The notes under the pieces: generated by a model
What the model saw: the letters and a program-made list of their open reading frames with translations, nothing else
What the model was told of the DNA's origin: nothing
Database searches by the model: none
Part shown: piece after piece, positions 1-64,000 of the stretch
Position numbering within the stretch: the stretch's first letter is position 1
Layout of the letters: each line of letters opens with the position of its first letter
Made by a program: the position numbers and the translations under genes
Assembly: GCF_964355755.1 (NCBI RefSeq)
Contig: NC_092680.1
Coordinates: forward strand, 9,587,001 to 9,651,000
Source: Antedon mediterranea
Lineage: Eukaryota; Echinodermata; Crinoidea; Comatulida; Antedonidae
DNA: 64,000 bases
Reading direction: 5' to 3'

Positions 1-290
1 AACTAGTACCTCTACTTCCAACAGACCATATGTTTTCTAAGTTGTATTTAGAGAAGGTACATAAATTATCTCACAGTAGAGTGAGCGCTACTATGGCAAA
101 GGTTAGAGAAAAATATTGGATAATCCGATTAAGGCGCATAGTATCATCAGTAAGAAACAAGTGTATAGGCTGCAGACGCCTTGAAGTGCAGGAACAAATT
201 ATGGGATCACTACCTATCCAAAAACTAAAACCGTCACCCCCGTGGACTTATGTAGGGTGTGATTATTATTTATTATGTCTTTCACTACTT
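1..290 (+). mobile_element. BEL/Pao integrase fragment, N-terminal part
   Basis: The reading frame from position 30 shows an integrase zinc-binding H2C2 region (HKLSHSRV..., then CIGCRRLEVQEQ) followed by PPWTYVGCDYY, the start of the catalytic core where BEL/Pao integrases usually read VGxDYFGPF. Homology breaks near 265-290 and resumes at about 3726 in the same orientation, so the core was split by a 3.4-kb insertion. Upstream protease and reverse transcriptase parts lie outside the window. Family assignment rests on motif recognition. The copy is not functional because of the split and a downstream deletion. Confidence 0.8.
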
Positions 291-911
291 TAAAGCTCAA
301 TGTAAATGGGGAGATATAAAGCAAAATCTCCTTAAATTAATGAAATAAAAAAAATGCTATTTTTATCTCTTAAATACATTGTATATAGGCCTAGTAACTA
401 TATTAGTTTTAAGATATTTCATCCGGGTATGAAGCGACTCACATACACACAGAGCCAAAATATTACCTTGGACTTGCACTGTGTATGGACTCTAACCTTA
501 CGGTTTTCATTATATATATCATTCCATCCTATCCATTCTAAACACCCTTTTTTCAAGCTTTTGCATTCTTCGTTTTCATCTCATCCATTTTTTTCTTGGT
601 GAAAAGGGAAGATTCTTTATATTCTTCCCCTGAGTTTATAGCCTCTCTACCCAGACAACGGACACGAACAGAATAAAACAACAATAATAACTTTTTCATA
701 AGTACGTTTTTTTTAAATCAATTTTTATCGTCAGTTTACTGCCATCGACATATTTTAATTAATTGTATTTTTAAAAATGTATATGAATGTAAATGTGGTT
801 ACTTCTTAACATCAAAATAATCTTAGTCTTATGTATATACAGTTCAAAAGATATGTATTTTTTTAACAATGTACCTTATAAATAAGAGAATTATATAAAT
901 GTGCATATATA

Positions 912-2011
912 TGTAAGGATGTGGACGACAACACAAAAGGAAAAACACGCCTTTTCTCACTTTTACCACGGTCCGGTGGTGTATTTGGTTTTAATTTGTT
1001 TTTAGCATAACAATAGAGATCAGTATGGTCCTGAAAACCACAAAATAAATACAATGAGAAACAAAAGTAAATAATATTCTAAAATACAAGCCAATTCTTA
1101 GTAACGACCTCACTTAACAGGCGACTCTAATAAAAAGGATTCTCTCTGAGGACTGCGACTATTACGTCAAACGGCACGTCTACCTAAACAGCCTCTGTAT
1201 ACTTTGTTAGAGTATACAAATACCTAATTAATTACCTACACAATTGCATCATAAGTGCCTGAATATTACTATTATATTACTAGAATAAATGCATGTTGGA
1301 ATTTACTCACACTATTTGAATACTAAACTTAGTCTATTCATTGAATCAAGGAGTTATAATCTTAGGTTTGTGTAAAATATATAAACAATAACAAATCCAT
1401 GGGCACAGCCATTTTGTATGATAAATAGAGGGCGCACTACATGACGATCTATCACGAGCATGGTAGCCTCGTGTATACAAATTAATCAAGTGTGAACTGT
1501 AGGATGAACTATTTTATACAAACTGTTAACTAGAAACTATCTTCTATAAACTAAACATTACTAAATCTATCTAAACATATTTTGTTAATACAAAGAAGGT
1601 TTATCACAAAAGTATATATTATAACATTATATGGCATAAAATCCTAGTTCAAAGATTGTAACACAATACTATTCAATAGGCTTCCTAACTGCACATTCCA
1701 TGAGTCAAGGTTAACCCAAAACAAATGTCTAGGCCTATGAATGCAATCATCTTAAAATACAACATTAATAGTGTTTCTTAAACATAACAGAATCTTATAA
1801 ATGTATAACAAAGTAATATATGTAAAAAGTAGAGCAATTACCTTTTAATCAGATCTTTAATTAAATAAGAGACAAAACTATCTGCTTCCTTGACCGGTTC
1901 ATGAATACAAAAGAAAGAAAATCATTTGAAAAAGACTGTTACAATTATAGGGGGCAGTAACACCTATAGGGGGCAGTATTTAATTATCACATGATTAGAT
2001 TAATCCCCACA
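912..2011 (-). repeat. 3' LTR of the minus-strand mini-retrotransposon
   Basis: It is a 1100-bp terminal repeat, apparently identical to 2308-3407. It contains two nearby copies of TATAGGGGGCAGTA-like sequence close to its minus-strand start (about 1950-1980). There is no coding potential. Confidence 0.9.
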
Positions 2012-2252
2012 CTCCCCTGTTTAAGCTGAGTTTGTCCTCAAACTTTCTGACTTTTATAGCTGCCTTGATGTCTTCAACAAAGGACTCCACACATTCCCCT
2101 TCGGCTCCCACAAAGTGTCTCATCTTCTTCTCTGGGAGAACATATACTGTGTTTCCATTCCCATGGGCAGCACGCCTAGTTGCTTCTAGTTCGGCTCTTA
2201 GCTCATCAACCGTCCTCTGCACATCTCGCAACGATGCCTTGCCTGCCATCAC
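1995..2252 (-). pseudogene. Truncated gag ORF of the mini-retrotransposon (85 aa)
   Basis: The ORF starts with MMAGKASLRDVQRT and contains a short coiled-coil-like stretch (VDELRAELEATRR), then HFVGAEGECVESFVEDIKAA, which resembles the beginning of Ty3-type gag proteins. After about residue 70 it runs directly into KFEDKLSLNRG, the sequence that normally precedes the polypurine tract at the end of pol, and it then reads into the LTR. A large internal deletion has therefore joined the gag start to the pol end. It may keep packaging signals but cannot encode a working gag. Confidence 0.7.
2012..2021 (-). promoter_or_regulatory. Polypurine tract
   Basis: The minus-strand sequence AACAGGGGAG abuts the TGTGGGG start of the 3' LTR, the expected place for plus-strand priming in LTR retrotransposons. 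Confidence 0.75.
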
Positions 2253-2286
2253 TGATCTCTAATGTTAAAGCCAAATACGATCCACG

Positions 2287-2304
2287 ATCCCACTTCTGAC
2301 ACCA
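2287..2304 (-). promoter_or_regulatory. tRNA primer-binding site
   Basis: On the minus strand TGGTGTCAGAAGTGGGAT begins 3 nt after the 5' LTR. It starts with TGG, complementary to a tRNA CCA end, and looks like the tRNA-Leu-type site known from several Ty3 elements of deuterostomes. The tRNA identity is from memory of the family, not a computed match. Confidence 0.75.
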
Positions 2305-2307
2305 AAT

Positions 2308-3407
2308 TGTAAGGATGTGGACGACAACACAAAAGGAAAAACACGCCTTTTCTCACTTTTACCACGGTCCGGTGGTGTATTTGGTTTTAATTTGTTTTTA
2401 GCATAACAATAGAGATCAGTATGGTCCTGAAAACCACAAAATAAATACAATGAGAAACAAAAGTAAATAATATTCTAAAATACAAGCCAATTCTTAGTAA
2501 CGACCTCACTTAACAGGCGACTCTAATAAAAAGGATTCTCTCTGAGGACTGCGACTATTACGTCAAACGGCACGTCTACCTAAACAGCCTCTGTATACTT
2601 TGTTAGAGTATACAAATACCTAATTAATTACCTACACAATTGCATCATAAGTGCCTGAATATTACTATTATATTACTAGAATAAATGCATGTTGGAATTT
2701 ACTCACACTATTTGAATACTAAACTTAGTCTATTCATTGAATCAAGGAGTTATAATCTTAGGTTTGTGTAAAATATATAAACAATAACAAATCCATGGGC
2801 ACAGCCATTTTGTATGATAAATAGAGGGCGCACTACATGACGATCTATCACGAGCATGGTAGCCTCGTGTATACAAATTAATCAAGTGTGAACTGTAGGA
2901 TGAACTATTTTATACAAACTGTTAACTAGAAACTATCTTCTATAAACTAAACATTACTAAATCTATCTAAACATATTTTGTTAATACAAAGAAGGTTTAT
3001 CACAAAAGTATATATTATAACATTATATGGCATAAAATCCTAGTTCAAAGATTGTAACACAATACTATTCAATAGGCTTCCTAACTGCACATTCCATGAG
3101 TCAAGGTTAACCCAAAACAAATGTCTAGGCCTATGAATGCAATCATCTTAAAATACAACATTAATAGTGTTTCTTAAACATAACAGAATCTTATAAATGT
3201 ATAACAAAGTAATATATGTAAAAAGTAGAGCAATTACCTTTTAATCAGATCTTTAATTAAATAAGAGACAAAACTATCTGCTTCCTTGACCGGTTCATGA
3301 ATACAAAAGAAAGAAAATCATTTGAAAAAGACTGTTACAATTATAGGGGGCAGTAACACCTATAGGGGGCAGTATTTAATTATCACATGATTAGATTAAT
3401 CCCCACA
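2308..3407 (-). repeat. 5' LTR of the minus-strand mini-retrotransposon
   Basis: It is the second 1100-bp terminal repeat. Its inner edge is followed (minus strand) by ATT and then the primer-binding site. It appears identical to the other LTR. Confidence 0.9.
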
Positions 3408-3725
3408 TATACATATATTATTTATATTTATAGAACTATAATAAAAGTGGGACGAACCCACACAAGACAAAAAAAAAATGTCTTTCACATTTCCATATGC
3501 TTTTCTTATGATCTTTGTTCACCTTACATCTCCGATTTCTCTTGCAATGGACCCCATTGGAAATAAATTGACGATTGTCGATTTTATGGGTCGTCCTTGC
3601 ATCCATTCACTCTGGTTTTAATGAATTTTAATATTCCAACTGTTTGTATTTTTTCTTTGTTATGTATTTTAAATGTATTGTTGAATGGATGCTAAAGGAA
3701 TAAATAAATAAAAATAAATAAATAA

Positions 3726-3954
3726 ATAAATTCTGTTCTGCCCATTCAGAGTAAGAGGTGAAGTCCAGAAGAGGACTCAGGGCAAGGCGTATGTAGTGAT
3801 ACTAAACTGTCTAGTGACTAGAGCTGTGCATCTCGATTTGGCGGTTGACTACAGTGAGGGTGCAGTGCAGAAAGTATTTAGGAGGTTTTCTGCGATAAGA
3901 GGATATCCAGCAGAAGTATTTACTGACTGTGGGTCACAGTCTTGGTGAAGTGAG
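3726..3954 (+). mobile_element. BEL/Pao integrase fragment, catalytic-core part
   Basis: Translation in one frame gives FCPFRVRGEVQKRTQGKAY, then LVTRAVHLDLAVDYSEG, then FTDCGSQSW and a stop. These are the conserved core strands of BEL/Pao integrases, including the D of TRAVHLDL and FTD(C/N)GSQ. It continues directly the fragment at 1-290 once the insertion is removed. The catalytic Glu region is absent: the coding sequence runs within 50 bases into a G-rich polypurine tract, so the end of the integrase has been deleted. Confidence 0.8.
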
Positions 3955-4000
3955 GACGTGTTACACTGATGCTCGCTAGCCCGGCCTTTTCAATTTGAGG

Positions 4001-4023
4001 TGGGGTGGGGGGGGGGGGGGGAG
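4001..4023 (+). promoter_or_regulatory. G-run acting as polypurine tract of the BEL element
   Basis: TGGGGT is followed by 15 consecutive G and then AG, immediately before TGTTTTGTTAGAG. Position and composition fit a polypurine tract at a 3' LTR start. A 15-G run could also form a G-quadruplex-like structure or be an assembly-sensitive homopolymer. Confidence 0.55.
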
Positions 4024-5090
4024 TGTTTTGTTAGAGAAAGGAACTAACGCCCTCTACAAAGTTGTGTTTTTGGAGTAATACACGTGAGAAGACTGCATAC
4101 CTTTCTGAGAAAACGTGAACATATTAAGAGAAATAATTGAGTAAATTAACACCATTGTTTAAGAGTATTTTAAGAAACGATCGTTGAGTTTTATTGTATT
4201 AAACGTGATTATAAAAGTATTAGTTATATTAGAATGATTTAAATGCCGAAATCATAGTCTATAAATATGGTAACAGTATAGATAGTTAGTCAACTTAACG
4301 TTTAAAAGGAAATTACTACTGTATGCTTAATTACTTAATCAACATTATAGCTCATAGTTGAACTAATTTGTGGATTGAATTATACGGAATATGTACTAGT
4401 AATGCATTTTAGTTGTAGATGTCTAAGAACATTATATTATTGGAACTATAGTCTATCAGTGTATTAATGTTAGAGTAAATTGTTAGTAATGTTCTGTACA
4501 TAACGCGGATCGATATCATTTAGAGTTTCTATTGTGCTGAGGTTGGGGTTTGGCTCGTGAATGTTTCTCCATGATTAATGGTATTTTGTGGTTAGAAGTT
4601 TCTGGGTGTAGAAAGATAAGAAGAGATTTTATTACTTTGATTTGATCTACTTTAATTAGTTTTGAGCTTACAATTTTACGGTATGGTTTAACATGTATAA
4701 ACGTTCTTGTGTTTTTTAGGTGATATTTAACATTTTGATGTTCAAGCTGTTGAGTAATTTGAGTTGAGTTTTGGATGTCGAAAAATGTAAGTTTGAGTAT
4801 ACACTTCGATCATGAGCTGAACTTTAATTTTAATTTAATATTAATAACTAGGATTATACATTTGTTACTGAGTTAAAAGTTAAACGTTTTAAGATTTACT
4901 TAGTCATCATATCATATCATATCATCATATATCGACCGCAGTCGACCATCATCATCAATCAGACATCAGCAGAGCTAGATTTCCAAGTTTTGCGGTCCTC
5001 CATGACACAAGCAAGTTCAGATGTATTACCTAAGCTGGTATCCTCAAGAAGGACCTTAAAAGTACCTGCTCTCAAGCGTTAAATCAAGGT
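4024..5090 (+). repeat. Probable 3' LTR of the BEL/Pao element
   Basis: The sequence starts TGTTTTG directly after the polypurine tract and is noncoding and AT-rich. The right edge is not fixed because no second LTR copy is in the window. The end near 5086 (GTTAAATCA, then AGGTAAGTC) is a guess. A CATAT/ATCATCAT simple stretch lies at about 4904-4960. Confidence 0.4.
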
Positions 5091-5774
5091 AAGTCATTAC
5101 TTTCCTTTTCTATAGTCAATTTCAAACCATTTTCACTAAATACTTTGCATATGTCTTTCTTGATTGATTCAATCTTCCGAGGCGGTTCTTTAAATACAGC
5201 TAACACGATCATCATCATCGCGATATAAACCTATATTGTTGCCATATCTCTGCGACAGTTGTGGTATAATAATATGTCTCGGCTCTATCAAAGCTTCCCA
5301 TGGTACATAATTTCATTCTTCTTATTTTTGAGTAAATCAAGTTGAAAATTAATATAATATGTTTGTTTAATTATACCTGATGCTGAACTCGCCTTGCCTA
5401 TCTATATTAAAATATTCGCATATACAGTAGGCTAGGAAATCTAGCATTTTGAGTGACACAAATTGCAGAGATCTTTATTTTTTAAATGGTCACATTATTA
5501 TGAGGAGATCAACATTTGAGAATCACACCTCTGTCACTTAACCACATGATATGCAAATTAGCCTAATTTGCAAGTTAGCCTAATTTGTAAGTTAGGGTGA
5601 AATTACAGGATATCTAAGAAACTAATAGTCAGAGTTGAATTATATTGAACTATAATATGCAAACGTCGTACATCCAGTAATTTTTCGTCAATTGTTTCCT
5701 AGAGAAAAATAAATATGTGAATAAGGCTGTTTGTTTCTTTGGATATGGGACTATGGAACGCCGTTTACGCAAGT
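5091..5774. other. No gene recognised
   Basis: This is AT-rich noncoding sequence. There is a small direct duplication near 5555-5600 (twice a word like GCAAGTTAGCCTAATTTG). No ORF with recognisable homology was seen. Confidence 0.5.
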
Positions 5775-6560
5775 TTTTGGCGATGATGAAATTGCATTGA
5801 TGATGAAAATTGCGTCGATGTAAATTGCATCGATGGAATGAAAATTGCGTCGATGCAATAAAAATTGCGTCGATGCAATAAAAATTGTGTTGATGAAAAT
5901 TGCGTCGATGTAATAAAAATTGAGTCGATGTTATGAAAATTGCGTCGATGAAAATTGCATCGATGTAATAAAAATTACGTTGGGGTAATGAAAATTGCGT
6001 CGATGTAATGCAAATTGCGTCAATGAAAACTGCATCGATGTAATGAAAACCGCATCGATGAAAACTGCATTGATGAAAAATGCGTCGATGAAAATTGCGT
6101 TGATGTAATGAAAATTGCGTCGATGAAAATTGCATCGATGAAAATTGCGTCGATGAAAACTGGATCGATGAAAATTGCGTCGATGAAAATTGAGTCAATG
6201 TAATGAAAATTGCGTCGATGTAATGAAAATTGCGTCGATGAAAATTGCATCGATGAAATAAAAATGACGTCGATGTAATGAAAATTGCGTCGATGTAATG
6301 AAAATTGCGTCGATGAAAATTGCATCGATGTAATGAAAGATGCATCGATGAAAACTGCATCCAGGAAAATTGCGACGATGAAAACTGCATCGATGAAAAT
6401 TGCGATGATGAAAACTGCATCGATGAAAATTGCGTTGATGTAATAAAAATTGCGTAGATGAAAATTGCATCGATGAAAATTGCGTCGATGAAAATTGCGT
6501 CGATGAAAATTGCGTCGATAAAAATTGCGTCGATGAAAATTGCATCGATGTATGATAATT
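5775..6560 (+). repeat. 15/20-bp minisatellite, family 'M', copy 1
   Basis: The array has a consensus unit GATGAAAATTGCGTC (15 bp) mixed with a 20-bp variant that carries an extra TAATG, and runs for about 780 bp. Its left edge is a fixed leader starting near 5754, GGAACGCCGTTTACGCAAG, followed by GATGATGAAATTGCAT. The same leader occurs at 10619 and, inverted, at 14232-14256. Units vary at C/T positions (GCGTCGATG, GCATCGATG). The unit contains no stop in the three minus-strand frames, so long artefactual ORFs arise here. The shared leader suggests the array travels as part of a mobile element. Confidence 0.9.
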
Positions 6561-8845
6561 ATAAAATAAACTGAATAAAGAATTTAAACATTTTGTAAGT
6601 TGTCCTTTTTGGTATTTAAACATAAAACTTAAAACACTGTTTTTATACAAATCAAGTATATTAAATGTGCCCGTTTTCACAAAGAGCTGAGAAGAGGGAT
6701 GATGCAGTGGGACAGCCAGTCGACAAATCGTGTCAAATTTCGACTCGGAAAGGGCGCCCTACTTTTCTAATTTAGTTCAAAATTGCTAAATTTTAGGGTG
6801 TTGGAAAAACACAATATTTGTAAATTTAGCTGATTATCGGAAAAATATTGTTAGTGAAATAAATTCATAAATTGTTTTAATATATTGTCATGTAAAATTA
6901 AATGTATTTGAACAAAACGATAATCTGTAATTTAACGGCAAAATCAACCAATGTCTTTTTTTCGAAATTGTACCCTAGAAAATCATTAAAATAAAATATT
7001 TAGAAAAATTGAACAGTCCTGAATTTAAAATCCCTGTTAGAAAAATTAATAATCTACAGAATACGATATTAAGATACAAAATTCGGTGGTTGGGATGCAG
7101 CTCCGACTATTCAAACTAAAGGTACCACTATTTGTTCCATCGAAAACTAGCGAAACCGCCATTTTGTAAACACATCGTCATCGTGTTTATGAATTTATTT
7201 ATATCGAACGATATACGCGATGTTTATAATTGTCCGCGTATAAGAATTCATATAAATAAATACATTCCAATACAACGTATATTATTACTTGTTTATTTAT
7301 CACAGTATACATTTTAGTTGAGGAATATTTATCATAACTATTATAATAGCTTTTATACGAGTCCGAGGCCTAGCCCTATTAGCGACCGATTGTTCCAGGG
7401 GCGGAAAGTCACTTAGTGACGTTGTGATCGGGCGCGTCGGGCCTAGCTAATATTAATAATATGACCTGAAATAAGCGGCTAACAAGAACTGTTATATACT
7501 TGCTTTCTTACAATTGTTTTGTTATTGATGAACAAACAAGCAATTAGATTGAATAACAAATTATTTTTTCATTTTTTTTGGGTAAAAACATGTACAAACT
7601 AGTAGTAGGCCTACTGTATAATATAAATTATAATAATAGTAATATTAAACTAATACAGTATTATTAAAATATAAAATAGGCCTAACATACAATAAATATT
7701 CAATTTTTAAGGTCTACCACATGACAATAACATAATTTACAGAGTATAGTGTAGTAGGTTTGCATTCAACATAAATATGTGTATTGTAATTCATCTAAAT
7801 CCTCTGCAACATAGGCCTACATATATTTGTAATTCAACATTTTGTTTTAAATAATTAAATTATAGTTTGGGTATGACAATGTCGGTAGGTATCGGTGTCA
7901 TCTTTTTATCCACTTCACTCTCAGTTTGAAGTCACAAAGACAAAGAACTCTGCATCATCAACGATTCCTGAAAGTGTCAGAAAAAATAATAAATATTATT
8001 TAAAAAAAATGTTAATGTCTGGTTGTATATATAATTATAATACTGTATTATATGATGACATAAAAGCAAGGCAAATGGAAGCTGTATTTTATTAATTAAA
8101 TTACAGTATTTATTTACTACTGTATTATTATTTATATAATCTAGGCCTACTAGTACTAGTAGCCTGCTAGGCATCTATTGAGCCTAATAAATCAAATAAT
8201 AAATGAAAAATAAAATAATAATATTAATACTGATTGAAAAAAGGTATTTTTTTTGCGGGGATCAGATCACCAGGCTAGGCCGGCCAGGACCAATGATACT
8301 CGTAATCAGTACAACTTAACGACTATCGGATCAGCATCAACACAGTACAACACACGTCTCGCTATCGCCTATACTGACACACGTGTCTCGCGTTGCCGAA
8401 ACCACGCTCACAGCTAGAAAATGTACCTACCTTTCGAGGCCTGAGAATACACCAACACATTTTGAACAGGATAGAAATATATCATACTCGATTAAACTAA
8501 TATTATTCTTGATAAAAAAATTGATTATAATTTTTTTAATTTGTTGGGATGCACCTCCGACTATTCAGAAAATGGACAACAAAACAGTAGTCAAATCGTA
8601 CCACATTTATAAATTTCACGAGTCCCGACTTCAGTCGCCGAATGTATTGTATTAGCTTCGGTTTCTTTGAAGGAAACCGATTGGTTATTCAATAATACTT
8701 ATTAGGAAATGCTTTTACCATAATAGGTAATGTTGGGCGGTTCTTAAATATTCATGAGAGCTTAAAATAAAACAGCACTTATTTGCTAGGCGACGAAAAA
8801 TCGTGGTTTCAGTTTTCAACGATAGGTGGCGCTTCAAAATCGTCA
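6561..8845. other. Gene-free AT-rich stretch
   Basis: No convincing exon or transposon protein was found. A word GGGATGC(A/C)CTCCGACTATTCA-like occurs twice in the same orientation (about 7092 and 8547), hinting at two remnants of one repeat. A GC-richer island lies at 7365-7445. TAGGCCTA-type words are frequent (7608, 7679, 7814, 8143). Short ORFs here (for example 8383-8655) show no recognisable domain. Confidence 0.5.
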
Positions 8846-8849
8846 ATGC

Positions 8850-10325
8850 GGAAGTAAGTCGATTTTACACGATTTAACGGTCAAAACGCGAAGTGGCTTT
8901 CCCACTGGATGAAAGTCTACCTTACAAATGATCCAAAGAGCTTTTTTCTGAAGCATAAGAAGGCGGTATATATTTTCTTTGTTTCCCGCACCCCATACAA
9001 TAATACCATATGTCAACACTGGTAATACAGGTGTCTTGTATATGGTAAGTAACACTTCAGTAGATACTTTCTTTTTTATTTGACACATGGCACCAATTAT
9101 TGAGGATGCTTTACAAGAAACTGCATTTGTATGGTGTCTAAAGTTCAGTTTTTCATCAATGATGACACCGAGAAATTTAGTATAAGGTACTCTGTCTATT
9201 GAAACTCTATTTATTGAAAGTACTAATTGGGATGTGTCAATATTGGTATTCTTTCCACTAAATTACATATACGTAGTCTTGGTTGTATTAATAGTTAATC
9301 TATTAGTTTTACATCATTTCTCAATTTTATTTAGTTCATTTGTTATTATTGTAAAGGCAGTGACGATATCATTGTGTTGTAAAAACATATTTGTATCATC
9401 TGCAAACATTATTAAATCAACGACATAACTTACAGAAAACATGTCATTTATGAAAATCAAAAACAGCAGGGGTTCAAGGATTGACCCTTGTGGAACGCCC
9501 TGTTTTACTATTTTGGTTATAGACTGACACTTCCCAATTTGTACGAATTGTTTTCTTACTCTAAGGTAGCTTCGGTACCAATCAAGAACCACGCCTCTTA
9601 TTCCATAATGGGGCAATTGTGTGAGCAATAATTCATGATCTATCGAATCGAACGCCTTTGATAAATCCAAAAATACGCCAATCATAAAATGCTTGTTGTC
9701 GTGACGACAGTTTTTATTTTATCAAGGACTTGTAGGAGGGCGTGGTTAGTTGAATGACCTGCCCTAAATCCATATTGAGACTCATGTAACATATCATATT
9801 TACACAAAAATCGATTGTTTGGTCATATACGACCCTTTCAAATACCTTAGATATATATGGTAATATCGATATCGGCCTATAATTTTCTATGTTCTCCCTT
9901 GCTCCTTTTTTATACACAGGAATTGTTTTAGCAATTTTTAGTTGACAAGGAAATACACCCGATTGAAGGGATACATTGATTATATGAGATAACGGTTTAG
10001 CCAGTATATTCCGAGTTATTTTTTATATAAATGGTACCAATGTCATCACAACCACTTGACTTATTTACATTTATGTCATTAATGTATTAAATGATATCGG
10101 GCTCAGATACCGCTCTAAAAAACATTGAATTCAAAATTTCATGTTGTATTTTATATTCGGTGTTACTATTACGGTTATCATCACCTGTCATTTGATCACC
10201 TATATTTATAAAGTATGTGTAAACGCATTGGCTATGGTCTGTTTACCTGTTCTATGAGCGTTTTCAATGTTAATATTTAATAAGTGTAGTTTATCGCTTA
10301 TAAGTGTATTTATGGTTTTAATTCA
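8850..10325 (-). pseudogene. Degenerate CR1/L2-like LINE (reverse transcriptase)
   Basis: Three minus-strand pieces form one decayed reverse transcriptase. 9714-9917 has ENYRPISILPYISKVFERVV. 9314-9685 has [38 protein letters not shown] and the FADDTN catalytic box. 8843-9088 has LPVLTYGIIVWGAGNKENIY and QKKALWIICKV, the C-terminal 'thumb' region. It is the same family as the intact ORF at 24489-27455 by shared wording. Frameshifts between the pieces, a missing endonuclease half and loss of the 3' tail mark it as dead. The 5' truncation near 10325 abuts the repeat flank that recurs at 13739. Confidence 0.85.
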
Positions 10326-10613
10326 ATCAATGATGAAAATTACTACTTGGCCTACTAAGTGAAGTAAATGATGATGTTAATAATGATGTTAATAATGGTA
10401 TTATGTTGCTTAAAATTGATAAGCATGTTTACCGCTTGCGTTAGCGCGCGTTAAAGACAAGCGCACATTGAGCGCGCACTGAAACAATGTTGAAATATGC
10501 ACTGATTTAATTTTGGTGATTTATTGTCAACACATTTTTGCAAAGGATCCATTACGAAGGATTGGAAAATTGCATAGCAATATTCCAGTGAAATGAGGTA
10601 CGGTATGCTGTAA
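10326..10613 (+). repeat. Repeat flank 'F', copy 1
   Basis: It matches 13739-13985 in the same orientation: TTCAATCAATGATGAAAATT, CATGTTTACCGCTTGCG, GACAAGCGCACA and CAATGTTGAAATATGCA recur in order. In both places it leads into family M minisatellite DNA, but that DNA has opposite orientation in the two copies. Confidence 0.75.
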
Positions 10614-10855
10614 TATATGGAACGCCGTTTACGCAAGTTTTTTGCGATGATGAAATTGCATCGAGGATGAAAATTGCGTCGATGAAAATTGCATTGATGT
10701 AGTAAAAATTGCGTTGATGTAATGAAAATTGCGTCAAAGAAAATGTTATCGATGTAATGAAAATTGCATCGCTGAAAACTGCATCGATGAAAGTTGTGTC
10801 GATGAAAACTGCATCGATGAAAACTGCGTTGATGAAAATTGCGTCGATTTATTTA
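10614..10855 (+). repeat. Minisatellite family 'M', copy 2 (cut by a LINE)
   Basis: The array carries the leader GGAACGCCGTTTACGCAAG at about 10619, then GATGATGAAATTGCATCGA and about 12 units of GATGAAAATTGCGTC type. It stops abruptly at the ATTTATTTATTT tail of the minus-strand LINE. Leftover units sit on the other side of that LINE at 13347-13378, so the LINE landed inside the array. Confidence 0.85.
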
Positions 10856-13346
10856 TTTATTTTAATATATCCACAAATCACAAAAAAGAAACTGAATTGC
10901 TTTGGATTTACATAACAATCAAAATTGCACTGATCATTATACACATATAAAGACAAAAACAAATTTATCAATTAGATATCAACAATATATGATTGAAGAA
11001 TTATCTTTCAATAACTATTATAAAAATTACGGTACGGATATGCACTTATAAATATATATATATATATAAACTCATTAACAATTCATTAAAAACATTACAA
11101 TGGTATAAAAATTCACTAAAATACACAAGGGAGCCAACAGATGTTGTTAAATCTTTATATTATATTATTCATATTATTTTTATTTTAAATTCTGGTAAAA
11201 TATGGGATTGCACTATTATGATAACGGCTGATCATGGCTAATGGCTCAACATATTGTTTTTGATTTCGAAGAACCATATTGTTAGCTGTGTTATTTCTAT
11301 TAAACCACCATGAAAAGCGATCGTCTTTTGCGCACAGCTTTGTTCTACGTTCTGATAAGGTTAGGAGGTTAAGATTATTCAATGCGTGAGGATAATCTAT
11401 ATATTTATAGCCTAGAATGATTCGGAATACTCTCCTCTGTATTTTCTCAATAGCATTGCTCTGTTCGTTAGTTATACCTGAACGCCACACTTGTGCCGCA
11501 TATTCAAAATGGGTTTGGTGAGAATCATGCCAAAATACGAAAAAACAAATCCAAAATACGCAAATTGAGGGCGCAATGCTTTGCCAAAATACGCAAATCA
11601 TGCCAAAATACGCAAATTGAGGGCGGTATGCTTTGCCAAAATACACAAATCATGCCAAAATACGCAAATCTGCTTTGCCAAAATACACAAATCATGCCAA
11701 AATACGCAAATTGAGGGCGCTATGCTTTGCCAAAATACACAAATCATGCAAAAATGCGCAAATCTGCTTTGCCAAAATACACAAATCATGCCAAAAAACA
11801 CACAAATCTGCTTTACGAAAAATACGCAAATCATTCCAAAATACGCAAATTGAGGGCTCTATGCTTTGCAAGAAAACGCAAATCTGCTTCGCAAAAATAC
11901 GCAAATCATGCCAAATTACGCAAAATGAGGGCGCCATGCTTTGCCAAAATACACAAATCATGCCAAAATACGCAAATCTGCTTTGCCAAAAAAAGCAAAT
12001 CATGCCAAAATACGCAAATCTGCTTTTCCAAAATACACAAATCATGCCAAAATACGCAAATTGAGGGCGTTTTGCTTTGCCAAAATACACAAACCTTCCA
12101 AAAAACACAAATCTGCTTTACCAAAATACGCAAATCATGCCAAAATACGTAAACATAGCGCCCTAAATTTGCGTATTTTGGCATGATTTACGTATTTTTG
12201 CAAAGCAGATTTGCGTATTTTTGCAAAGCAGATTTGCGTATTTTTGCAAAGCAGATTTGCGTATTTTGGCAAAGCAGATTTGCGTATTTTGGCATGATTT
12301 GCGTATTTTGGCAAAGCATAGCGCCCTCAATTTGCGTATTTTGGCATGATTTGCGTATTTTGGCAAAGCATAGCGCCTTCATTTTGCGTATTTTGGCAAA
12401 ATTCTTGCGTATTTTGGCAAAATTCTTGCGTATTTTGGTAGGGTACTCACCAACCCTAATGCATATTCAAGCGTAGATCTAATGTAGCCAGTATATACCG
12501 CTACTGGATCTTCTACGGAGACACTGAATTTTTTTAGACGACATAACATGAAGTTTTCTACTGCTTTTTAAGATGATTTCACTAACAATTTAATTCTATT
12601 TAAGGTTGTTTTGGACCCAGACACCTAAGATATTTACTTCAGTGACACATTCCAGTTGGCGGTCGTCAATTACAATGGGGTCAATGACAGGAAGTACTTT
12701 TTAAACGAAAAGTACATCATTTTACATTTATCAACAATAAGATTGAGCTTAATTTCATTTGACCATATACAAAAATCATTAACTGTTTGTTGGATATTAG
12801 AAGAATTGTTTCTTTTAACCACTTCACCGATACATATATCATCAACGTATTTACATACTTTTAGAACAGTGCATCATTTATTATTACAAGTAAAATGATG
12901 GGACCTAGTCGGGTTCCTTGAGGAACACCACAGTTTAATTGAACACTATTAGACAAGACAGAGTTCACTTTTGTGTACGTTCTGAAACAAACTTATGATC
13001 CAATGTATTATTTCGGGTCTACATCCTAATTTAACTAGCTTCTTTACAGCAATAGTGTGGTCCACACTGTCAAAGACCTTGGAGAAGTCGGTCAAAACCA
13101 ACCTCCCTAAGGACTTAGGTGTATTACTACCAGAAAAAAATACATTCAATAAATCAATTAAATAATGGCTGGTAGAACAACCTTTTGGCTACCAAATTAT
13201 CGCTTATTAATATTCTTATGAATGTCCGAGATTAACCAGCGGGATACGATTCCCTCTGCTATTTTAGCAAGAGTGCAAGTTAGAGATATGGGGTGCAATT
13301 TATTTACATTCACAATACTTTTGTTCTTCTCCTTTGCGATTGGGGC
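10856..13346 (-). pseudogene. Degenerate LINE inserted in a minisatellite array
   Basis: Reading leftward, the minus strand shows fragments of one reverse transcriptase: VFDSVDHTIAVKKLVKLG (12949-13149), then NCGVPQGTRLGPII near 12930, then KYVDDICIGEVV near 12850 with the YVDD catalytic box, then RSTLEYA at about 12470. After a 0.94-kb insertion it resumes as AQVWRSGITNEQSNAIEKIQ and RRVFRIILGYKYIDYPHALN (11185-11495). The 3' tail at 10856-10870 is ATAAAT-like in its own sense. It is 5' truncated within the reverse transcriptase and carries frameshifts. Confidence 0.85.
11512..12456. mobile_element. TIR-bounded foldback element made of minisatellite units
   Basis: The element sits exactly in the LINE codons for EYA/AQ and is flanked by a 10-bp direct duplication GCATATTCAA (about 11500-11509 and 12459-12468). 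The ends are imperfect inverted repeats (AATGGGTTTGGTGAG on the left; ATTAGGGTTGGTGAG as reverse complement on the right). The inside is an array of units such as CCAAAATACGCAAATCATG, CTTTGCCAAAATACGCAAAT and TTGAGGGCGCTATG. Units point one way from 11525 to about 12150 and the opposite way from about 12160 to 12435, so the whole can fold into a hairpin. There is no transposase. A 9-10-bp target duplication fits a Mutator-like (MULE) source; that is inference. Confidence 0.85.
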
Positions 13347-13378
13347 AACTGCATCGATGAAAATTGCATCGATGTGAT
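13347..13378 (+). repeat. Remainder of minisatellite family 'M' copy 2
   Basis: Two units (CTGCATCGATGAAAATTGC and ATCGATGTGATG) lie just beyond the 5' edge of the LINE, completing the array cut at 10855. Confidence 0.7.
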
Positions 13379-13394
13379 GAATTGAATTGATTAT

Positions 13395-13700
13395 TGAGTG
13401 AGTGAGTGAGTGAGTGGCCGAGCGGTTAAGACAGTGAAACCGTAATTACGTAGCCATAACATCGGCAGGGTTTCGAGGCTCACTCACTCCATGGTTCTGG
13501 TGGTAGAACGAGTCTTCTCGGATAAGGACTATAAACCGTAGGTCCAGTGTACACATCTAGCTCGTGTGCACTTTAAAGAACCTAGTACATCTTTCGAGAC
13601 GAGTAGGGGGTTACCCCGGTGTATTAGTACATTACAGCCACTGATCACCAACTGGGCCCTCTGGGAGACCAGTCTTTGACTGAAGAGGTTACCCAGTATA
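13395..13700 (+). mobile_element. tRNA-derived SINE, copy 1
   Basis: After a GAGT repeat, TGGCCGAGCGGTTAAGAC (13415-13432) matches a tRNA-type A box, and GGGTTTCGAGGCTC (about 13468-13481) matches a B box with one extra T. A 200-bp non-tRNA body follows, including GTAGGGGGTTACCC and GGGCCCTCTGGGAGACCAG, ending in an A/T-rich tail. A second copy lies in reverse at 20550-20862. RNA polymerase III promotion is inferred from the boxes. Confidence 0.85.
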
Positions 13701-13738
13701 AATATAAATTTAAATTCAATTATGAAAACTCCATTATT

Positions 13739-13985
13739 GATTTAAATTCAATCAATGATGAAAATTACTACTTGGCCTACTATTAAAGTAAATGATGATG
13801 TTAATAATAATGTTTCTGAATATTTTGATGTGATAAACATGTTTACCACTTGCGCGCGTTAAGGACAAGCGCACAGTGATCGCGCACTGATACAATGTTG
13901 AAATATGCATGATTAAGTGATTTATTGTCAAAACATTTTTGCAATGTATCCAATACGAAGGATTTTGATCCAACTTGGACTGGAA
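13739..13985 (+). repeat. Repeat flank 'F', copy 2
   Basis: It is similar in order and orientation to 10326-10613 (see that entry), with CATGTTTACCACTTGCGCG and GGACAAGCGCACAGTG. It ends at GGACTGGAAAACTGTATCG, where the minisatellite begins in inverted orientation. Confidence 0.75.
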
Positions 13986-14262
13986 AACTGTATCGATACA
14001 GTTTTCATCGAAACAGTTTTCATCGACGCATTTTTTTCATCACATTGACGCAATTTTTATTACACCGACGCAATTTTCATCGACGCAATGTTCATCACAT
14101 CGACGCAATTTTCATTAAATCGATACTATATATTCATCGACGCAATTTTCATCACATCGACGCAATTTTTATTTCATTGCATCGACGCGATTTTCATTAC
14201 TTTCATTACATCGATGCAATTTTATCGTCGCCTAAACTTGCGTAAACGCCGTTCCATATGGG
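13986..14262 (-). repeat. Minisatellite family 'M', copy 3 (inverted)
   Basis: The units read CATCGACGCAATTTT on the + strand, that is, the reverse of copies 1 and 2. The array ends at the family leader in reverse, CTTGCGTAAACGCCGTTCC (about 14238-14256). The inner edge holds a perfect palindrome, ACTGTATCGATACAGT. The module is therefore flipped relative to flank F when compared with copy 2. Confidence 0.85.
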
Positions 14263-15546
14263 CAGACTAATTTCACCCCATATTTGAATACTGTACTGTA
14301 CTTCATGTAACTTGTATCTACTAATTTGCATATTTCGGGGTAGGCCTATATGATTTTAAGAATTACAAAGCGGTCCTATATTGGCTATTGAAAACCTGTC
14401 ATTTGAATCCAGAACAAAGTCTTTACAGGTAGTCGCACAATGTTAAACTTGTACTTGTATAATAACTGCAATCCAACTTCAACGGATTATAAAACTTATC
14501 AGGATTTCAATTCTGTCTACAGTAAAGTTTATTGTGTACAATATAATTAAAAGATTAAACATTGAAGTTAAGTTCCGTAAACCACTTATACATTTTTGGT
14601 ACTTTGTTAAATCAGAATTATTACAAACATGACTCTGGAACTGGATCAGATGTTTCTGACGGTTACTAAACAATTCCCTAAAAGTATGTTATCAGACCAA
14701 GAACTTAACCGAATAGGGAAATAGAGAATAAGAAACAAAATCTACCTCTAGTTTACATGCAATAATTGAAATAGTAAAGACTGTTATTTAAAGCTATCAA
14801 AAATATCAATACTTGGTAAATTTCAACAAGTAGATTAAAGAAAACGTTTTTTGGGTGAGAAATATTATGATATAACATACTAACTATACAGTAGATAATG
14901 ATTGGTGGACAAGGGATTTGTTTTTTAAAATCTAAATTTACCAAAATCAGAAACAGGTAAACTCGAGAAGTTGATAACAAGATAATTATTATTTTAATAA
15001 TAAAAATACAAAAATAAAAACAATATATAAAACTATTATCAATATATTTCAAAAGACATGATATTGATCATACTGATCAGTTTTAAAATGTTCACCCTAA
15101 CTTATTATCATAAAAATACTACTTATTTCAAATAAATAGGACGTTTAATACTAATCCGTCACTACTCAACTATTTTAAATTGCCTGAGAGTTATTACAAT
15201 ACGATCTAATTAGGCTTGGAGAATTTTATTATTTTTTATTTTAGAAGCATTTGTTACACAGCATGTTGTGAATTACGAAGGTCAGCATTACTTTTATCAG
15301 CTTCTAACATCCCTTATTACCAAATAATAGAGACAGTCGTGACCTGTATCATCCACTGAATACAATGTCTCATGGTCTGTTGCTTGCGAGTTATGTATAT
15401 TGACGTACGTTTGTTATAAAGGGGCTTATCTAAAAAAATCTACTATTGAGTAATGCTCAGAGGCTTTTCTACAAAAATGCTACTATTAAGTATTGGTTAT
15501 CTGCTGTTTTTACAATTGTATGTGTTTGTTTTTACTTTTTTCCTTT
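14263..15546. other. No gene recognised; upstream region of the PKS-like gene
   Basis: This is AT-rich DNA without transposon proteins. Two minus-strand ORFs (14479-14673, 14753-15052) look like chance ORFs in AT-rich sequence. Its last part may hold the promoter and an unrecognised 5' exon of the gene that starts at 15647. Confidence 0.45.
15415..15420 (+). promoter_or_regulatory. Candidate TATA box of the PKS-like gene
   Basis: TATAAA followed by GGGGC lies about 230 bp before the start codon. It is weak evidence. A pyrimidine-rich acceptor (TTTTTCCTTTCAG) ending at about 15549 suggests that the coding exon is preceded by an intron, in which case the true promoter is further upstream. A short upstream ORF (15552-15623) sits between that acceptor and the start codon. 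Confidence 0.25.
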
Positions 15547-15646
15547 CAGTAATGGATTCAAAGGAACAACTAATGCATAGTATCATTATTTTGATAAAGG
15601 TCTGCCAGAAACCTTTATTTTAACGTTTGAAAGGAAGAGCTTAATC

Positions 15647-15872
15647 ATGAGTCTAACTAATGATCAGTCCTCACTATGGCCCGTAAATGTGGATCATCTT
15701 GACGACAATGACAAGATTGCCATTGTAGGCATTGGATGCAGATACGGCGACGATGTTGCAGGACCACGAGAAATGTGGAAGATTTTGATGGAGATGAACG
15801 GCTGTACAGCATCTCATTCTACTGAGCGATTTGACAAATCTAGTCTATTTTGCCATGGCAAAAAAGGAAAAG
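15647..15872 (+). CDS. PKS-like gene exon 1 (KS N-terminus)
   Basis: It encodes 75 codons plus one base. Residues 22-33 (DKIAIVGIGCRY) are the first beta strand of a ketosynthase, and ERFDKSS matches the usual W..L..G...ERF region. The donor AAAAG/GTAACT gives phase 1. The start is chosen because MSLTNDQSS leads straight into the domain; an upstream in-frame alternative was not seen. Confidence 0.8.
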
Positions 15873-18800
15873 GTAACTGTAAGGCATATTATACAACAGA
15901 TTGTTGATAAATTAAATGACGAACCATCCGTTAATATTTAATATTCATTAACTTTGTATCACAACTAGACGCAAACTCTCGCGCGTAAAATTCATGATAA
16001 ATTGCACCTCTAGTTCGCCGGAAATGTCACTCTATAGTGCGCTAGCAAACAAAGGATTGTAGCCTATATTATTCGACCGGTAATAAAACATACGCGCGCG
16101 ACTAACAATATAGGATATCATTTTTTTTTGTTCAATGCGAACGTCACGGGGAAGTCCCCGATGAAGGTACTTTTGGTACGGTAATACATTCTAATAACTG
16201 TACTAAATTAAGGTAAATTTATTATCAATTAATAATTTTAAAAAGTTATACAAAAAATATGAAGCTGCTGCTATAAATATATTAAGCAAAAAGGATTATT
16301 ATTTTGAATTAAATGCTAAATAATGTCAAATGTTAAAACCACAATTTCCAAAATTCATTTTTATTTATCCACTATAGACTTTTAAAAAGTGTTGTTTAAA
16401 CCACACAAAGAAAATAAGGATAGGACATTTGCCGAAAGAACGTTGCTCTGCTACCGGTATAACACGGTTCAAATTTCGGAACTTCCATAAATTACTACGG
16501 AAATCCGGCCTAATAATAATAATAATAATAATAATAATTTATTTCGGAACCTCACTTTTGTAACAGTGGCACACTTCACATTTTAAAGGTGCGTCCAACA
16601 AAAAATATATAAAAAATAAATGAAATCACAAAATAGACAAAACAATAGGTAATCTATACTTAATCTACATACGGTAACATGTAATACAACCCATTCATTC
16701 CCCTCCCTCCCCTTCTTCCAAATAATATAACAAGTACAACATTTAATTTAAATACAGTACATGATTAGGCCTACTTTTAGGCCTATGTCCATAAGAGATG
16801 AGGCATATATTAAACGCCAATATAGATCTCTATTTATTAGAGGTAATGTTTTATGTAGGAAATTTTAATACTGCTCCAAATCAATCAAATGTTTTTTGTT
16901 CAGATCATATTGTATTAACATGTACTGTTCTCCTTTATGGTCTAGTCATTTAAAAAAAAAGATATCAACCGACTTAAAGTTTGTTATAATGATGCTTTCC
17001 GGAGGTTGTTTGGACAACCCAGATTTGTTAGTGCGAGGAATTTGTTTGTGGAAATCAATATTCCCATCATTTTATGAATATTTGAGGATTTCCACTTACC
17101 GATTTCTTACAAGTATAATGAAAAGCGAAAACAGAATGTTAATTTGTATATATAAATATTTGTTGATGGATTCAAACATGTACTACAAATGGAGAGAGGC
17201 ATTATATACCAATAGATAAAAGTTTTGGTCCTCTCTCCTTCATTTTTTAAATATTTTTTCTTTGTAATGTATTATACCATATGGACAACAATTGTCTGAA
17301 ATAAAAGTTGAATTGAATTGAATAACCATACACGCGTGTATATTTTCTTATTTCTTCTATCCACTTAGTTCCTAGCGTGTTTTTTCTACTGTTTCTTTAA
17401 CACGTTTTGCTAAAGTGTTCTTGAAATCCCTCATCTATTTTATGTAGGTTACCCTTTAGTTTATTTATGTACTTATTTTTTTTGACGCAATGCCCTCGGA
17501 ACCACCGGTATGTGGCGCTGTACAAGACTAAAACTTTTACAGGACCATGGATTAAGGAATAGAAGGATATGCAGTTTGAGATCAAATCTTCCATGAATCT
17601 AACCTACAGAGCGCGGACCGCCCACAATGTTACAAAATAAACACAGTATAATTAACCGTCGTTAACAACGAAACGGTCGCGTGCCTAATATATTGTTTAC
17701 TGCACATGCTCAACAACCTTTAACCTTGTTGACTATGCTTTCGCGCGCTCTTATCTTGGTCGCATGATTAATATTTTATATTTTTAGCGCTAGCTGCTAT
17801 GGCGACGAACACAATTTTATGCGATGGAATTACAAGATTAAATACAAATTTGTTGTAAATTGTGGTACCCTTTATGTTTAAAAAACATTAATTTTGCCAT
17901 GTTCAAAATCTGCCGCGATTGATCTAAGCTAATGTTTCTATGACCTCGAATTGGACGACCTAGAATTGGACGACCCATAACACGAAACCGACGACCCATA
18001 TAGCCTAGCCTAGGCCTAAGTGTGGTATAACCCCGGGTATAACATCCCGAAGCCGAACATAGCCAAAGATCTTTAAACCATACCTTATATAAATACTCGC
18101 AAGCAAGCAATTGATTGAAAAAATACAGAAATATCGCCATTTGATAATGAATGTGTCGACGCGAACAAACGAACAGATATGGAACGCCAAGAGTGCATCA
18201 TTAAAACTGCATTCGACTCGATTAGCACACGAAATATCATAAACATGGCAAACCAGGTCAAAACGGCCCCTTTTTCAGTGGCGGGTAAGGTTTGACCGTA
18301 TACAATACATGTGTGAAATGTAAAGCTTTCTTATGGCCCTCCCCATGCACATGTTCGCAACACGCTGCTTGGCTGGCCTATTAGTGTTCGTTATAAGAAG
18401 ACGAGATGTAATTATACGTCTATGGTTTAACCAATTTATTTCTTTTTAATTTATTTTTAATATGTTTGTCGAAATACCATCTTTGTTTACCACAATCATC
18501 TGCTTTTTGACCATGCCTTCTTCAATTTAATTAATCTTGTTTATCTCTTTATTTATCTCTTATTTGTAAACTGCTTTGATTTGGAAAAAATAAATTGATT
18601 GTGTAATTGGTTATAGAACATGATAAACATAACGCATTATGAACAATGCTCAATAGATTTATAAAACGGACGGATACTTTTTTCGTAATATAGGCTAACA
18701 TTAGTGACTGAAATTTTAATAACTCAATCTACGGGAAACTTTGCTGCAACTAGCGTTTACTATTTGAATCACCATAACATACTTTTGTTGATTCTGCATA

Positions 18801-21800
18801 GTTTCTACAGGTTGTTTTTTTTAATGTTCAGAGATTATGTTACCCAAAATCTTGAAAATCGGTCGGCGGTTTTTTTTTTTTTTTGGCATTTGAGGGACTT
18901 GTTTACTTTATAATTTTATTACATTCTTTGTTTTTTTTTAGCCTTTTTTGTTTTAAAAAGAGCCTTCTAAACTGTAATTTTATAAATTTTGGCTACGGAC
19001 AAACACATTTTAAAAATTGTGCCCTCTATTTAACATTATAAGTCAATGAATGTTAGGTCTAATGCATTCTCCCTAGTCACACGCGGACACTATTTTACCA
19101 AGTCTCCGGATCCGCTGCACTAGATTCGCCAACTGTTGACGTATAAAGCAAACCGTGTGTAGATTGTTCAGACACTATTGTATAAATAGTGTCCTCGTAG
19201 TCTTTAGTGGCTTCAAAAAAAATCCCGACGAACCGATCCAAATTTAAAAAACAGATATTCTGCTTGAGCAACATGACAATTTGTTTTAGGCCTAAAACAT
19301 AATTGCTGACATTTTATGAAAACAAATATAACACAATAACTTATTAATAACATCATTAACAACTGACATAAGTATTTCTCTTATCTATATCCATCTGACC
19401 ATCCATCGTTTATACACAGGCCTATTTATACAACATATGTGTTCCTATATACTGCAAAATCCTGATCAATTGCGGGCAGAATAAAGAACAGAAAAGATAA
19501 TAACCAATATTCATCTGACCCATGGACGTCTAATTATACGTCCATAATCTGACCATTTATCTTTCATACAACATATATTTTCCTATATACTGCAAAATCC
19601 TGATCGATTACGGGCAGAATAAAGGGCAGAATAAAGAATTATAATAACCAATAAAATAAAAACTAAACAATACTGGAAATAACAAAGAATATTATTTGAA
19701 ATTAACTCCTACTCTATGGAATAACCATACCTTTTTTGTCGTAATTGCCTTTAAATCGTTGCATGACGCTAATTAACATATTAATAATTATAATTTAATT
19801 AATTTCGTGTCAAAGATCAAAAGTAACACATATTTTCGATTACAGTAAATATAATGCACATGCTGAACAATTCTATTCTAATTACAATTCTCTACGACGA
19901 ATAGTTGCATAGCTAGGAGAACCCTATCTTAAAACCTAATTTGTATTGTTGGGGGTATGGCGGCCCTCATTTTTATCTTCTGTAAATTGGTCCACTCACC
20001 AAGTGCGAACATTTAAAAAGAAAAAACGATCATTTTAGGTTAATTTAAACATGGTAATTATATTATAATCAGGTCAAAGATCAAAAGTGATACTTCCGGT
20101 CATTTTTCGAGAAAAAATTCATTAGAGTAAATGATGGATTCTGAACAAATCCTCTCTGCTAGTTACATAGATCTGGCAACATAAAATGTAGTCATGTTGT
20201 TGGCCGCCATCTTGGGGCAAACATACAGATAGCCTTGATTTGATTTGATTATTTGGGTTAACGATGACCAATCCACTGAGCAAACCTTACCCGCCACTGA
20301 AAAAGGGGCCGTTTTGACCTGGTTTGCCATGTTTATGATATTTCATGTGCTAATCGAGTCGAATGCAGTTTTAATGATGCACTATTGGCGTTCCATATCT
20401 GTTCGTTTGTTCGTGTCGACACATTCAGTATCAAATGGCGATATTTCTGTATTTTTTTAATCAATTGCTTGCTTGCGAGTATTATATAAGGTATGGTTTA
20501 AAGATCTTTGGCTATGTTCGGCTTGGGATGTTATTTTTGTTTTATCTTTATACTGGGTGACCTCTTCAGTCAAAGACTGATCTCCCAGAGGGCCCAGTTG
20601 GTGATCAGTGGCTGTGATGTACTAATACACCGGGTAACCCCCTACTCGTCTCGAAAGATGTACTAGGTTCTTTAAAGTGCACACGAGCAAGTTGTGTACA
20701 CTGGACCTACGGTTTATAGTCCTTATCCGAGAAGACTCGTTCTACCACCAGAACCATGGAGTGAGTGAGTCTCGAACCCCTGCCGATGTTATGGCTACAT
20801 GGTTACGGTTCCACTGTCTTAACCGCTCGGCCACTCACTCACTTCATTGTGGTTTGTTTGTCACCACACTTAGGCCTAGGCTAGGCTAGGCTATATGGGT
20901 CGTCGGTTTCGTGTTATGGGTCGTCCAATTCTAGGTCGTCCAATTCGAGGTCGCCCGGGTCATTGGGGTCGTCCAATTCGAGGTCGTCGCTTTTTACGCT
21001 AGAGAGAGTAGTAGTAGAGTCAGTGGACGTATCGCAACAGATACATAGCCAGCCAAACTCGGATCAGGGATCGCAGTTTTCATTCAATTAGGCCCGGTGA
21101 TTGGATGTGATGTGATGACATAACCACTAGCCAATCACCAGGCACTACGATTTAAATATAATCACATCGATAATTCATAGTTCATAGTTCATGTTCTGGA
21201 GAAAATAAGACTGATAGAGGGCGCCAGATATGTGGTTGCCAGGAGGAATAGGTGATTTGTACTGATGTAATGTTTGAACACGTTCGAAGTTTATACGAAA
21301 TAAAGTGACAGTATCTGTGAAGTTCTTCCGTATTGAATTTAATTATATGATGGTATTTTGGTAGCAGAGCGAGGTTTGTAAAAAGAAAATATGGCCATGC
21401 CAATTAATACTTTGAGCAGGCAATTAGGCCAAAGATATCGATACATAAAAGACCTCGTAGAAGAGGCCCGGAGAGTACTCAACATAGACCTACCGCTAAG
21501 CCTAGGCCTAGGCCCAGCAGCGATAAAGAAAAGCACTTATGTTGAGATTGAAAAAATTACAAAGTTACAAAAACGCTGTTGGTGAAGAAGTTTGAAACAT
21601 ACACAGAAGTGAATAATAAATTACTAACTGAAGATCAAGAAAACGAAGAACAGTTACGTGAGTACGAAGAACAATATGATAGTATCGATAATATGATTGA
21701 TGAAACGGTCACAGCACTTGCGGCACGTGAGAAAACATTGCTTACTCTGACAACCGAGTCTAGGCCCTATACTAATACCTCCTAAAGAGTTTTAGGAGGT

Positions 21801-24800
21801 AACACACATGAGTCTGTAATCAAAGCTGAACAATATAAACTTGAAAACGAGATAGAAAAGCTAACATTAGAATTAGATGATGAGTTATCCCAACTGAATT
21901 ATATTACAGTACAGAAAAAACAACAAAAGGCCAACTCCAATACTATTAAGCCAACAGTATCACAAGCGTTAAATGATCATCTATCTCAAAACTGGACCAC
22001 ACCTATAACTCATCATCCGTCTACTACTACACAAAATATAAACCAAATACCACAATACATGCCAGTGCCGCCAATACATATAAGTACAACTACTAAGCAA
22101 AGGGCAAGTGGACTCGAAACAGACACGCATTTCTAATGTAACAATGGATCACACATGTTCCTGTTCAACTCTCAGGTGATGCATCACGACTGCTCACACG
22201 TGTAAAGGTACCACAGTTTGAAGGAGATAAAAGAAATTATGAATCTTGGAAATCCGCGTTTATGGCATGTGTTGACAATACAAACTCCACAGCAGAGTAT
22301 AAATTATTAAGACTAATAGGAGAAGCACTAAAGGTAATAGAAAGTTTAGGACATTCAGCCAGTGCATATACAGTCGCAAAAGAAAGATTGGAACGAAAAT
22401 ATGGTGGAAAAGAAAGACAAATTAGGCTGAGGTTAGAAGAACTTGATAATTTTAAACAAATACGTGAAGGTAATGGTAATGACCTAGAAGGGTTTGCAGA
22501 ACTTCTTGACGTCTTAGCAGTGAATCTGGAGGAGACAGCTGGACAGCTGGAAAGCTGTGCGCTGTATATCACATTACAAAAAAAGCTGACAAAACCATTA
22601 CTATCCAAGTTTCACCGTTGGGCGTTTGACAATGGATACACTCAAAACACAAACTCCATGAGAAAATTCATTAATCAAGAAGCAATGTTCTTAACTACTG
22701 CATGTGAGGCAGTTGATGGAATCGGAAAAGAAAACAAGAATATCAGAACATTTGTAACAGATACAGAAACCAGCAAAACCCAAAAGACTTGGCGAGACTG
22801 TGTAGTCTGTGGTGAAGGACATGCACTATATGCTTGTTACAAGTTTAAAAAATTGAACGTCGATCAACGATGGAGCAAGTGAAAGAAGCAAAGGCATTCT
22901 TCTGTTGTTTAGGGGGAGGACATTTTAGAGACGAGTGTAAACGAAGTAGAACATGTGGATTGAGAGGCTGTCGCCGAAAGCATCACCGTCTACTTCATGA
23001 TCCAGATTACAACAAAACCAAAACCGGACCTAATAACAACATAGATGCCAATAATGAACCTTTAGTCACTCAAACTCATAATAATAATAACACCGCAGTC
23101 AGTCAACATGGTCCATGTCCGGAAAATATGCAACCGAGTGCTAGCCCTGAAAATACGCTCCATAGTTTTGATCATGTAGATGAAAACCCAGCAACCATGA
23201 AAACGGGACATAGTAGTGAATCTGTAGCTCTTCGAACGATACCGGTATTTGTATGTAAAGGTCAGAAGAGAATTAAAATAAACGCTCTCCTTGATGAGGC
23301 AAACAGCAAGAGCTATTTAAATGCGGACATTGCAGCAGAATTAGGACTCGAAGGTCGCACGGAACGGGTGAGAGTTAATGTTTTAAATAGAGTACAAGAA
23401 ACACTGGAAAGTTCTTTAGTTGAGTTGGGAATCGGCAGTCTTGATGGTAAAATAATGAAACAGATATCAGCATATACAACAGAGAAAGTTACTGGAAATA
23501 TGCATGCAGTTGGACCATCAAAAAACAGCAATGGAGCAATCTGAAAAAATATTCCGTTCCCAAGAAGAGCAGAAAAAAAAAGTTCACGTTGACTTACTAA
23601 TAGGAGCTGACCAGGCCGAACTTATGTACTCAATACAAGACGTAAAAGGAAATCCAGGAGAACCGATAGCTAGGTTAAACCCACTTGGATGGACATGTAT
23701 CGGCAATCTGGGTAGTACACCAACAGAAATTCAAACAAACTTTACATTCGTCAGCAAGCCAAGTGACGAAATAACGAAGTTAATACATCAATACTGGGAT
23801 ATACCAAACATACCAGAAAATAGTCACACTATCAATCAAGACGAAAAAACAACCATGGAGAGGACTGAAAAATCACTGTCTTACCAAGATGGCAGATATA
23901 GCATAGTTATCCCATGGAAGAGTGAAATCAAAACTCAGCAAATTCCAGACACCTATCCCGTAGCAGAACAACGTCTTCGGAACACAGAAAAAAGGTTACT
24001 AAGATCACCCCTGCTGGCCAAATCATATGATGAAATAATTCAAAAACATCAGGAAAAGGGGTATATCCGTAAAGTGCCGCCAGAAGAAGAGAAAAAACCC
24101 AACAACGTATGGTATCTGCCTCACTTTCCCATTATACGTTCAGAGAAACAGACTACAAAGATCAGAATCGTATTCGACGCTGCAGCTCAAACTCCAGGTA
24201 AATGTTTGAATGACTACATCTTTACCGGCCCAAAACTCCAGAATGATTTGATAAATGTACTACTAAGATTCCGCCGGAATCCAGTAGCTATTATTCAATT
24301 CAATTCATCGACATTTTTATTCCATAATCAAAATAAAAACATATACAAATACAATACAAATAATAAGATAATGGAATGGGATACAAAATAAGCACAAGTG
24401 CTTTAAGCATGTAACCCTAACAAAAAGATCAAACAATTAGAACAAACAAAAAGAACAAACCAAAATAACATAATGTGATTTACTTAACTTAAATATTTCT
24501 ATTGTTATAATATTGCTTTAATCTCTGTTTAAACAAACTTAAAGTGGGGGATTGTTTTATATAGTCTGTTAAATTGTTCCAAATATGTGTTCCTTGGTAG
24601 GAAATACATTGCTGTCCGACTTTGGTGCGTTTTAGTTGTGGACAGTAGTTTGACCTGTTTCTAGTTGAGTAATTATGGAATGAGGCAGATGTACTAAATA
24701 AGTTATTAAATGATTCAGGTAATAGATTATGTTTATATTGATACATAAATATAGCAGTGTGTTTCGTATAAAGGTCAAAAATATTTAATGTTTGGGTTGA

Positions 24801-27800
24801 AATAAAAAGTGGATGAGAAGGATGCATAAAATGAACATGACAAATATTTCTAAGTGCTTTTTTCTGGAGAATATGTATACGGTTTAAGTTTGTAGCAGAA
24901 GTAGCACCCCATACTGTGATAGCATACGTTATTCTAGGTAATATAAGTGCATTGTATACCGTTAACAAGATTTTACTTGATAACATAGACTTCACTTTGT
25001 TTAAGACACCAATTATTCTAGAAATACTGTTTGCTACCTCATTTACATGAAAATTAAACGATAAAGTTTCATCCAGAAATAAGCCTAGAAATTTAACTTC
25101 AGTAGCTTTTACTATACATTCATTTCCCATCCTCAATTCTAGTGAGGTAGTGTCAGCTGACTTATTTCTAGCCTTAAATATAACATATTTTGATTTGTTT
25201 ACATTTAGCGTTAATTTGTTAGCAATAAACCAGTCCGAAAGTATAGATAACTCCTGGTTCATTGTATCAAAAGCTTGAGTAATATCATTGTGACTATAAA
25301 ACACATTTGTGTCATCTGCATACATAATCATGTCTACATGGTTACATGCTAGACTAATATCATTAATGAATATAAGAAATAATAATGGACCCAATATGGA
25401 TCCCTGAGAAACTCCAGTGTTTACTGTCATTTTACTAGATGCAGTATTAACAATAAATGTGTATTGTAGTCTTTTTTTAAGATAGTTTGAGAACCAGTTT
25501 AGCGGAACTCCTCTTATACCATAAAATCTTAACGTATCTAATAATATATCATGATCGATTGTATCAAACGCTTTTGATAAATCAAGGAAAACTCCTAGTG
25601 TGAACTCTTTATTCTCAATAGCGTTTGTGATTTTTTCAATCGATTGTATTAAAGCATGACTAGTTGAATGGTGTTGTCTAAATCCATACTGTGTTTTACT
25701 CAGTACGTTATATTTTGAGAGGTAACAAATCGTTTGATCATACACAATCCTCTCAAATATTTTGGAAAAAAAGGGTAAAATGGAAATAGGCCGATAATTA
25801 TTTATATCGGAGATGTCACCATTCTTAAATACCGGGATAACTTTAGCAATTTTTATATCAGCCGGGACACAGCCCGATGATAATGACGTATTAATAATAT
25901 GCAATAAAGGTTTTAAAATAAACGGGGAAGCAGATTTTATGAGTTGGGCACTTATACCATCATGGCCAGGAGAAGTATTCTTTGTGTTTTTAATATAGTG
26001 GTTAAGTTCATGTTCAGTAACAGGCTTAAAAAACATTGAAGAGGTAAAATTTCCCTTTAAGAAAGTTCTGTGGGTGATTTCTTCATTTTGAGATTCATGC
26101 CTAAATTTATTATTTAGTTTTTCTCCAATATTAATAAAAAAAGAGTTGAATGCATCAGCTTTCTCATCATTATCAGAGAAAGTCTCAGTACCCAATTTTA
26201 TTTTTCTAGGCAAATTGGTAGTCTTTTTCCTACCCATTATATCATTTAGGATTGTCCACGTTTTTTTAATATCTTGTTTATTTCGTTCAAACTGGACCAT
26301 ATAATATTCTTTTTTCCGATTTCTAATAGTAGTGGTTAACTTGTTTCTAAAATGTATGTACGTACTTTTATTAGTAGTGGTGTTATTTTGTTTGTACTTT
26401 TTATATAATTTATGTTTTTGAGAGATAGCTCTGGCAATTTCAGCTGTGATCCAAGGAGATTTTAACTTGTTCGCCTTATTTCTAATTCGTTTTAAAGGGA
26501 AACAATTATCAATTGTTTTATTTAAAGTGTTTGTAAAATTTTGATAAGCAACATTCGCATTATTTGAGAATAGCACATCATTCCACTGATTACTTTGTAA
26601 TTCTTGCAAAAAATACTCCGTTTGTTGAGGAGAGTATTGTCGTTTATATACAAATCGAGGATATTGCTTATTATGTTTTTCCAAAGTATCTACACAGAAT
26701 ATTGGGAAGTGATCAGAAATATCAGTAATAAGTATTCCACTTTTAAGGGACGTAGTAAAAGAATCGATGTTGCAATAAATGTTATCAATTATTGAAGCAC
26801 AATTATCGGATATTCTAGTAGGACTTTTTATGATTGGCTGAAATGACTGAGAAAATATTGTGTCTAAGTGTGATTGGATAGTGTTGTCGGTAGATTGTTG
26901 GAGTAAGTTTATGTTATAGTCTCCCACAAGGTAAGCTTTCTTTTTTTCTAGATTAATCATTTGCATTACACATGTTAATTCATCATCAAACTTTTGCAAG
27001 GAACGTGAGGGTGGTCTATAAACTATACCACAAATAACATTATTTCCTGATTCTAACTCAATCTCAATAAAAATAGTCTCTGCTTCAGTCATACAAGATG
27101 ACAGATCATTTCTAATAATATATGTTAGTTTGTTGGTAACATAGAACGCTACCCCACCACCTCTCTTATCTTTCCTATCATTGTGAATCAAACTGTAGCC
27201 TGGTAACTGGTATAGATTAATATTATCTTTTTCGGTTAACCAGGTTTCACTGAAGGCAATGACGGAGAAGGCATGTACGAGTGAGTCTAAATAGTTTGAG
27301 ATTAAGTCAAACTTATTAACAACACTACGACAGTTTAGTCCAAATATAGAAAAGTTTGATGATAAATTAGAATGTTCAAGTGAAGAAATTAAGTTATCTT
27401 CGTTAAAATATTCTGTGCTCACATTTACATTATCAAAAAGGTCACATTCAAACATTTAAATTAGACAGAAAAGGAAATGACAAATGAATAAAATTGAGCA
27501 AGCTGCTTACAGCAGAGAATAGTTAACACTATATAGCCTAAGTTAACAAGTATGTACAATAAATTACAATATATACAATGTAATATGAATTGTTTTATCA
27601 TGACATACCAACAACAACTAAACGACAGGCAGTGAAACAATAATGATGATCATGGACGCCAATTAAGTATTTGGTTAACTTAAAAGATTTTGATCAATCT
27701 AACTCACCGATGTCCAGAATGTATTATTATGGCAAGTTATCGTTACTCACTGGTAAGTCAAACATCGCCGGTAAACAGCTACGTTGAAACGGTCTAGAAC

Positions 27801-30800
27801 ATGATGTCTCAATAACGGCGCTCACTTATTAATCACATCAGCCACTTAATGTTGTTATAATTTGTCATTATACATCACTAGTAAAGTACGGATAGTATAA
27901 CTTAAATACATTTAGTTGTGTTGTGTTTCATTAAAACGATGTGTTTAACGTTTACGAGTTTGATCAACCCAGTAACTCATCGATGAATTACCGGTAAACA
28001 ACTACGTTGAAACTTACATCGTCAACAGCCACTTAATTGTTGTTGGTATTTCTCATTATGTAACACTATCGTCGCACACCTGCCGTGGGTCACATGAATT
28101 AAAGTTTGAATGGACAGAGATATCCAGAACATAACACTAACAGCCAGGTGCGCGACATAAACAAACAAACTTCGTTTATTTACAATTTATAACGGTAGAA
28201 ATACTACTACAATCACATAATTAGTCTACGTTCTACAAGACAATGATAGACTCTGCGGTAATGTAGGTATGAAATATAATTCATAAACATTAATTAATTG
28301 TGTTCAATTGAACATTAATTAATTTGGCTTAATGACTTAATTATAGTTATTTTAGTGGCTTGTATGGCTTACCGTCGATAAACAGTTGTCCATTTCTGAA
28401 TACGGGCTTACGTTTTTTGGCATATGCCTGCGCCATAATTGTAGATAATTCTCTCTTTTTCTTCATGTCCGCGTCAGGTAAATCTTCAGTAATAAATACG
28501 TTTTGTGATTTACTTTTTAATTTTACTTTTCCTAGTTTTAGGACTTGGTTTCTTTGTGGACGGTACAGAAATTTAGCTATTATATGCCTCGGTTTGTTAT
28601 CTAAACGGCGTTTCCCGGTGCGATGGCAATTTTCATTTTTATTATGTGTGAAATAACTGAAATGTACCTACAAATTCAACTTTCTACTGAAGACCGACCA
28701 TATCATCGCTTTTTGTGGAGAGAGAATGACACAGCTCGAATTCCAGATGTATATGAGTTTCAACGAGTAGTGTTTGGAGTCAATTCATCCCCATTTATGG
28801 CACAGTATGTAGTAAAAAGACATGCCCAGCGGTTTGTAACGAATTCCCGCTTGCAGCGCAAACAGTGCTCAAGAGTACATACATGGATGGCAGCATGGAT
28901 TCTACAACAAATGTAGAGACAGGAATACAACTTTATAAAGAATTATCACAGCTGTGGAAACGAGCTGGAGCGCATGCCAGAAAGTGGATATCAAACAAGA
29001 TTGAGCTACTTGAAACAATTCCACAAGATGATTGTCCTACCGAAGTTGACTTAGATAAAGGGGATCTTCCTCAGGTGAAAACTCTAGGCATTCAATTGTC
29101 ACCTAAGGAAGATTATTTTACATTCAAAGTAAATACATCAGTAGTTGAAGGAATTACGTGGACAAAAAGAGGATTGCATCATTGTTTGATCCTCTTGGAC
29201 TACTTGCACCGAACCTCATTATAGCAAAGACTTTACTTCAAGAAATATGGATAAAGGGGTATGAATGGGACGACCCCCTGTATTTAAACATTGCCAACAA
29301 AGCAGATCAGTGGTTTAAGAACCTCCAACAGCTACAAGATTTGCAAATTCCACGTTGTGTACGCTATGATCAACAAACAAAGGATGAGCAACTCCATACA
29401 TTTTGTGATGCATCTGAGAAGGCGTACGGAGCATGTGCCTACTTACTCTATACGTACATGGATGGAAGTTGTTCATTTGTTCTTGTTGCATCAAAACCTC
29501 CAGTAGCATCACTAAAAGTACTAAGCATCCCAAGACTAGAGCTGATAGCAGCAGTTGAAGGACTTCAACTAGCACAGAAGATTGGTGAAGCCCTACAAAT
29601 TGATCAACAGCAGTGGACCATGTGGTCTGATAGTAGGGACACATTGTATTGGATTAGGGGTATGAGCAGGAGGTTTAAGCCTTTTGTTGCCAATCGAGTA
29701 GGGTTAATCCAAGAAAGAACTGATCCGGCACAGTTGACATATGTACCGACAAAAGAAAATCCAGCAGACTTGCTCACAAGAGGTATACAGGTATCAGATT
29801 TAGCCCAAGAAACTAAGTGGTGGAATGGACCAAACTTTCTGTTACAAGAAAATTCAGAGTGGCCAAAATGCAAAATATACGCAAACGTAGAGAACAATTG
29901 CGAAATGAAAACTTCATTTAATGAGAAAAATCAAGAGAAATTTTTTGTTGTTGATAATCAATTTGCAAATAGTCGACTGGAACCTACGCGATATTCGTGT
30001 TGGATTAGATTGAGCAGAGTCTATGCAACCGTTATTCGAATTTTCTACAAAACTGTAAATTACCTGTTATATATCGCCAGACGGGACCCCTAACTTCGGA
30101 GGAAATTGTAGAAGCCCAATGCAGACTAGTCAGGAAAGCTCAAAGTGAGACATTTGGAGATGAAATAAAAGCTCTAAAATACAAAAAACAAATTCTCCAT
30201 GGATCCAAGTTAAATCCAATGATTGATTCAGATGGCGTATTAAGGTGTAATGGCCGGCTCCGATACAGTGAATGTATTGCCTGGGAAACTAGATACCCTA
30301 TTATCTTACCGAAGATCATCATATCAGTCAACTTATAATAAAAGATGCACATGAACAAGCATTACATTCGGGGAAAAATTATAATTCTATCCCAACTGTC
30401 AAGGAAATACTGGATTATATCGGCTCGAGAAGCAATCAGAAGCTGGGAGAAAGAATGTTATGAATGCAAAAAGAGAAACGCGAGACCAATGCAGCCAAAG
30501 ATGGCACCACTTCCGAAGTATCGATTAGGCACATCTCTCCGTGATTTTACCAACATCTCAGTTGATTTTGGTGGACCATTCATCACAATACAGGGACGAG
30601 GAAGGGCAAGAGTGAAAAGATACTTGTGCTTGTTTACAAGCCTAGAGGTACGTGCAGTACATCTAGAAGTAGCTTGGAGCCTGGACACAGATTTATTTCT
30701 CAATGAATTTTTTTTAATGGCGTCAAGAAGAGGTATGCCTTAGAGCGTTCTATCAGATAACGGAACCAACTTCGTGGGAGGAAATAATGAACTAAAAAGC

Positions 30801-33800
30801 TGAGAAACTTGGCTAATCATATAATCACCGACAAAACAGCAGCCCATGGAGTAAAATGGAGGTTCAATCTACCAGGAGCACCCCCATTTTAGTGGAGTGC
30901 ATGAAGTTATGATAAAAGCAGCTAAGCGGGCGATAAAAGTGATATTAGGAAACGCTGACATCACTGATGAAGAGTTAATCAGCGCCGAAATTGGAGCGGA
31001 AGGACTGATAACCTCAAGACCTCTAACATACCAATCGGCAAGTTTGCACCCGAAGCTGTAGATCGAACAGACCAGTTTGCGTTAGGCCTACATTACGGAT
31101 TTCTATAGATTTAGAAGTTGTTGGGAATAATTTTTTGTTTTTAATTGAGTTTGACATCAGTCTGTCAAGAAGGGGGAGGATGTTCTGGAGATAATAAGAA
31201 TGATAGAGGGAGCCAGATATGTGGTTGCCAGGAGGAATAGGAGGTGATTTGTACTGATGTAATGTTTGAACACGTTCAAAGTTTATACGAAATAAAGTGA
31301 CAGCCTTACTCGCAACCTTACGAATACGATAACGAAAACGGATACGTCATACATGTGTGGAACTTTTGAGCTGATCCCCATTTCATATTCGTAAAGCATA
31401 TTCGTGTTGACGAATATCACCAGTCATATTCGTAACTACAAAACGAGTATAGTTTTTGATCTATTTTGCACATTTTGCATTTGAATTAGGAATGATTCAT
31501 GATTATAATATAATTATAGATTTATTGAAAGTAATTTACTAAAGTAATTTACTAAAATGCCAGGTCAATTTAGATAAATATATAGCAGTTTTTAAAGTCC
31601 TCACTCGCTTCGATGTTACGCTAGGCCTAGGCAGCCAAGCACCAAGCACCACGTACCTGCGCTTCGCTCAAATTTACCGCAGTCATATTTTGGACACGCC
31701 TCGATATTTCGTTGCCATGCGAAACAGATTTTTTTATGGCTTACGAAAACGAATACGTGTGCGTGACGTATCCGTTTTCGTTATCGTATTCGTAAGATTG
31801 CGAAACCTCTCTAGTATCTGTGAAATTCTTCCGTATTGAATTTAATTATATGATGGTTGAGACTTCTCCATAACAGTTCATTTTATTTGTTCATACGGAA
31901 ATTCATGTGACATAGGCCTACAATTGCTCAAAATTAAAAGGTTAATACGTGAAAATTACATAGCAACAAAATTCAACGACTTAACAACGGTTATTAAAAT
32001 GTCTAATTGAGTACAGAATAAAAGAATTAAGAAAGCGTTTTGTTCTACAACGTGTAGCCCTCAAACGCCTTCCAGATCTCAACCATTGAAAATCATTATA
32101 GAGCGGATAACTATTTGTCTTTCATTATGGCAATGACCTTATCATAGATTTTGACATTACAAACATCATCAAATCTAATGATCTGTTTAGTTATTCTGCA
32201 CGCCTTATTTACTAAACACTGAACATTCTTTAGGTCTGATTTTCTAAAACTACGGAACCATGTCAGACAAACATAAACTAATTAGACACTTTCCATTACC
32301 GACTTATAAAATATACCTAATATTGTGTTAACATTAAACGAGTTTAATTTTCTTAAAAATTACAATCTAGAGTTACCCTTAGACATGATCGTTTTACAAT
32401 GTTCATCCCAATTAAGCTTGTTACCATTAAGAAGGAGATTTATGAAGAAACCACTTCGTAGCCATATATTAAAAACAAGTTTGTTGTACTTGAGTACACA
32501 GGACACGGTAACAACATACATGATCAAATAGATTAACGCAATTTTTTATTGTAGCAGGTGGGAGGCCAATATGATAATTAAAATATAAAAATTACATATT
32601 TTATTTATATTACCAACTACTTAAAATAACCGGTCGTAAGAAAGTGAACTTTTCGTAGTCCGATTGTGATGAAATTAAAACAGAATTGTTCAGCAATATA
32701 TTGTTATTGTCACCGTCGATGCATATCCTTCTATTCCCTTATCCATGACAGGACACACTTAATACTTTCGTAGAGAGAAATCAGGTAATGACATGAAATG
32801 CCCCAGATATGTATATTGTAGCATACATTTTGACACGGAACGCCTTAGAATGGTTTCAAGAGGGTTGGAAACGCTGAAAAACATACGAAACAGTATATAT
32901 CTGAACTAAAATGTGAATTTTAGTATTTTATTTAAAGTAAAGTATTCGGCATGTCTTCGGAATCAACATCTTCGGAAGCATTGGGATGTTCGGAATTATC
33001 ACCCCAAAAAAGTTCAAAATTATTTAGAGGGTTAGTTTTTAGGACGAGATTTTTTACTTATGTTTTTATCAAGACAAGTTCATAGTTGATAAAACTAAGC
33101 CGTCAGACAGATAGATGCACTATTAGACTAAATAACGATGCCACATACATGACCAATGTGAGTACAGACACTATCCCAACATTCACTTCCAACATCAAAA
33201 TCAGTAGGTACCTCTCACCACCAGAATCCTTCATTAACATCAGCACAGGAGGAACATAACACAATATTATGTGCAACATCAAAACAGCTCAAGACATGTA
33301 AACCAGTACATTGAAATCCCTTCACCAGGCAATGCCTTCAACAAGCACTGCATATTAGCCAAAGTAATTGTACCTGGTCATTTTGCTAAGACCTTCATCT
33401 TTTAATTATTGTGCATGCCGCACAACATCAGACTGACAAGACGCAACACATATCATTTATCTCTAGTTCCGAAAAACTCTGGATAATTCGGTTTTTCCTT
33501 GAGTTTCCAATTAAGATATATATTGTGATATTTACAGATGTGGTTCAATACATTGAGTACTTTAATGGGTAGTTAGCCTAAGATTTAGTTGTCATAGAAT
33601 CACAATGGTTGGTCTGAGCATTATTGTTCATTGCACTACTTAACTATTGAAATGTATTGTTGTTCTAGGTGGAGTTCAACACATTGATACACAAATGAGA
33701 AATGTTCTTGAGGTTGTATTGGAATCGATTGAAGATGCTGGTATTCCTGCATCGAAACTGCGTGGCTCCAACACTGGTGTGTATATTGGGGTGACGGAAA

Positions 33801-36663
33801 ATGAATATTATACGTTGGCTGGGTTACCTTTTATCAGTCAATACACATATTCAGGAACTAACTCGTACATGATCTCTAACAGAGTTTCGGGTGAGTTTGA
33901 TTTCAGAGGACCACGTTTTCCAACCGACACCGCCAGTTCGTCGTCATTATATGCTGTACAAATTGCTTGTGATGCTCTAAGAAAAGGGGATTGTGACACA
34001 GCAATTGCCGGAGACGTAAATAACAATCATAATCCTACAGTTACACTTGGTTTCTCTCAAACTGAATTGCTTTCTCCTGAGTCGACAGTGGACGAAAACA
34101 GCCGAAGTGAAGGTATAATAATTCTTAAGTCACTAAGCCAAGCAAAAGCAGACAAAGATCGTATTTATGCAGTGATTCAAGGCGATGCTATTACAAATTA
34201 TGATGGAGCACCAGTTATTGCAAATCATAGCCATGATGCCCAAATTGATCTCGCACATAACATAAATAAAGCGGTAAAAGTTGACTTCAGTAATATCGCA
34301 TGTGTCACTGAAACTAAACTAGGAGACAAGACTGAAGAAAATGCCATTGTCAAATCCATGGGTAAGCAAAGTTCAGAAGTCGAAGGCGTTGCTGGAATAG
34401 GAGGAGTTATCATGGTAGCATTGTTATTACATCATCGAGAAATTCATTGCATTGTGCAATTCAAACATAATCCAAATATACAATTTCAAGATTTGAAACT
34501 GAGAGTTCCGGCAACTAACATCCCTTGGTCGGTTGCTTCGACGCTCTTTGTAGGCTGTAGCTCATTTGAAGCCAATGGTGCTAACACACTTGTGTTTGAA
34601 ACTGCGCCTGTGCCTAAAGTACAGTACGTTCATCAAATTGAACCATTGTCGTTTGAATCATATAACATGTTGATGATCTCGGCTCATTCACTAGAAACTC
34701 TTCGTCAAAGATGTATCGACTGGAAAGACTTCTTATCAAATTTAACAGGATTGGAGTCTTTTAAAAATATGTTATACACAGCAAATTTGAGAATTACTAT
34801 TCACAAAGAGAGAGCAGTTTTTGTAGCAAAGTCAAGTTATGAGTTTGTGAACTTATTGCAAAAGAAATTAGTCGGAGAAAGCTCAGATGCTATAATTGAA
34901 GGCAAAGCAAAAGATGACAAGTCTGTTAACCGAACAGTTTTTGTTTTCTCTGGCAGTGGTACTCAGTGGTGGGGCATGGCGAGAGAATTAATCAATACAC
35001 AACCTATATTCAAAAAAGTCATAAAGGTAATTAGTTTTCAGATATTACTGGAATATACAAAACCTAGAGGTTGGTGGTTGAAATCATATATTCAAAATTA
35101 TAATTATTTATCACGGATACAATGATTAAAACAATTACCAATAATTTGTTTTTACCTACTTCAATAAGATAATAATATAATTATTTTATAGAAGATAGAT
35201 GGTTTTTTAGAAAAGACTGGTGGAAAATGGTCGCTTATTGAAATGTTAACAGTAGAAACTGATAAAAACAGAATCAAAGGTGATACAGGTAAACATTTTT
35301 GTTATTCTATAATATACCCCTAAGTAGACTCTTGTCATTTGAGTGATTTGCTTTAGATTAGTGTATATTAGTTTGAATAATTAATGGGAACAAGACGTGG
35401 AATTTGTTTATGGCTGCCTATGAATATTTTGATCTGTTGTTGACACAATTCATAGTTTTTTTTTATATACCTATGTAGGGTGCATGTCATATTATTTCCA
35501 CTCTGCTTCGCCTCGTTTTAAATAATATTATTAAAAAGATCATTTCTGAATGATTTTAATCTATCTATTTAGTGTCTAGTATAATCAAGCTTATAATTAT
35601 AACGTTATACATTTTATATATAACAATTAGAAAAACATACTGTACTAAACTTATGCAACCGATTAATAAATGTGTATTTTACCTTAATATATAATTATAT
35701 TTTAATTGTTAATTGCTTTAAACAGAAATTTCACAAGTCTGCATTTGTAGCGTTCAGATTGGATTAGTTGAACTTTACAAACATTATGGAGTAAGGCCGA
35801 GTGCCATCATCGGTCAGAGTGTAGGTGAGGTGGCAGCAGCCTACGCAGCTGGACTTTTCACTATGGAAACAGCAGTCAAACTAATATTTAAACGAGGAAA
35901 TATCCTAAGTAAAATAAGTGGCTCAGGAACGATGATGGCAGTTCTTCATGACGTGGAAGTTGTCAAAAGAAAGCTAGACTGTACTCCAATAGAGATAGAC
36001 ATAGGGGCAATAAACAGCCCTAAGCAGATTGTATTGTCTGGGAAAACAGAGTTACTTATTGAATTTTCATCCAAATTAAAAAAAGAGGGCATATTGACAA
36101 AATTACTAAATGTTAATAGTCCATTTCACAGTCGTCATCAAGACGATTTGAAGGAAGAATTTCTTAGAAATACTAGTTTCCTTAATCAGAAGCAAACATA
36201 TTCAACTAACGAAACATCTGTTATTCCAATGATGTCAACTGTAACAAACCGTTATATTACCCTACAAGAAGCACATGACCCTGCTTACTGGTGGAGTAAT
36301 ATTCGCCAGATGGTGCGTTTAAAAGACGCAATAGATGTCGTACTCAATAGCGGTTGCAATGGTTTTTTAGAAATAGGAGCTCATCCAACGTTGTCACCAG
36401 TTATTAAAGAAACTATAGCTTCGAAATCGATCAAACCAACGATTTACTTTATCACTCATTCTCTTAAAACACCACGTGATGTAAGTAACACTGCCAATGA
36501 TAATCTAAATTTCATCACATCGTTAGCACAGATGTTTGCAGAAGGTTACCCTGTTGATATGACACCGCGCTTTGAAGAGTTTAATTGCATGGTGGAGTCA
36601 TTGCCATTGTATCCATGGCAACATATACGGAGTCCAGCAGCAACTAAAAATAAGGGACCATGA
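15647..36663 (+). CDS. KS-AT polyketide synthase-like protein with inactive KS (4 exons, 872 aa)
   Basis: Exons 15647-15872, 33669-35026, 35192-35288 and 35726-36663 have GT...AG borders and matching phases (1, 0, 1), giving 2619 nt and one open frame. The KS spans about residues 22-395, a linker and docking part follow, and the AT spans about residues 497-850. In animal type I PKS the KS condenses acyl chains through Cys-His-His. Here the Cys of DTACSSS is Ser165 (codon AGT at 33935), the HGTG of EAHGTGT is deleted between Glu290 and Thr291, and the NIGH His is absent around residues 307-318. The AT keeps GQS592VGE, His695 (PFHSRH) and Arg617. The protein ends just after PLYPWQ, with no DH, ER, KR or ACP. 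It is either an acyltransferase or scaffold paralogue, or a recently dying gene. The open frame across four exons argues for recent or continuing constraint. Confidence 0.8.
15908..16510. other. Intron 1 sequence without recognised elements
   Basis: This is noncoding sequence. I looked for an extra KS exon with an FFGIS-type motif and saw none. Confidence 0.5.
16511..16539. repeat. (AAT)n microsatellite
   Basis: About ten AAT/TAA units are followed by TTTATTTCGGAACC. In minus-strand sense this looks like the tail of a retroposon covering part of 16540-16870, but no protein supports it. Confidence 0.7.
16880..17325 (+). pseudogene. LINE 3' fragment
   Basis: The + strand reads FRSYCINMYCSPLWSS, then (other frame) KVCYNDAFRRLFGQPRFVSA, then PSFYEYLRISTYRFLTSIM. 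This is the C-terminal end of a non-LTR reverse transcriptase protein with one or two frameshifts. The tail AAAAGTTGAATTGAATTGAATA at 17300-17325 has the same GAATT-type 3' end as the LINE at 24296-28634. Confidence 0.75.
19390..19650 (+). repeat. Imperfect tandem duplication, about 120 bp unit
   Basis: CATCTGACCAT..., TATATACTGCAAAATCCTGA and CGGGCAGAATAAAG occur twice in order (19391-19500 and 19547-19635). It is noncoding. Confidence 0.7.
20550..20862 (-). mobile_element. tRNA-derived SINE, copy 2
   Basis: It is the reverse-strand relative of the SINE at 13395-13700. It keeps a cleaner B box (GGGGTTCGAGACTC, minus strand, about 20766-20779) and the A box TGGCCGAGCGGTTAAGAC (about 20816-20833). 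It interrupts the right arm of the long inverted repeat, so it inserted after that repeat formed. Confidence 0.85.
21192..21354 (+). repeat. 5' LTR of the BEL/Pao element
   Basis: About 163 bp, similar to 31181-31303 plus 31813-31855. The downstream leader TGGTAGCAGAGCGAGG starts with TGG and may be the primer-binding site. Confidence 0.75.
21391..22140 (+). pseudogene. BEL/Pao gag N-terminal region, frameshifted
   Basis: Three overlapping frames read in order: MAMPINTLSRQLGQRYRYIK; KKFETYTEVNNKLLTEDQEN; and KLENEIEKLTLELDDELSQL. They are Glu/Lys-rich and look like coiled coil, as in BEL/Pao gag N-termini. Frame changes near 21580 and 21785 break the protein. Confidence 0.6.
22195..23544 (+). 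pseudogene. BEL/Pao gag core, zinc knuckles and protease
   Basis: VPQFEGDKRNYESWKSAF opens a DUF1759-type gag core (ORF 22262-22882), which runs to the zinc-knuckle-like CVVCGEGHALYAC. The next frame (22870-23544) continues with CCLGGGHFRDECKRSRTCG and a His/Cys cluster, a spacer rich in Asn/His, and the aspartic protease (DUF1758-like) with INALLDEANSKSYLNADIA. One frameshift at about 22870-22880 separates the two ORFs, and another lies near 23520. Confidence 0.75.
23504..24295 (+). pseudogene. BEL/Pao reverse transcriptase, N-terminal part
   Basis: It reads HVDLLIGADQAELMYSIQDV, GEPIARLNPLGWTCIGNLG and RIVFDAAAQTPGKCLNDYI, ending in RFRRNPVAI where the LINE is inserted. These are standard BEL/Pao words for the protease-RT linker and RT motifs 1-3. 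The continuation is at 28635. Confidence 0.85.
24489..27455 (-). CDS. LINE ORF2: APE endonuclease-reverse transcriptase (988 aa)
   Basis: The N-terminal apurinic-type endonuclease (about residues 38-250) shows FGLNCRSVVNKFD, FSETWLTE, GGGVAFYV, YLVGDYNIN and TDISDHFPIF. The reverse transcriptase (about 500-770) shows [55 protein letters not shown] and the catalytic MYADDTN. The C-terminal region has TYAITVWGAT and QKKALRNICHV. All catalytic boxes are present and there is no stop, so this could be an active or very recently active copy. It nicks target DNA and copies its RNA into the genome. The start at 27455 is the first Met of the open frame. Confidence 0.9.
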   Translation of the reverse strand: MFECDLFDNVNVSTEYFNEDNLISSLEHSNLSSNFSIFGLNCRSVVNKFDLISNYLDSLVHAFSVIAFSETWLTEKDNINLYQLPGYSLIHNDRKDKRGGGVAFYVTNKLTYIIRNDLSSCMTEAETIFIEIELESGNNVICGIVYRPPSRSLQKFDDELTCVMQMINLEKKKAYLVGDYNINLLQQSTDNTIQSHLDTIFSQSFQPIIKSPTRISDNCASIIDNIYCNIDSFTTSLKSGILITDISDHFPIFCVDTLEKHNKQYPRFVYKRQYSPQQTEYFLQELQSNQWNDVLFSNNANVAYQNFTNTLNKTIDNCFPLKRIRNKANKLKSPWITAEIARAISQKHKLYKKYKQNNTTTNKSTYIHFRNKLTTTIRNRKKEYYMVQFERNKQDIKKTWTILNDIMGRKKTTNLPRKIKLGTETFSDNDEKADAFNSFFINIGEKLNNKFRHESQNEEITHRTFLKGNFTSSMFFKPVTEHELNHYIKNTKNTSPGHDGISAQLIKSASPFILKPLLHIINTSLSSGCVPADIKIAKVIPVFKNGDISDINNYRPISILPFFSKIFERIVYDQTICYLSKYNVLSKTQYGFRQHHSTSHALIQSIEKITNAIENKEFTLGVFLDLSKAFDTIDHDILLDTLRFYGIRGVPLNWFSNYLKKRLQYTFIVNTASSKMTVNTGVSQGSILGPLLFLIFINDISLACNHVDMIMYADDTNVFYSHNDITQAFDTMNQELSILSDWFIANKLTLNVNKSKYVIFKARNKSADTTSLELRMGNECIVKATEVKFLGLFLDETLSFNFHVNEVANSISRIIGVLNKVKSMLSSKILLTVYNALILPRITYAITVWGATSATNLNRIHILQKKALRNICHVHFMHPSHPLFISTQTLNIFDLYTKHTAIFMYQYKHNLLPESFNNLFSTSASFHNYSTRNRSNYCPQLKRTKVGQQCISYQGTHIWNNLTDYIKQSPTLSLFKQRLKQYYNNRNI
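27456..28346 (-). other. Inter-ORF region of the LINE with internal duplication
   Basis: Noncoding sequence separates ORF1 and ORF2. It contains an imperfect duplication (about 27690-27880 and 27955-28075) sharing GCCACTTAA, GGTAAACA(G/A)CTACGTTGA and TCATTAT words. It may carry a promoter or ribosome-entry function for ORF2; that is speculation. Confidence 0.5.
28347..28634 (-). pseudogene. LINE ORF1 C-terminal remnant
   Basis: The minus frame reads ENCHRTGKRRLDNKPRHIIA, KFLYRPQRNQVL, VFITEDLPDADMKKKRELST and NGQLFIDGKPYKPLK, then a stop at 28347-28349. This is the C-terminal domain of an L1-type ORF1 RNA-binding protein (RPR.I..KF, then EDLP...KKR). The N-terminal two thirds are lost through 5' truncation. 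Confidence 0.75.
28635..31075 (+). pseudogene. BEL/Pao RT C-terminus, RNase H and integrase, broken
   Basis: It starts with MCEITEMYLQIQLSTEDRPY and FGVNSSPFMAQYVVK. The catalytic box reads TYMDGSMDS where YMDDSMDS is usual, so the second Asp is changed to Gly. RNase H follows (LHTFCDASEKAYGACAY, IPRLELIAAVEGL, WSDSRDTLYW, ENPADLLTRG). The integrase region has CYECKKRNARPMQPKMAPLP and ISVDFGGPF, VRAVHLEVAWSLDTD, a stop, LSDNGTNFVGG, and after frameshifts FNLPGAPP. Frame breaks lie near 28855, 29160, 30090, 30330, 30742 and 30880. Confidence 0.85.
31181..31855 (+). repeat. 3' LTR of the BEL/Pao element, split by a MITE
   Basis: 31181-31303 and 31813-31855 together match 21192-21354 with few changes and one 3-bp insertion (GGAGGTGATT versus GGTGATT). 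The break falls after AAAGTGACAG. Confidence 0.85.
31304..31812. mobile_element. MITE with perfect 33-bp inverted repeats
   Basis: 31317-31349 (starts CTTACGAATACGATAACG) is the exact reverse complement of 31764-31796. The outer 13-15 bases match less well. The element is about 509 bp, has no ORF, and carries extra ATTCGTAA words inside. Only AG is clearly duplicated at the insertion point, so the superfamily is undecided. Confidence 0.85.
31900..32545 (-). pseudogene. LINE C-terminal fragment
   Basis: The minus strand reads WFRSFRKSDLKNVQCLVNKA, CRITKQIIRFDDV, then after stops WLRSGRRLRA-like words. This is the C-terminal end of a LINE family common in marine animals. Upstream on the same strand (32320-32540) NKLNWDEHCKTIMS-like words continue it. 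It is heavily decayed. Confidence 0.65.
32546..33640. other. Intron 1 sequence, nothing recognised
   Basis: No exon with KS homology and no transposon protein was seen. It was checked for the missing KS segment without success. Confidence 0.5.
33669..35026 (+). CDS. PKS-like gene exon 2 (most of KS, linker, AT start)
   Basis: The acceptor TTGTTGTTCTAG precedes GTGGAGTTC, and the donor ATAAAG/GTAATT ends the exon. The exon runs from HIDTQMRNVLEVVLESIEDA (KS core) to FVFSGSGTQWWGMAREL (AT start). About 30 residues that normally join ERFD to FFGISPxEAExxDPQ are missing between exons 1 and 2. The KS glycine-rich C-terminal motif reads SSFEANGANTLVFE where NAH is usual. The AT N-terminal motif is GSGTQ where GQGTQ is usual. 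Confidence 0.9.
35192..35288 (+). CDS. PKS-like gene exon 3
   Basis: The exon is 97 bp between TTTTATAG and GTAAAC. It encodes KIDGFLEKTGGKWSLIEMLT followed by VETDKNRIKGDT, the AT helical segment normally reading like 'TGWSLLEELL...SRINET'. Phases 0 and 1 join its neighbours without a break. Confidence 0.85.
35726..36663 (+). CDS. PKS-like gene exon 4 (AT catalytic core and stop)
   Basis: The acceptor is TTTAAACAG. It encodes the AT nucleophile motif GQSVGEVAAAYAAG (Ser592; His of the common GHS is Gln591), the carboxylate-binding Arg617 in FKRGNIL, the catalytic His695 in NSPFHSRHQD, and EIGAHPTLSPVI near the end. The frame stops at TGA 36661-36663 after PLYPWQHIRSP. No further PKS exon was recognised downstream. 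Confidence 0.9.
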
Positions 36664-36680
36664 TCTAGTCGGGAAAAGCG

Positions 36681-36769
36681 ATGTTGGTGCTGTTATTGTT
36701 GCTGTCGCTACTGCTGCCGTTTATGTTGTCGCTGCTGTTGTTGCTGTTTCTACTTTTGTTGTTCGGTAA
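36681..36769 (+). repeat. Degenerate (GYT)n triplet tract
   Basis: The tract is a run of GTT/GCT/GCC triplets (TGTTATTGTTGCTGTCGCTA and onward) just after the PKS-like stop codon. It could be read as Val/Ala-rich or Leu-rich peptides, but it is more likely simple sequence in the 3' untranslated region. Confidence 0.65.
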
Positions 36770-37850
36770 ATTGTCATCCCACTTTATGTCCACTGCAAAC
36801 ATTTTCCAATTCTTCTTCTCTGAAGATACCGACCAGATCGAAGTTCTCGATATTATTCTCTTGCTGTCGTCTCCTCTTGGTTTCTTCTGTTGTTATCCAT
36901 CTAGTCAATGAAAATTGGCTTTATTAAGGTGTTAGGTTGCTAAAATTTCTAAAAAAGAATTTGTGAATCCTTGACTGTGATTGTCTATAGAGATAAATTA
37001 CGAGATCTGATTGACTTACGCTTTTGTTTACGATGAAACAGCATGACTTCCACCGTAGTTTCACGAATGAACGTTTCAATATTTTTTGTGAATATTTAGG
37101 AAGTTAATCGTTATTTTTATCCATATATTTTTTAAATAATAACAAGAAATATAATATTCTGTACCACACAGTGATATATTTTCGACTAGTTTGCCGTTAT
37201 TGAGAAGAAAATCAGGCGGAGGCTAAGCTAATCAGCGTCGCTACTTCATTGTTGATTTTCTGAAAATGAAGATTTCCTTAGCTAGAAAGTGACTTGTATG
37301 TTTTCACGCTGCTGCTCTAGCCCGCTACGTCACACGAGATGACTCATTCATTAGATGAAATCAAGCAGCTTTATAGTACTACACTTTGACATTTTTGTTA
37401 AAATGGAAACTCCACTATAATTTATTGGTACCACCTGTTGAATCCAAAAACGGCTGAGAAAAGAGTCTAACAACAAATCCCAAAGCATTCTGGTATTTAT
37501 GAGTCCCATGATATAATTCGCTGTCAGATAATCATTGAATTATTATCAAAACAGTCCATTGAAGTTTTTGTTTGTAATAGGATACTTGAAGTATCTAGGC
37601 GTGATGAAGTGACCCCCAGACTTGACCTTAGCAATAACAATAAGCGAGCAGCGTTTTTTGTAAGAAATATTCTTGTTATTAATAACTCTACATATAATAA
37701 ACCAATTTTAATAAACAATGGCTCATTTTAAAGCTTATTAAATATAGATTACGAATATATATCTATCGTTTCAAATTAATTAATTAAACTTCAGTATATC
37801 ACCGGGCGGTTTATAATTAATGTTCTTTGCCTAATCTATATTATAAGTGA
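36770..37850. other. Downstream region of the PKS-like gene, no further exon
   Basis: No dehydratase, ketoreductase or carrier-protein motif was seen. No AATAAA lies close behind the stop; the first clear AATAAA-like site is near 37708, so transcript end cannot be fixed. Confidence 0.5.
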
Positions 37851-37853
37851 GAG

Positions 37854-38125
37854 AGTTTGTCTGTCTGTTTGTCTGTTTGTTTGTTTGTTCGTTATACAAA
37901 TTTTTGTTACTGCACGTAATCTTACATATGGGGTATCAAAATGAACGCAATTGTATCGGGAATGTTCTAAGCTATATTTCAACATCATCCGCCACCTAGG
38001 ATCCAAGTTAGGGACCAAAATGTGGTCAAAACCCCCACTTTCGATGTTTGTTCGTTATACAAATTTCTGTTTCGGCACGTAACCATACGTATGGGGTATC
38101 AAAATGATGGCAATTGTACCCGGAA
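37854..38125 (+). repeat. (TGTC/TGTT)n tract and about 160-bp tandem duplication
   Basis: After GTCTGTCTGTTTG-type simple sequence (37857-37890), GTTCGTTATACAAATTT and ATGGGGTATCAAAATGA occur twice (about 37888-37950 and 38050-38110). Confidence 0.7.
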
Positions 38126-39000
38126 GGTTTTAAACTACATTTAAAAAAATTCCCCCGACTCCTGGGGTTTTTGTGGGAGGGGTGGCGGGGTTTGGTGTGG
38201 TGGTTTGTGATGTCATTTTTGCTAGGGCTCGGGGTTGTAGGCTATCGAATTGTAAAATTATACTACAAAAGTTTTACAGTATTTGAATTATCCTCAGCAA
38301 GGTGTTTGGGGAAATATAGATATACATATTTTATTCATTAACCAATATGACACCTATTCAATTACACATTTAGCAAAGTACTTTAACCATATCCAGCTAT
38401 GTATTGGCCTCCTGCATTACAGACATCCATTCCTGTGTGAACATACACACGTTGTTTACTGTTACTGTGTTCAACTACATCACCATGCCTCCAAGGAAAG
38501 AACGTCAATTGTGGGAGAGATAGGGTTTGGGAGTTGGGATTCAGGGGATTTAGCTTATCTGCGTTGTGTTTGTAGGGGGAGGAGGAGCGAAAATACTAGC
38601 GTAATGAAGTAGCCTATATGATTGGAAAGGTTACTATATTTGAACTGTCTAGGGGAGGAGTTAAGGTTTGTTGATGGTGGCTGGGGTGGTCCGCAGTATC
38701 TAAATTAGATATTTTAATTATCAGCCAATATGACACCTATTCATTTACACAATTTACAACGTACTTCAACCATTATTAGACCCATCATAGCTATGTATAC
38801 TCCTCTCAATTTGAAGCTTAGGTTGAATTGAATTTGTCCATCACTGGGAAGAATTTGTTTTTAAGAAAGAGTATGGGGTGTTTATTGAAGAGGGCCGCCA
38901 GTTGGTGAGTATAGACAGATACTGGCGTCGGGTGTTATGTACTGAGAAGCCTTTAAACTAATTTTGAAACCCGCCCTGGGGCGGGTATAATTGCTAGTGT

Positions 39001-39071
39001 GTTTATATATATAAAAGTATCTCTTCGGAGATCCCGCCTCATGAATAAAAATACTGAAAAATGAGGGCGTA
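39001..39071 (+). repeat. Dispersed repeat 'S', copy 1
   Basis: GTTTATATATATAAAAGTAT, CTCTTCGGAGATCCCGCCTC and AATACTGAAAAATGAGGGCG match 56018-56083. A GC hairpin (CCCGCCCTGGGGCGGG) lies 30 bp upstream. Confidence 0.65.
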
Positions 39072-39835
39072 ATGAACATTAATTCGAAATATCTCCTGAT
39101 CATTGTCCTCAAAGGGGACCTTGTCGATTCGTATCTTCATGTTCTACGACTTACGAGGTTATGTGGCCTAGATAAAATGACCAGTGTGACCAATCACATA
39201 ATAACTGTGGACAGGTGCTGTTTTACAGATTTCATTCGACATCTTTAATATAAATTAATATTCAAGTCAGTCTACTTTAAAATAAAGAAATACTTTGGAA
39301 GTGGCTAACTTGAGGTGGTTATTTTCGAGTCGGTCACTTACGAGAGATACGGTCGGCCATGTCATTTCCAAACATTGTAGGTGGAGGCATATTACATTAA
39401 AAAATATGTATAACTGTAAACAAACTATCCACATCAACTTATGGAAGGTGGCTGCTATGAGAGTAACACTGATTAGGGGAGAATAAAAAACAGCATTGGA
39501 ATGTAAGAGGTTTGACCGGCGCGTTGCACTCAGTCGTCGGGTTAGGATTTTGCGGATGCACATGCTTGATGAATGTTTAGTTCAAATACATTATTTACAA
39601 TACAGTATAATACAATATACAATACTTATCAGAGGTGGTTAATTATACTTAAAACAAATGAATGTAGGCCTAATTGTAACACAATCGGGCACTTAACATT
39701 TTTAAAGGTAATGTTTTAGACTTGTTTTGTCAGTGCAGTTGGCATCATTGCTGCTTTACCATAAACTTTAATAATTACCTTAGTTTTCCATTATTTAATC
39801 TACGATAAAGGAATTGCTAAGCCTGGTTGTGATAA
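39072..39835. other. No gene recognised
   Basis: This is noncoding sequence. ORFs at 39267-39563 (-) and 39295-39486 (+) overlap each other and have no recognisable domain. Confidence 0.5.
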
Positions 39836-40345
39836 CTTTTTTTTTCTTGTCTTGTGTGGGTTCGTCCCACTTTTATTATCATACTCTGTTATAAATATTA
39901 TATTTTTTAAACATAATTTTTCCTCTCGTTTATATCTTACAATGTTAAAAGTAATTGTAATAAAAACATTGCATTCATTATTTTACATTTAAAAAAAGTA
40001 ATTTAAATATATAAAATAATTAACAAAATGCCTAATAAAAGACGATAAAAATTGATTAAAAACGTACTTTTGACAGTTGTAATTATTCAATAAAGCTCGT
40101 GTTCGTGTTCGGGTAGAGAGGCTATAAACTCAGGAGAGGAATATAAAATACCCTCCCTTTTCACCAAGACAAAAATGAATGAGATGAGTAAGAAGAATGC
40201 AAAAGTTTGAAAAATAAGGTATTTAGAATGGATAGTATGGAATGATCTATTTAATGAAAACCGTAAGGTTAGAGTCCATACACTGTGCAAGTCCAAAATA
40301 GTATTTTGGCTCTGTGTGTACGCTTCATACCCGGATATATATATA
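39836..40345 (-). repeat. Dispersed repeat 'R1', copy 2
   Basis: It is the reverse complement of the R1 sequence at about 427-911 joined to 3408-3470, without the LTR element. It therefore shows the empty-site structure of R1 and supports the insertion boundaries given there. Confidence 0.8.
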
Positions 40346-40415
40346 TAATACCAATAAAAAGACTTAAAATAACTTTATACATCAATATTAAAATATTTGT
40401 ATATATATTCAATTA

Positions 40416-40437
40416 AATATATATATATATATATATA
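40416..40437. repeat. (TA)n microsatellite
   Basis: It is a run of about eleven TA units next to the R1 repeat. Confidence 0.8.
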
Positions 40438-40689
40438 CATATTATACATATACTCATCACAGGTACAGAAAAATTCAAAACGATAAAGATGGAAAAGTCG
40501 CTAAAATCGAAATTCGAAACTGGAACAGTTTGCTTGATATGCAGATTTTTCTTAACCTTTAGACCACTAGGGTTTTATGGTATTTTTCATCTTCGATTGG
40601 ATAGCGAATCTTTTTCACCCTCGTCGTATTACGGAAGAGCATAGATATATATTTATAACTATCAAAACGTACTAGAAAAGTCTAACAGT

Positions 40690-42882
40690 TTTTCTTTTAC
40701 GTTTTAGCCCATTTTTGTTCAGCTTTGATAAAGTTACATGCGTGTTCATATTTTATTAAATTGGAAATTTCCGTTTTGTATACATTCCATATTGTTTGTG
40801 AAATATTTTCTTCTTTTAATAAATTATTATAGGTAAAACCTGACTTATAAATACAAAAACAGAAAATAGAAATAAGTTCATTTATGAGTTTGCTGTTAGT
40901 ATTCCCTGTAACAATGTTTATCCAACTGGAAAATTGATGGCGTGTTTCGTTGGCAGGGAAACACGTTACAATCATTAAATCAAACTTTCTCCAGAATGAT
41001 TGAATTGTTTTACAAAGAAATATCATATGTTTTTTATTTTCTATTTCAGTTTTACATTTTTTGCATAGGTCAGTTTCCACTAACTTCCATAATTTAAGCT
41101 TTGCACTACATGCTAAAATTCTGTGCAACAGTTTGAAATTCAATTGGCAAACTTTAACTATATGTTTAGAGCTAACAACTTTATTAAACCATATTTTATG
41201 CCAATTTAACTCAACACCTAATTCAAATTCCCACTTTGCTTGAGATATTGGAATGGATGCTTTGTTATTAACAATGTGTCTATGAAATATTGAAGATTTG
41301 TTTTCCTTATAAAATAAACTTATAATCTACATATTTATCATTTACATTTTCAACAATTGGTGATGTTACTATTTGTTTCCATTTATTTGGTATAGCATTG
41401 ATAATTGAGAAATATTCTATGAAACCATTTTCTTTATGAATCAACTTGGGAAGCAACTCTTGGTATGTTATTACTGTAGTTCATTATTAATAATGATATC
41501 ATTTATTTTCGGAATCCCGAATTTAACCAATTGCTAAGGTACATTGAATTACCTTGCAGAGTTATATATTTATTTTCCCACAGCTGTTGAGATTTGATTT
41601 CATTTGCAGTTAGTGGTTCTGAACTTATAATATTGTTTAGAATCACAGCCGCATTTAATAATTGTAGATAAAATATTGGCATGTCTTTTTAAAATTGTAT
41701 GGTTTTCTTTATTCATTTTAGTAATTTTAACTGTACATTCAAATGGATACATATAGTATTTCAGAATGAATTTCCATTTCCCAGGGTCAGGGCTTAATAG
41801 CCTCTTGATCCAACTCAGTTTTAAAGACTTAACTAAAACATTAAAATCTACCATGTTGAGACCACCGTCTTCAATTTTATTGATAAGTGTTTTTCTTTTA
41901 ATTTTTTCCTTTTTTCTTCCCCATAGGAAATGAAAAATTTATTTTTCAACTAGAGGAAAAATATGTGTAGGTACATCTATAATACTGGCGTTGTATATAA
42001 GTTTGGATATAGCCAGTGTTTTAATAATTGTTATTTTCCCAAGAAAGGATAAATATCTTTTTTCCCATAATTTTAATGTATTTTTTAAGTTAATAATTTT
42101 GTCATCCCAATTTTTTTTTCACATGAATTGGTATTATAGCCAACATATATTCCAAGAAAGTTTATTGGTTCCTTCGTCCATGAAATATTGAACGGAGTGG
42201 AGTTACTAAATCTACTTGAACCAATCCAAATGCCTTTTGTTTTTTTATTCAATTTTAGACCTGATATGTTATAAAACGTCTGTATTTCATTAAAAAAAAT
42301 TTCTAAACTGCGTCCTTCACTTGTGAAAATTACAGTATCATCTGCCAATTGTGCAATTTTTACTATATTATCATTGTTTTCTGTGCTTGGTAGTTTAATA
42401 CCTTTGCAGTGTCGATTTTCTCGTATGTTAATTGCCATGATTTCGGCAACTAAAATAAATAACAAAGCGGACAATGGACAGCCCTGTCTTACTCCACAGT
42501 TCATTTTAAAAAGTTTTGGATATCCAACCATTATTAGTTATTTTACACATTGTATCCGTGTAAATTATTTGTATCCATTTTATGAACGATTTACCAAATC
42601 TAAATTTTTCCAGAACTTTGAACATTAGGTTTCTGTCTATTGAATCAAAGGCTTTGGCGAAGTCAAGGAATATCATCGCACCTGGTATATTTTATCTATT
42701 GTATAAGTTAATAAATCTTCCACTAATCTTATATTTTCTGGTCCAAATCTTCCTTTTATATAACCCTTTTGATCGAAATTTATTATTGATCCAATAATTT
42801 CATGCATTCGGTTAGTTAGGGCATGTGCCATAATGGTTGTGATAACTTTGTCGATTTTTGAAACAAAATTTGGACAAAAACA
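40690..42882 (-). pseudogene. L1/Tx1-like LINE fragment (RT and zinc-binding C-terminus)
   Basis: From right to left on the minus strand: NFVSKIDKVITTIMAHALTN and FDQKGYIKGRFGPENIRLVE (RT N-terminal motifs, 42700-42890), then CGVRQGCPLSALLFILVAEI, IAQLADDTVIFTSEGRS (42085-42531, catalytic LADD box) and NFLGIYVGY, then KLLHRILACSAKLKLWKL with CKKCKTEIENKKHMIFLCKT (40697-41143, the zf-RVT zinc-binding end). The wording is L1/Tx1-type, unlike the CR1/L2-type LINEs elsewhere here. Frameshifts and stops between pieces make it a dead 5'-truncated copy. Confidence 0.85.
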
Positions 42883-43698
42883 TGTTAACCTTGACTTTGT
42901 TGATGTTACCCCTGGTCAATGATTACAGGGATGTTTTCCGTCGTTGAGAGATCTAAGAATAGTAATACACAATAAATGATGACAAGGATTTTATAGATGT
43001 TCTACTCATATGTGGCAAATCTTTAATGACCTCTTATCATCAAACATAGTAAGCTTAAAACTATAGTACATCTGCTAGGCCTACTGTATTTCATAACTCT
43101 AAAAATACTAACAATGAAGCATTGTCTCTCAACTAAGGTCGTGTTAAATAAGTAATAAACCTGTAACACTTCTTCACCTTCCTATTATACCAAGGTGAAC
43201 ATCAATATCAATAATACATGACTTGTACTTGTGTCTAGGGTCTGTTTCTGCTGCATAACGCAATTTAACCGGTTATTTTAAAATAGATTAAAAATAGATA
43301 ACAATAACAAGACCGCGTTTCTGCTCAATTTGTGCTCCGAAATAACCGGTTAAATCTATGGGTGGTCGTCGAGCAAAACGTCATCATTACCCAAAATGCA
43401 ATACACTCAGACGGAAGTAGTAAGTTGGCTGTTTGTTTACATCGACGTCGTCAGTACACACGTGTGTATATCGCCGAACATCTCAAACATGTTAAAATAA
43501 TAAAATGTTGTCTACAGGTCTACAAGTTTTGTTTTTTGTAAAGCCTACTTACTGATCGCTAATAAAATTAATTCTCATGGCGCCTTCAATAACATGGGGA
43601 GGGTCGCCTAAGATAATTTTTATCTAGCCTAAAATTCCTCAACAAAGGCGATGATGATACGGCCCTTCCCACGTGAACGACTGTTGTCTTGCGAGCGC

Positions 43699-44310
43699 GG
43701 TCCTAAAAAAAAACCAAACGGAAACAAAAACGAGACTTAGAATGTTGCAATACCTACCAAACGAGAGTAAATAATTGTTAATTAATTATGAAACCCTAAC
43801 TTTTATAGCAAAAATCGTCCGAATTTATGTTAAAAACGACGAGTTTAGCCACAAAAACTTAAATCAAACGAGTATCCAAATCATAGAATATCGCACGCAC
43901 ATAGTGCCTTTAATAGAATAATGAGTATTAAACATTGTTTCGTATATTTATGTACTAACATAAATAATAACACATTTCTATGCTTAATAAAATCATATTT
44001 AATATATTATCAAAGGCTCTCATAACCTTTGTTTTCGGTCGATGTGATGTTTTTCTAAAAAAATTATATAAAACGATCAAATTAAGATTGTTCATTGTTC
44101 TCCTATTAAAGGCACTAAGGGCGTGCCATAAATACGCTCGTTTGGATTAAGTTTTTGTTGCTAAATTCATCGTTTATAACATAAATTCGGATGATTTTTG
44201 CTATAAAATTTGGGTTTTCATAATTAATTAACCATTATCTACTATCGTTTGGTAGGTATTTGCAACATTCTGAGTCCCTTTTTTTTCCGTTTTGGTTTTA
44301 ATATAGGACC
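43699..44310. mobile_element. Foldback MITE A (about 190-bp arms)
   Basis: GGTCCTA...AAAACCAAACGG (43699-43722) and its arm to about 43890 are the inverse of 44135-44310, with shared words such as CTACCAAACGA, TTAATTAATTATGAAA and TTTATAGCAAAAATC. It lies inside the TA-flanked transposon and touches the next foldback element at 44317. Confidence 0.75.
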
Positions 44311-44316
44311 ATCCAT

Positions 44317-45413
44317 GGGTGTCACGAAAGCTCAGACCACGAAAGCTCAGACCCCCTAAGACCTAAGATCACGAAAGCTAAGACCCAACACCTAAGATTA
44401 CAAATACTAAGATATACTACAGCTTAAAAACAATACTTGTTTATCCATACATAATTTTAAACACAGTAGGTTTCATTTATTACCATAAATATAATTTAAT
44501 ACTACCGCAAAACATAGATAAACTCACATTATTTTCGCCCGTTGAGTAAATGTATATTTTTTCTTTACAACAAACAAACTTGACGGGTTGTGTGTTGGTA
44601 CTGTATATATTTACTCCATTGTGTTGGTTCAGAGGATGTTTTTCTTACGCACCTGCCTTTCTTGTATTTTGACTCCAAATTTGTTGACTAACTTTATCCT
44701 GAACACCACACTTTAAAATTAGGACTTATAAGTACTTTCAGAAGGAGAAACACATAATAACAAATAAATAAATCCTTTAAATTGATGATTTTACAGATGT
44801 GTTTCTTTGTACTGTATACTTTAATGACAATGTAACTCCTCGAGCTCCCCATGCTCAATGTTTTTGTTTCTATGGAGCGCCAAAAGAGCAACAATAATAG
44901 TACAAGTATAAAAACAGAAAGAAAACGAAACAAAAAAACTTATCATGATTTTTAAATTAAAATTTATTTGCCAGTATTTATTTCATCGTACTTGCATGAT
45001 TATACTATTATCATTACAATTTTAATTTTACATTGTTCCATCCACACTGTAGATGGACTCCACAGAGTTTTCAGCCCTCTATATAATTTTTGCTCTTTTG
45101 ATGTTCCATAGAAACAAAAACATTGAACATGGCCCATGGGGTAGGCCTACTGTACTGTAGGCTAGTCATTTTGTGTGCGAGAAAAACGTCTGTAAAATCA
45201 TCAATTTAAAAATGTATTTGTTACTTTTTATGTGATTCTTTTTCATGAAAGTGCCAATTCTAAGGTGTTGGTATTCAGAATAAATGTTGGGAGTTAAAAT
45301 ACAAGGCAGGTGCGAAAGATAAATATTTGTAATCTTAGGTGTTGGGTCTTAGCTTTCGTGATCTTAGGTCTTAGGGAGTCTGAGCTTTCGTGGTCTGAGC
45401 TTTCGTGACACCC
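44317..45413. mobile_element. Mutator-like foldback element B (1097 bp)
   Basis: The ends GGGTGTCACGAAAGCTCAGA...and reverse complement are near-perfect inverted repeats for at least 85 bp, built from repeated ACGAAAGCT(C/A)AGACC units. The target duplication is GACCATCCAT on both sides (44307-44316, 45414-45423). The inverted similarity continues inward almost to a loop near 44940-45050, so the whole element is one large imperfect palindrome. The 10-bp duplication and TIR style fit Mutator-like elements. There is no ORF. Confidence 0.85.
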
Positions 45414-46439
45414 GACCATCCATACCCTTCGCGAGCGTGTACTAACGCCTCAAATTGCTTAGCTTGGGTAGTCCCCGGAACTCCACCCCAAATTCCTCTT
45501 TTATTTTCGCAAAAATGCTCTTATTTATTATCTGTGATTCTTTTCTATTGCCTGCCATCCTTCCCCGTACTTTCTCTCCCCCCACAACTGAATAACATAT
45601 CTTGTGATTTCATTCATCCACATACATGTTCACTTCTTCGTTCGACTGTCAAAACCACGAGGAAAACACGCACCGTATCCGACGGTATCCGACCCGGGGT
45701 CACAACTGTCAATCAAATAACCGTTATTTCGTGTTGCAGCTAAGAATTGCTCAGCGATAACCGGTTAAACGGCGTTCTAACACCGATTTAAATTGGTGTT
45801 TTTAACCGGTTATTTTGCGCTGCCTTTTAACCGGTTACCACAAATGTGTCCTGTTTCTGCTGCCAAGAAAATGGAGTTAATTTATTCACACCGATTTTAA
45901 TTTATTCACACCGATTTTAACCGGTTATTTTGTATGCAGCAGAAACAGGCCCTATTGATCAAGTTATACTTCATACGTAACCTATAAAATAACACAATGA
46001 TACTCTTATCTTAGTTGTCATAGTAACCATGCTGAATCCAAGGACGTTCCCTCATGGAAAGAATGTTAACCTTGGCTTACCCTCTCATTATACGGTGTAG
46101 AACCGCAACTGTAACCATATTGTATAAACAACATATCTATCCTAAGGGTAATATCTATCATCCTGAACAATAACTACATTATGGAAATTATCTCTATAAT
46201 ACAAAATAATACAGAGAATAATATATTACTTTATAGTAATTGACACAATGAAACTTTACGTACCTAAGAATAGTAATACACAATAAATGATGACAAGGAT
46301 TTTATAGATGTTACACTCATATGTGGCAAATCTTTAATGACCTCAGGCCACCTATGCCCACCCTGTCACCTTGTGTACTTGGACTATTCCAAATTAGTCC
46401 GGGGGATTTATGGGCGTCACACCCTCCTCCACTAAAAAA

Positions 46440-47030
46440 AATGACGTAACGGCATTTCAAACTTAATCTACAAATATGTACATAATGAGAAATTAAAACA
46501 CTTTTGAAGAACGAAAAAAAAAATATATATAATACATCCCGGCCATATCATCGGTAAACTAACTGCCGAACAACCGACACGACTGGGGTATAAATAGATA
46601 CGATATAAAATTCAGTTTTCGCTGCTTTTCGCTTGTTCTGTCGATGCTTTCTGTTATCTTCATACAAGATGGGTCAGGCGTTCCCATGGTGCTGTAAGTC
46701 AGTGTTTGAGGTGGACGCCTATTTCGGATTGGCCGGTCTTCTGCTTCCTCTACTACACTACCAGTATTGGAAATTCTGTTATCATTGTCCTGTAGTTGAT
46801 CAACTAATTCATCCTCATTTGACCTGTCATCAGCGAAACATTGCTGTTCATCCATGTTTGGTGCCAGATCCTGAATTTGCGGTACGTCAGTTTCATCGAC
46901 AAATAGCCTATAGGGTATGTTTCTTTATGAGACAAGGTATATTGATGAGAAATTGGAGTAGTATTAAAGATATAAGAATAACCAAGTGGAACAGATTGTA
47001 TTACCCACTCAGTGTAGACAGGATGTACAG
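46440..47030 (-). pseudogene. Ty3/gypsy pol C-terminal fragment
   Basis: The minus frame from about 46915 reads NIPYRLFVDETDVPQIQDLA, then NMDEQQCFADDRSNEDEL and RNRRPPQTLTYSTMGTPD, ending at 46559. Ty3 pol proteins commonly end with such an acidic stretch followed by RR.R.PP.RLTY..LG. The polypurine tract and LTR start lie just to the left. The rest of pol is missing at the junction with the + strand Gmr1-like element near 47030. Confidence 0.65.
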
Positions 47031-47059
47031 TATTACACTCATTATGTGCCATTTGCTGG

Positions 47060-47655
47060 TCACATGAGTGTTGAGAAAACAAAGTAGGGTACTGAACCAA
47101 TTCTATTGGCCAGGTATATTTAAAGATGTGGTAGGAAACATACTTTGATACCATTACCGATTATAAGTACACCATTTAAACGTATAGCGATAGACATTGT
47201 TGGACCCTTATCTAGAAAAAGCCGTAATAACAAATATATGCTTACCATAGACTATGCTACGAGATATCCAGATGCAATCCCGTTATCCAATGTTAGAGCC
47301 GAAACAGTAGCCAGGGCTCTAATAGAAGTCTTTACTAGTGTAGGATTACCCGAAGAGATTGTACATGATCAGGGAACTAACTTCATGTCTTCAATTATGC
47401 AATCTATATGTAGTATGTTGGGGATTAATCAATTAAAGACTACAGTGTACCACCCCCAAAGCAATGGGCTTGTTGAAAGATTTCACGGTACATTAAAGAA
47501 TATGATAAGGACACTTACAGTTAATCAAAGAAAAATTGGGATGACTACATACCCCCTTTCTGTTTGCATACAGAAAAGTTCTTAGTAAAGCGACGGGCCA
47601 TTCACCTTTTAAATTGCTTTATGGTAGAGAGGTGAGGGGACCCTTGATTATACTT
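47060..47655 (+). pseudogene. Gmr1-like integrase, zinc-binding and catalytic core
   Basis: A damaged HHCC region keeps GHMSVEKTK and FYWPGIFKDV but lacks the Cys pair through a small deletion near 47140. The core shows IAIDIVGPLSRKSRNNKY (first Asp), VHDQGTNFMSS (second Asp) and QSNGLVERFHGTLKN (Glu), a complete D,D,E set. The frame ends in a shift at about 47575, and the LINE is inserted at 47656. It continues at 51190. Confidence 0.85.
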
Positions 47656-47689
47656 TTTTTTTTTTTTTTTTTTTTTTTATTCAGTATAT

Positions 47690-47742
47690 TACACAGAGGC
47701 GCCTTACAAGATGGAACCATCTTAGCTTCAAGGCGCCTCAGA
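47690..47742 (-). other. 3' stem-loop of the LINE
   Basis: GAGGCGCCTTA and TCAAGGCGCCTC pair across an inner AAGATGG/CCATCTT helix. Such a 3' hairpin near the tail may be the reverse transcriptase recognition site, as known for stringent LINEs. Confidence 0.6.
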
Positions 47743-47810
47743 TTAACAAATACAATATTTTAAAACAACTAACAGAAACATCAATTAAATCTTCCAGAAT
47801 TAACAAGAAA

Positions 47811-50800
47811 TTATTGTACATAATAAAATAATAAAACATTTTCACAATTCGAAAGAAGATCGGAACCAAAAATAAAAATTTCACTTAAAAATGTAAAATT
47901 AAATGTTAAAGAAAACTCCTTGGCTAAGATATCCTCAATAATTGAGTTAGCGCTTACAAGTAGAATATCTCTTTGTGTATTATAATTAGGGCAGTAACAT
48001 AAGAAATGAAGCGGATTCTCAACATTAAAGCCACAAGTACAATTTGGATTGTCCCGAAGTCCATGTAAGAATAAATGCGAATTGAGACAGCTGAAACCAA
48101 GTCGGATTCTAGTGTGAATTTGGTTAATCTTCTTATCACCTGTATCATAATAAGAACGTTTTTTTGTTTCAAACAAATTGGATTTCAGTAGCAATTTTTT
48201 AAACTCAACAAGAAATGAGGAATTTTTTATTTCATTATTTAACTCATTCCAATGTGTTATAATAGATGGGACAAAAGATAAACGATATGATGTGGTCTTA
48301 CAAAATGGAATTATTATATTTCGGATGTTACGCAAGTTATAAACTTCAATATTGTCAGAAAAATTAAATAAGGAGTAAAGATACACTGGTGTTAACTTAT
48401 GAATAATTTTAAAAAACAGTATTAGGTTAAGAAATTGTCTACGTTTTTCCAATGATAACCAGCCTAATTCTTGTCTTAATGCATTATGACTTGTATGTTT
48501 CCACGCACCAGTACATATTCTACCTGCAGAAATCTGGATATTTTCTAGTTCATCACTTAATTTATCTGGAATATTACACCAAACAGGAGCTGCATATTCC
48601 ATTAATGGTCTAACGTGTGATGTGTAAATGTGACAGAGAGCCTGTCGAGGTAGAATATGTTTGACACGACGTAGCATATTTAAAGATAAAGACGCTTTGT
48701 TAATTACAGATTGGATATGGGAATCCCACTTGAGTTTTGCATTAAGCATTACACCAAGATGCCTATGATCATTTACAAATTGTAGATTTACATTATTGAA
48801 ATTTAAACTAACATAGTTATCTAAATGTTTACGTGTAAACAGTATAGCTTTCGTTTTGTTAGCATTGAATGTTACTTTCCATTTTTTTGCCCAATTATAA
48901 ATGACATTAAGATCACCATTTAATTTTTGTTCTGAAATATTACGATCTGTACAAATATCATATAACGAAGTATCATCTGCATATAAACTAATATTAGATT
49001 TGATATTATCAACCATATCATTTATGAATACAATAAATAAAATGGACCCAAAACAGATCCTTGGGGTACTCCTGCTGTAATGGTCACCCAATGACTGGTA
49101 GTTCCTTCAATAATAACACGTTGCTCACGTGAGTTTAAGTAACTTTGGAACCATTTTAGAAGAGTGCCATTAATTCCATATTGATTTAATTTGTATATAA
49201 TCCCATTATGCCAAACTTTATCGAAGGCTTTGGAAATATCCAAAAATACCGAGATTACTTCTTTCCTTAAATCTAAAGCTCTATTAAATGTATCTAGAAG
49301 ATAAAGAAGTTGATACGTTGTCGAGTCACCTGGTGTAAAACCAGATTGGAATTGAGTAAGAAGTTTATTATCCACAAAGTATTTATATACTATATCAAAA
49401 ACTGCACGCTCAAAAATGTTTGCAAAGTTGGAAAGTATGGATATAGGGCGATAGTTCTCAATAAGGGATTTATTGCCTTTTTTATGCAGAGGAATGCCAT
49501 TTGATTTTTTCCATTCTACAGGAAAATATCCTTGGCTTATGCAGAAGTTATAAAGCTTTGTCAAATGGGGTGCAATAATTTCAGCAGATTCTTTTAGTAT
49601 GATACTGTGAATTTCATCAGGTCCCATCGCCTTGTTTTTATCCAGCATAGTTAATAATTTCATGATCTCATCAACAGATAATTTGAGAGTTGAGAGTCTC
49701 GATGCAGTTCTATATGTGAAGTCCGAAGGAAAATCATCATGATTAGGAATAAACGATTGAGATTTAAAATAATTGTTAAACGCTTTAACTTTCTCACTAT
49801 TTAAAGTTAGGACATCATCGTTTAATTTGATTGGAGGAATCTTATAATATTGTTTGGAATTACAAACTGAATTTATGGTAGACCACCAAGTTTTTGAATC
49901 ACAGTTTTTATTCATTAATAAATCAAATTGTTTATCCAAAAAAGTTTGTTTAGCTTTTCTTATTGCTTTAACAACTTTTGCGCGAATTTTCTTAAAACGT
50001 TGCATATGCGAATTTGAGTTATTTCGAGTTGAATGGGCGCGATTTCTTTTTCGAATAAGAGTTCTAATATGAGCATTAATCCAAGGCTTGTCATTAGGAC
50101 GCACAGTTATAATTTTAGATATAATATAGTTATCAACACAATTATTAAATAAGTCAATCCAATTATGACAAACATCTTCAACCTTTGAAGATGAATAAAC
50201 TTCTTCCCAATTTACAGAATTAAGAGCATTACGATATAAATTAAAATCAGTTTTTTCAAAAAGATATATTTTACGATTGTATGGCTTGTCCCGTGTGATA
50301 CGAATATCAATATTTGCATATACTGGACTGTGATCACAATTTAAAAGTGGGCACAATGCACCAAAATCATTAATATATACATTTTGACTAGTAACTATAT
50401 GGTCAATACAAGACCGTTGGTCTTTTATACAACGTGTTGGCATATTGATGTGTTGAGTTAAACCGTTTTGTTGTAAAAATTCGTAAAATGATTTTCCAAA
50501 TCTATTTGTGTTTCCATCATTGTACCAGTTGTTATTTTGAGCATTCATATCGCCCATCATTAAAGTTAAGCTGTGTCGAGACAAAACAAAGTTATTAGTA
50601 CTGTTTTGAAAATAGTCAAGTAGATCCTGATCAGATTGAACATCACTTTGTGGTGGCCTATAACATACATAAGTCAAAATCGTCCAGTTTGAAACTTGTA
50701 TTTCACACCTTATCACATCTGACAAGAGATCATTACAAATATGGGAATCAACTAAGTGTATAGAATTAGATATGTAAAGAGCACATCCGCCGCCATGGCG

Positions 50801-51103
50801 GTTTCTATCATTTCTAATAGGTTCTTGATAACCGTCTAGTAAAATGTCATGGTTCAAGATAGTTTGATCTAGCCATGTTTCTGTTAAAGCAATAATATCA
50901 TAGTTATTTAAATTTGCTAGGTGTTGAATTTCAGCTAGTTTACCTGGAACGATTAGACTACGTATGTTAATATGGCAAACTGTAAACTGTTCCGGACCAG
51001 GATTTGGATGTATATCGCCGCACATTAAAAGCATGCACATTAGAATACTTAATTTGATAGCAACATTATTACGCCCCAAATTTATGATAAATAAATTATC
51101 CAT
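47811..51103 (-). pseudogene. LINE endonuclease-reverse transcriptase with one frameshift
   Basis: Frame 1 (49022-51103, 693 aa) starts with a hydrophobic stretch and CGDIHPNPGP (residues about 28-37), a 2A-like motif with His where Glu is usual. The endonuclease has NIRSLIVPGKLAE, ALTETWLDQ, GGGCALYISN, LMMGDMNAQNN and CDHSPVYANI. The RT has IENYRPISILSNFANIFER, SVFLDISKAFDKVWHNG and AGVPQGSVLGP. Frame 2 (47811-49091) resumes with SILFIVFINDMVDN, LYADDTSLYD (catalytic), RPLMEYAAPVWC and a C-terminal C-x-C...H...C knuckle (NCTCGFNVENPLHFLCYC). Loss of one base in the codons for GPIL near 49052 explains the break. APE-type, jockey/CR1 superfamily. Confidence 0.9.
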
Positions 51104-51189
51104 TATCAGTAAAAAAAATAAGTAAAGTACTCACTTTAAAAACGCTAGCACATATAAGAACACTTAGCCAAACGAACATTGATTATACT

Positions 51190-51657
51190 TAAAAGTAATT
51201 GGGTAGAGGATGAAGACAGGTCTACTGATGTTATCAAATACATGTTAGACATAAGAGAAAAAATGGAGAAATTAATGAAAGATGCTAATGTAAACAAACT
51301 TGAACAAGAAATTATGTCCCACAATTATAACAAGAATGCTATTCATATAGAATTTGTAGAAGGGGACAAAGTGTTGATATTCCTTGCAGTAGGAAATAGT
51401 AAATTAGACAGTAAGTGGCAAGGCCTCTTCACTGTGACTAAAAAGGTCAATGAGGTAAATTATGAAATATACATAGGAGGTAGAAGAAAAGAAAAACAAA
51501 TTCTACATGTTAATATGTTAAAGAGATGGTATGATAAAGTAGAAATAAGTAAAGATGGTTATTATGTAGTGACAAATGTCCAGTCGATAGAAGAAGTAGA
51601 CTTAAATGAAACAGTCCGTGACAATAATGAAAACATTTCTTCTGGTTTCGATTCGTA
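51190..51657 (+). pseudogene. Gmr1-like integrase C-terminus
   Basis: It reads NWVEDEDRSTDVIKYMLDIR, EFVEGDKVLIFLAVGNSKLD, KWQGLFTVTKKVNEVNYEI and ILHVNMLKRWYDKVEIS. This matches the C-terminal module of Ty3 integrases, with WQGLF where W.GPF/Y is usual. The acidic linker VDLNETVRDNNENISS follows and is then cut by the Penelope-like palindrome at 51658. Confidence 0.8.
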
Positions 51658-51758
51658 TAATAATATAAGTAGTTCTTTGATAGTAAACCAATAAAACTTA
51701 CGTTGGCAAGACAGTTTCGTCTAGCTGTCAGCTTGACTTCTTCAGTTGCTATGATGCG

Positions 51759-52265
51759 TTATGGCGCCGATTGGTCTCCTTTCCAGCCACTAGATGATTT
51801 TGTTGTGTAGCCTAGGGGACCAGTCGTCGTCAGAAGCTGATCGTAAATGTGAGATAGTTGGTGCGCGCCTTCGTCTCTATTCATCTTTGTATTTTTATTT
51901 TGCTTTCTTATGCTGATGCTTTCTTTAATTTTACGTTTAAGCCAAACTTGTTCTTTGTGTAGTACCTCTATCTTATCCCAGTTAGGTATGTGGTTGTGTG
52001 TGGTCATATGGTCCGTGATTGCTGATTTATGTAAAATGGAGGACGAAACTTTCCGTGATGCACGCGTCTGCATGTTCTGTGTGTTTTCCTCAACATCTTT
52101 CTTGTGCTCTTTAATTCTGGTTTTGAGTGCCCTACCCGTTTCCCCAATATACACATATACAAAGAGGATTCCTGTGGTGTCGTCTACAAAGTGGGGTGCA
52201 CCAACTGTGAGATGGTGTATATTGGGGAAACGGGTAGGGCACTCAAAACCAGAATTAAAGAGCAC
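51759..52265 (-). pseudogene. Penelope-like GIY-YIG domain, left arm
   Basis: Minus-strand copy of the GIY-YIG end. From its YIGETGR onward it is the same as the right copy, but before that the ORF crosses the spacer and reads foreign sequence (HHLTVGAPHFVDDTT), so the GVVY half of the domain is missing. Confidence 0.8.
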
Positions 52266-52556
52266 AAGAAAGATGTTGAGGAAAACACACAGAACATGCA
52301 GACGCGTGCATCACGGAAAGTTTCGTCCTCCATTTTACATAAATCAGCAATCACGGACCATATGACCACACACAACCACATACCTAACTGGGATAAGATA
52401 GAGGTACTACACAAAGAACAAGTTTGGCTTAAACGTAAAATTAAAGAAAGCATCAGCATAAGAAAGCAAAATAAAAATACAAAGATGAATAGAGACGAAG
52501 GCGCGCACCAACTATCTCACATTTACGATCAGCTTCTGACGACGACTGGTCCCTAG
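52104..52556 (+). pseudogene. Penelope-like GIY-YIG domain, right arm
   Basis: The open frame of 150 residues has GVVY and VYIG (the two GIY-YIG strands), the conserved Arg in RIKEH, and a C-terminal basic tail ending in LLTTTGP. Its first 16 residues are the spacer and part of the left arm. It lacks the RT domain, so it is a 5'-truncated piece. The nuclease core looks complete, but no independent function is implied. Confidence 0.8.
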
Positions 52557-52710
52557 GCTACACAACAAAATCATCTAGTGGCTGGAAAGGAGACCAATCG
52601 GCGCCATAACGCATCATAGCAACTGAAGAAGTCAAGCTGACAGCTAGACGAAACTGTCTTGCCAACGTAAGTTTTATTGGTTTACTATCAAAGAACTACT
52701 TATATTATTA

Positions 52711-54167
52711 GTCCGTGACAAGTTAGATAGTGAAATAGACATAGGATAGGATTGTCTTATCATCAATCGCAAACATGGAGAGATGTTAACGTTAGTAATA
52801 ACTTAAATGATACACAAACTAAACACATAACAGAATTGTTAAAGTACCATCAGAATGTATTCTCGGATGTACCAGGTAGAACTCACTTAGTGACACGTGA
52901 AATTAAGACTAATGGTGAAATGCCTATAAGGCATAGGTCATATAGAACGCCCCAAGCATGAAAGAGGAATTAGATAGTATGTTGGCTATGGGTATAATAG
53001 AACCTACAGTTAGTGCCTATGCTGCACCTATTATTGCCCTGAAGAAAGGCCAGAATCAAATTAGAATGGTGACAGACTTTAGATCACTAAATAAGTCTAC
53101 ACATCTTGACCCTTATGTTATGCCTCGCATAGACGAAATGTTGGATGAGGTATCATCTGCAATATACATAACTACGTTAGATCTAACTAAAGGATTTTAC
53201 CAGGTGCCTCTGGATCCTAAGACCAAAGACAAATCAGCATTTATTACACAATTTGGAAGTTTTGTTACAATGTACTTCCATTTGGTATGCAAAATAGCTC
53301 TGGTACTTTCTATAGATTAATGGATAAGGTATTACAAGGTACTGAGGGATATGCTAAGGCATATATAGATGACATATGTATTTATAGTCAAACTTGGAAA
53401 AATCATATTTTTCATTTTGAATGATGTATTAGAAAGATTAAGTAGTGCTGGATTGACAGCAAAGCCTTTGAAATGTAAAATTGCCTATGCACAGGTAGAA
53501 TTTCTGGGGCATAAGATTGGTAACGGCGAAATTAGACCCATGGTTAATAAGATTAAGGCTGTGGAAAAGTTCCCTTTGTCTAAGAAACAAGTCCGATCAT
53601 TTCTCGGATTAACTGGCTATTACAAAAAAAAAGTACAAAACTATGCCGATATTGCTAAGCCATTGATTGATTTAACTTTAAGGGAGTAAAAGTAATACCG
53701 TTAAGTGGAATGAACAATGTGAAAATGCTTTTGTAACTTTAAAGAAACGACTTACTGATGATAATGTATTAAAATCCCCGAATGTTGATAAGATGTTTAT
53801 ATTGCAAACCGATACTTCAAATTATGGCAGAGGGGCAGCGCTGAGCCACAAATAGATGGCGAGGGTATAGTAATGATTATCCCATTGTGTATTTAATTAG
53901 AAAGTTATCTGTACATGGGCAGAGATATTCCGTGCCAGAAAAAGAGTGCCTCTCTATTGTTTGGGCTATAAATAAGCTTAAGTATTATCTGTATGGTTGT
54001 GAATTTCAAGTTCATACTGACCACCAGACATTGAGATGGATGGACTCAATGAAGGGTGCCAATGTTAGACTTATGAGATGGGCTTTGTTTTTACAAGGAT
54101 ATAAATTTAAAGTTATTTACAAGAAAGGAACATTAAATAGAAATGCAGATGGATTAAGCCGTGCATA
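52711..54167 (+). pseudogene. Gmr1-like reverse transcriptase and RNase H, frameshifted
   Basis: RT starts with LLKYHQNVFSDVPGRTHLVT and continues as ELDSMLAMGIIEPTVSAYAA, IRMVTDFRSLNKST, YITTLDLTKGFYQVPLD, then FGMQNSSGTF-like words and AKAYIDDICIYS with the YIDD catalytic box near 53360. The connection domain has CKIAYAQVEFLGHKIGNGEI and FLGLTGYYKKKVQNYADIAK. RNase H shows YSVPEKECLSIVWAINKLKY and VHTDHQTLRWM, ending GTLNRNADGLSRA and stop. Frame breaks lie near 52955, 53285, 53395, 53690 and 53850. Confidence 0.85.
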
Positions 54168-54267
54168 AGTAATATTATAGAGGTGTTATTTGTAGTAGTA
54201 TTAGTAGATAGTTAAAGGTAAAATGGTTTTAAATGTAAAATTTTTTGAAAGATTGACACAATCTTTT

Positions 54268-54282
54268 TCCCAAGAAGGGGAA
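54268..54282 (+). promoter_or_regulatory. Polypurine tract of the Gmr1-like element
   Basis: AAGAAGGGGAA directly precedes TGTCATAATAC, the putative 3' LTR start. Confidence 0.65.
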
Positions 54283-54660
54283 TGTCATAATACATGTATT
54301 ATGTTTCTGATTTCCTGTAATTAGATAAAGGATGTTTCAGACTAGGTCTGCTTAATTTATGGGCCAATCAGAATAGTATAATTTTGGTGTGAAACTTTTG
54401 GAGGCAACATTTGATCCTCTTCAGAAGCCCATAGTTTGCATGTCAAGTATAAGTAGTAAATGTTATAGATATTAGAAAAGAAGAGAAAATAAGATCAAAG
54501 TAGAAAGACCTATAGAGAAGAAAGGTCTAGACTGATAGAAAGTTGTATTATATTAATACGAGTTACAAGAAATAAAGTTTTAGTTGAATACAGTATTTGT
54601 ATGTGGAATCATTTGGCAGTCAGTGTACGTCGCGTGAATTAAATACGCCAGAGAACGATC
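54283..54660 (+). repeat. Probable 3' LTR of the Gmr1-like element
   Basis: It begins TGTCATAATACATGTATTAT and contains AATAAAG at about 54574 as a polyadenylation signal. The right end near 54660 is uncertain because the 5' LTR is not in the window. Confidence 0.5.
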
Positions 54661-54747
54661 GCAACCAACTCTATAAATTTCACTACACTTGGTATGTGTA
54701 CTCAACAGACCAAGAGTGCAGAAGAAACTATATTGCTATTGATAAGA

Positions 54748-55620
54748 GTTCTGAAATGTTCGGACACACACCGATAAGACTTCTGCAATGTTCGGACACA
54801 CACCGATAAGTCTTCTGCAATGTTTCGGACACACACCGATAAAACTTCTGCAATGTTCAGACACACACCGATAAGACTTCTGCAATGTTCGGACACACGC
54901 CGATAAGACTTCTGCAATGTTCGGACACACACCGATAGGACTTCTGCAATGTTCAGACACACGCCGATAATACTTCTGCAATGTTCGGACACACACCGAG
55001 AAGACTCCTGCAATGTTCGGACACACAGCGATAGGACTGCTGCAATGCTCAGACACACGCCGATAAGACTTCTGCAATGTTCGGACATATACCGATAAGA
55101 CTTCTGCAATGTTCAGACACACACCGATAAGACTTCTGCAATGTTCGGACACACACCGAGAAGACTCCTGCAATGTTCGGACATATACCGATAAGACTTC
55201 TGCAATGTTCAGACACACACCGATAAGACTTCTGCAATGTTCGGACATATACAGATAAGACTTCTGCAATGTTCAGACACACGCCGATAAGACTTCTGCA
55301 ATGTTCGGACATATACCGATAAGTCTTCTGCAATGTTCAGACACACACCGATAAGACTTCTGCAATGTTCGGACACACACCGAGAAGACTTCTGCAATGT
55401 TTGGACAAACACCGCCGTTAAGACTTCTGCAATGTTCGGACATATACCGATAAGACTTCTGCAATGTTCAGACACACACCGATAAGACTTTTGCAATGTT
55501 CGGACACACACCGAGAAGACTTCTGCAATGTTCGGACACGTACACACAGATAAGACTTCTGCAATGTTCGGACACACACAGATAAGACTTCTGCAATGTT
55601 CAGACATATACCGAGGAAAC
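54748..55620 (+). repeat. 32-bp minisatellite with higher-order pattern
   Basis: About 27 units of the type GATAAGACTTCTGCAATGTT + CGGACACACACC. Three variants recur: CGGACACACACC, CAGACACACGCC and CGGACATATACC. In 55040-55480 the variants alternate, giving a 64-bp higher order. 55620-55990 contains decayed units (ACTGCAATGTTCGGACA at 55925 and others). All long minus-strand ORFs here are products of the array. Confidence 0.9.
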
Positions 55621-56017
55621 TACAGTAATGTTCGTATAGAACTAAAGAGGCCACGAACTGCAATGCAATCGGACACATAGTACAGAGGAGGCTACTTAAA
55701 GTAAAAAACGGAAGAGGCGAAGAAATTCATTGTTCGAACACACTGAGGAACTAATTAATGTTCGTACAAAACTGGAGAGGTCAAGAAATAATATTTGGAG
55801 ATTACCAAGGAAACAACTACTATATTAGTAGGCCTACAGAACTGAAAAGACCAGAAACTATACCATTTTCGGACAGCAGTCTTCAAACAGAACTAAAGAG
55901 ACCAAATACTGTAAATATGATACTACTGCAATGTTCGGACAGTACATGAGACTACTGCAACGTTTCGAAATTACCGCCGTTACTACTGCAATGTTATTTT
56001 TATTGTTATTATTATTA
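55621..56017 (+). repeat. Decayed outskirts of the 32-bp minisatellite
   Basis: Words such as ACTGCAATG, TTCGGACA, and AACTAAAGAGGCCA / AACTGGAGAGGTCA recur irregularly. There is no gene. Confidence 0.6.
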
Positions 56018-56083
56018 GTTTATATATATAAAAGTATCTCTTCTGAGATACCGCTTCGTAAATACTGAAAGATGAGGGCGTAT
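56018..56083 (+). repeat. Dispersed repeat 'S', copy 2
   Basis: It matches 39001-39071 (GTTTATATATATAAAAGTAT, CTCTTCTGAGATACCGCTTC, ATGAGGGCGTA). Confidence 0.65.
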
Positions 56084-56326
56084 CACTTAATTCTATGGTT
56101 TCATTTTAAAAAAAAGACAAATTGCGTGAACATAGAGTTGTATAGTTTTATTATTATTATATGTTATAGTGTACAGAAAAGAATTTCTGATTTTATTGGA
56201 AAAAATAATTATGTGAGAGCAGTCGACTGAGTAACAAATAAGTTATTTATTTTTAAATGTTATAGTGCACAGAAAAGAATTTATTTGACAAAATAAATGC
56301 ATCTATCATCAGTGGTGGACGGGTCT

Positions 56327-59300
56327 ATTTATTTATTTATTTATTTATTTACAAACTTATTATACATGGATGACATTTTCATTAAAAATAATGTTCTTAC
56401 AAATGGTCCATGATTAAAGAAATGGATGCATAATAGTGAATATTCATAAGTTCCAAAAATGTTTTTTTGTTGTTTTAGATTATAGAAAGACAAACAAGTA
56501 CAATTACATTTAAAATACAGATACAGAATTAATAATAATAAACAGTTAAGTAATTACATCGCAATTAAACAGGTTCTCAAGTTGAACTTTCTATTTAAAT
56601 ACATCATTTGTGTTGTGTTTTGCACCGTACTTATATTTAAACGCATTGTAAGAGGTCGCTTCTTGCAATGATATTGGAAGGTTATTCAATACTTTCCCAC
56701 CAGCCACTTGAAGTAACATATTCATTTTGCTAACATTTATCTTGGGTATAACTACATTTATAAGGGTTATGCCAATCGAGTATTATAACCATGTCTATCA
56801 ATGATTAATTCAACTTGATCTACCAGACGTTGAGGGGCTAGGCCATGAATGCATTTGTACATCATACAATATATTGAAAATTCACGCCTCTGTTCAAAGG
56901 ACTTCCAACCCAGGTCATTGATAATGTCATCCCCTCTGAAGTTTATAAAATCATAGTTTCCTGACGTGATTCTAGCAGCACGTCTTTGTTGTTTCTTTGC
57001 AATAGGCCTATCAATAAAACAATATGAGGTATTTCCCCATACTGTAATTCCATAATCAATACCAGGTTCAATAGTAGTTTTGTACGGCGTTTCAATTAGT
57101 GGTTTAGATAAAAATTTACTCATTTTCCCCAACATTGTTATCTTGTAACCAACAGATTTGTTTATATTAAGTACATGTTTGTTCCAGCTTAGGTTATCAT
57201 CGATTTGTAATCCAAGATATCACACATTGTTAACTTGTTCTAATTTGATACCATTAACATTTATATTTAGAGTTGTTATATTAGTTAACTTGTTTCCTGT
57301 ATTTTTAATAATCATTACTTTTGTTTTATCAGCATTAATAGTAAGATGGTTTTGTTTATACCATTCGCTAATAGAGTTTACTATTTTTTTAGATCAATAT
57401 TTATATCATTATCATGCCCGTAACATATGTACAAGTATCATAAGCAAATACATTACATGTTCCAGTTTCCACAGACTTTGAAATGTAATTTATAAAAAGA
57501 AGAAATAGTAACGGTCCCTTGTGGAATTCCAATTTTGATTAGCTCAAAATCAGATTTATTACCATTACAAACACAAATTGTTTTCTCCCTTTTAAGTAGT
57601 TTTCAAACCATTTAACTGATACTGTGTCAAAACCGTATTTGTTTAGTTTATATAATAATATATCATGGTTTATTGTGTCAAAACATTTTGAAATATCGAG
57701 AAAACATGCACCTATCATTTCTGAATCATTTAAATATTCTAACCATTCATCAACAACCCTATGTAGGGATGTTGTTGTTGAGTGGCCTTTTAAGAAGGCA
57801 AATTGATCAATGCTAATTAAGTTATGATTTACAAGATTTTCAATAACCTGTAACTGTACCTCCTTTTCCATTAATTTTGCTATCTGGCCAATCACTGAGA
57901 TTGGTCTATAGTTACACATATCGTTTTTAGCACCTTTATTTTTAGTCGCGACTCTATAGTTCACTATGTCGGTCGGTCTGGCTGTCGGTCGGTCTGTCTG
58001 TCTGTCGGTCCGGTATCACTATGCGTTTTATCGCTTTCTGACCTTATCTTGATATCAGTTTAATCTAGCTAAGTCAATTTTTCACAGTATATTCCTTATG
58101 GCCAGGAATCGATGTGGTTATGTTTTCACGGTGCGCAATAAAAAATTACGCAGTCTACGCACGATTTAACGAAATCATGTTTGTAATCATATCTTCACAA
58201 CCATGAATCACAATTAAATAAAATTTGGTACTCATAAATTTCAGGGCATAAATCATCATATGGCAATACAATTACGTGCGTAGCGCATGTAACGCATGCG
58301 TACGCGCTTAAAATTTTCAAAATTTATTTTCGATGAAATAAGAGTACGTTTCAGGAAATTTTAAGAGTTTACAAAATTGCCATGAGTGCGCAGATTTTTG
58401 CGCGCGCACTGTGCGTTAAATGTTATTGCGCACTCTTTTTGCCCGATTTCTGTTTTCTTGACTTACTTTTGAACTCGAAATTACGTTATACGAGCACGTC
58501 AAAAGTGACAGGCTACGCACGTGTAAATTACAAAAATATAAATGTTTTTAAACATTTCACCATTTTTAAACATGTTCAGTAATGTCGGTCAGTTGGTAGG
58601 TATGGTTGGTCGGTCGGTAAATACTAATGAGCACGCGACTGCAGCCATCTATATGGCCTTGTTATAAATAGGAGTAACTGTTGCTATTTCCAGTCATCTG
58701 GTATAATACCATTTAATAAACTCGAGTTAAATATTTGACATAAGGAATATGAGATCGGAGTAATTATCGGAGTAATTTTCTATTAAAGTCTATCACATCT
58801 ATGTTTTTTAAGGCAATTTTGAGAGTTTATTTTGTACCGTTTCAACATTAACCTCATGGAACTTAAATTTATAAAGACAATCAGGATTTTTCCATTTGGG
58901 AAAACTATTTTTATCAAAAGAATCGGCCATGTTTGTTCCAATATTAGTAAAATATTTATTGCACTTTTCAATATTAATTGTAGTATTCAAATTCTTTTTA
59001 CCCTTTCCAGTTACTCGATTTATCTCATTCCATAATTTTTTTGGATTATTTTTATAGTTAAGATGAACTGTATCGTAATATTCGCGCTTTGCCTTGTTAA
59101 TAGTATTTGTAACGAGATTTCGTAGTCGCTTATATTCATTTTTAGGTCAGGATTTACCAGTTTAATTTGATATAATCTCGTTCGTACATTAATTTCAGAA
59201 TATCAGGGGTTATCCAGGGTGAACATCTGCGTTTAACTCTGCATGTTTTTATTGGGGTATGGGTATTACAGATTTTTATAAATTCATTACGCCAACTAAT

Positions 59301-59560
59301 CCATGCAGTATTTGCATTACTACAGTCATCAATACTATTTATATTGTTATTAATTATATCATTTAAAAAACTGTGTTCACTAAAACCTTTATAATTCCTA
59401 AATGTAACGTTTTTGTGGTCGTGCTTTTTTTTGGAGCAATAATTTATTGAAGTAAAAATTATTTGAATGTAATTTAAATAAAAACTAGTGATCAGGAATA
59501 AAATAAATAAATTAAAAACTAAAAAGCATTTAATCAATTATTCTTAGAATTAATAATGTT
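56327..59560 (-). pseudogene. Degenerate LINE, split by an insertion
   Basis: The 3' tail is (ATTT)n on the + strand at 56327-56352. On the minus strand, 59154-59537 has WISWRNEFIKICNTHTPIKT and SPWITPDILKLMYERDYIKL (endonuclease-RT linker), 58660-58720 has GIIPDDWK, 57539-57964 has NYRPISVIGQIAKLMEKEVQ, FLDISKCFDTINHDILLYKL, and 56767-57135 has DYGITVWGNTSYCFID and QQRRAARITSGNYDF. Frameshifts and the 0.7-kb insertion make it inactive. Confidence 0.8.
57943..58665. mobile_element. Insertion with GGTCGGTC-rich ends inside a LINE
   Basis: It breaks the LINE between codons for PIYN and KGAKND. Both ends contain GTCGCG and TCGGTCGG words in inverted sense (57950-58010 and 58583-58640), suggesting weak inverted repeats. 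The inside is noncoding and unusually rich in CG-containing words such as GCGCGCGC. Type unknown. Confidence 0.5.
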
Positions 59561-60235
59561 TAAAATATTGAACTTTTATCTCCAACGATTTTAAAATGAA
59601 TATATTATGTCCAGCTTTGGAACGTGCAGAGGTTTGGAATGTCTGTGTTGTAGGTATGAAACGTTGTCTTTAACTTGTACAGCGCCGCCAATGAGTGCCT
59701 GATTAGTACAATAGTGGTGTTTTGCATCTCAAAAGGCTTTTGTGATTACGTAGAATAATGGGTCAATACAATCCTATTGAAACGACAGTGTTATTACCTG
59801 TTATTGAATACTCTTATTCATATAAAACCCAATCAGGTATAGAAAACGGCATCCTGCGGGCGTGGTGTAATATTGTGTGTCTGAGTAATAAAAATAATAA
59901 TCGGAATACCTTGTATACGAAGTGATCGGAAATATTGAACGATAATACAGTTTAGATTATAGATATTCGCCAGTAGTTGTGTCTGTGAATTATTCACAAT
60001 GATGTTGATTCAACAGATGAAACACGACTAAACACAAGCTTTTACTGACAGTTTCAACGGGATACTACGGGACAGTGACATCATTTATAATACGGTAAAT
60101 TAAGAATTCAGTGTTTTAATATACCACACATTTTATAATGTGCCATTCCGTAACAAAACAGAATTAAAATTGGTTATCTTGTTCTTTCTCGATCGTATAC
60201 AGATTGTGTGAATCAAATAGGCCTACAATATCCAA
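59561..60235 (+). promoter_or_regulatory. Upstream region of the membrane-protein gene
   Basis: TATAAAACCC at 59821 is a plausible TATA box with about 400 bp to the start codon. A short upstream ORF begins at ATGATG near 60000. There are no repeats or transposon proteins here, in contrast to most of the window, which fits a promoter and 5' untranslated region. The transcription start is inferred only. Confidence 0.4.
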
Positions 60236-63208
60236 ATGTCGGCGGATGTGTCACATGATGAGGTTGGCAATAATAGACTGTACCACAAAAAGAGGGGACG
60301 CCAATCTCGACCCCAAAGTACGCAAGATGCCCTATCCGCTGGATCTACAAACGGAAGTGTGGTAAATATAATAATTTCTTATTCATATAATTATAACAAT
60401 TGTATGCGTGATAAATATGATAGATGACAGACGAAATATTGGTTAGCGTACAACGGCCGAATATTCACATGTAAATTACCACAGGTGTGAATACATAGGC
60501 CTAAATTGGAGAGGGGCCATATATGAAACAGCCCAAAAATGAGTGAGCTGGGGTATATTTCATTCTTTACCATATGAATGTCTCACCATTATACAGCATA
60601 TTAATAAATTGATTGTCTTTTAAATAACCATTATGCCAATGTGTCCACTAAACTTTTTGTTATTTTAAAGCTCCATTACATGAAATTGTTTTTATTTCAT
60701 ATCCTATTTCGTTTGCGTTGTTGTTGAATAGGTCTACATCGAACAATATTAACAAAGGTGAATTCAGTATTTCACCATGAATCACACTGAATTGTGACGT
60801 CAAAAATTCTTACTTAGAAAAAATGGTATTTCTGTTAGGATTTAGACCTAAGTGTGTGGCGAATACGACCACAATGTGTGAAGACAAGCAGAACCAGTGG
60901 GCCAACCCCTACATTTACCTTTCAAAAAAGAGGGTGTCTGTTTAGGTAAAACAGGATAATTAAAGCCCGGGAAATTTATAAACACTCATTATCCTGTATG
61001 AAAACCAGTTAAGCCCTGTCTACACAATCAAACTTTATGTGACAAAATACGTAATGTGCGCACATATGGACATAATGATGTCATATCACTACAATATTTG
61101 GGCACATCCCACTTTTTTTGTCAAACTAGTTTTATAGTGTAGACAGAACTTTAGATTATATGTCTATTGAGTTCAGTTTCGGTAAATCACTTACACAATT
61201 TTTATCAGTAGAATCACTTGAGTATTATAATTCATCAGAAAAATGCATAACACCAATATTTGATAGTATACTACAGTAAGAATATTGTTTATAAATAATA
61301 TTAAATACAATTCTTATAATATTACCGTCATGCCGCAATAATGTTTCGGCACGCTTAAAACATGAGTGGCACTGTATGTACATCGTGTGCTCAGTTTTGA
61401 ACTTTAATTGATTATTGTCTCATTAGACTATTTCACCATTGCTTTCATCTTTTTTGACAGAGGCTTAAACTAAATAAGTTGAACGATTACGAAGCTGATG
61501 ACGCTAAAATGGTAACAGTATTTGGTGTTGCAGACGAAGAAACACCAAGCTCTATGAAACTTAACCCCCTCTACGACAAAAATGGTACTATAGAGGTGAC
61601 GCCAGAGGAAGCTGATAAAGTACGGCGAGCGACAATGTCTGCAAAAAATTACCATCCAAAAAATAGGCCCAGAAGTAGTGATTATTCTTCATCAACGCGG
61701 TATGATAGAAAACACCATTCATATATTTATTTTAATAAATTAATTAGTAAAAAATATGAGCAAATGCGATTGATGTATTTATTTGTAGTACAAAGTTATG
61801 TACGTTTGAACGTAGTGGTGGTTAAGCTATAGATAAGATGATAATAAAGAACATGACGAGAAGATAAATATAGAAGAACGAAGATAATAATAATATCATG
61901 TATGATGACAAATTAATAATCATCATCAATTTAAATCTTATTATTATTATTGTAGGCCGTTGTCTTCAGAAACAAATCCAGTCACAGAAACGGAAGAAGT
62001 CGTGCTTCAGCCCAAGATAGCATATAGTAAAAACTTCCGATTTAAACACAGCCAGAAGACGAAACAAAATAATAGTAATAATGTATCAACAGAGAGAAAT
62101 GGCTCCGTGGTAAGTTTCATTAAAATAAAAAAAGTAAATGTCATATATTTTTTTTAGTACACTTAAGTCTAATTAAGGGGCATTTCATCAAAAACTAAAA
62201 TTGATCAAGTTTACGACTTCGCCATAACTTTGATATTTATTTTATATTTATTATATCAAAGCACATAAAATTGGTCATTTAAATCAATATTCAAGTTTAT
62301 CAGAATGAGAAACTTGACCTGCAGCTCAGACAAATAATAATTTATAAACGGTTACATGACATATTAGAACGTGAAACTTCTGATTTGATATGCATCATAT
62401 TGAATTAACCACTAGTTAACTGTAGTAATACTTACGGTATCTTTTTTTACTTCTGTATCAGAAAAGCTTTGGAAGAGTTATGCCCTCAAGAATTCATAAG
62501 GTATGTAGGTCCTCAGTTTGGTATAACTTGTTTTCATTCTAAATAAAATGTATTGTTTACTGTCAACCACTATATTTCTCGCCTCGCCTAAAAGAATAAA
62601 TAAATAGATCTTGAATTTTTATTTTATATTAAAAAAATTTCTTCCATCCATCCCTTCATCCAAAACAATACTTGACAGCAATAATTCAACTTGACAAACA
62701 TAAGGCTTGTAATATTCGATTAATATAATTTATTTTCGGTAAAAAAAACTAGGCATACATTTTTAGGCCGTCTTGTCTCTTCCGCCAATACTGAGCTAGA
62801 AATAAAGAGATAACAAACGTAGGCCTATGGGGTGGAACTTTGAAAATGCCATGAATAATATGAGATACAGTAGAAATTATGATATAGAGTGTAATAAATA
62901 CGTGTAGTAAGAAAGTGTTTGCTCTCAGTTTATTTTGGTAAAAATAAAAAATGACAATGTTCCTTTGTTTGCAGAACACACATAATGCATTGGCTGGGTT
63001 TGATTCAACGAACGGGCAGTCTACGACCAAGAGCAGTACCAAAAGTGGGAAGAAGGCCGTTGAGATAGAAACTCAAGTTGTGCAAAATAATATACGACGT
63101 AACTGCCGTAAGGTAGTCATAGCAATTCTTATTTTATTATTAACTGCTTTAATTGTAGCCATTGTCCTAACTTTTACTATTTTTAGAGAAGATGACGAGA
63201 ATAACTGA
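60236..63208 (+). CDS. Unknown single-pass membrane protein (5 exons, 263 aa)
   Basis: Exons 60236-60361, 61461-61699, 61956-62109, 62462-62500 and 62975-63208 have GT...AG borders; phases (0, 2, 0, 0) fit and give 792 nt with one open frame. The first 230 residues are polar, rich in Ser, Asn, Lys and Glu, and probably disordered (MSADVSHDEVGNNRLYHKKR, then DYEADDAKMVTVFGVADEE). A hydrophobic helix (VVIAILILLLTALIVAIVLT, then FTIF) lies about 10 residues before the end, preceded by RRNCRK. This predicts a tail-anchored or type II protein with a long cytoplasmic part and only REDDENN beyond the membrane. I do not recognise the family. AATAAA sites follow near 63352-63365. Confidence 0.75.
61014..61148. 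mobile_element. Small MITE in intron 1 of the membrane-protein gene
   Basis: CTGTCTACAC...AAACT...TGACAAAA on the left is mirrored by TTTTGTCAAACT...GTGTAGACAG on the right (about 61016-61050 and 61115-61146). About 130 bp, no ORF. The ends resemble hAT-type MITEs; that is from memory of such sequences. Confidence 0.7.
61461..61699 (+). CDS. Membrane-protein gene exon 2
   Basis: The acceptor TTTTTTGACAG and donor ACGCG/GTATGA give phase 2. It encodes RLKLNKLNDYEADDAKMVTV through the acidic EVTPEEADKVRRATMSAKNY. It holds the longest non-repetitive segment of the protein, so it is the best query for homologues. Confidence 0.75.
62975..63208 (+). CDS. Membrane-protein gene exon 5 (TM segment and stop)
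   Basis: The acceptor TTTGTTTGCAG precedes AACACACATAATGC. It encodes NTHNALAGFDSTNG, a Ser/Thr/Lys linker, a basic patch (NNIRRNCRK), the 24-residue membrane helix and the stop TGA. Confidence 0.85.
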   Translation, partial: NTHNALAGFDSTNGQSTTKSSTKSGKKAVEIETQVVQNNIRRNCRKVVIAILILLLTALIVAIVLTFTIFREDDENN

Positions 63209-63764
63209 AGACTTTTTTTTTGTAAGGGAGAGGGTTGATGAGATGGGACGGAATTTTAAGTGACTCGTTAGTGTGTTTATTAAAATCGTTTTATAATTTA
63301 AGATAATTTTTTAATTTAAACATTTATAATAAAAGTAAGGTGAAATTCCAATAAAAATAAATAAAATAGCCTACATTGATTTTGTCCACAACCATAGTAA
63401 ACATAATTTCAAAAAAGAAAGGGAAAAAAGCACTTTCAGAAGGTGTATGGATTCGGAATAACATCACCACATATTTCCATTGCTACGTTTCTCGACAACT
63501 TTCCCATTCAACCATATGTGTTGTCGAATGCATGGACAATCAATATTAAGTATAATAACATAATAAAAACATGTCTTATGGTAAAATAATAATAGTGAAA
63601 AAAGGGGAATATTCATAGGCCTATCCTTGATGACGAATTATTTGATTAATATCGTTTAAATTGAAGTAGGAGTTTGCAAATGCACTACTTTCTATGCAAG
63701 AAATGCAATGCAGCCTTTGTTGTGAATACTGGCAAATTACAACACCAATATAATATCTAACGAT
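63209..63764. other. 3' region of the membrane-protein gene, nothing else seen
   Basis: It contains AATAAA-type signals at 63330-63370. The remainder is AT-rich without a recognised gene. Confidence 0.5.
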
Positions 63765-63875
63765 TGGTTCCCACTTGGACACTACAAGACACAACACAGT
63801 CCTGTCGATCCATCCGTAATTGGACAAATTACTAGCGATTAACAAGTCCTTGCGTTGCGTTTAAGTGGGAACCAA
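63765..63875. mobile_element. Tiny MITE (111 bp)
   Basis: TTGGTTCCCACTT (63765-63777) is the exact reverse complement of AAGTGGGAACCAA (63863-63875). The inside carries CGATCCATCC and TTGCGTTGCG. No ORF; the target duplication is unclear. Confidence 0.65.
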
Positions 63876-64000
63876 GCTTTAGTAGGATAAGTTTGAATAT
63901 ACCGTACGTAGCCTTACAACAACAACAACTTCATGGTCGATTAGGCCTACATAATGCACAATGGATAGTCTGCATAGAATTATTTAGTTACTGTACGTAC

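Follow-up and report, generated by a model that had tools for sequence, protein, structure and literature searches.

A Ketosynthase-Dead Polyketide Synthase Gene in the Crinoid Antedon mediterranea That May Persist as a Stand-Alone Acyltransferase

If the ketosynthase (KS) of a polyketide synthase (PKS) has been destroyed, is the gene that encodes it simply a relic, or can a part of it still be maintained and, if so, which part? The question is raised by a gene on the plus strand of the 64,000-nucleotide stretch of Antedon mediterranea DNA analysed here (G000:C11:9587001-9651000, referred to below as the window; the source assembly comprises 354 Mb in 18 contigs). A first-pass annotation had described a four-exon frame open for 872 codons, with a KS deprived of all three residues of its catalytic Cys-His-His triad. 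Such a frame is indeed found. Namely, four exons join into an open frame of 872 amino acids in the order KS, KS-AT linker domain (LD), acyltransferase (AT), with GT/AG borders at all three introns, and a Pfam search of the protein returns the KS N-terminal domain and the acyltransferase.

Exon 1 (15647-15872) carries the start ATG and the N-terminus of the KS, IAIVGIGCRYGD, and is matched by the exon at C1:30650114-30650339 of a second copy, the twin, which is discussed below. What would be intron 1 (15873-33668, plus strand) is 17.8 kb long, versus 9.7 kb in the twin, and contains an open reverse-transcriptase frame of LINE type and broken pieces of a Pao retrotransposon. In particular, a LINE-like 988-residue stop-to-stop frame on the minus strand (24489-27455) is open and matches reverse transcriptase and endonuclease, while the Pao pieces (29149-30740) lie in separate frames and match Peptidase_A17 and, below its cut-off, an integrase zinc-binding domain. 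Further long open frames are located at 5650-6758, 22142-24391, 40697-42915, 47811-52365 and 54736-55272, and Rfam, searched over the whole window at gathering scores, gives no match. Two copies of a repeat at 57947-58663, approximately 93-96% alike, are found in L014, and one further, inverted copy is found in L018 around the C1 twin. Returning to the gene itself, exon 2 (33669-35026) begins with the vestigial part of the KS (33669-34609, up to residue 389) and continues with the LD (34610-34936, residues 390-498), for which the Pfam matches in this exon, CurL-like_PKS_C and KAsynt_C_assoc, both stay below cut-off. It ends with the start of the AT (34937-35026; FVFSGSGTQWWGMA), including Gln508, the PF00698 match running from residue 499. 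Exon 3 (35192-35288, 97 nt) belongs to the AT and is present, at 94 or 97 nt, in all six intact multi-exon paralogues as well as in the twin. Finally, exon 4 (35726-36663) encodes the AT core with Ser592 (GQSVGE), Arg617 and His695 (PFHS), followed by the post-AT motif YPWQ and the stop. All of these exons lie on the plus strand.

The state of the KS was read from an alignment of the window copy, the twin and the six intact multi-exon paralogues, and this alignment bears out the loss of the entire triad. The active-site motif reads DTASSSS, versus DTACSSS in the intact paralogues, with the AGT codon of Ser165 at 33935-33937. A 16-residue deletion takes out KSNVGH and, with it, the histidine that had been reported as gone from KSNIGH, while the NAH motif, likewise reported as altered, reads NT-L. 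One earlier statement has to be corrected, however: a four-residue gap had been held to remove HGTG, but this motif was converted to CVTE by substitution, and the gap sits just before CVTE (the numbering of Glu290 and Thr291 is the same on re-check). In the twin, the corresponding stretch reads YIETCVTETKLGD, ungapped against the Y(I/V)EAHGTGT of all six aligned intact paralogues, and a private 12-bp deletion in the window copy takes out YIET beside CVTE. Because the twin is ungapped, HGTG must have been substituted before the twins split, and YIET lost later in the window copy. The KS also bears a 7-residue deletion in its CKSFD loop, which the first-pass annotation had not listed, as well as four minor deletions, each one or two residues long, and approximately 30 KS residues that the intact paralogues possess are absent at the end of exon 1. 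Of three intact paralogues aligned there, two have the GT of the putative exon 1 donor inside their coding sequence (GGTAAA). Since its catalytic motifs have been lost, the KS is predicted to be unable to condense.

In exon 2 of the window gene, the Ketoacyl-synt_C domain of Pfam was not detected at E-values up to 0.001; the corresponding exon of an intact paralogue gives it a score of 128 bits. Among the matches listed, DH and KR occur at eight other loci and nowhere near the window gene or its twin. What is more, the intact DH-KR-ACP tail, used as a query, gives no convincing match beyond the AT, either in the window or within 2.6 kb after the stop of the twin, which ends like the window gene, with NKGP and a stop after the AT. 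A displaced C-terminal tail was rejected, as this query matched the end of the AT only, plus a single site in the window at an E-value of 0.71. The possibility that the missing exons lie elsewhere in the window was likewise set aside, since the missing part of exon 1, the CKSFD loop and the KSNVGH stretch gave no E-value below 0.38 over the window and the C1 pieces.

Could these lesions be errors? The twin, on another chromosome (C1:30.65-30.67 Mb), encodes 874 amino acids in the same four exons and shares the lesions, while the introns of the two copies diverge by 8-14% and their insertions differ. For this reason, the lesions are due neither to chance nor to sequencing error, as had been maintained for the KS from the start, and an assembly artefact is excluded as well. 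It also follows from the diverged introns and different insertions that the death of the KS and the loss of the tail precede the separation of the copies. Neither of the two contains a stop or a frameshift, and one Trp of YWW is lost in the twin. The duplication behind the twins is not that of the intact pair at C11:9.52 and C1:30.47 Mb; the intact pair is more diverged (dS of 0.14-0.21, versus 0.065-0.09 for the twins, with intron 2 differing by 25%).

A KS search of the genome gave at least 22 matches. Strong, stop-free KS exons were found at no fewer than eight loci (two on C4, one on C11 at 9.52 Mb, one on C5 and four on C1), with the Cys-His-His motifs intact at these eight; the degenerate KS loci among the matches listed are those of the window and of C1:30.65-30.67 Mb, and the other matches represent either first exons or weaker loci apart from these. 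In a tree from which the C4 pair was left out, the two degenerate copies cluster with the intact copy at C1:30.55 Mb; ultrafast bootstrap support reaches 100% with the whole alignment as well as with its KS part, and 96% with LD+AT. This tree, the shared exon 3 and the exon borders establish descent from a PKS gene. As a separate observation, an intact neighbour (G000:C11:9515500-9525499) has Gln in place of the malonate-binding Arg (FKQGHL) with GHSVGE intact, and this Arg is kept in the five other intact multi-exon copies and in both degenerate ones; to judge by this residue, the neighbour may differ from the other copies in its choice of extender.

Which part of the gene, then, is still maintained? 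Over the KS part of exon 2 (to residue 404), the twins differ by 19 synonymous and 46 nonsynonymous changes (dN/dS of 0.70), versus 18 synonymous and 14 nonsynonymous ones over LD+AT (dN/dS of 0.20). For KS residues 76-389 the ratio is 0.75 and for exon 1 it is 0.76, and only the KS part and exon 1 reach values of 0.7 or more between the twins. In residues 390-484 of the LD there are seven synonymous differences and not a single nonsynonymous one. The first part of the AT (residues 485-710) has a ratio of 0.18. Residues 711-872, which close the protein, are looser than the rest of the AT, with a ratio of 0.50 and 11 nonsynonymous and 6 synonymous differences. In the intact pair C11:9.52/C1:30.47 Mb, on the other hand, it is the KS that is the tighter part (0.127, versus 0.283 for LD+AT). 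By Fisher's test, KS and LD+AT differ in the twins (p=0.014) and, in the opposite direction, in the intact pair (p=0.010); the KS of the twins differs from that of the intact pair (p=2.7e-5), whereas their LD+AT parts do not differ (p=0.43). We also fitted a branch codon model by means of a purpose-written codon-likelihood script, applied to eight sequences from one genome with a distant outgroup, without exon 1 and with KS and LD+AT split at residue 405. For the KS, omega is 0.10 on the intact background, 0.50 on the shared stem and 0.69 at the tips (tips versus 1, p=0.20). For LD+AT, the corresponding values are 0.175, 0.34 and 0.21, both tips (p=1.8e-5) and stem (p=7.9e-5) being distinguishable from 1, and the stem value exceeds the background (three ratios versus one, p=0.02).

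The reading frame tells its own story. A neutral frame would be expected to have accumulated 6-10 stops across the two copies; none is observed, with a probability of at most 0.002, although for the KS part alone their absence is just mildly improbable under neutrality (P of 0.02-0.09). The introns of the twins contain approximately 8 internal indels in 744 aligned bp, few of them multiples of three, and at this rate about 13 indels would be expected over the KS part and about 16 over LD+AT. Between the two coding sequences there are three indels, of 12, 3 and 3 nt, each with a length divisible by three. The same is true of all nine internal KS gaps that both copies share relative to the intact C1:30.55 Mb copy (3, 6, 21, 6, 48, 3, 3, 3 and 9 nt, of which the last two fall at the KS/LD border). 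Thus, the KS is kept readable as a frame and not in its residues, and the LD-AT behind it is kept. In other words, between the twins the KS is evolving near neutrality, and LD+AT is under purifying selection. It had been proposed at the outset that dN/dS near 1 together with stops would reduce the gene to a plain pseudogene: the first half of this holds for the residues of the KS part only, and no stops were found. Over the whole frame there are neither stops, nor frameshifts, nor an omega near 1. That said, partial gene conversion between the copies is possible, since the dS of LD+AT (0.065) is lower than the intron divergence (approximately 0.1).

As for the ACYLTRANSFERASE itself, the catalytic Ser and His together with the Arg and Gln are kept in both copies (Ser592, His695, Arg617 and Gln508 in the window), and Ser, His and Arg are invariant in seven of seven bacterial ATs aligned with it. 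An AlphaFold2 model of 297 residues of exon 4 with the same seven bacterial ATs, which covers the exon 4 part of the AT (its start lies on exons 2 and 3), has a mean pLDDT of 82.8 and a pTM of 0.85, and Foldseek matches this model to PKS acyltransferases in the PDB (best 6j0u, E 1.4e-20). Residues, model and PDB matches together point to an AT fold that retains its catalytic Ser and His. The malonate-binding Arg and the Phe of xFHS are present in both copies (Arg617, PFHS), and the GHSxGE motif is not: both degenerate copies read GQSVGE (Gln591), versus GHSVGE in all six intact multi-exon paralogues. A second unusual change turns SGMGTQ into SGSGTQ (Met to Ser). According to PMC11775670, the His before the catalytic Ser is strictly conserved in ATs, with no role assigned to it, and is not kept in acyl hydrolases, in which the malonate-binding Arg is mostly Gln. 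On the strength of Arg617 and the FHS Phe, both retained, we take the AT to be of malonyl type; it looks malonyl-type by these two residues and hydrolase-like only by the lost His.

Taken as a whole, these results incline us, with modest confidence, to the view that selection maintains the gene as a stand-alone LD-acyltransferase with a vestigial KS, derived from a full-length animal type I PKS. The first-pass annotation had suggested that either the fold or the AT was kept for another role, and it is the AT half of this suggestion that is favoured, with LD+AT constrained and the KS not. Against it speak the retroelement-bearing 17.8-kb intron 1 and the putative exon 1 donor, the GHS His to Gln and SGMGTQ Met to Ser replacements, the raised LD+AT omega on the stem, the looser residues 711-872, the Trp of YWW lost in the twin and the possible partial gene conversion. 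Several of these points would be equally at home if both copies were early pseudogenes, whose AT seems conserved because selection on it has only recently ceased or owing to conversion between the copies. The decay of the KS with the loss of its exon 1 residues, the retroelements in intron 1, the dN/dS over residues 711-872, the missing GHS His and an LD+AT dS below the intron divergence all fit such a reading. We nevertheless consider it unlikely: the tips of LD+AT have an omega well below 1, neither copy has acquired a stop or a frameshift, and conversion lowers dN and dS alike, with introns 2 and 3 still approximately 9-12% different.

Two functional alternatives differ in what they ask of the protein. 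Type I PKSs are KS dimers, and a non-catalytic remnant of the KS could pair with the KS of an intact PKS and lower or redirect its activity, in keeping with an open KS frame and with intact paralogues on the same contigs. However, the KS residues evolve near neutrality, some 30 of them are missing from exon 1 and Ketoacyl-synt_C is no longer detected, all of which makes such a partner highly improbable. The lost His, in turn, would suit an AT that has become an acyl hydrolase clearing stalled ACPs, after the manner of the discrete acyl hydrolases known from bacterial trans-AT PKSs, which do not keep this His where the window gene has Gln591. Yet the malonate-binding Arg, mostly Gln in those enzymes (PMC11775670), is kept here as Arg617, and a hydrolase is in our estimate quite improbable.

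On the favoured reading of a stand-alone LD-acyltransferase, the history of the gene would be as follows. A full-length animal type I PKS (KS-AT-DH-KR-ACP) would have given rise to an ancestor of both copies already without the KS end of exon 1, the catalytic triad and every domain after the AT, and copies of this ancestor would now lie on contigs C11 and C1. After their separation, the KS would have drifted almost neutrally, held to an open frame only because the LD-AT is translated behind it, and LD and AT would have stayed under purifying selection. The gene would be transcribed, with exon 1 spliced at an exapted GT, and the AT would still form the acyl-Ser enzyme and, in trans, load or edit ACPs belonging to FAS or to the intact PKS loci. 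The AT is probably a transferase of malonyl type, to judge from its residues, and one that works in trans, and action on the carriers of other PKSs or of FAS would be its likeliest role.

How does such a gene compare with known systems? The characterised animal type I iterative PKSs include SpPks1 and CrPKS of echinoderms (PMC11414698). The window gene resembles this class, represented here by the six intact multi-exon paralogues, in exon structure, KS-LD-AT order and descent. Unlike them, it combines its AT with neither the Cys-His-His triad (Ser165, CVTE, KSNVGH deleted) nor DH, KR or ACP in one protein of 872 amino acids. With the discrete ATs of bacterial trans-AT PKSs (PMC11775670), it shares the lack of an ACP of its own, the Ser-His pair and the FHS; unlike them, it has a decayed KS and GQS for GHS and is an animal nuclear gene, its action in trans being putative. 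It also resembles the trans-AT acyl hydrolases such as PksD (PMC11775670) in being a stand-alone AT fold without the GHS His, but not in its Arg617, the residue that is mostly Gln in those enzymes. The pseudo-methyltransferase of animal FAS is likewise a dead catalytic domain in an open frame; that domain is structurally important according to PMC10764717, whereas the KS of the window gene drifts. Among the titles and abstract openings listed, mostly from outside subscription journals, we recognised no animal PKS with a dead KS or reduced to an AT.

In general terms, a multi-step megasynthase may here have been whittled down to a single-step enzyme. It is a tentative idea, and a rather doubtful one at present, that a stand-alone, trans-acting PKS AT arose in an animal by erosion of a cis-AT PKS, in which case the gene would be an intermediate between cis- and trans-AT organization, caught with its KS in mid-erosion. 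The gene displays, one domain at a time, what a megasynthase drops and what it retains, and the intact relatives within this genome serve as controls. If its AT does work in trans, Antedon mediterranea would be an animal with a discrete AT as in the bacterial trans-AT systems, and one in which the origin of that AT can still be read.
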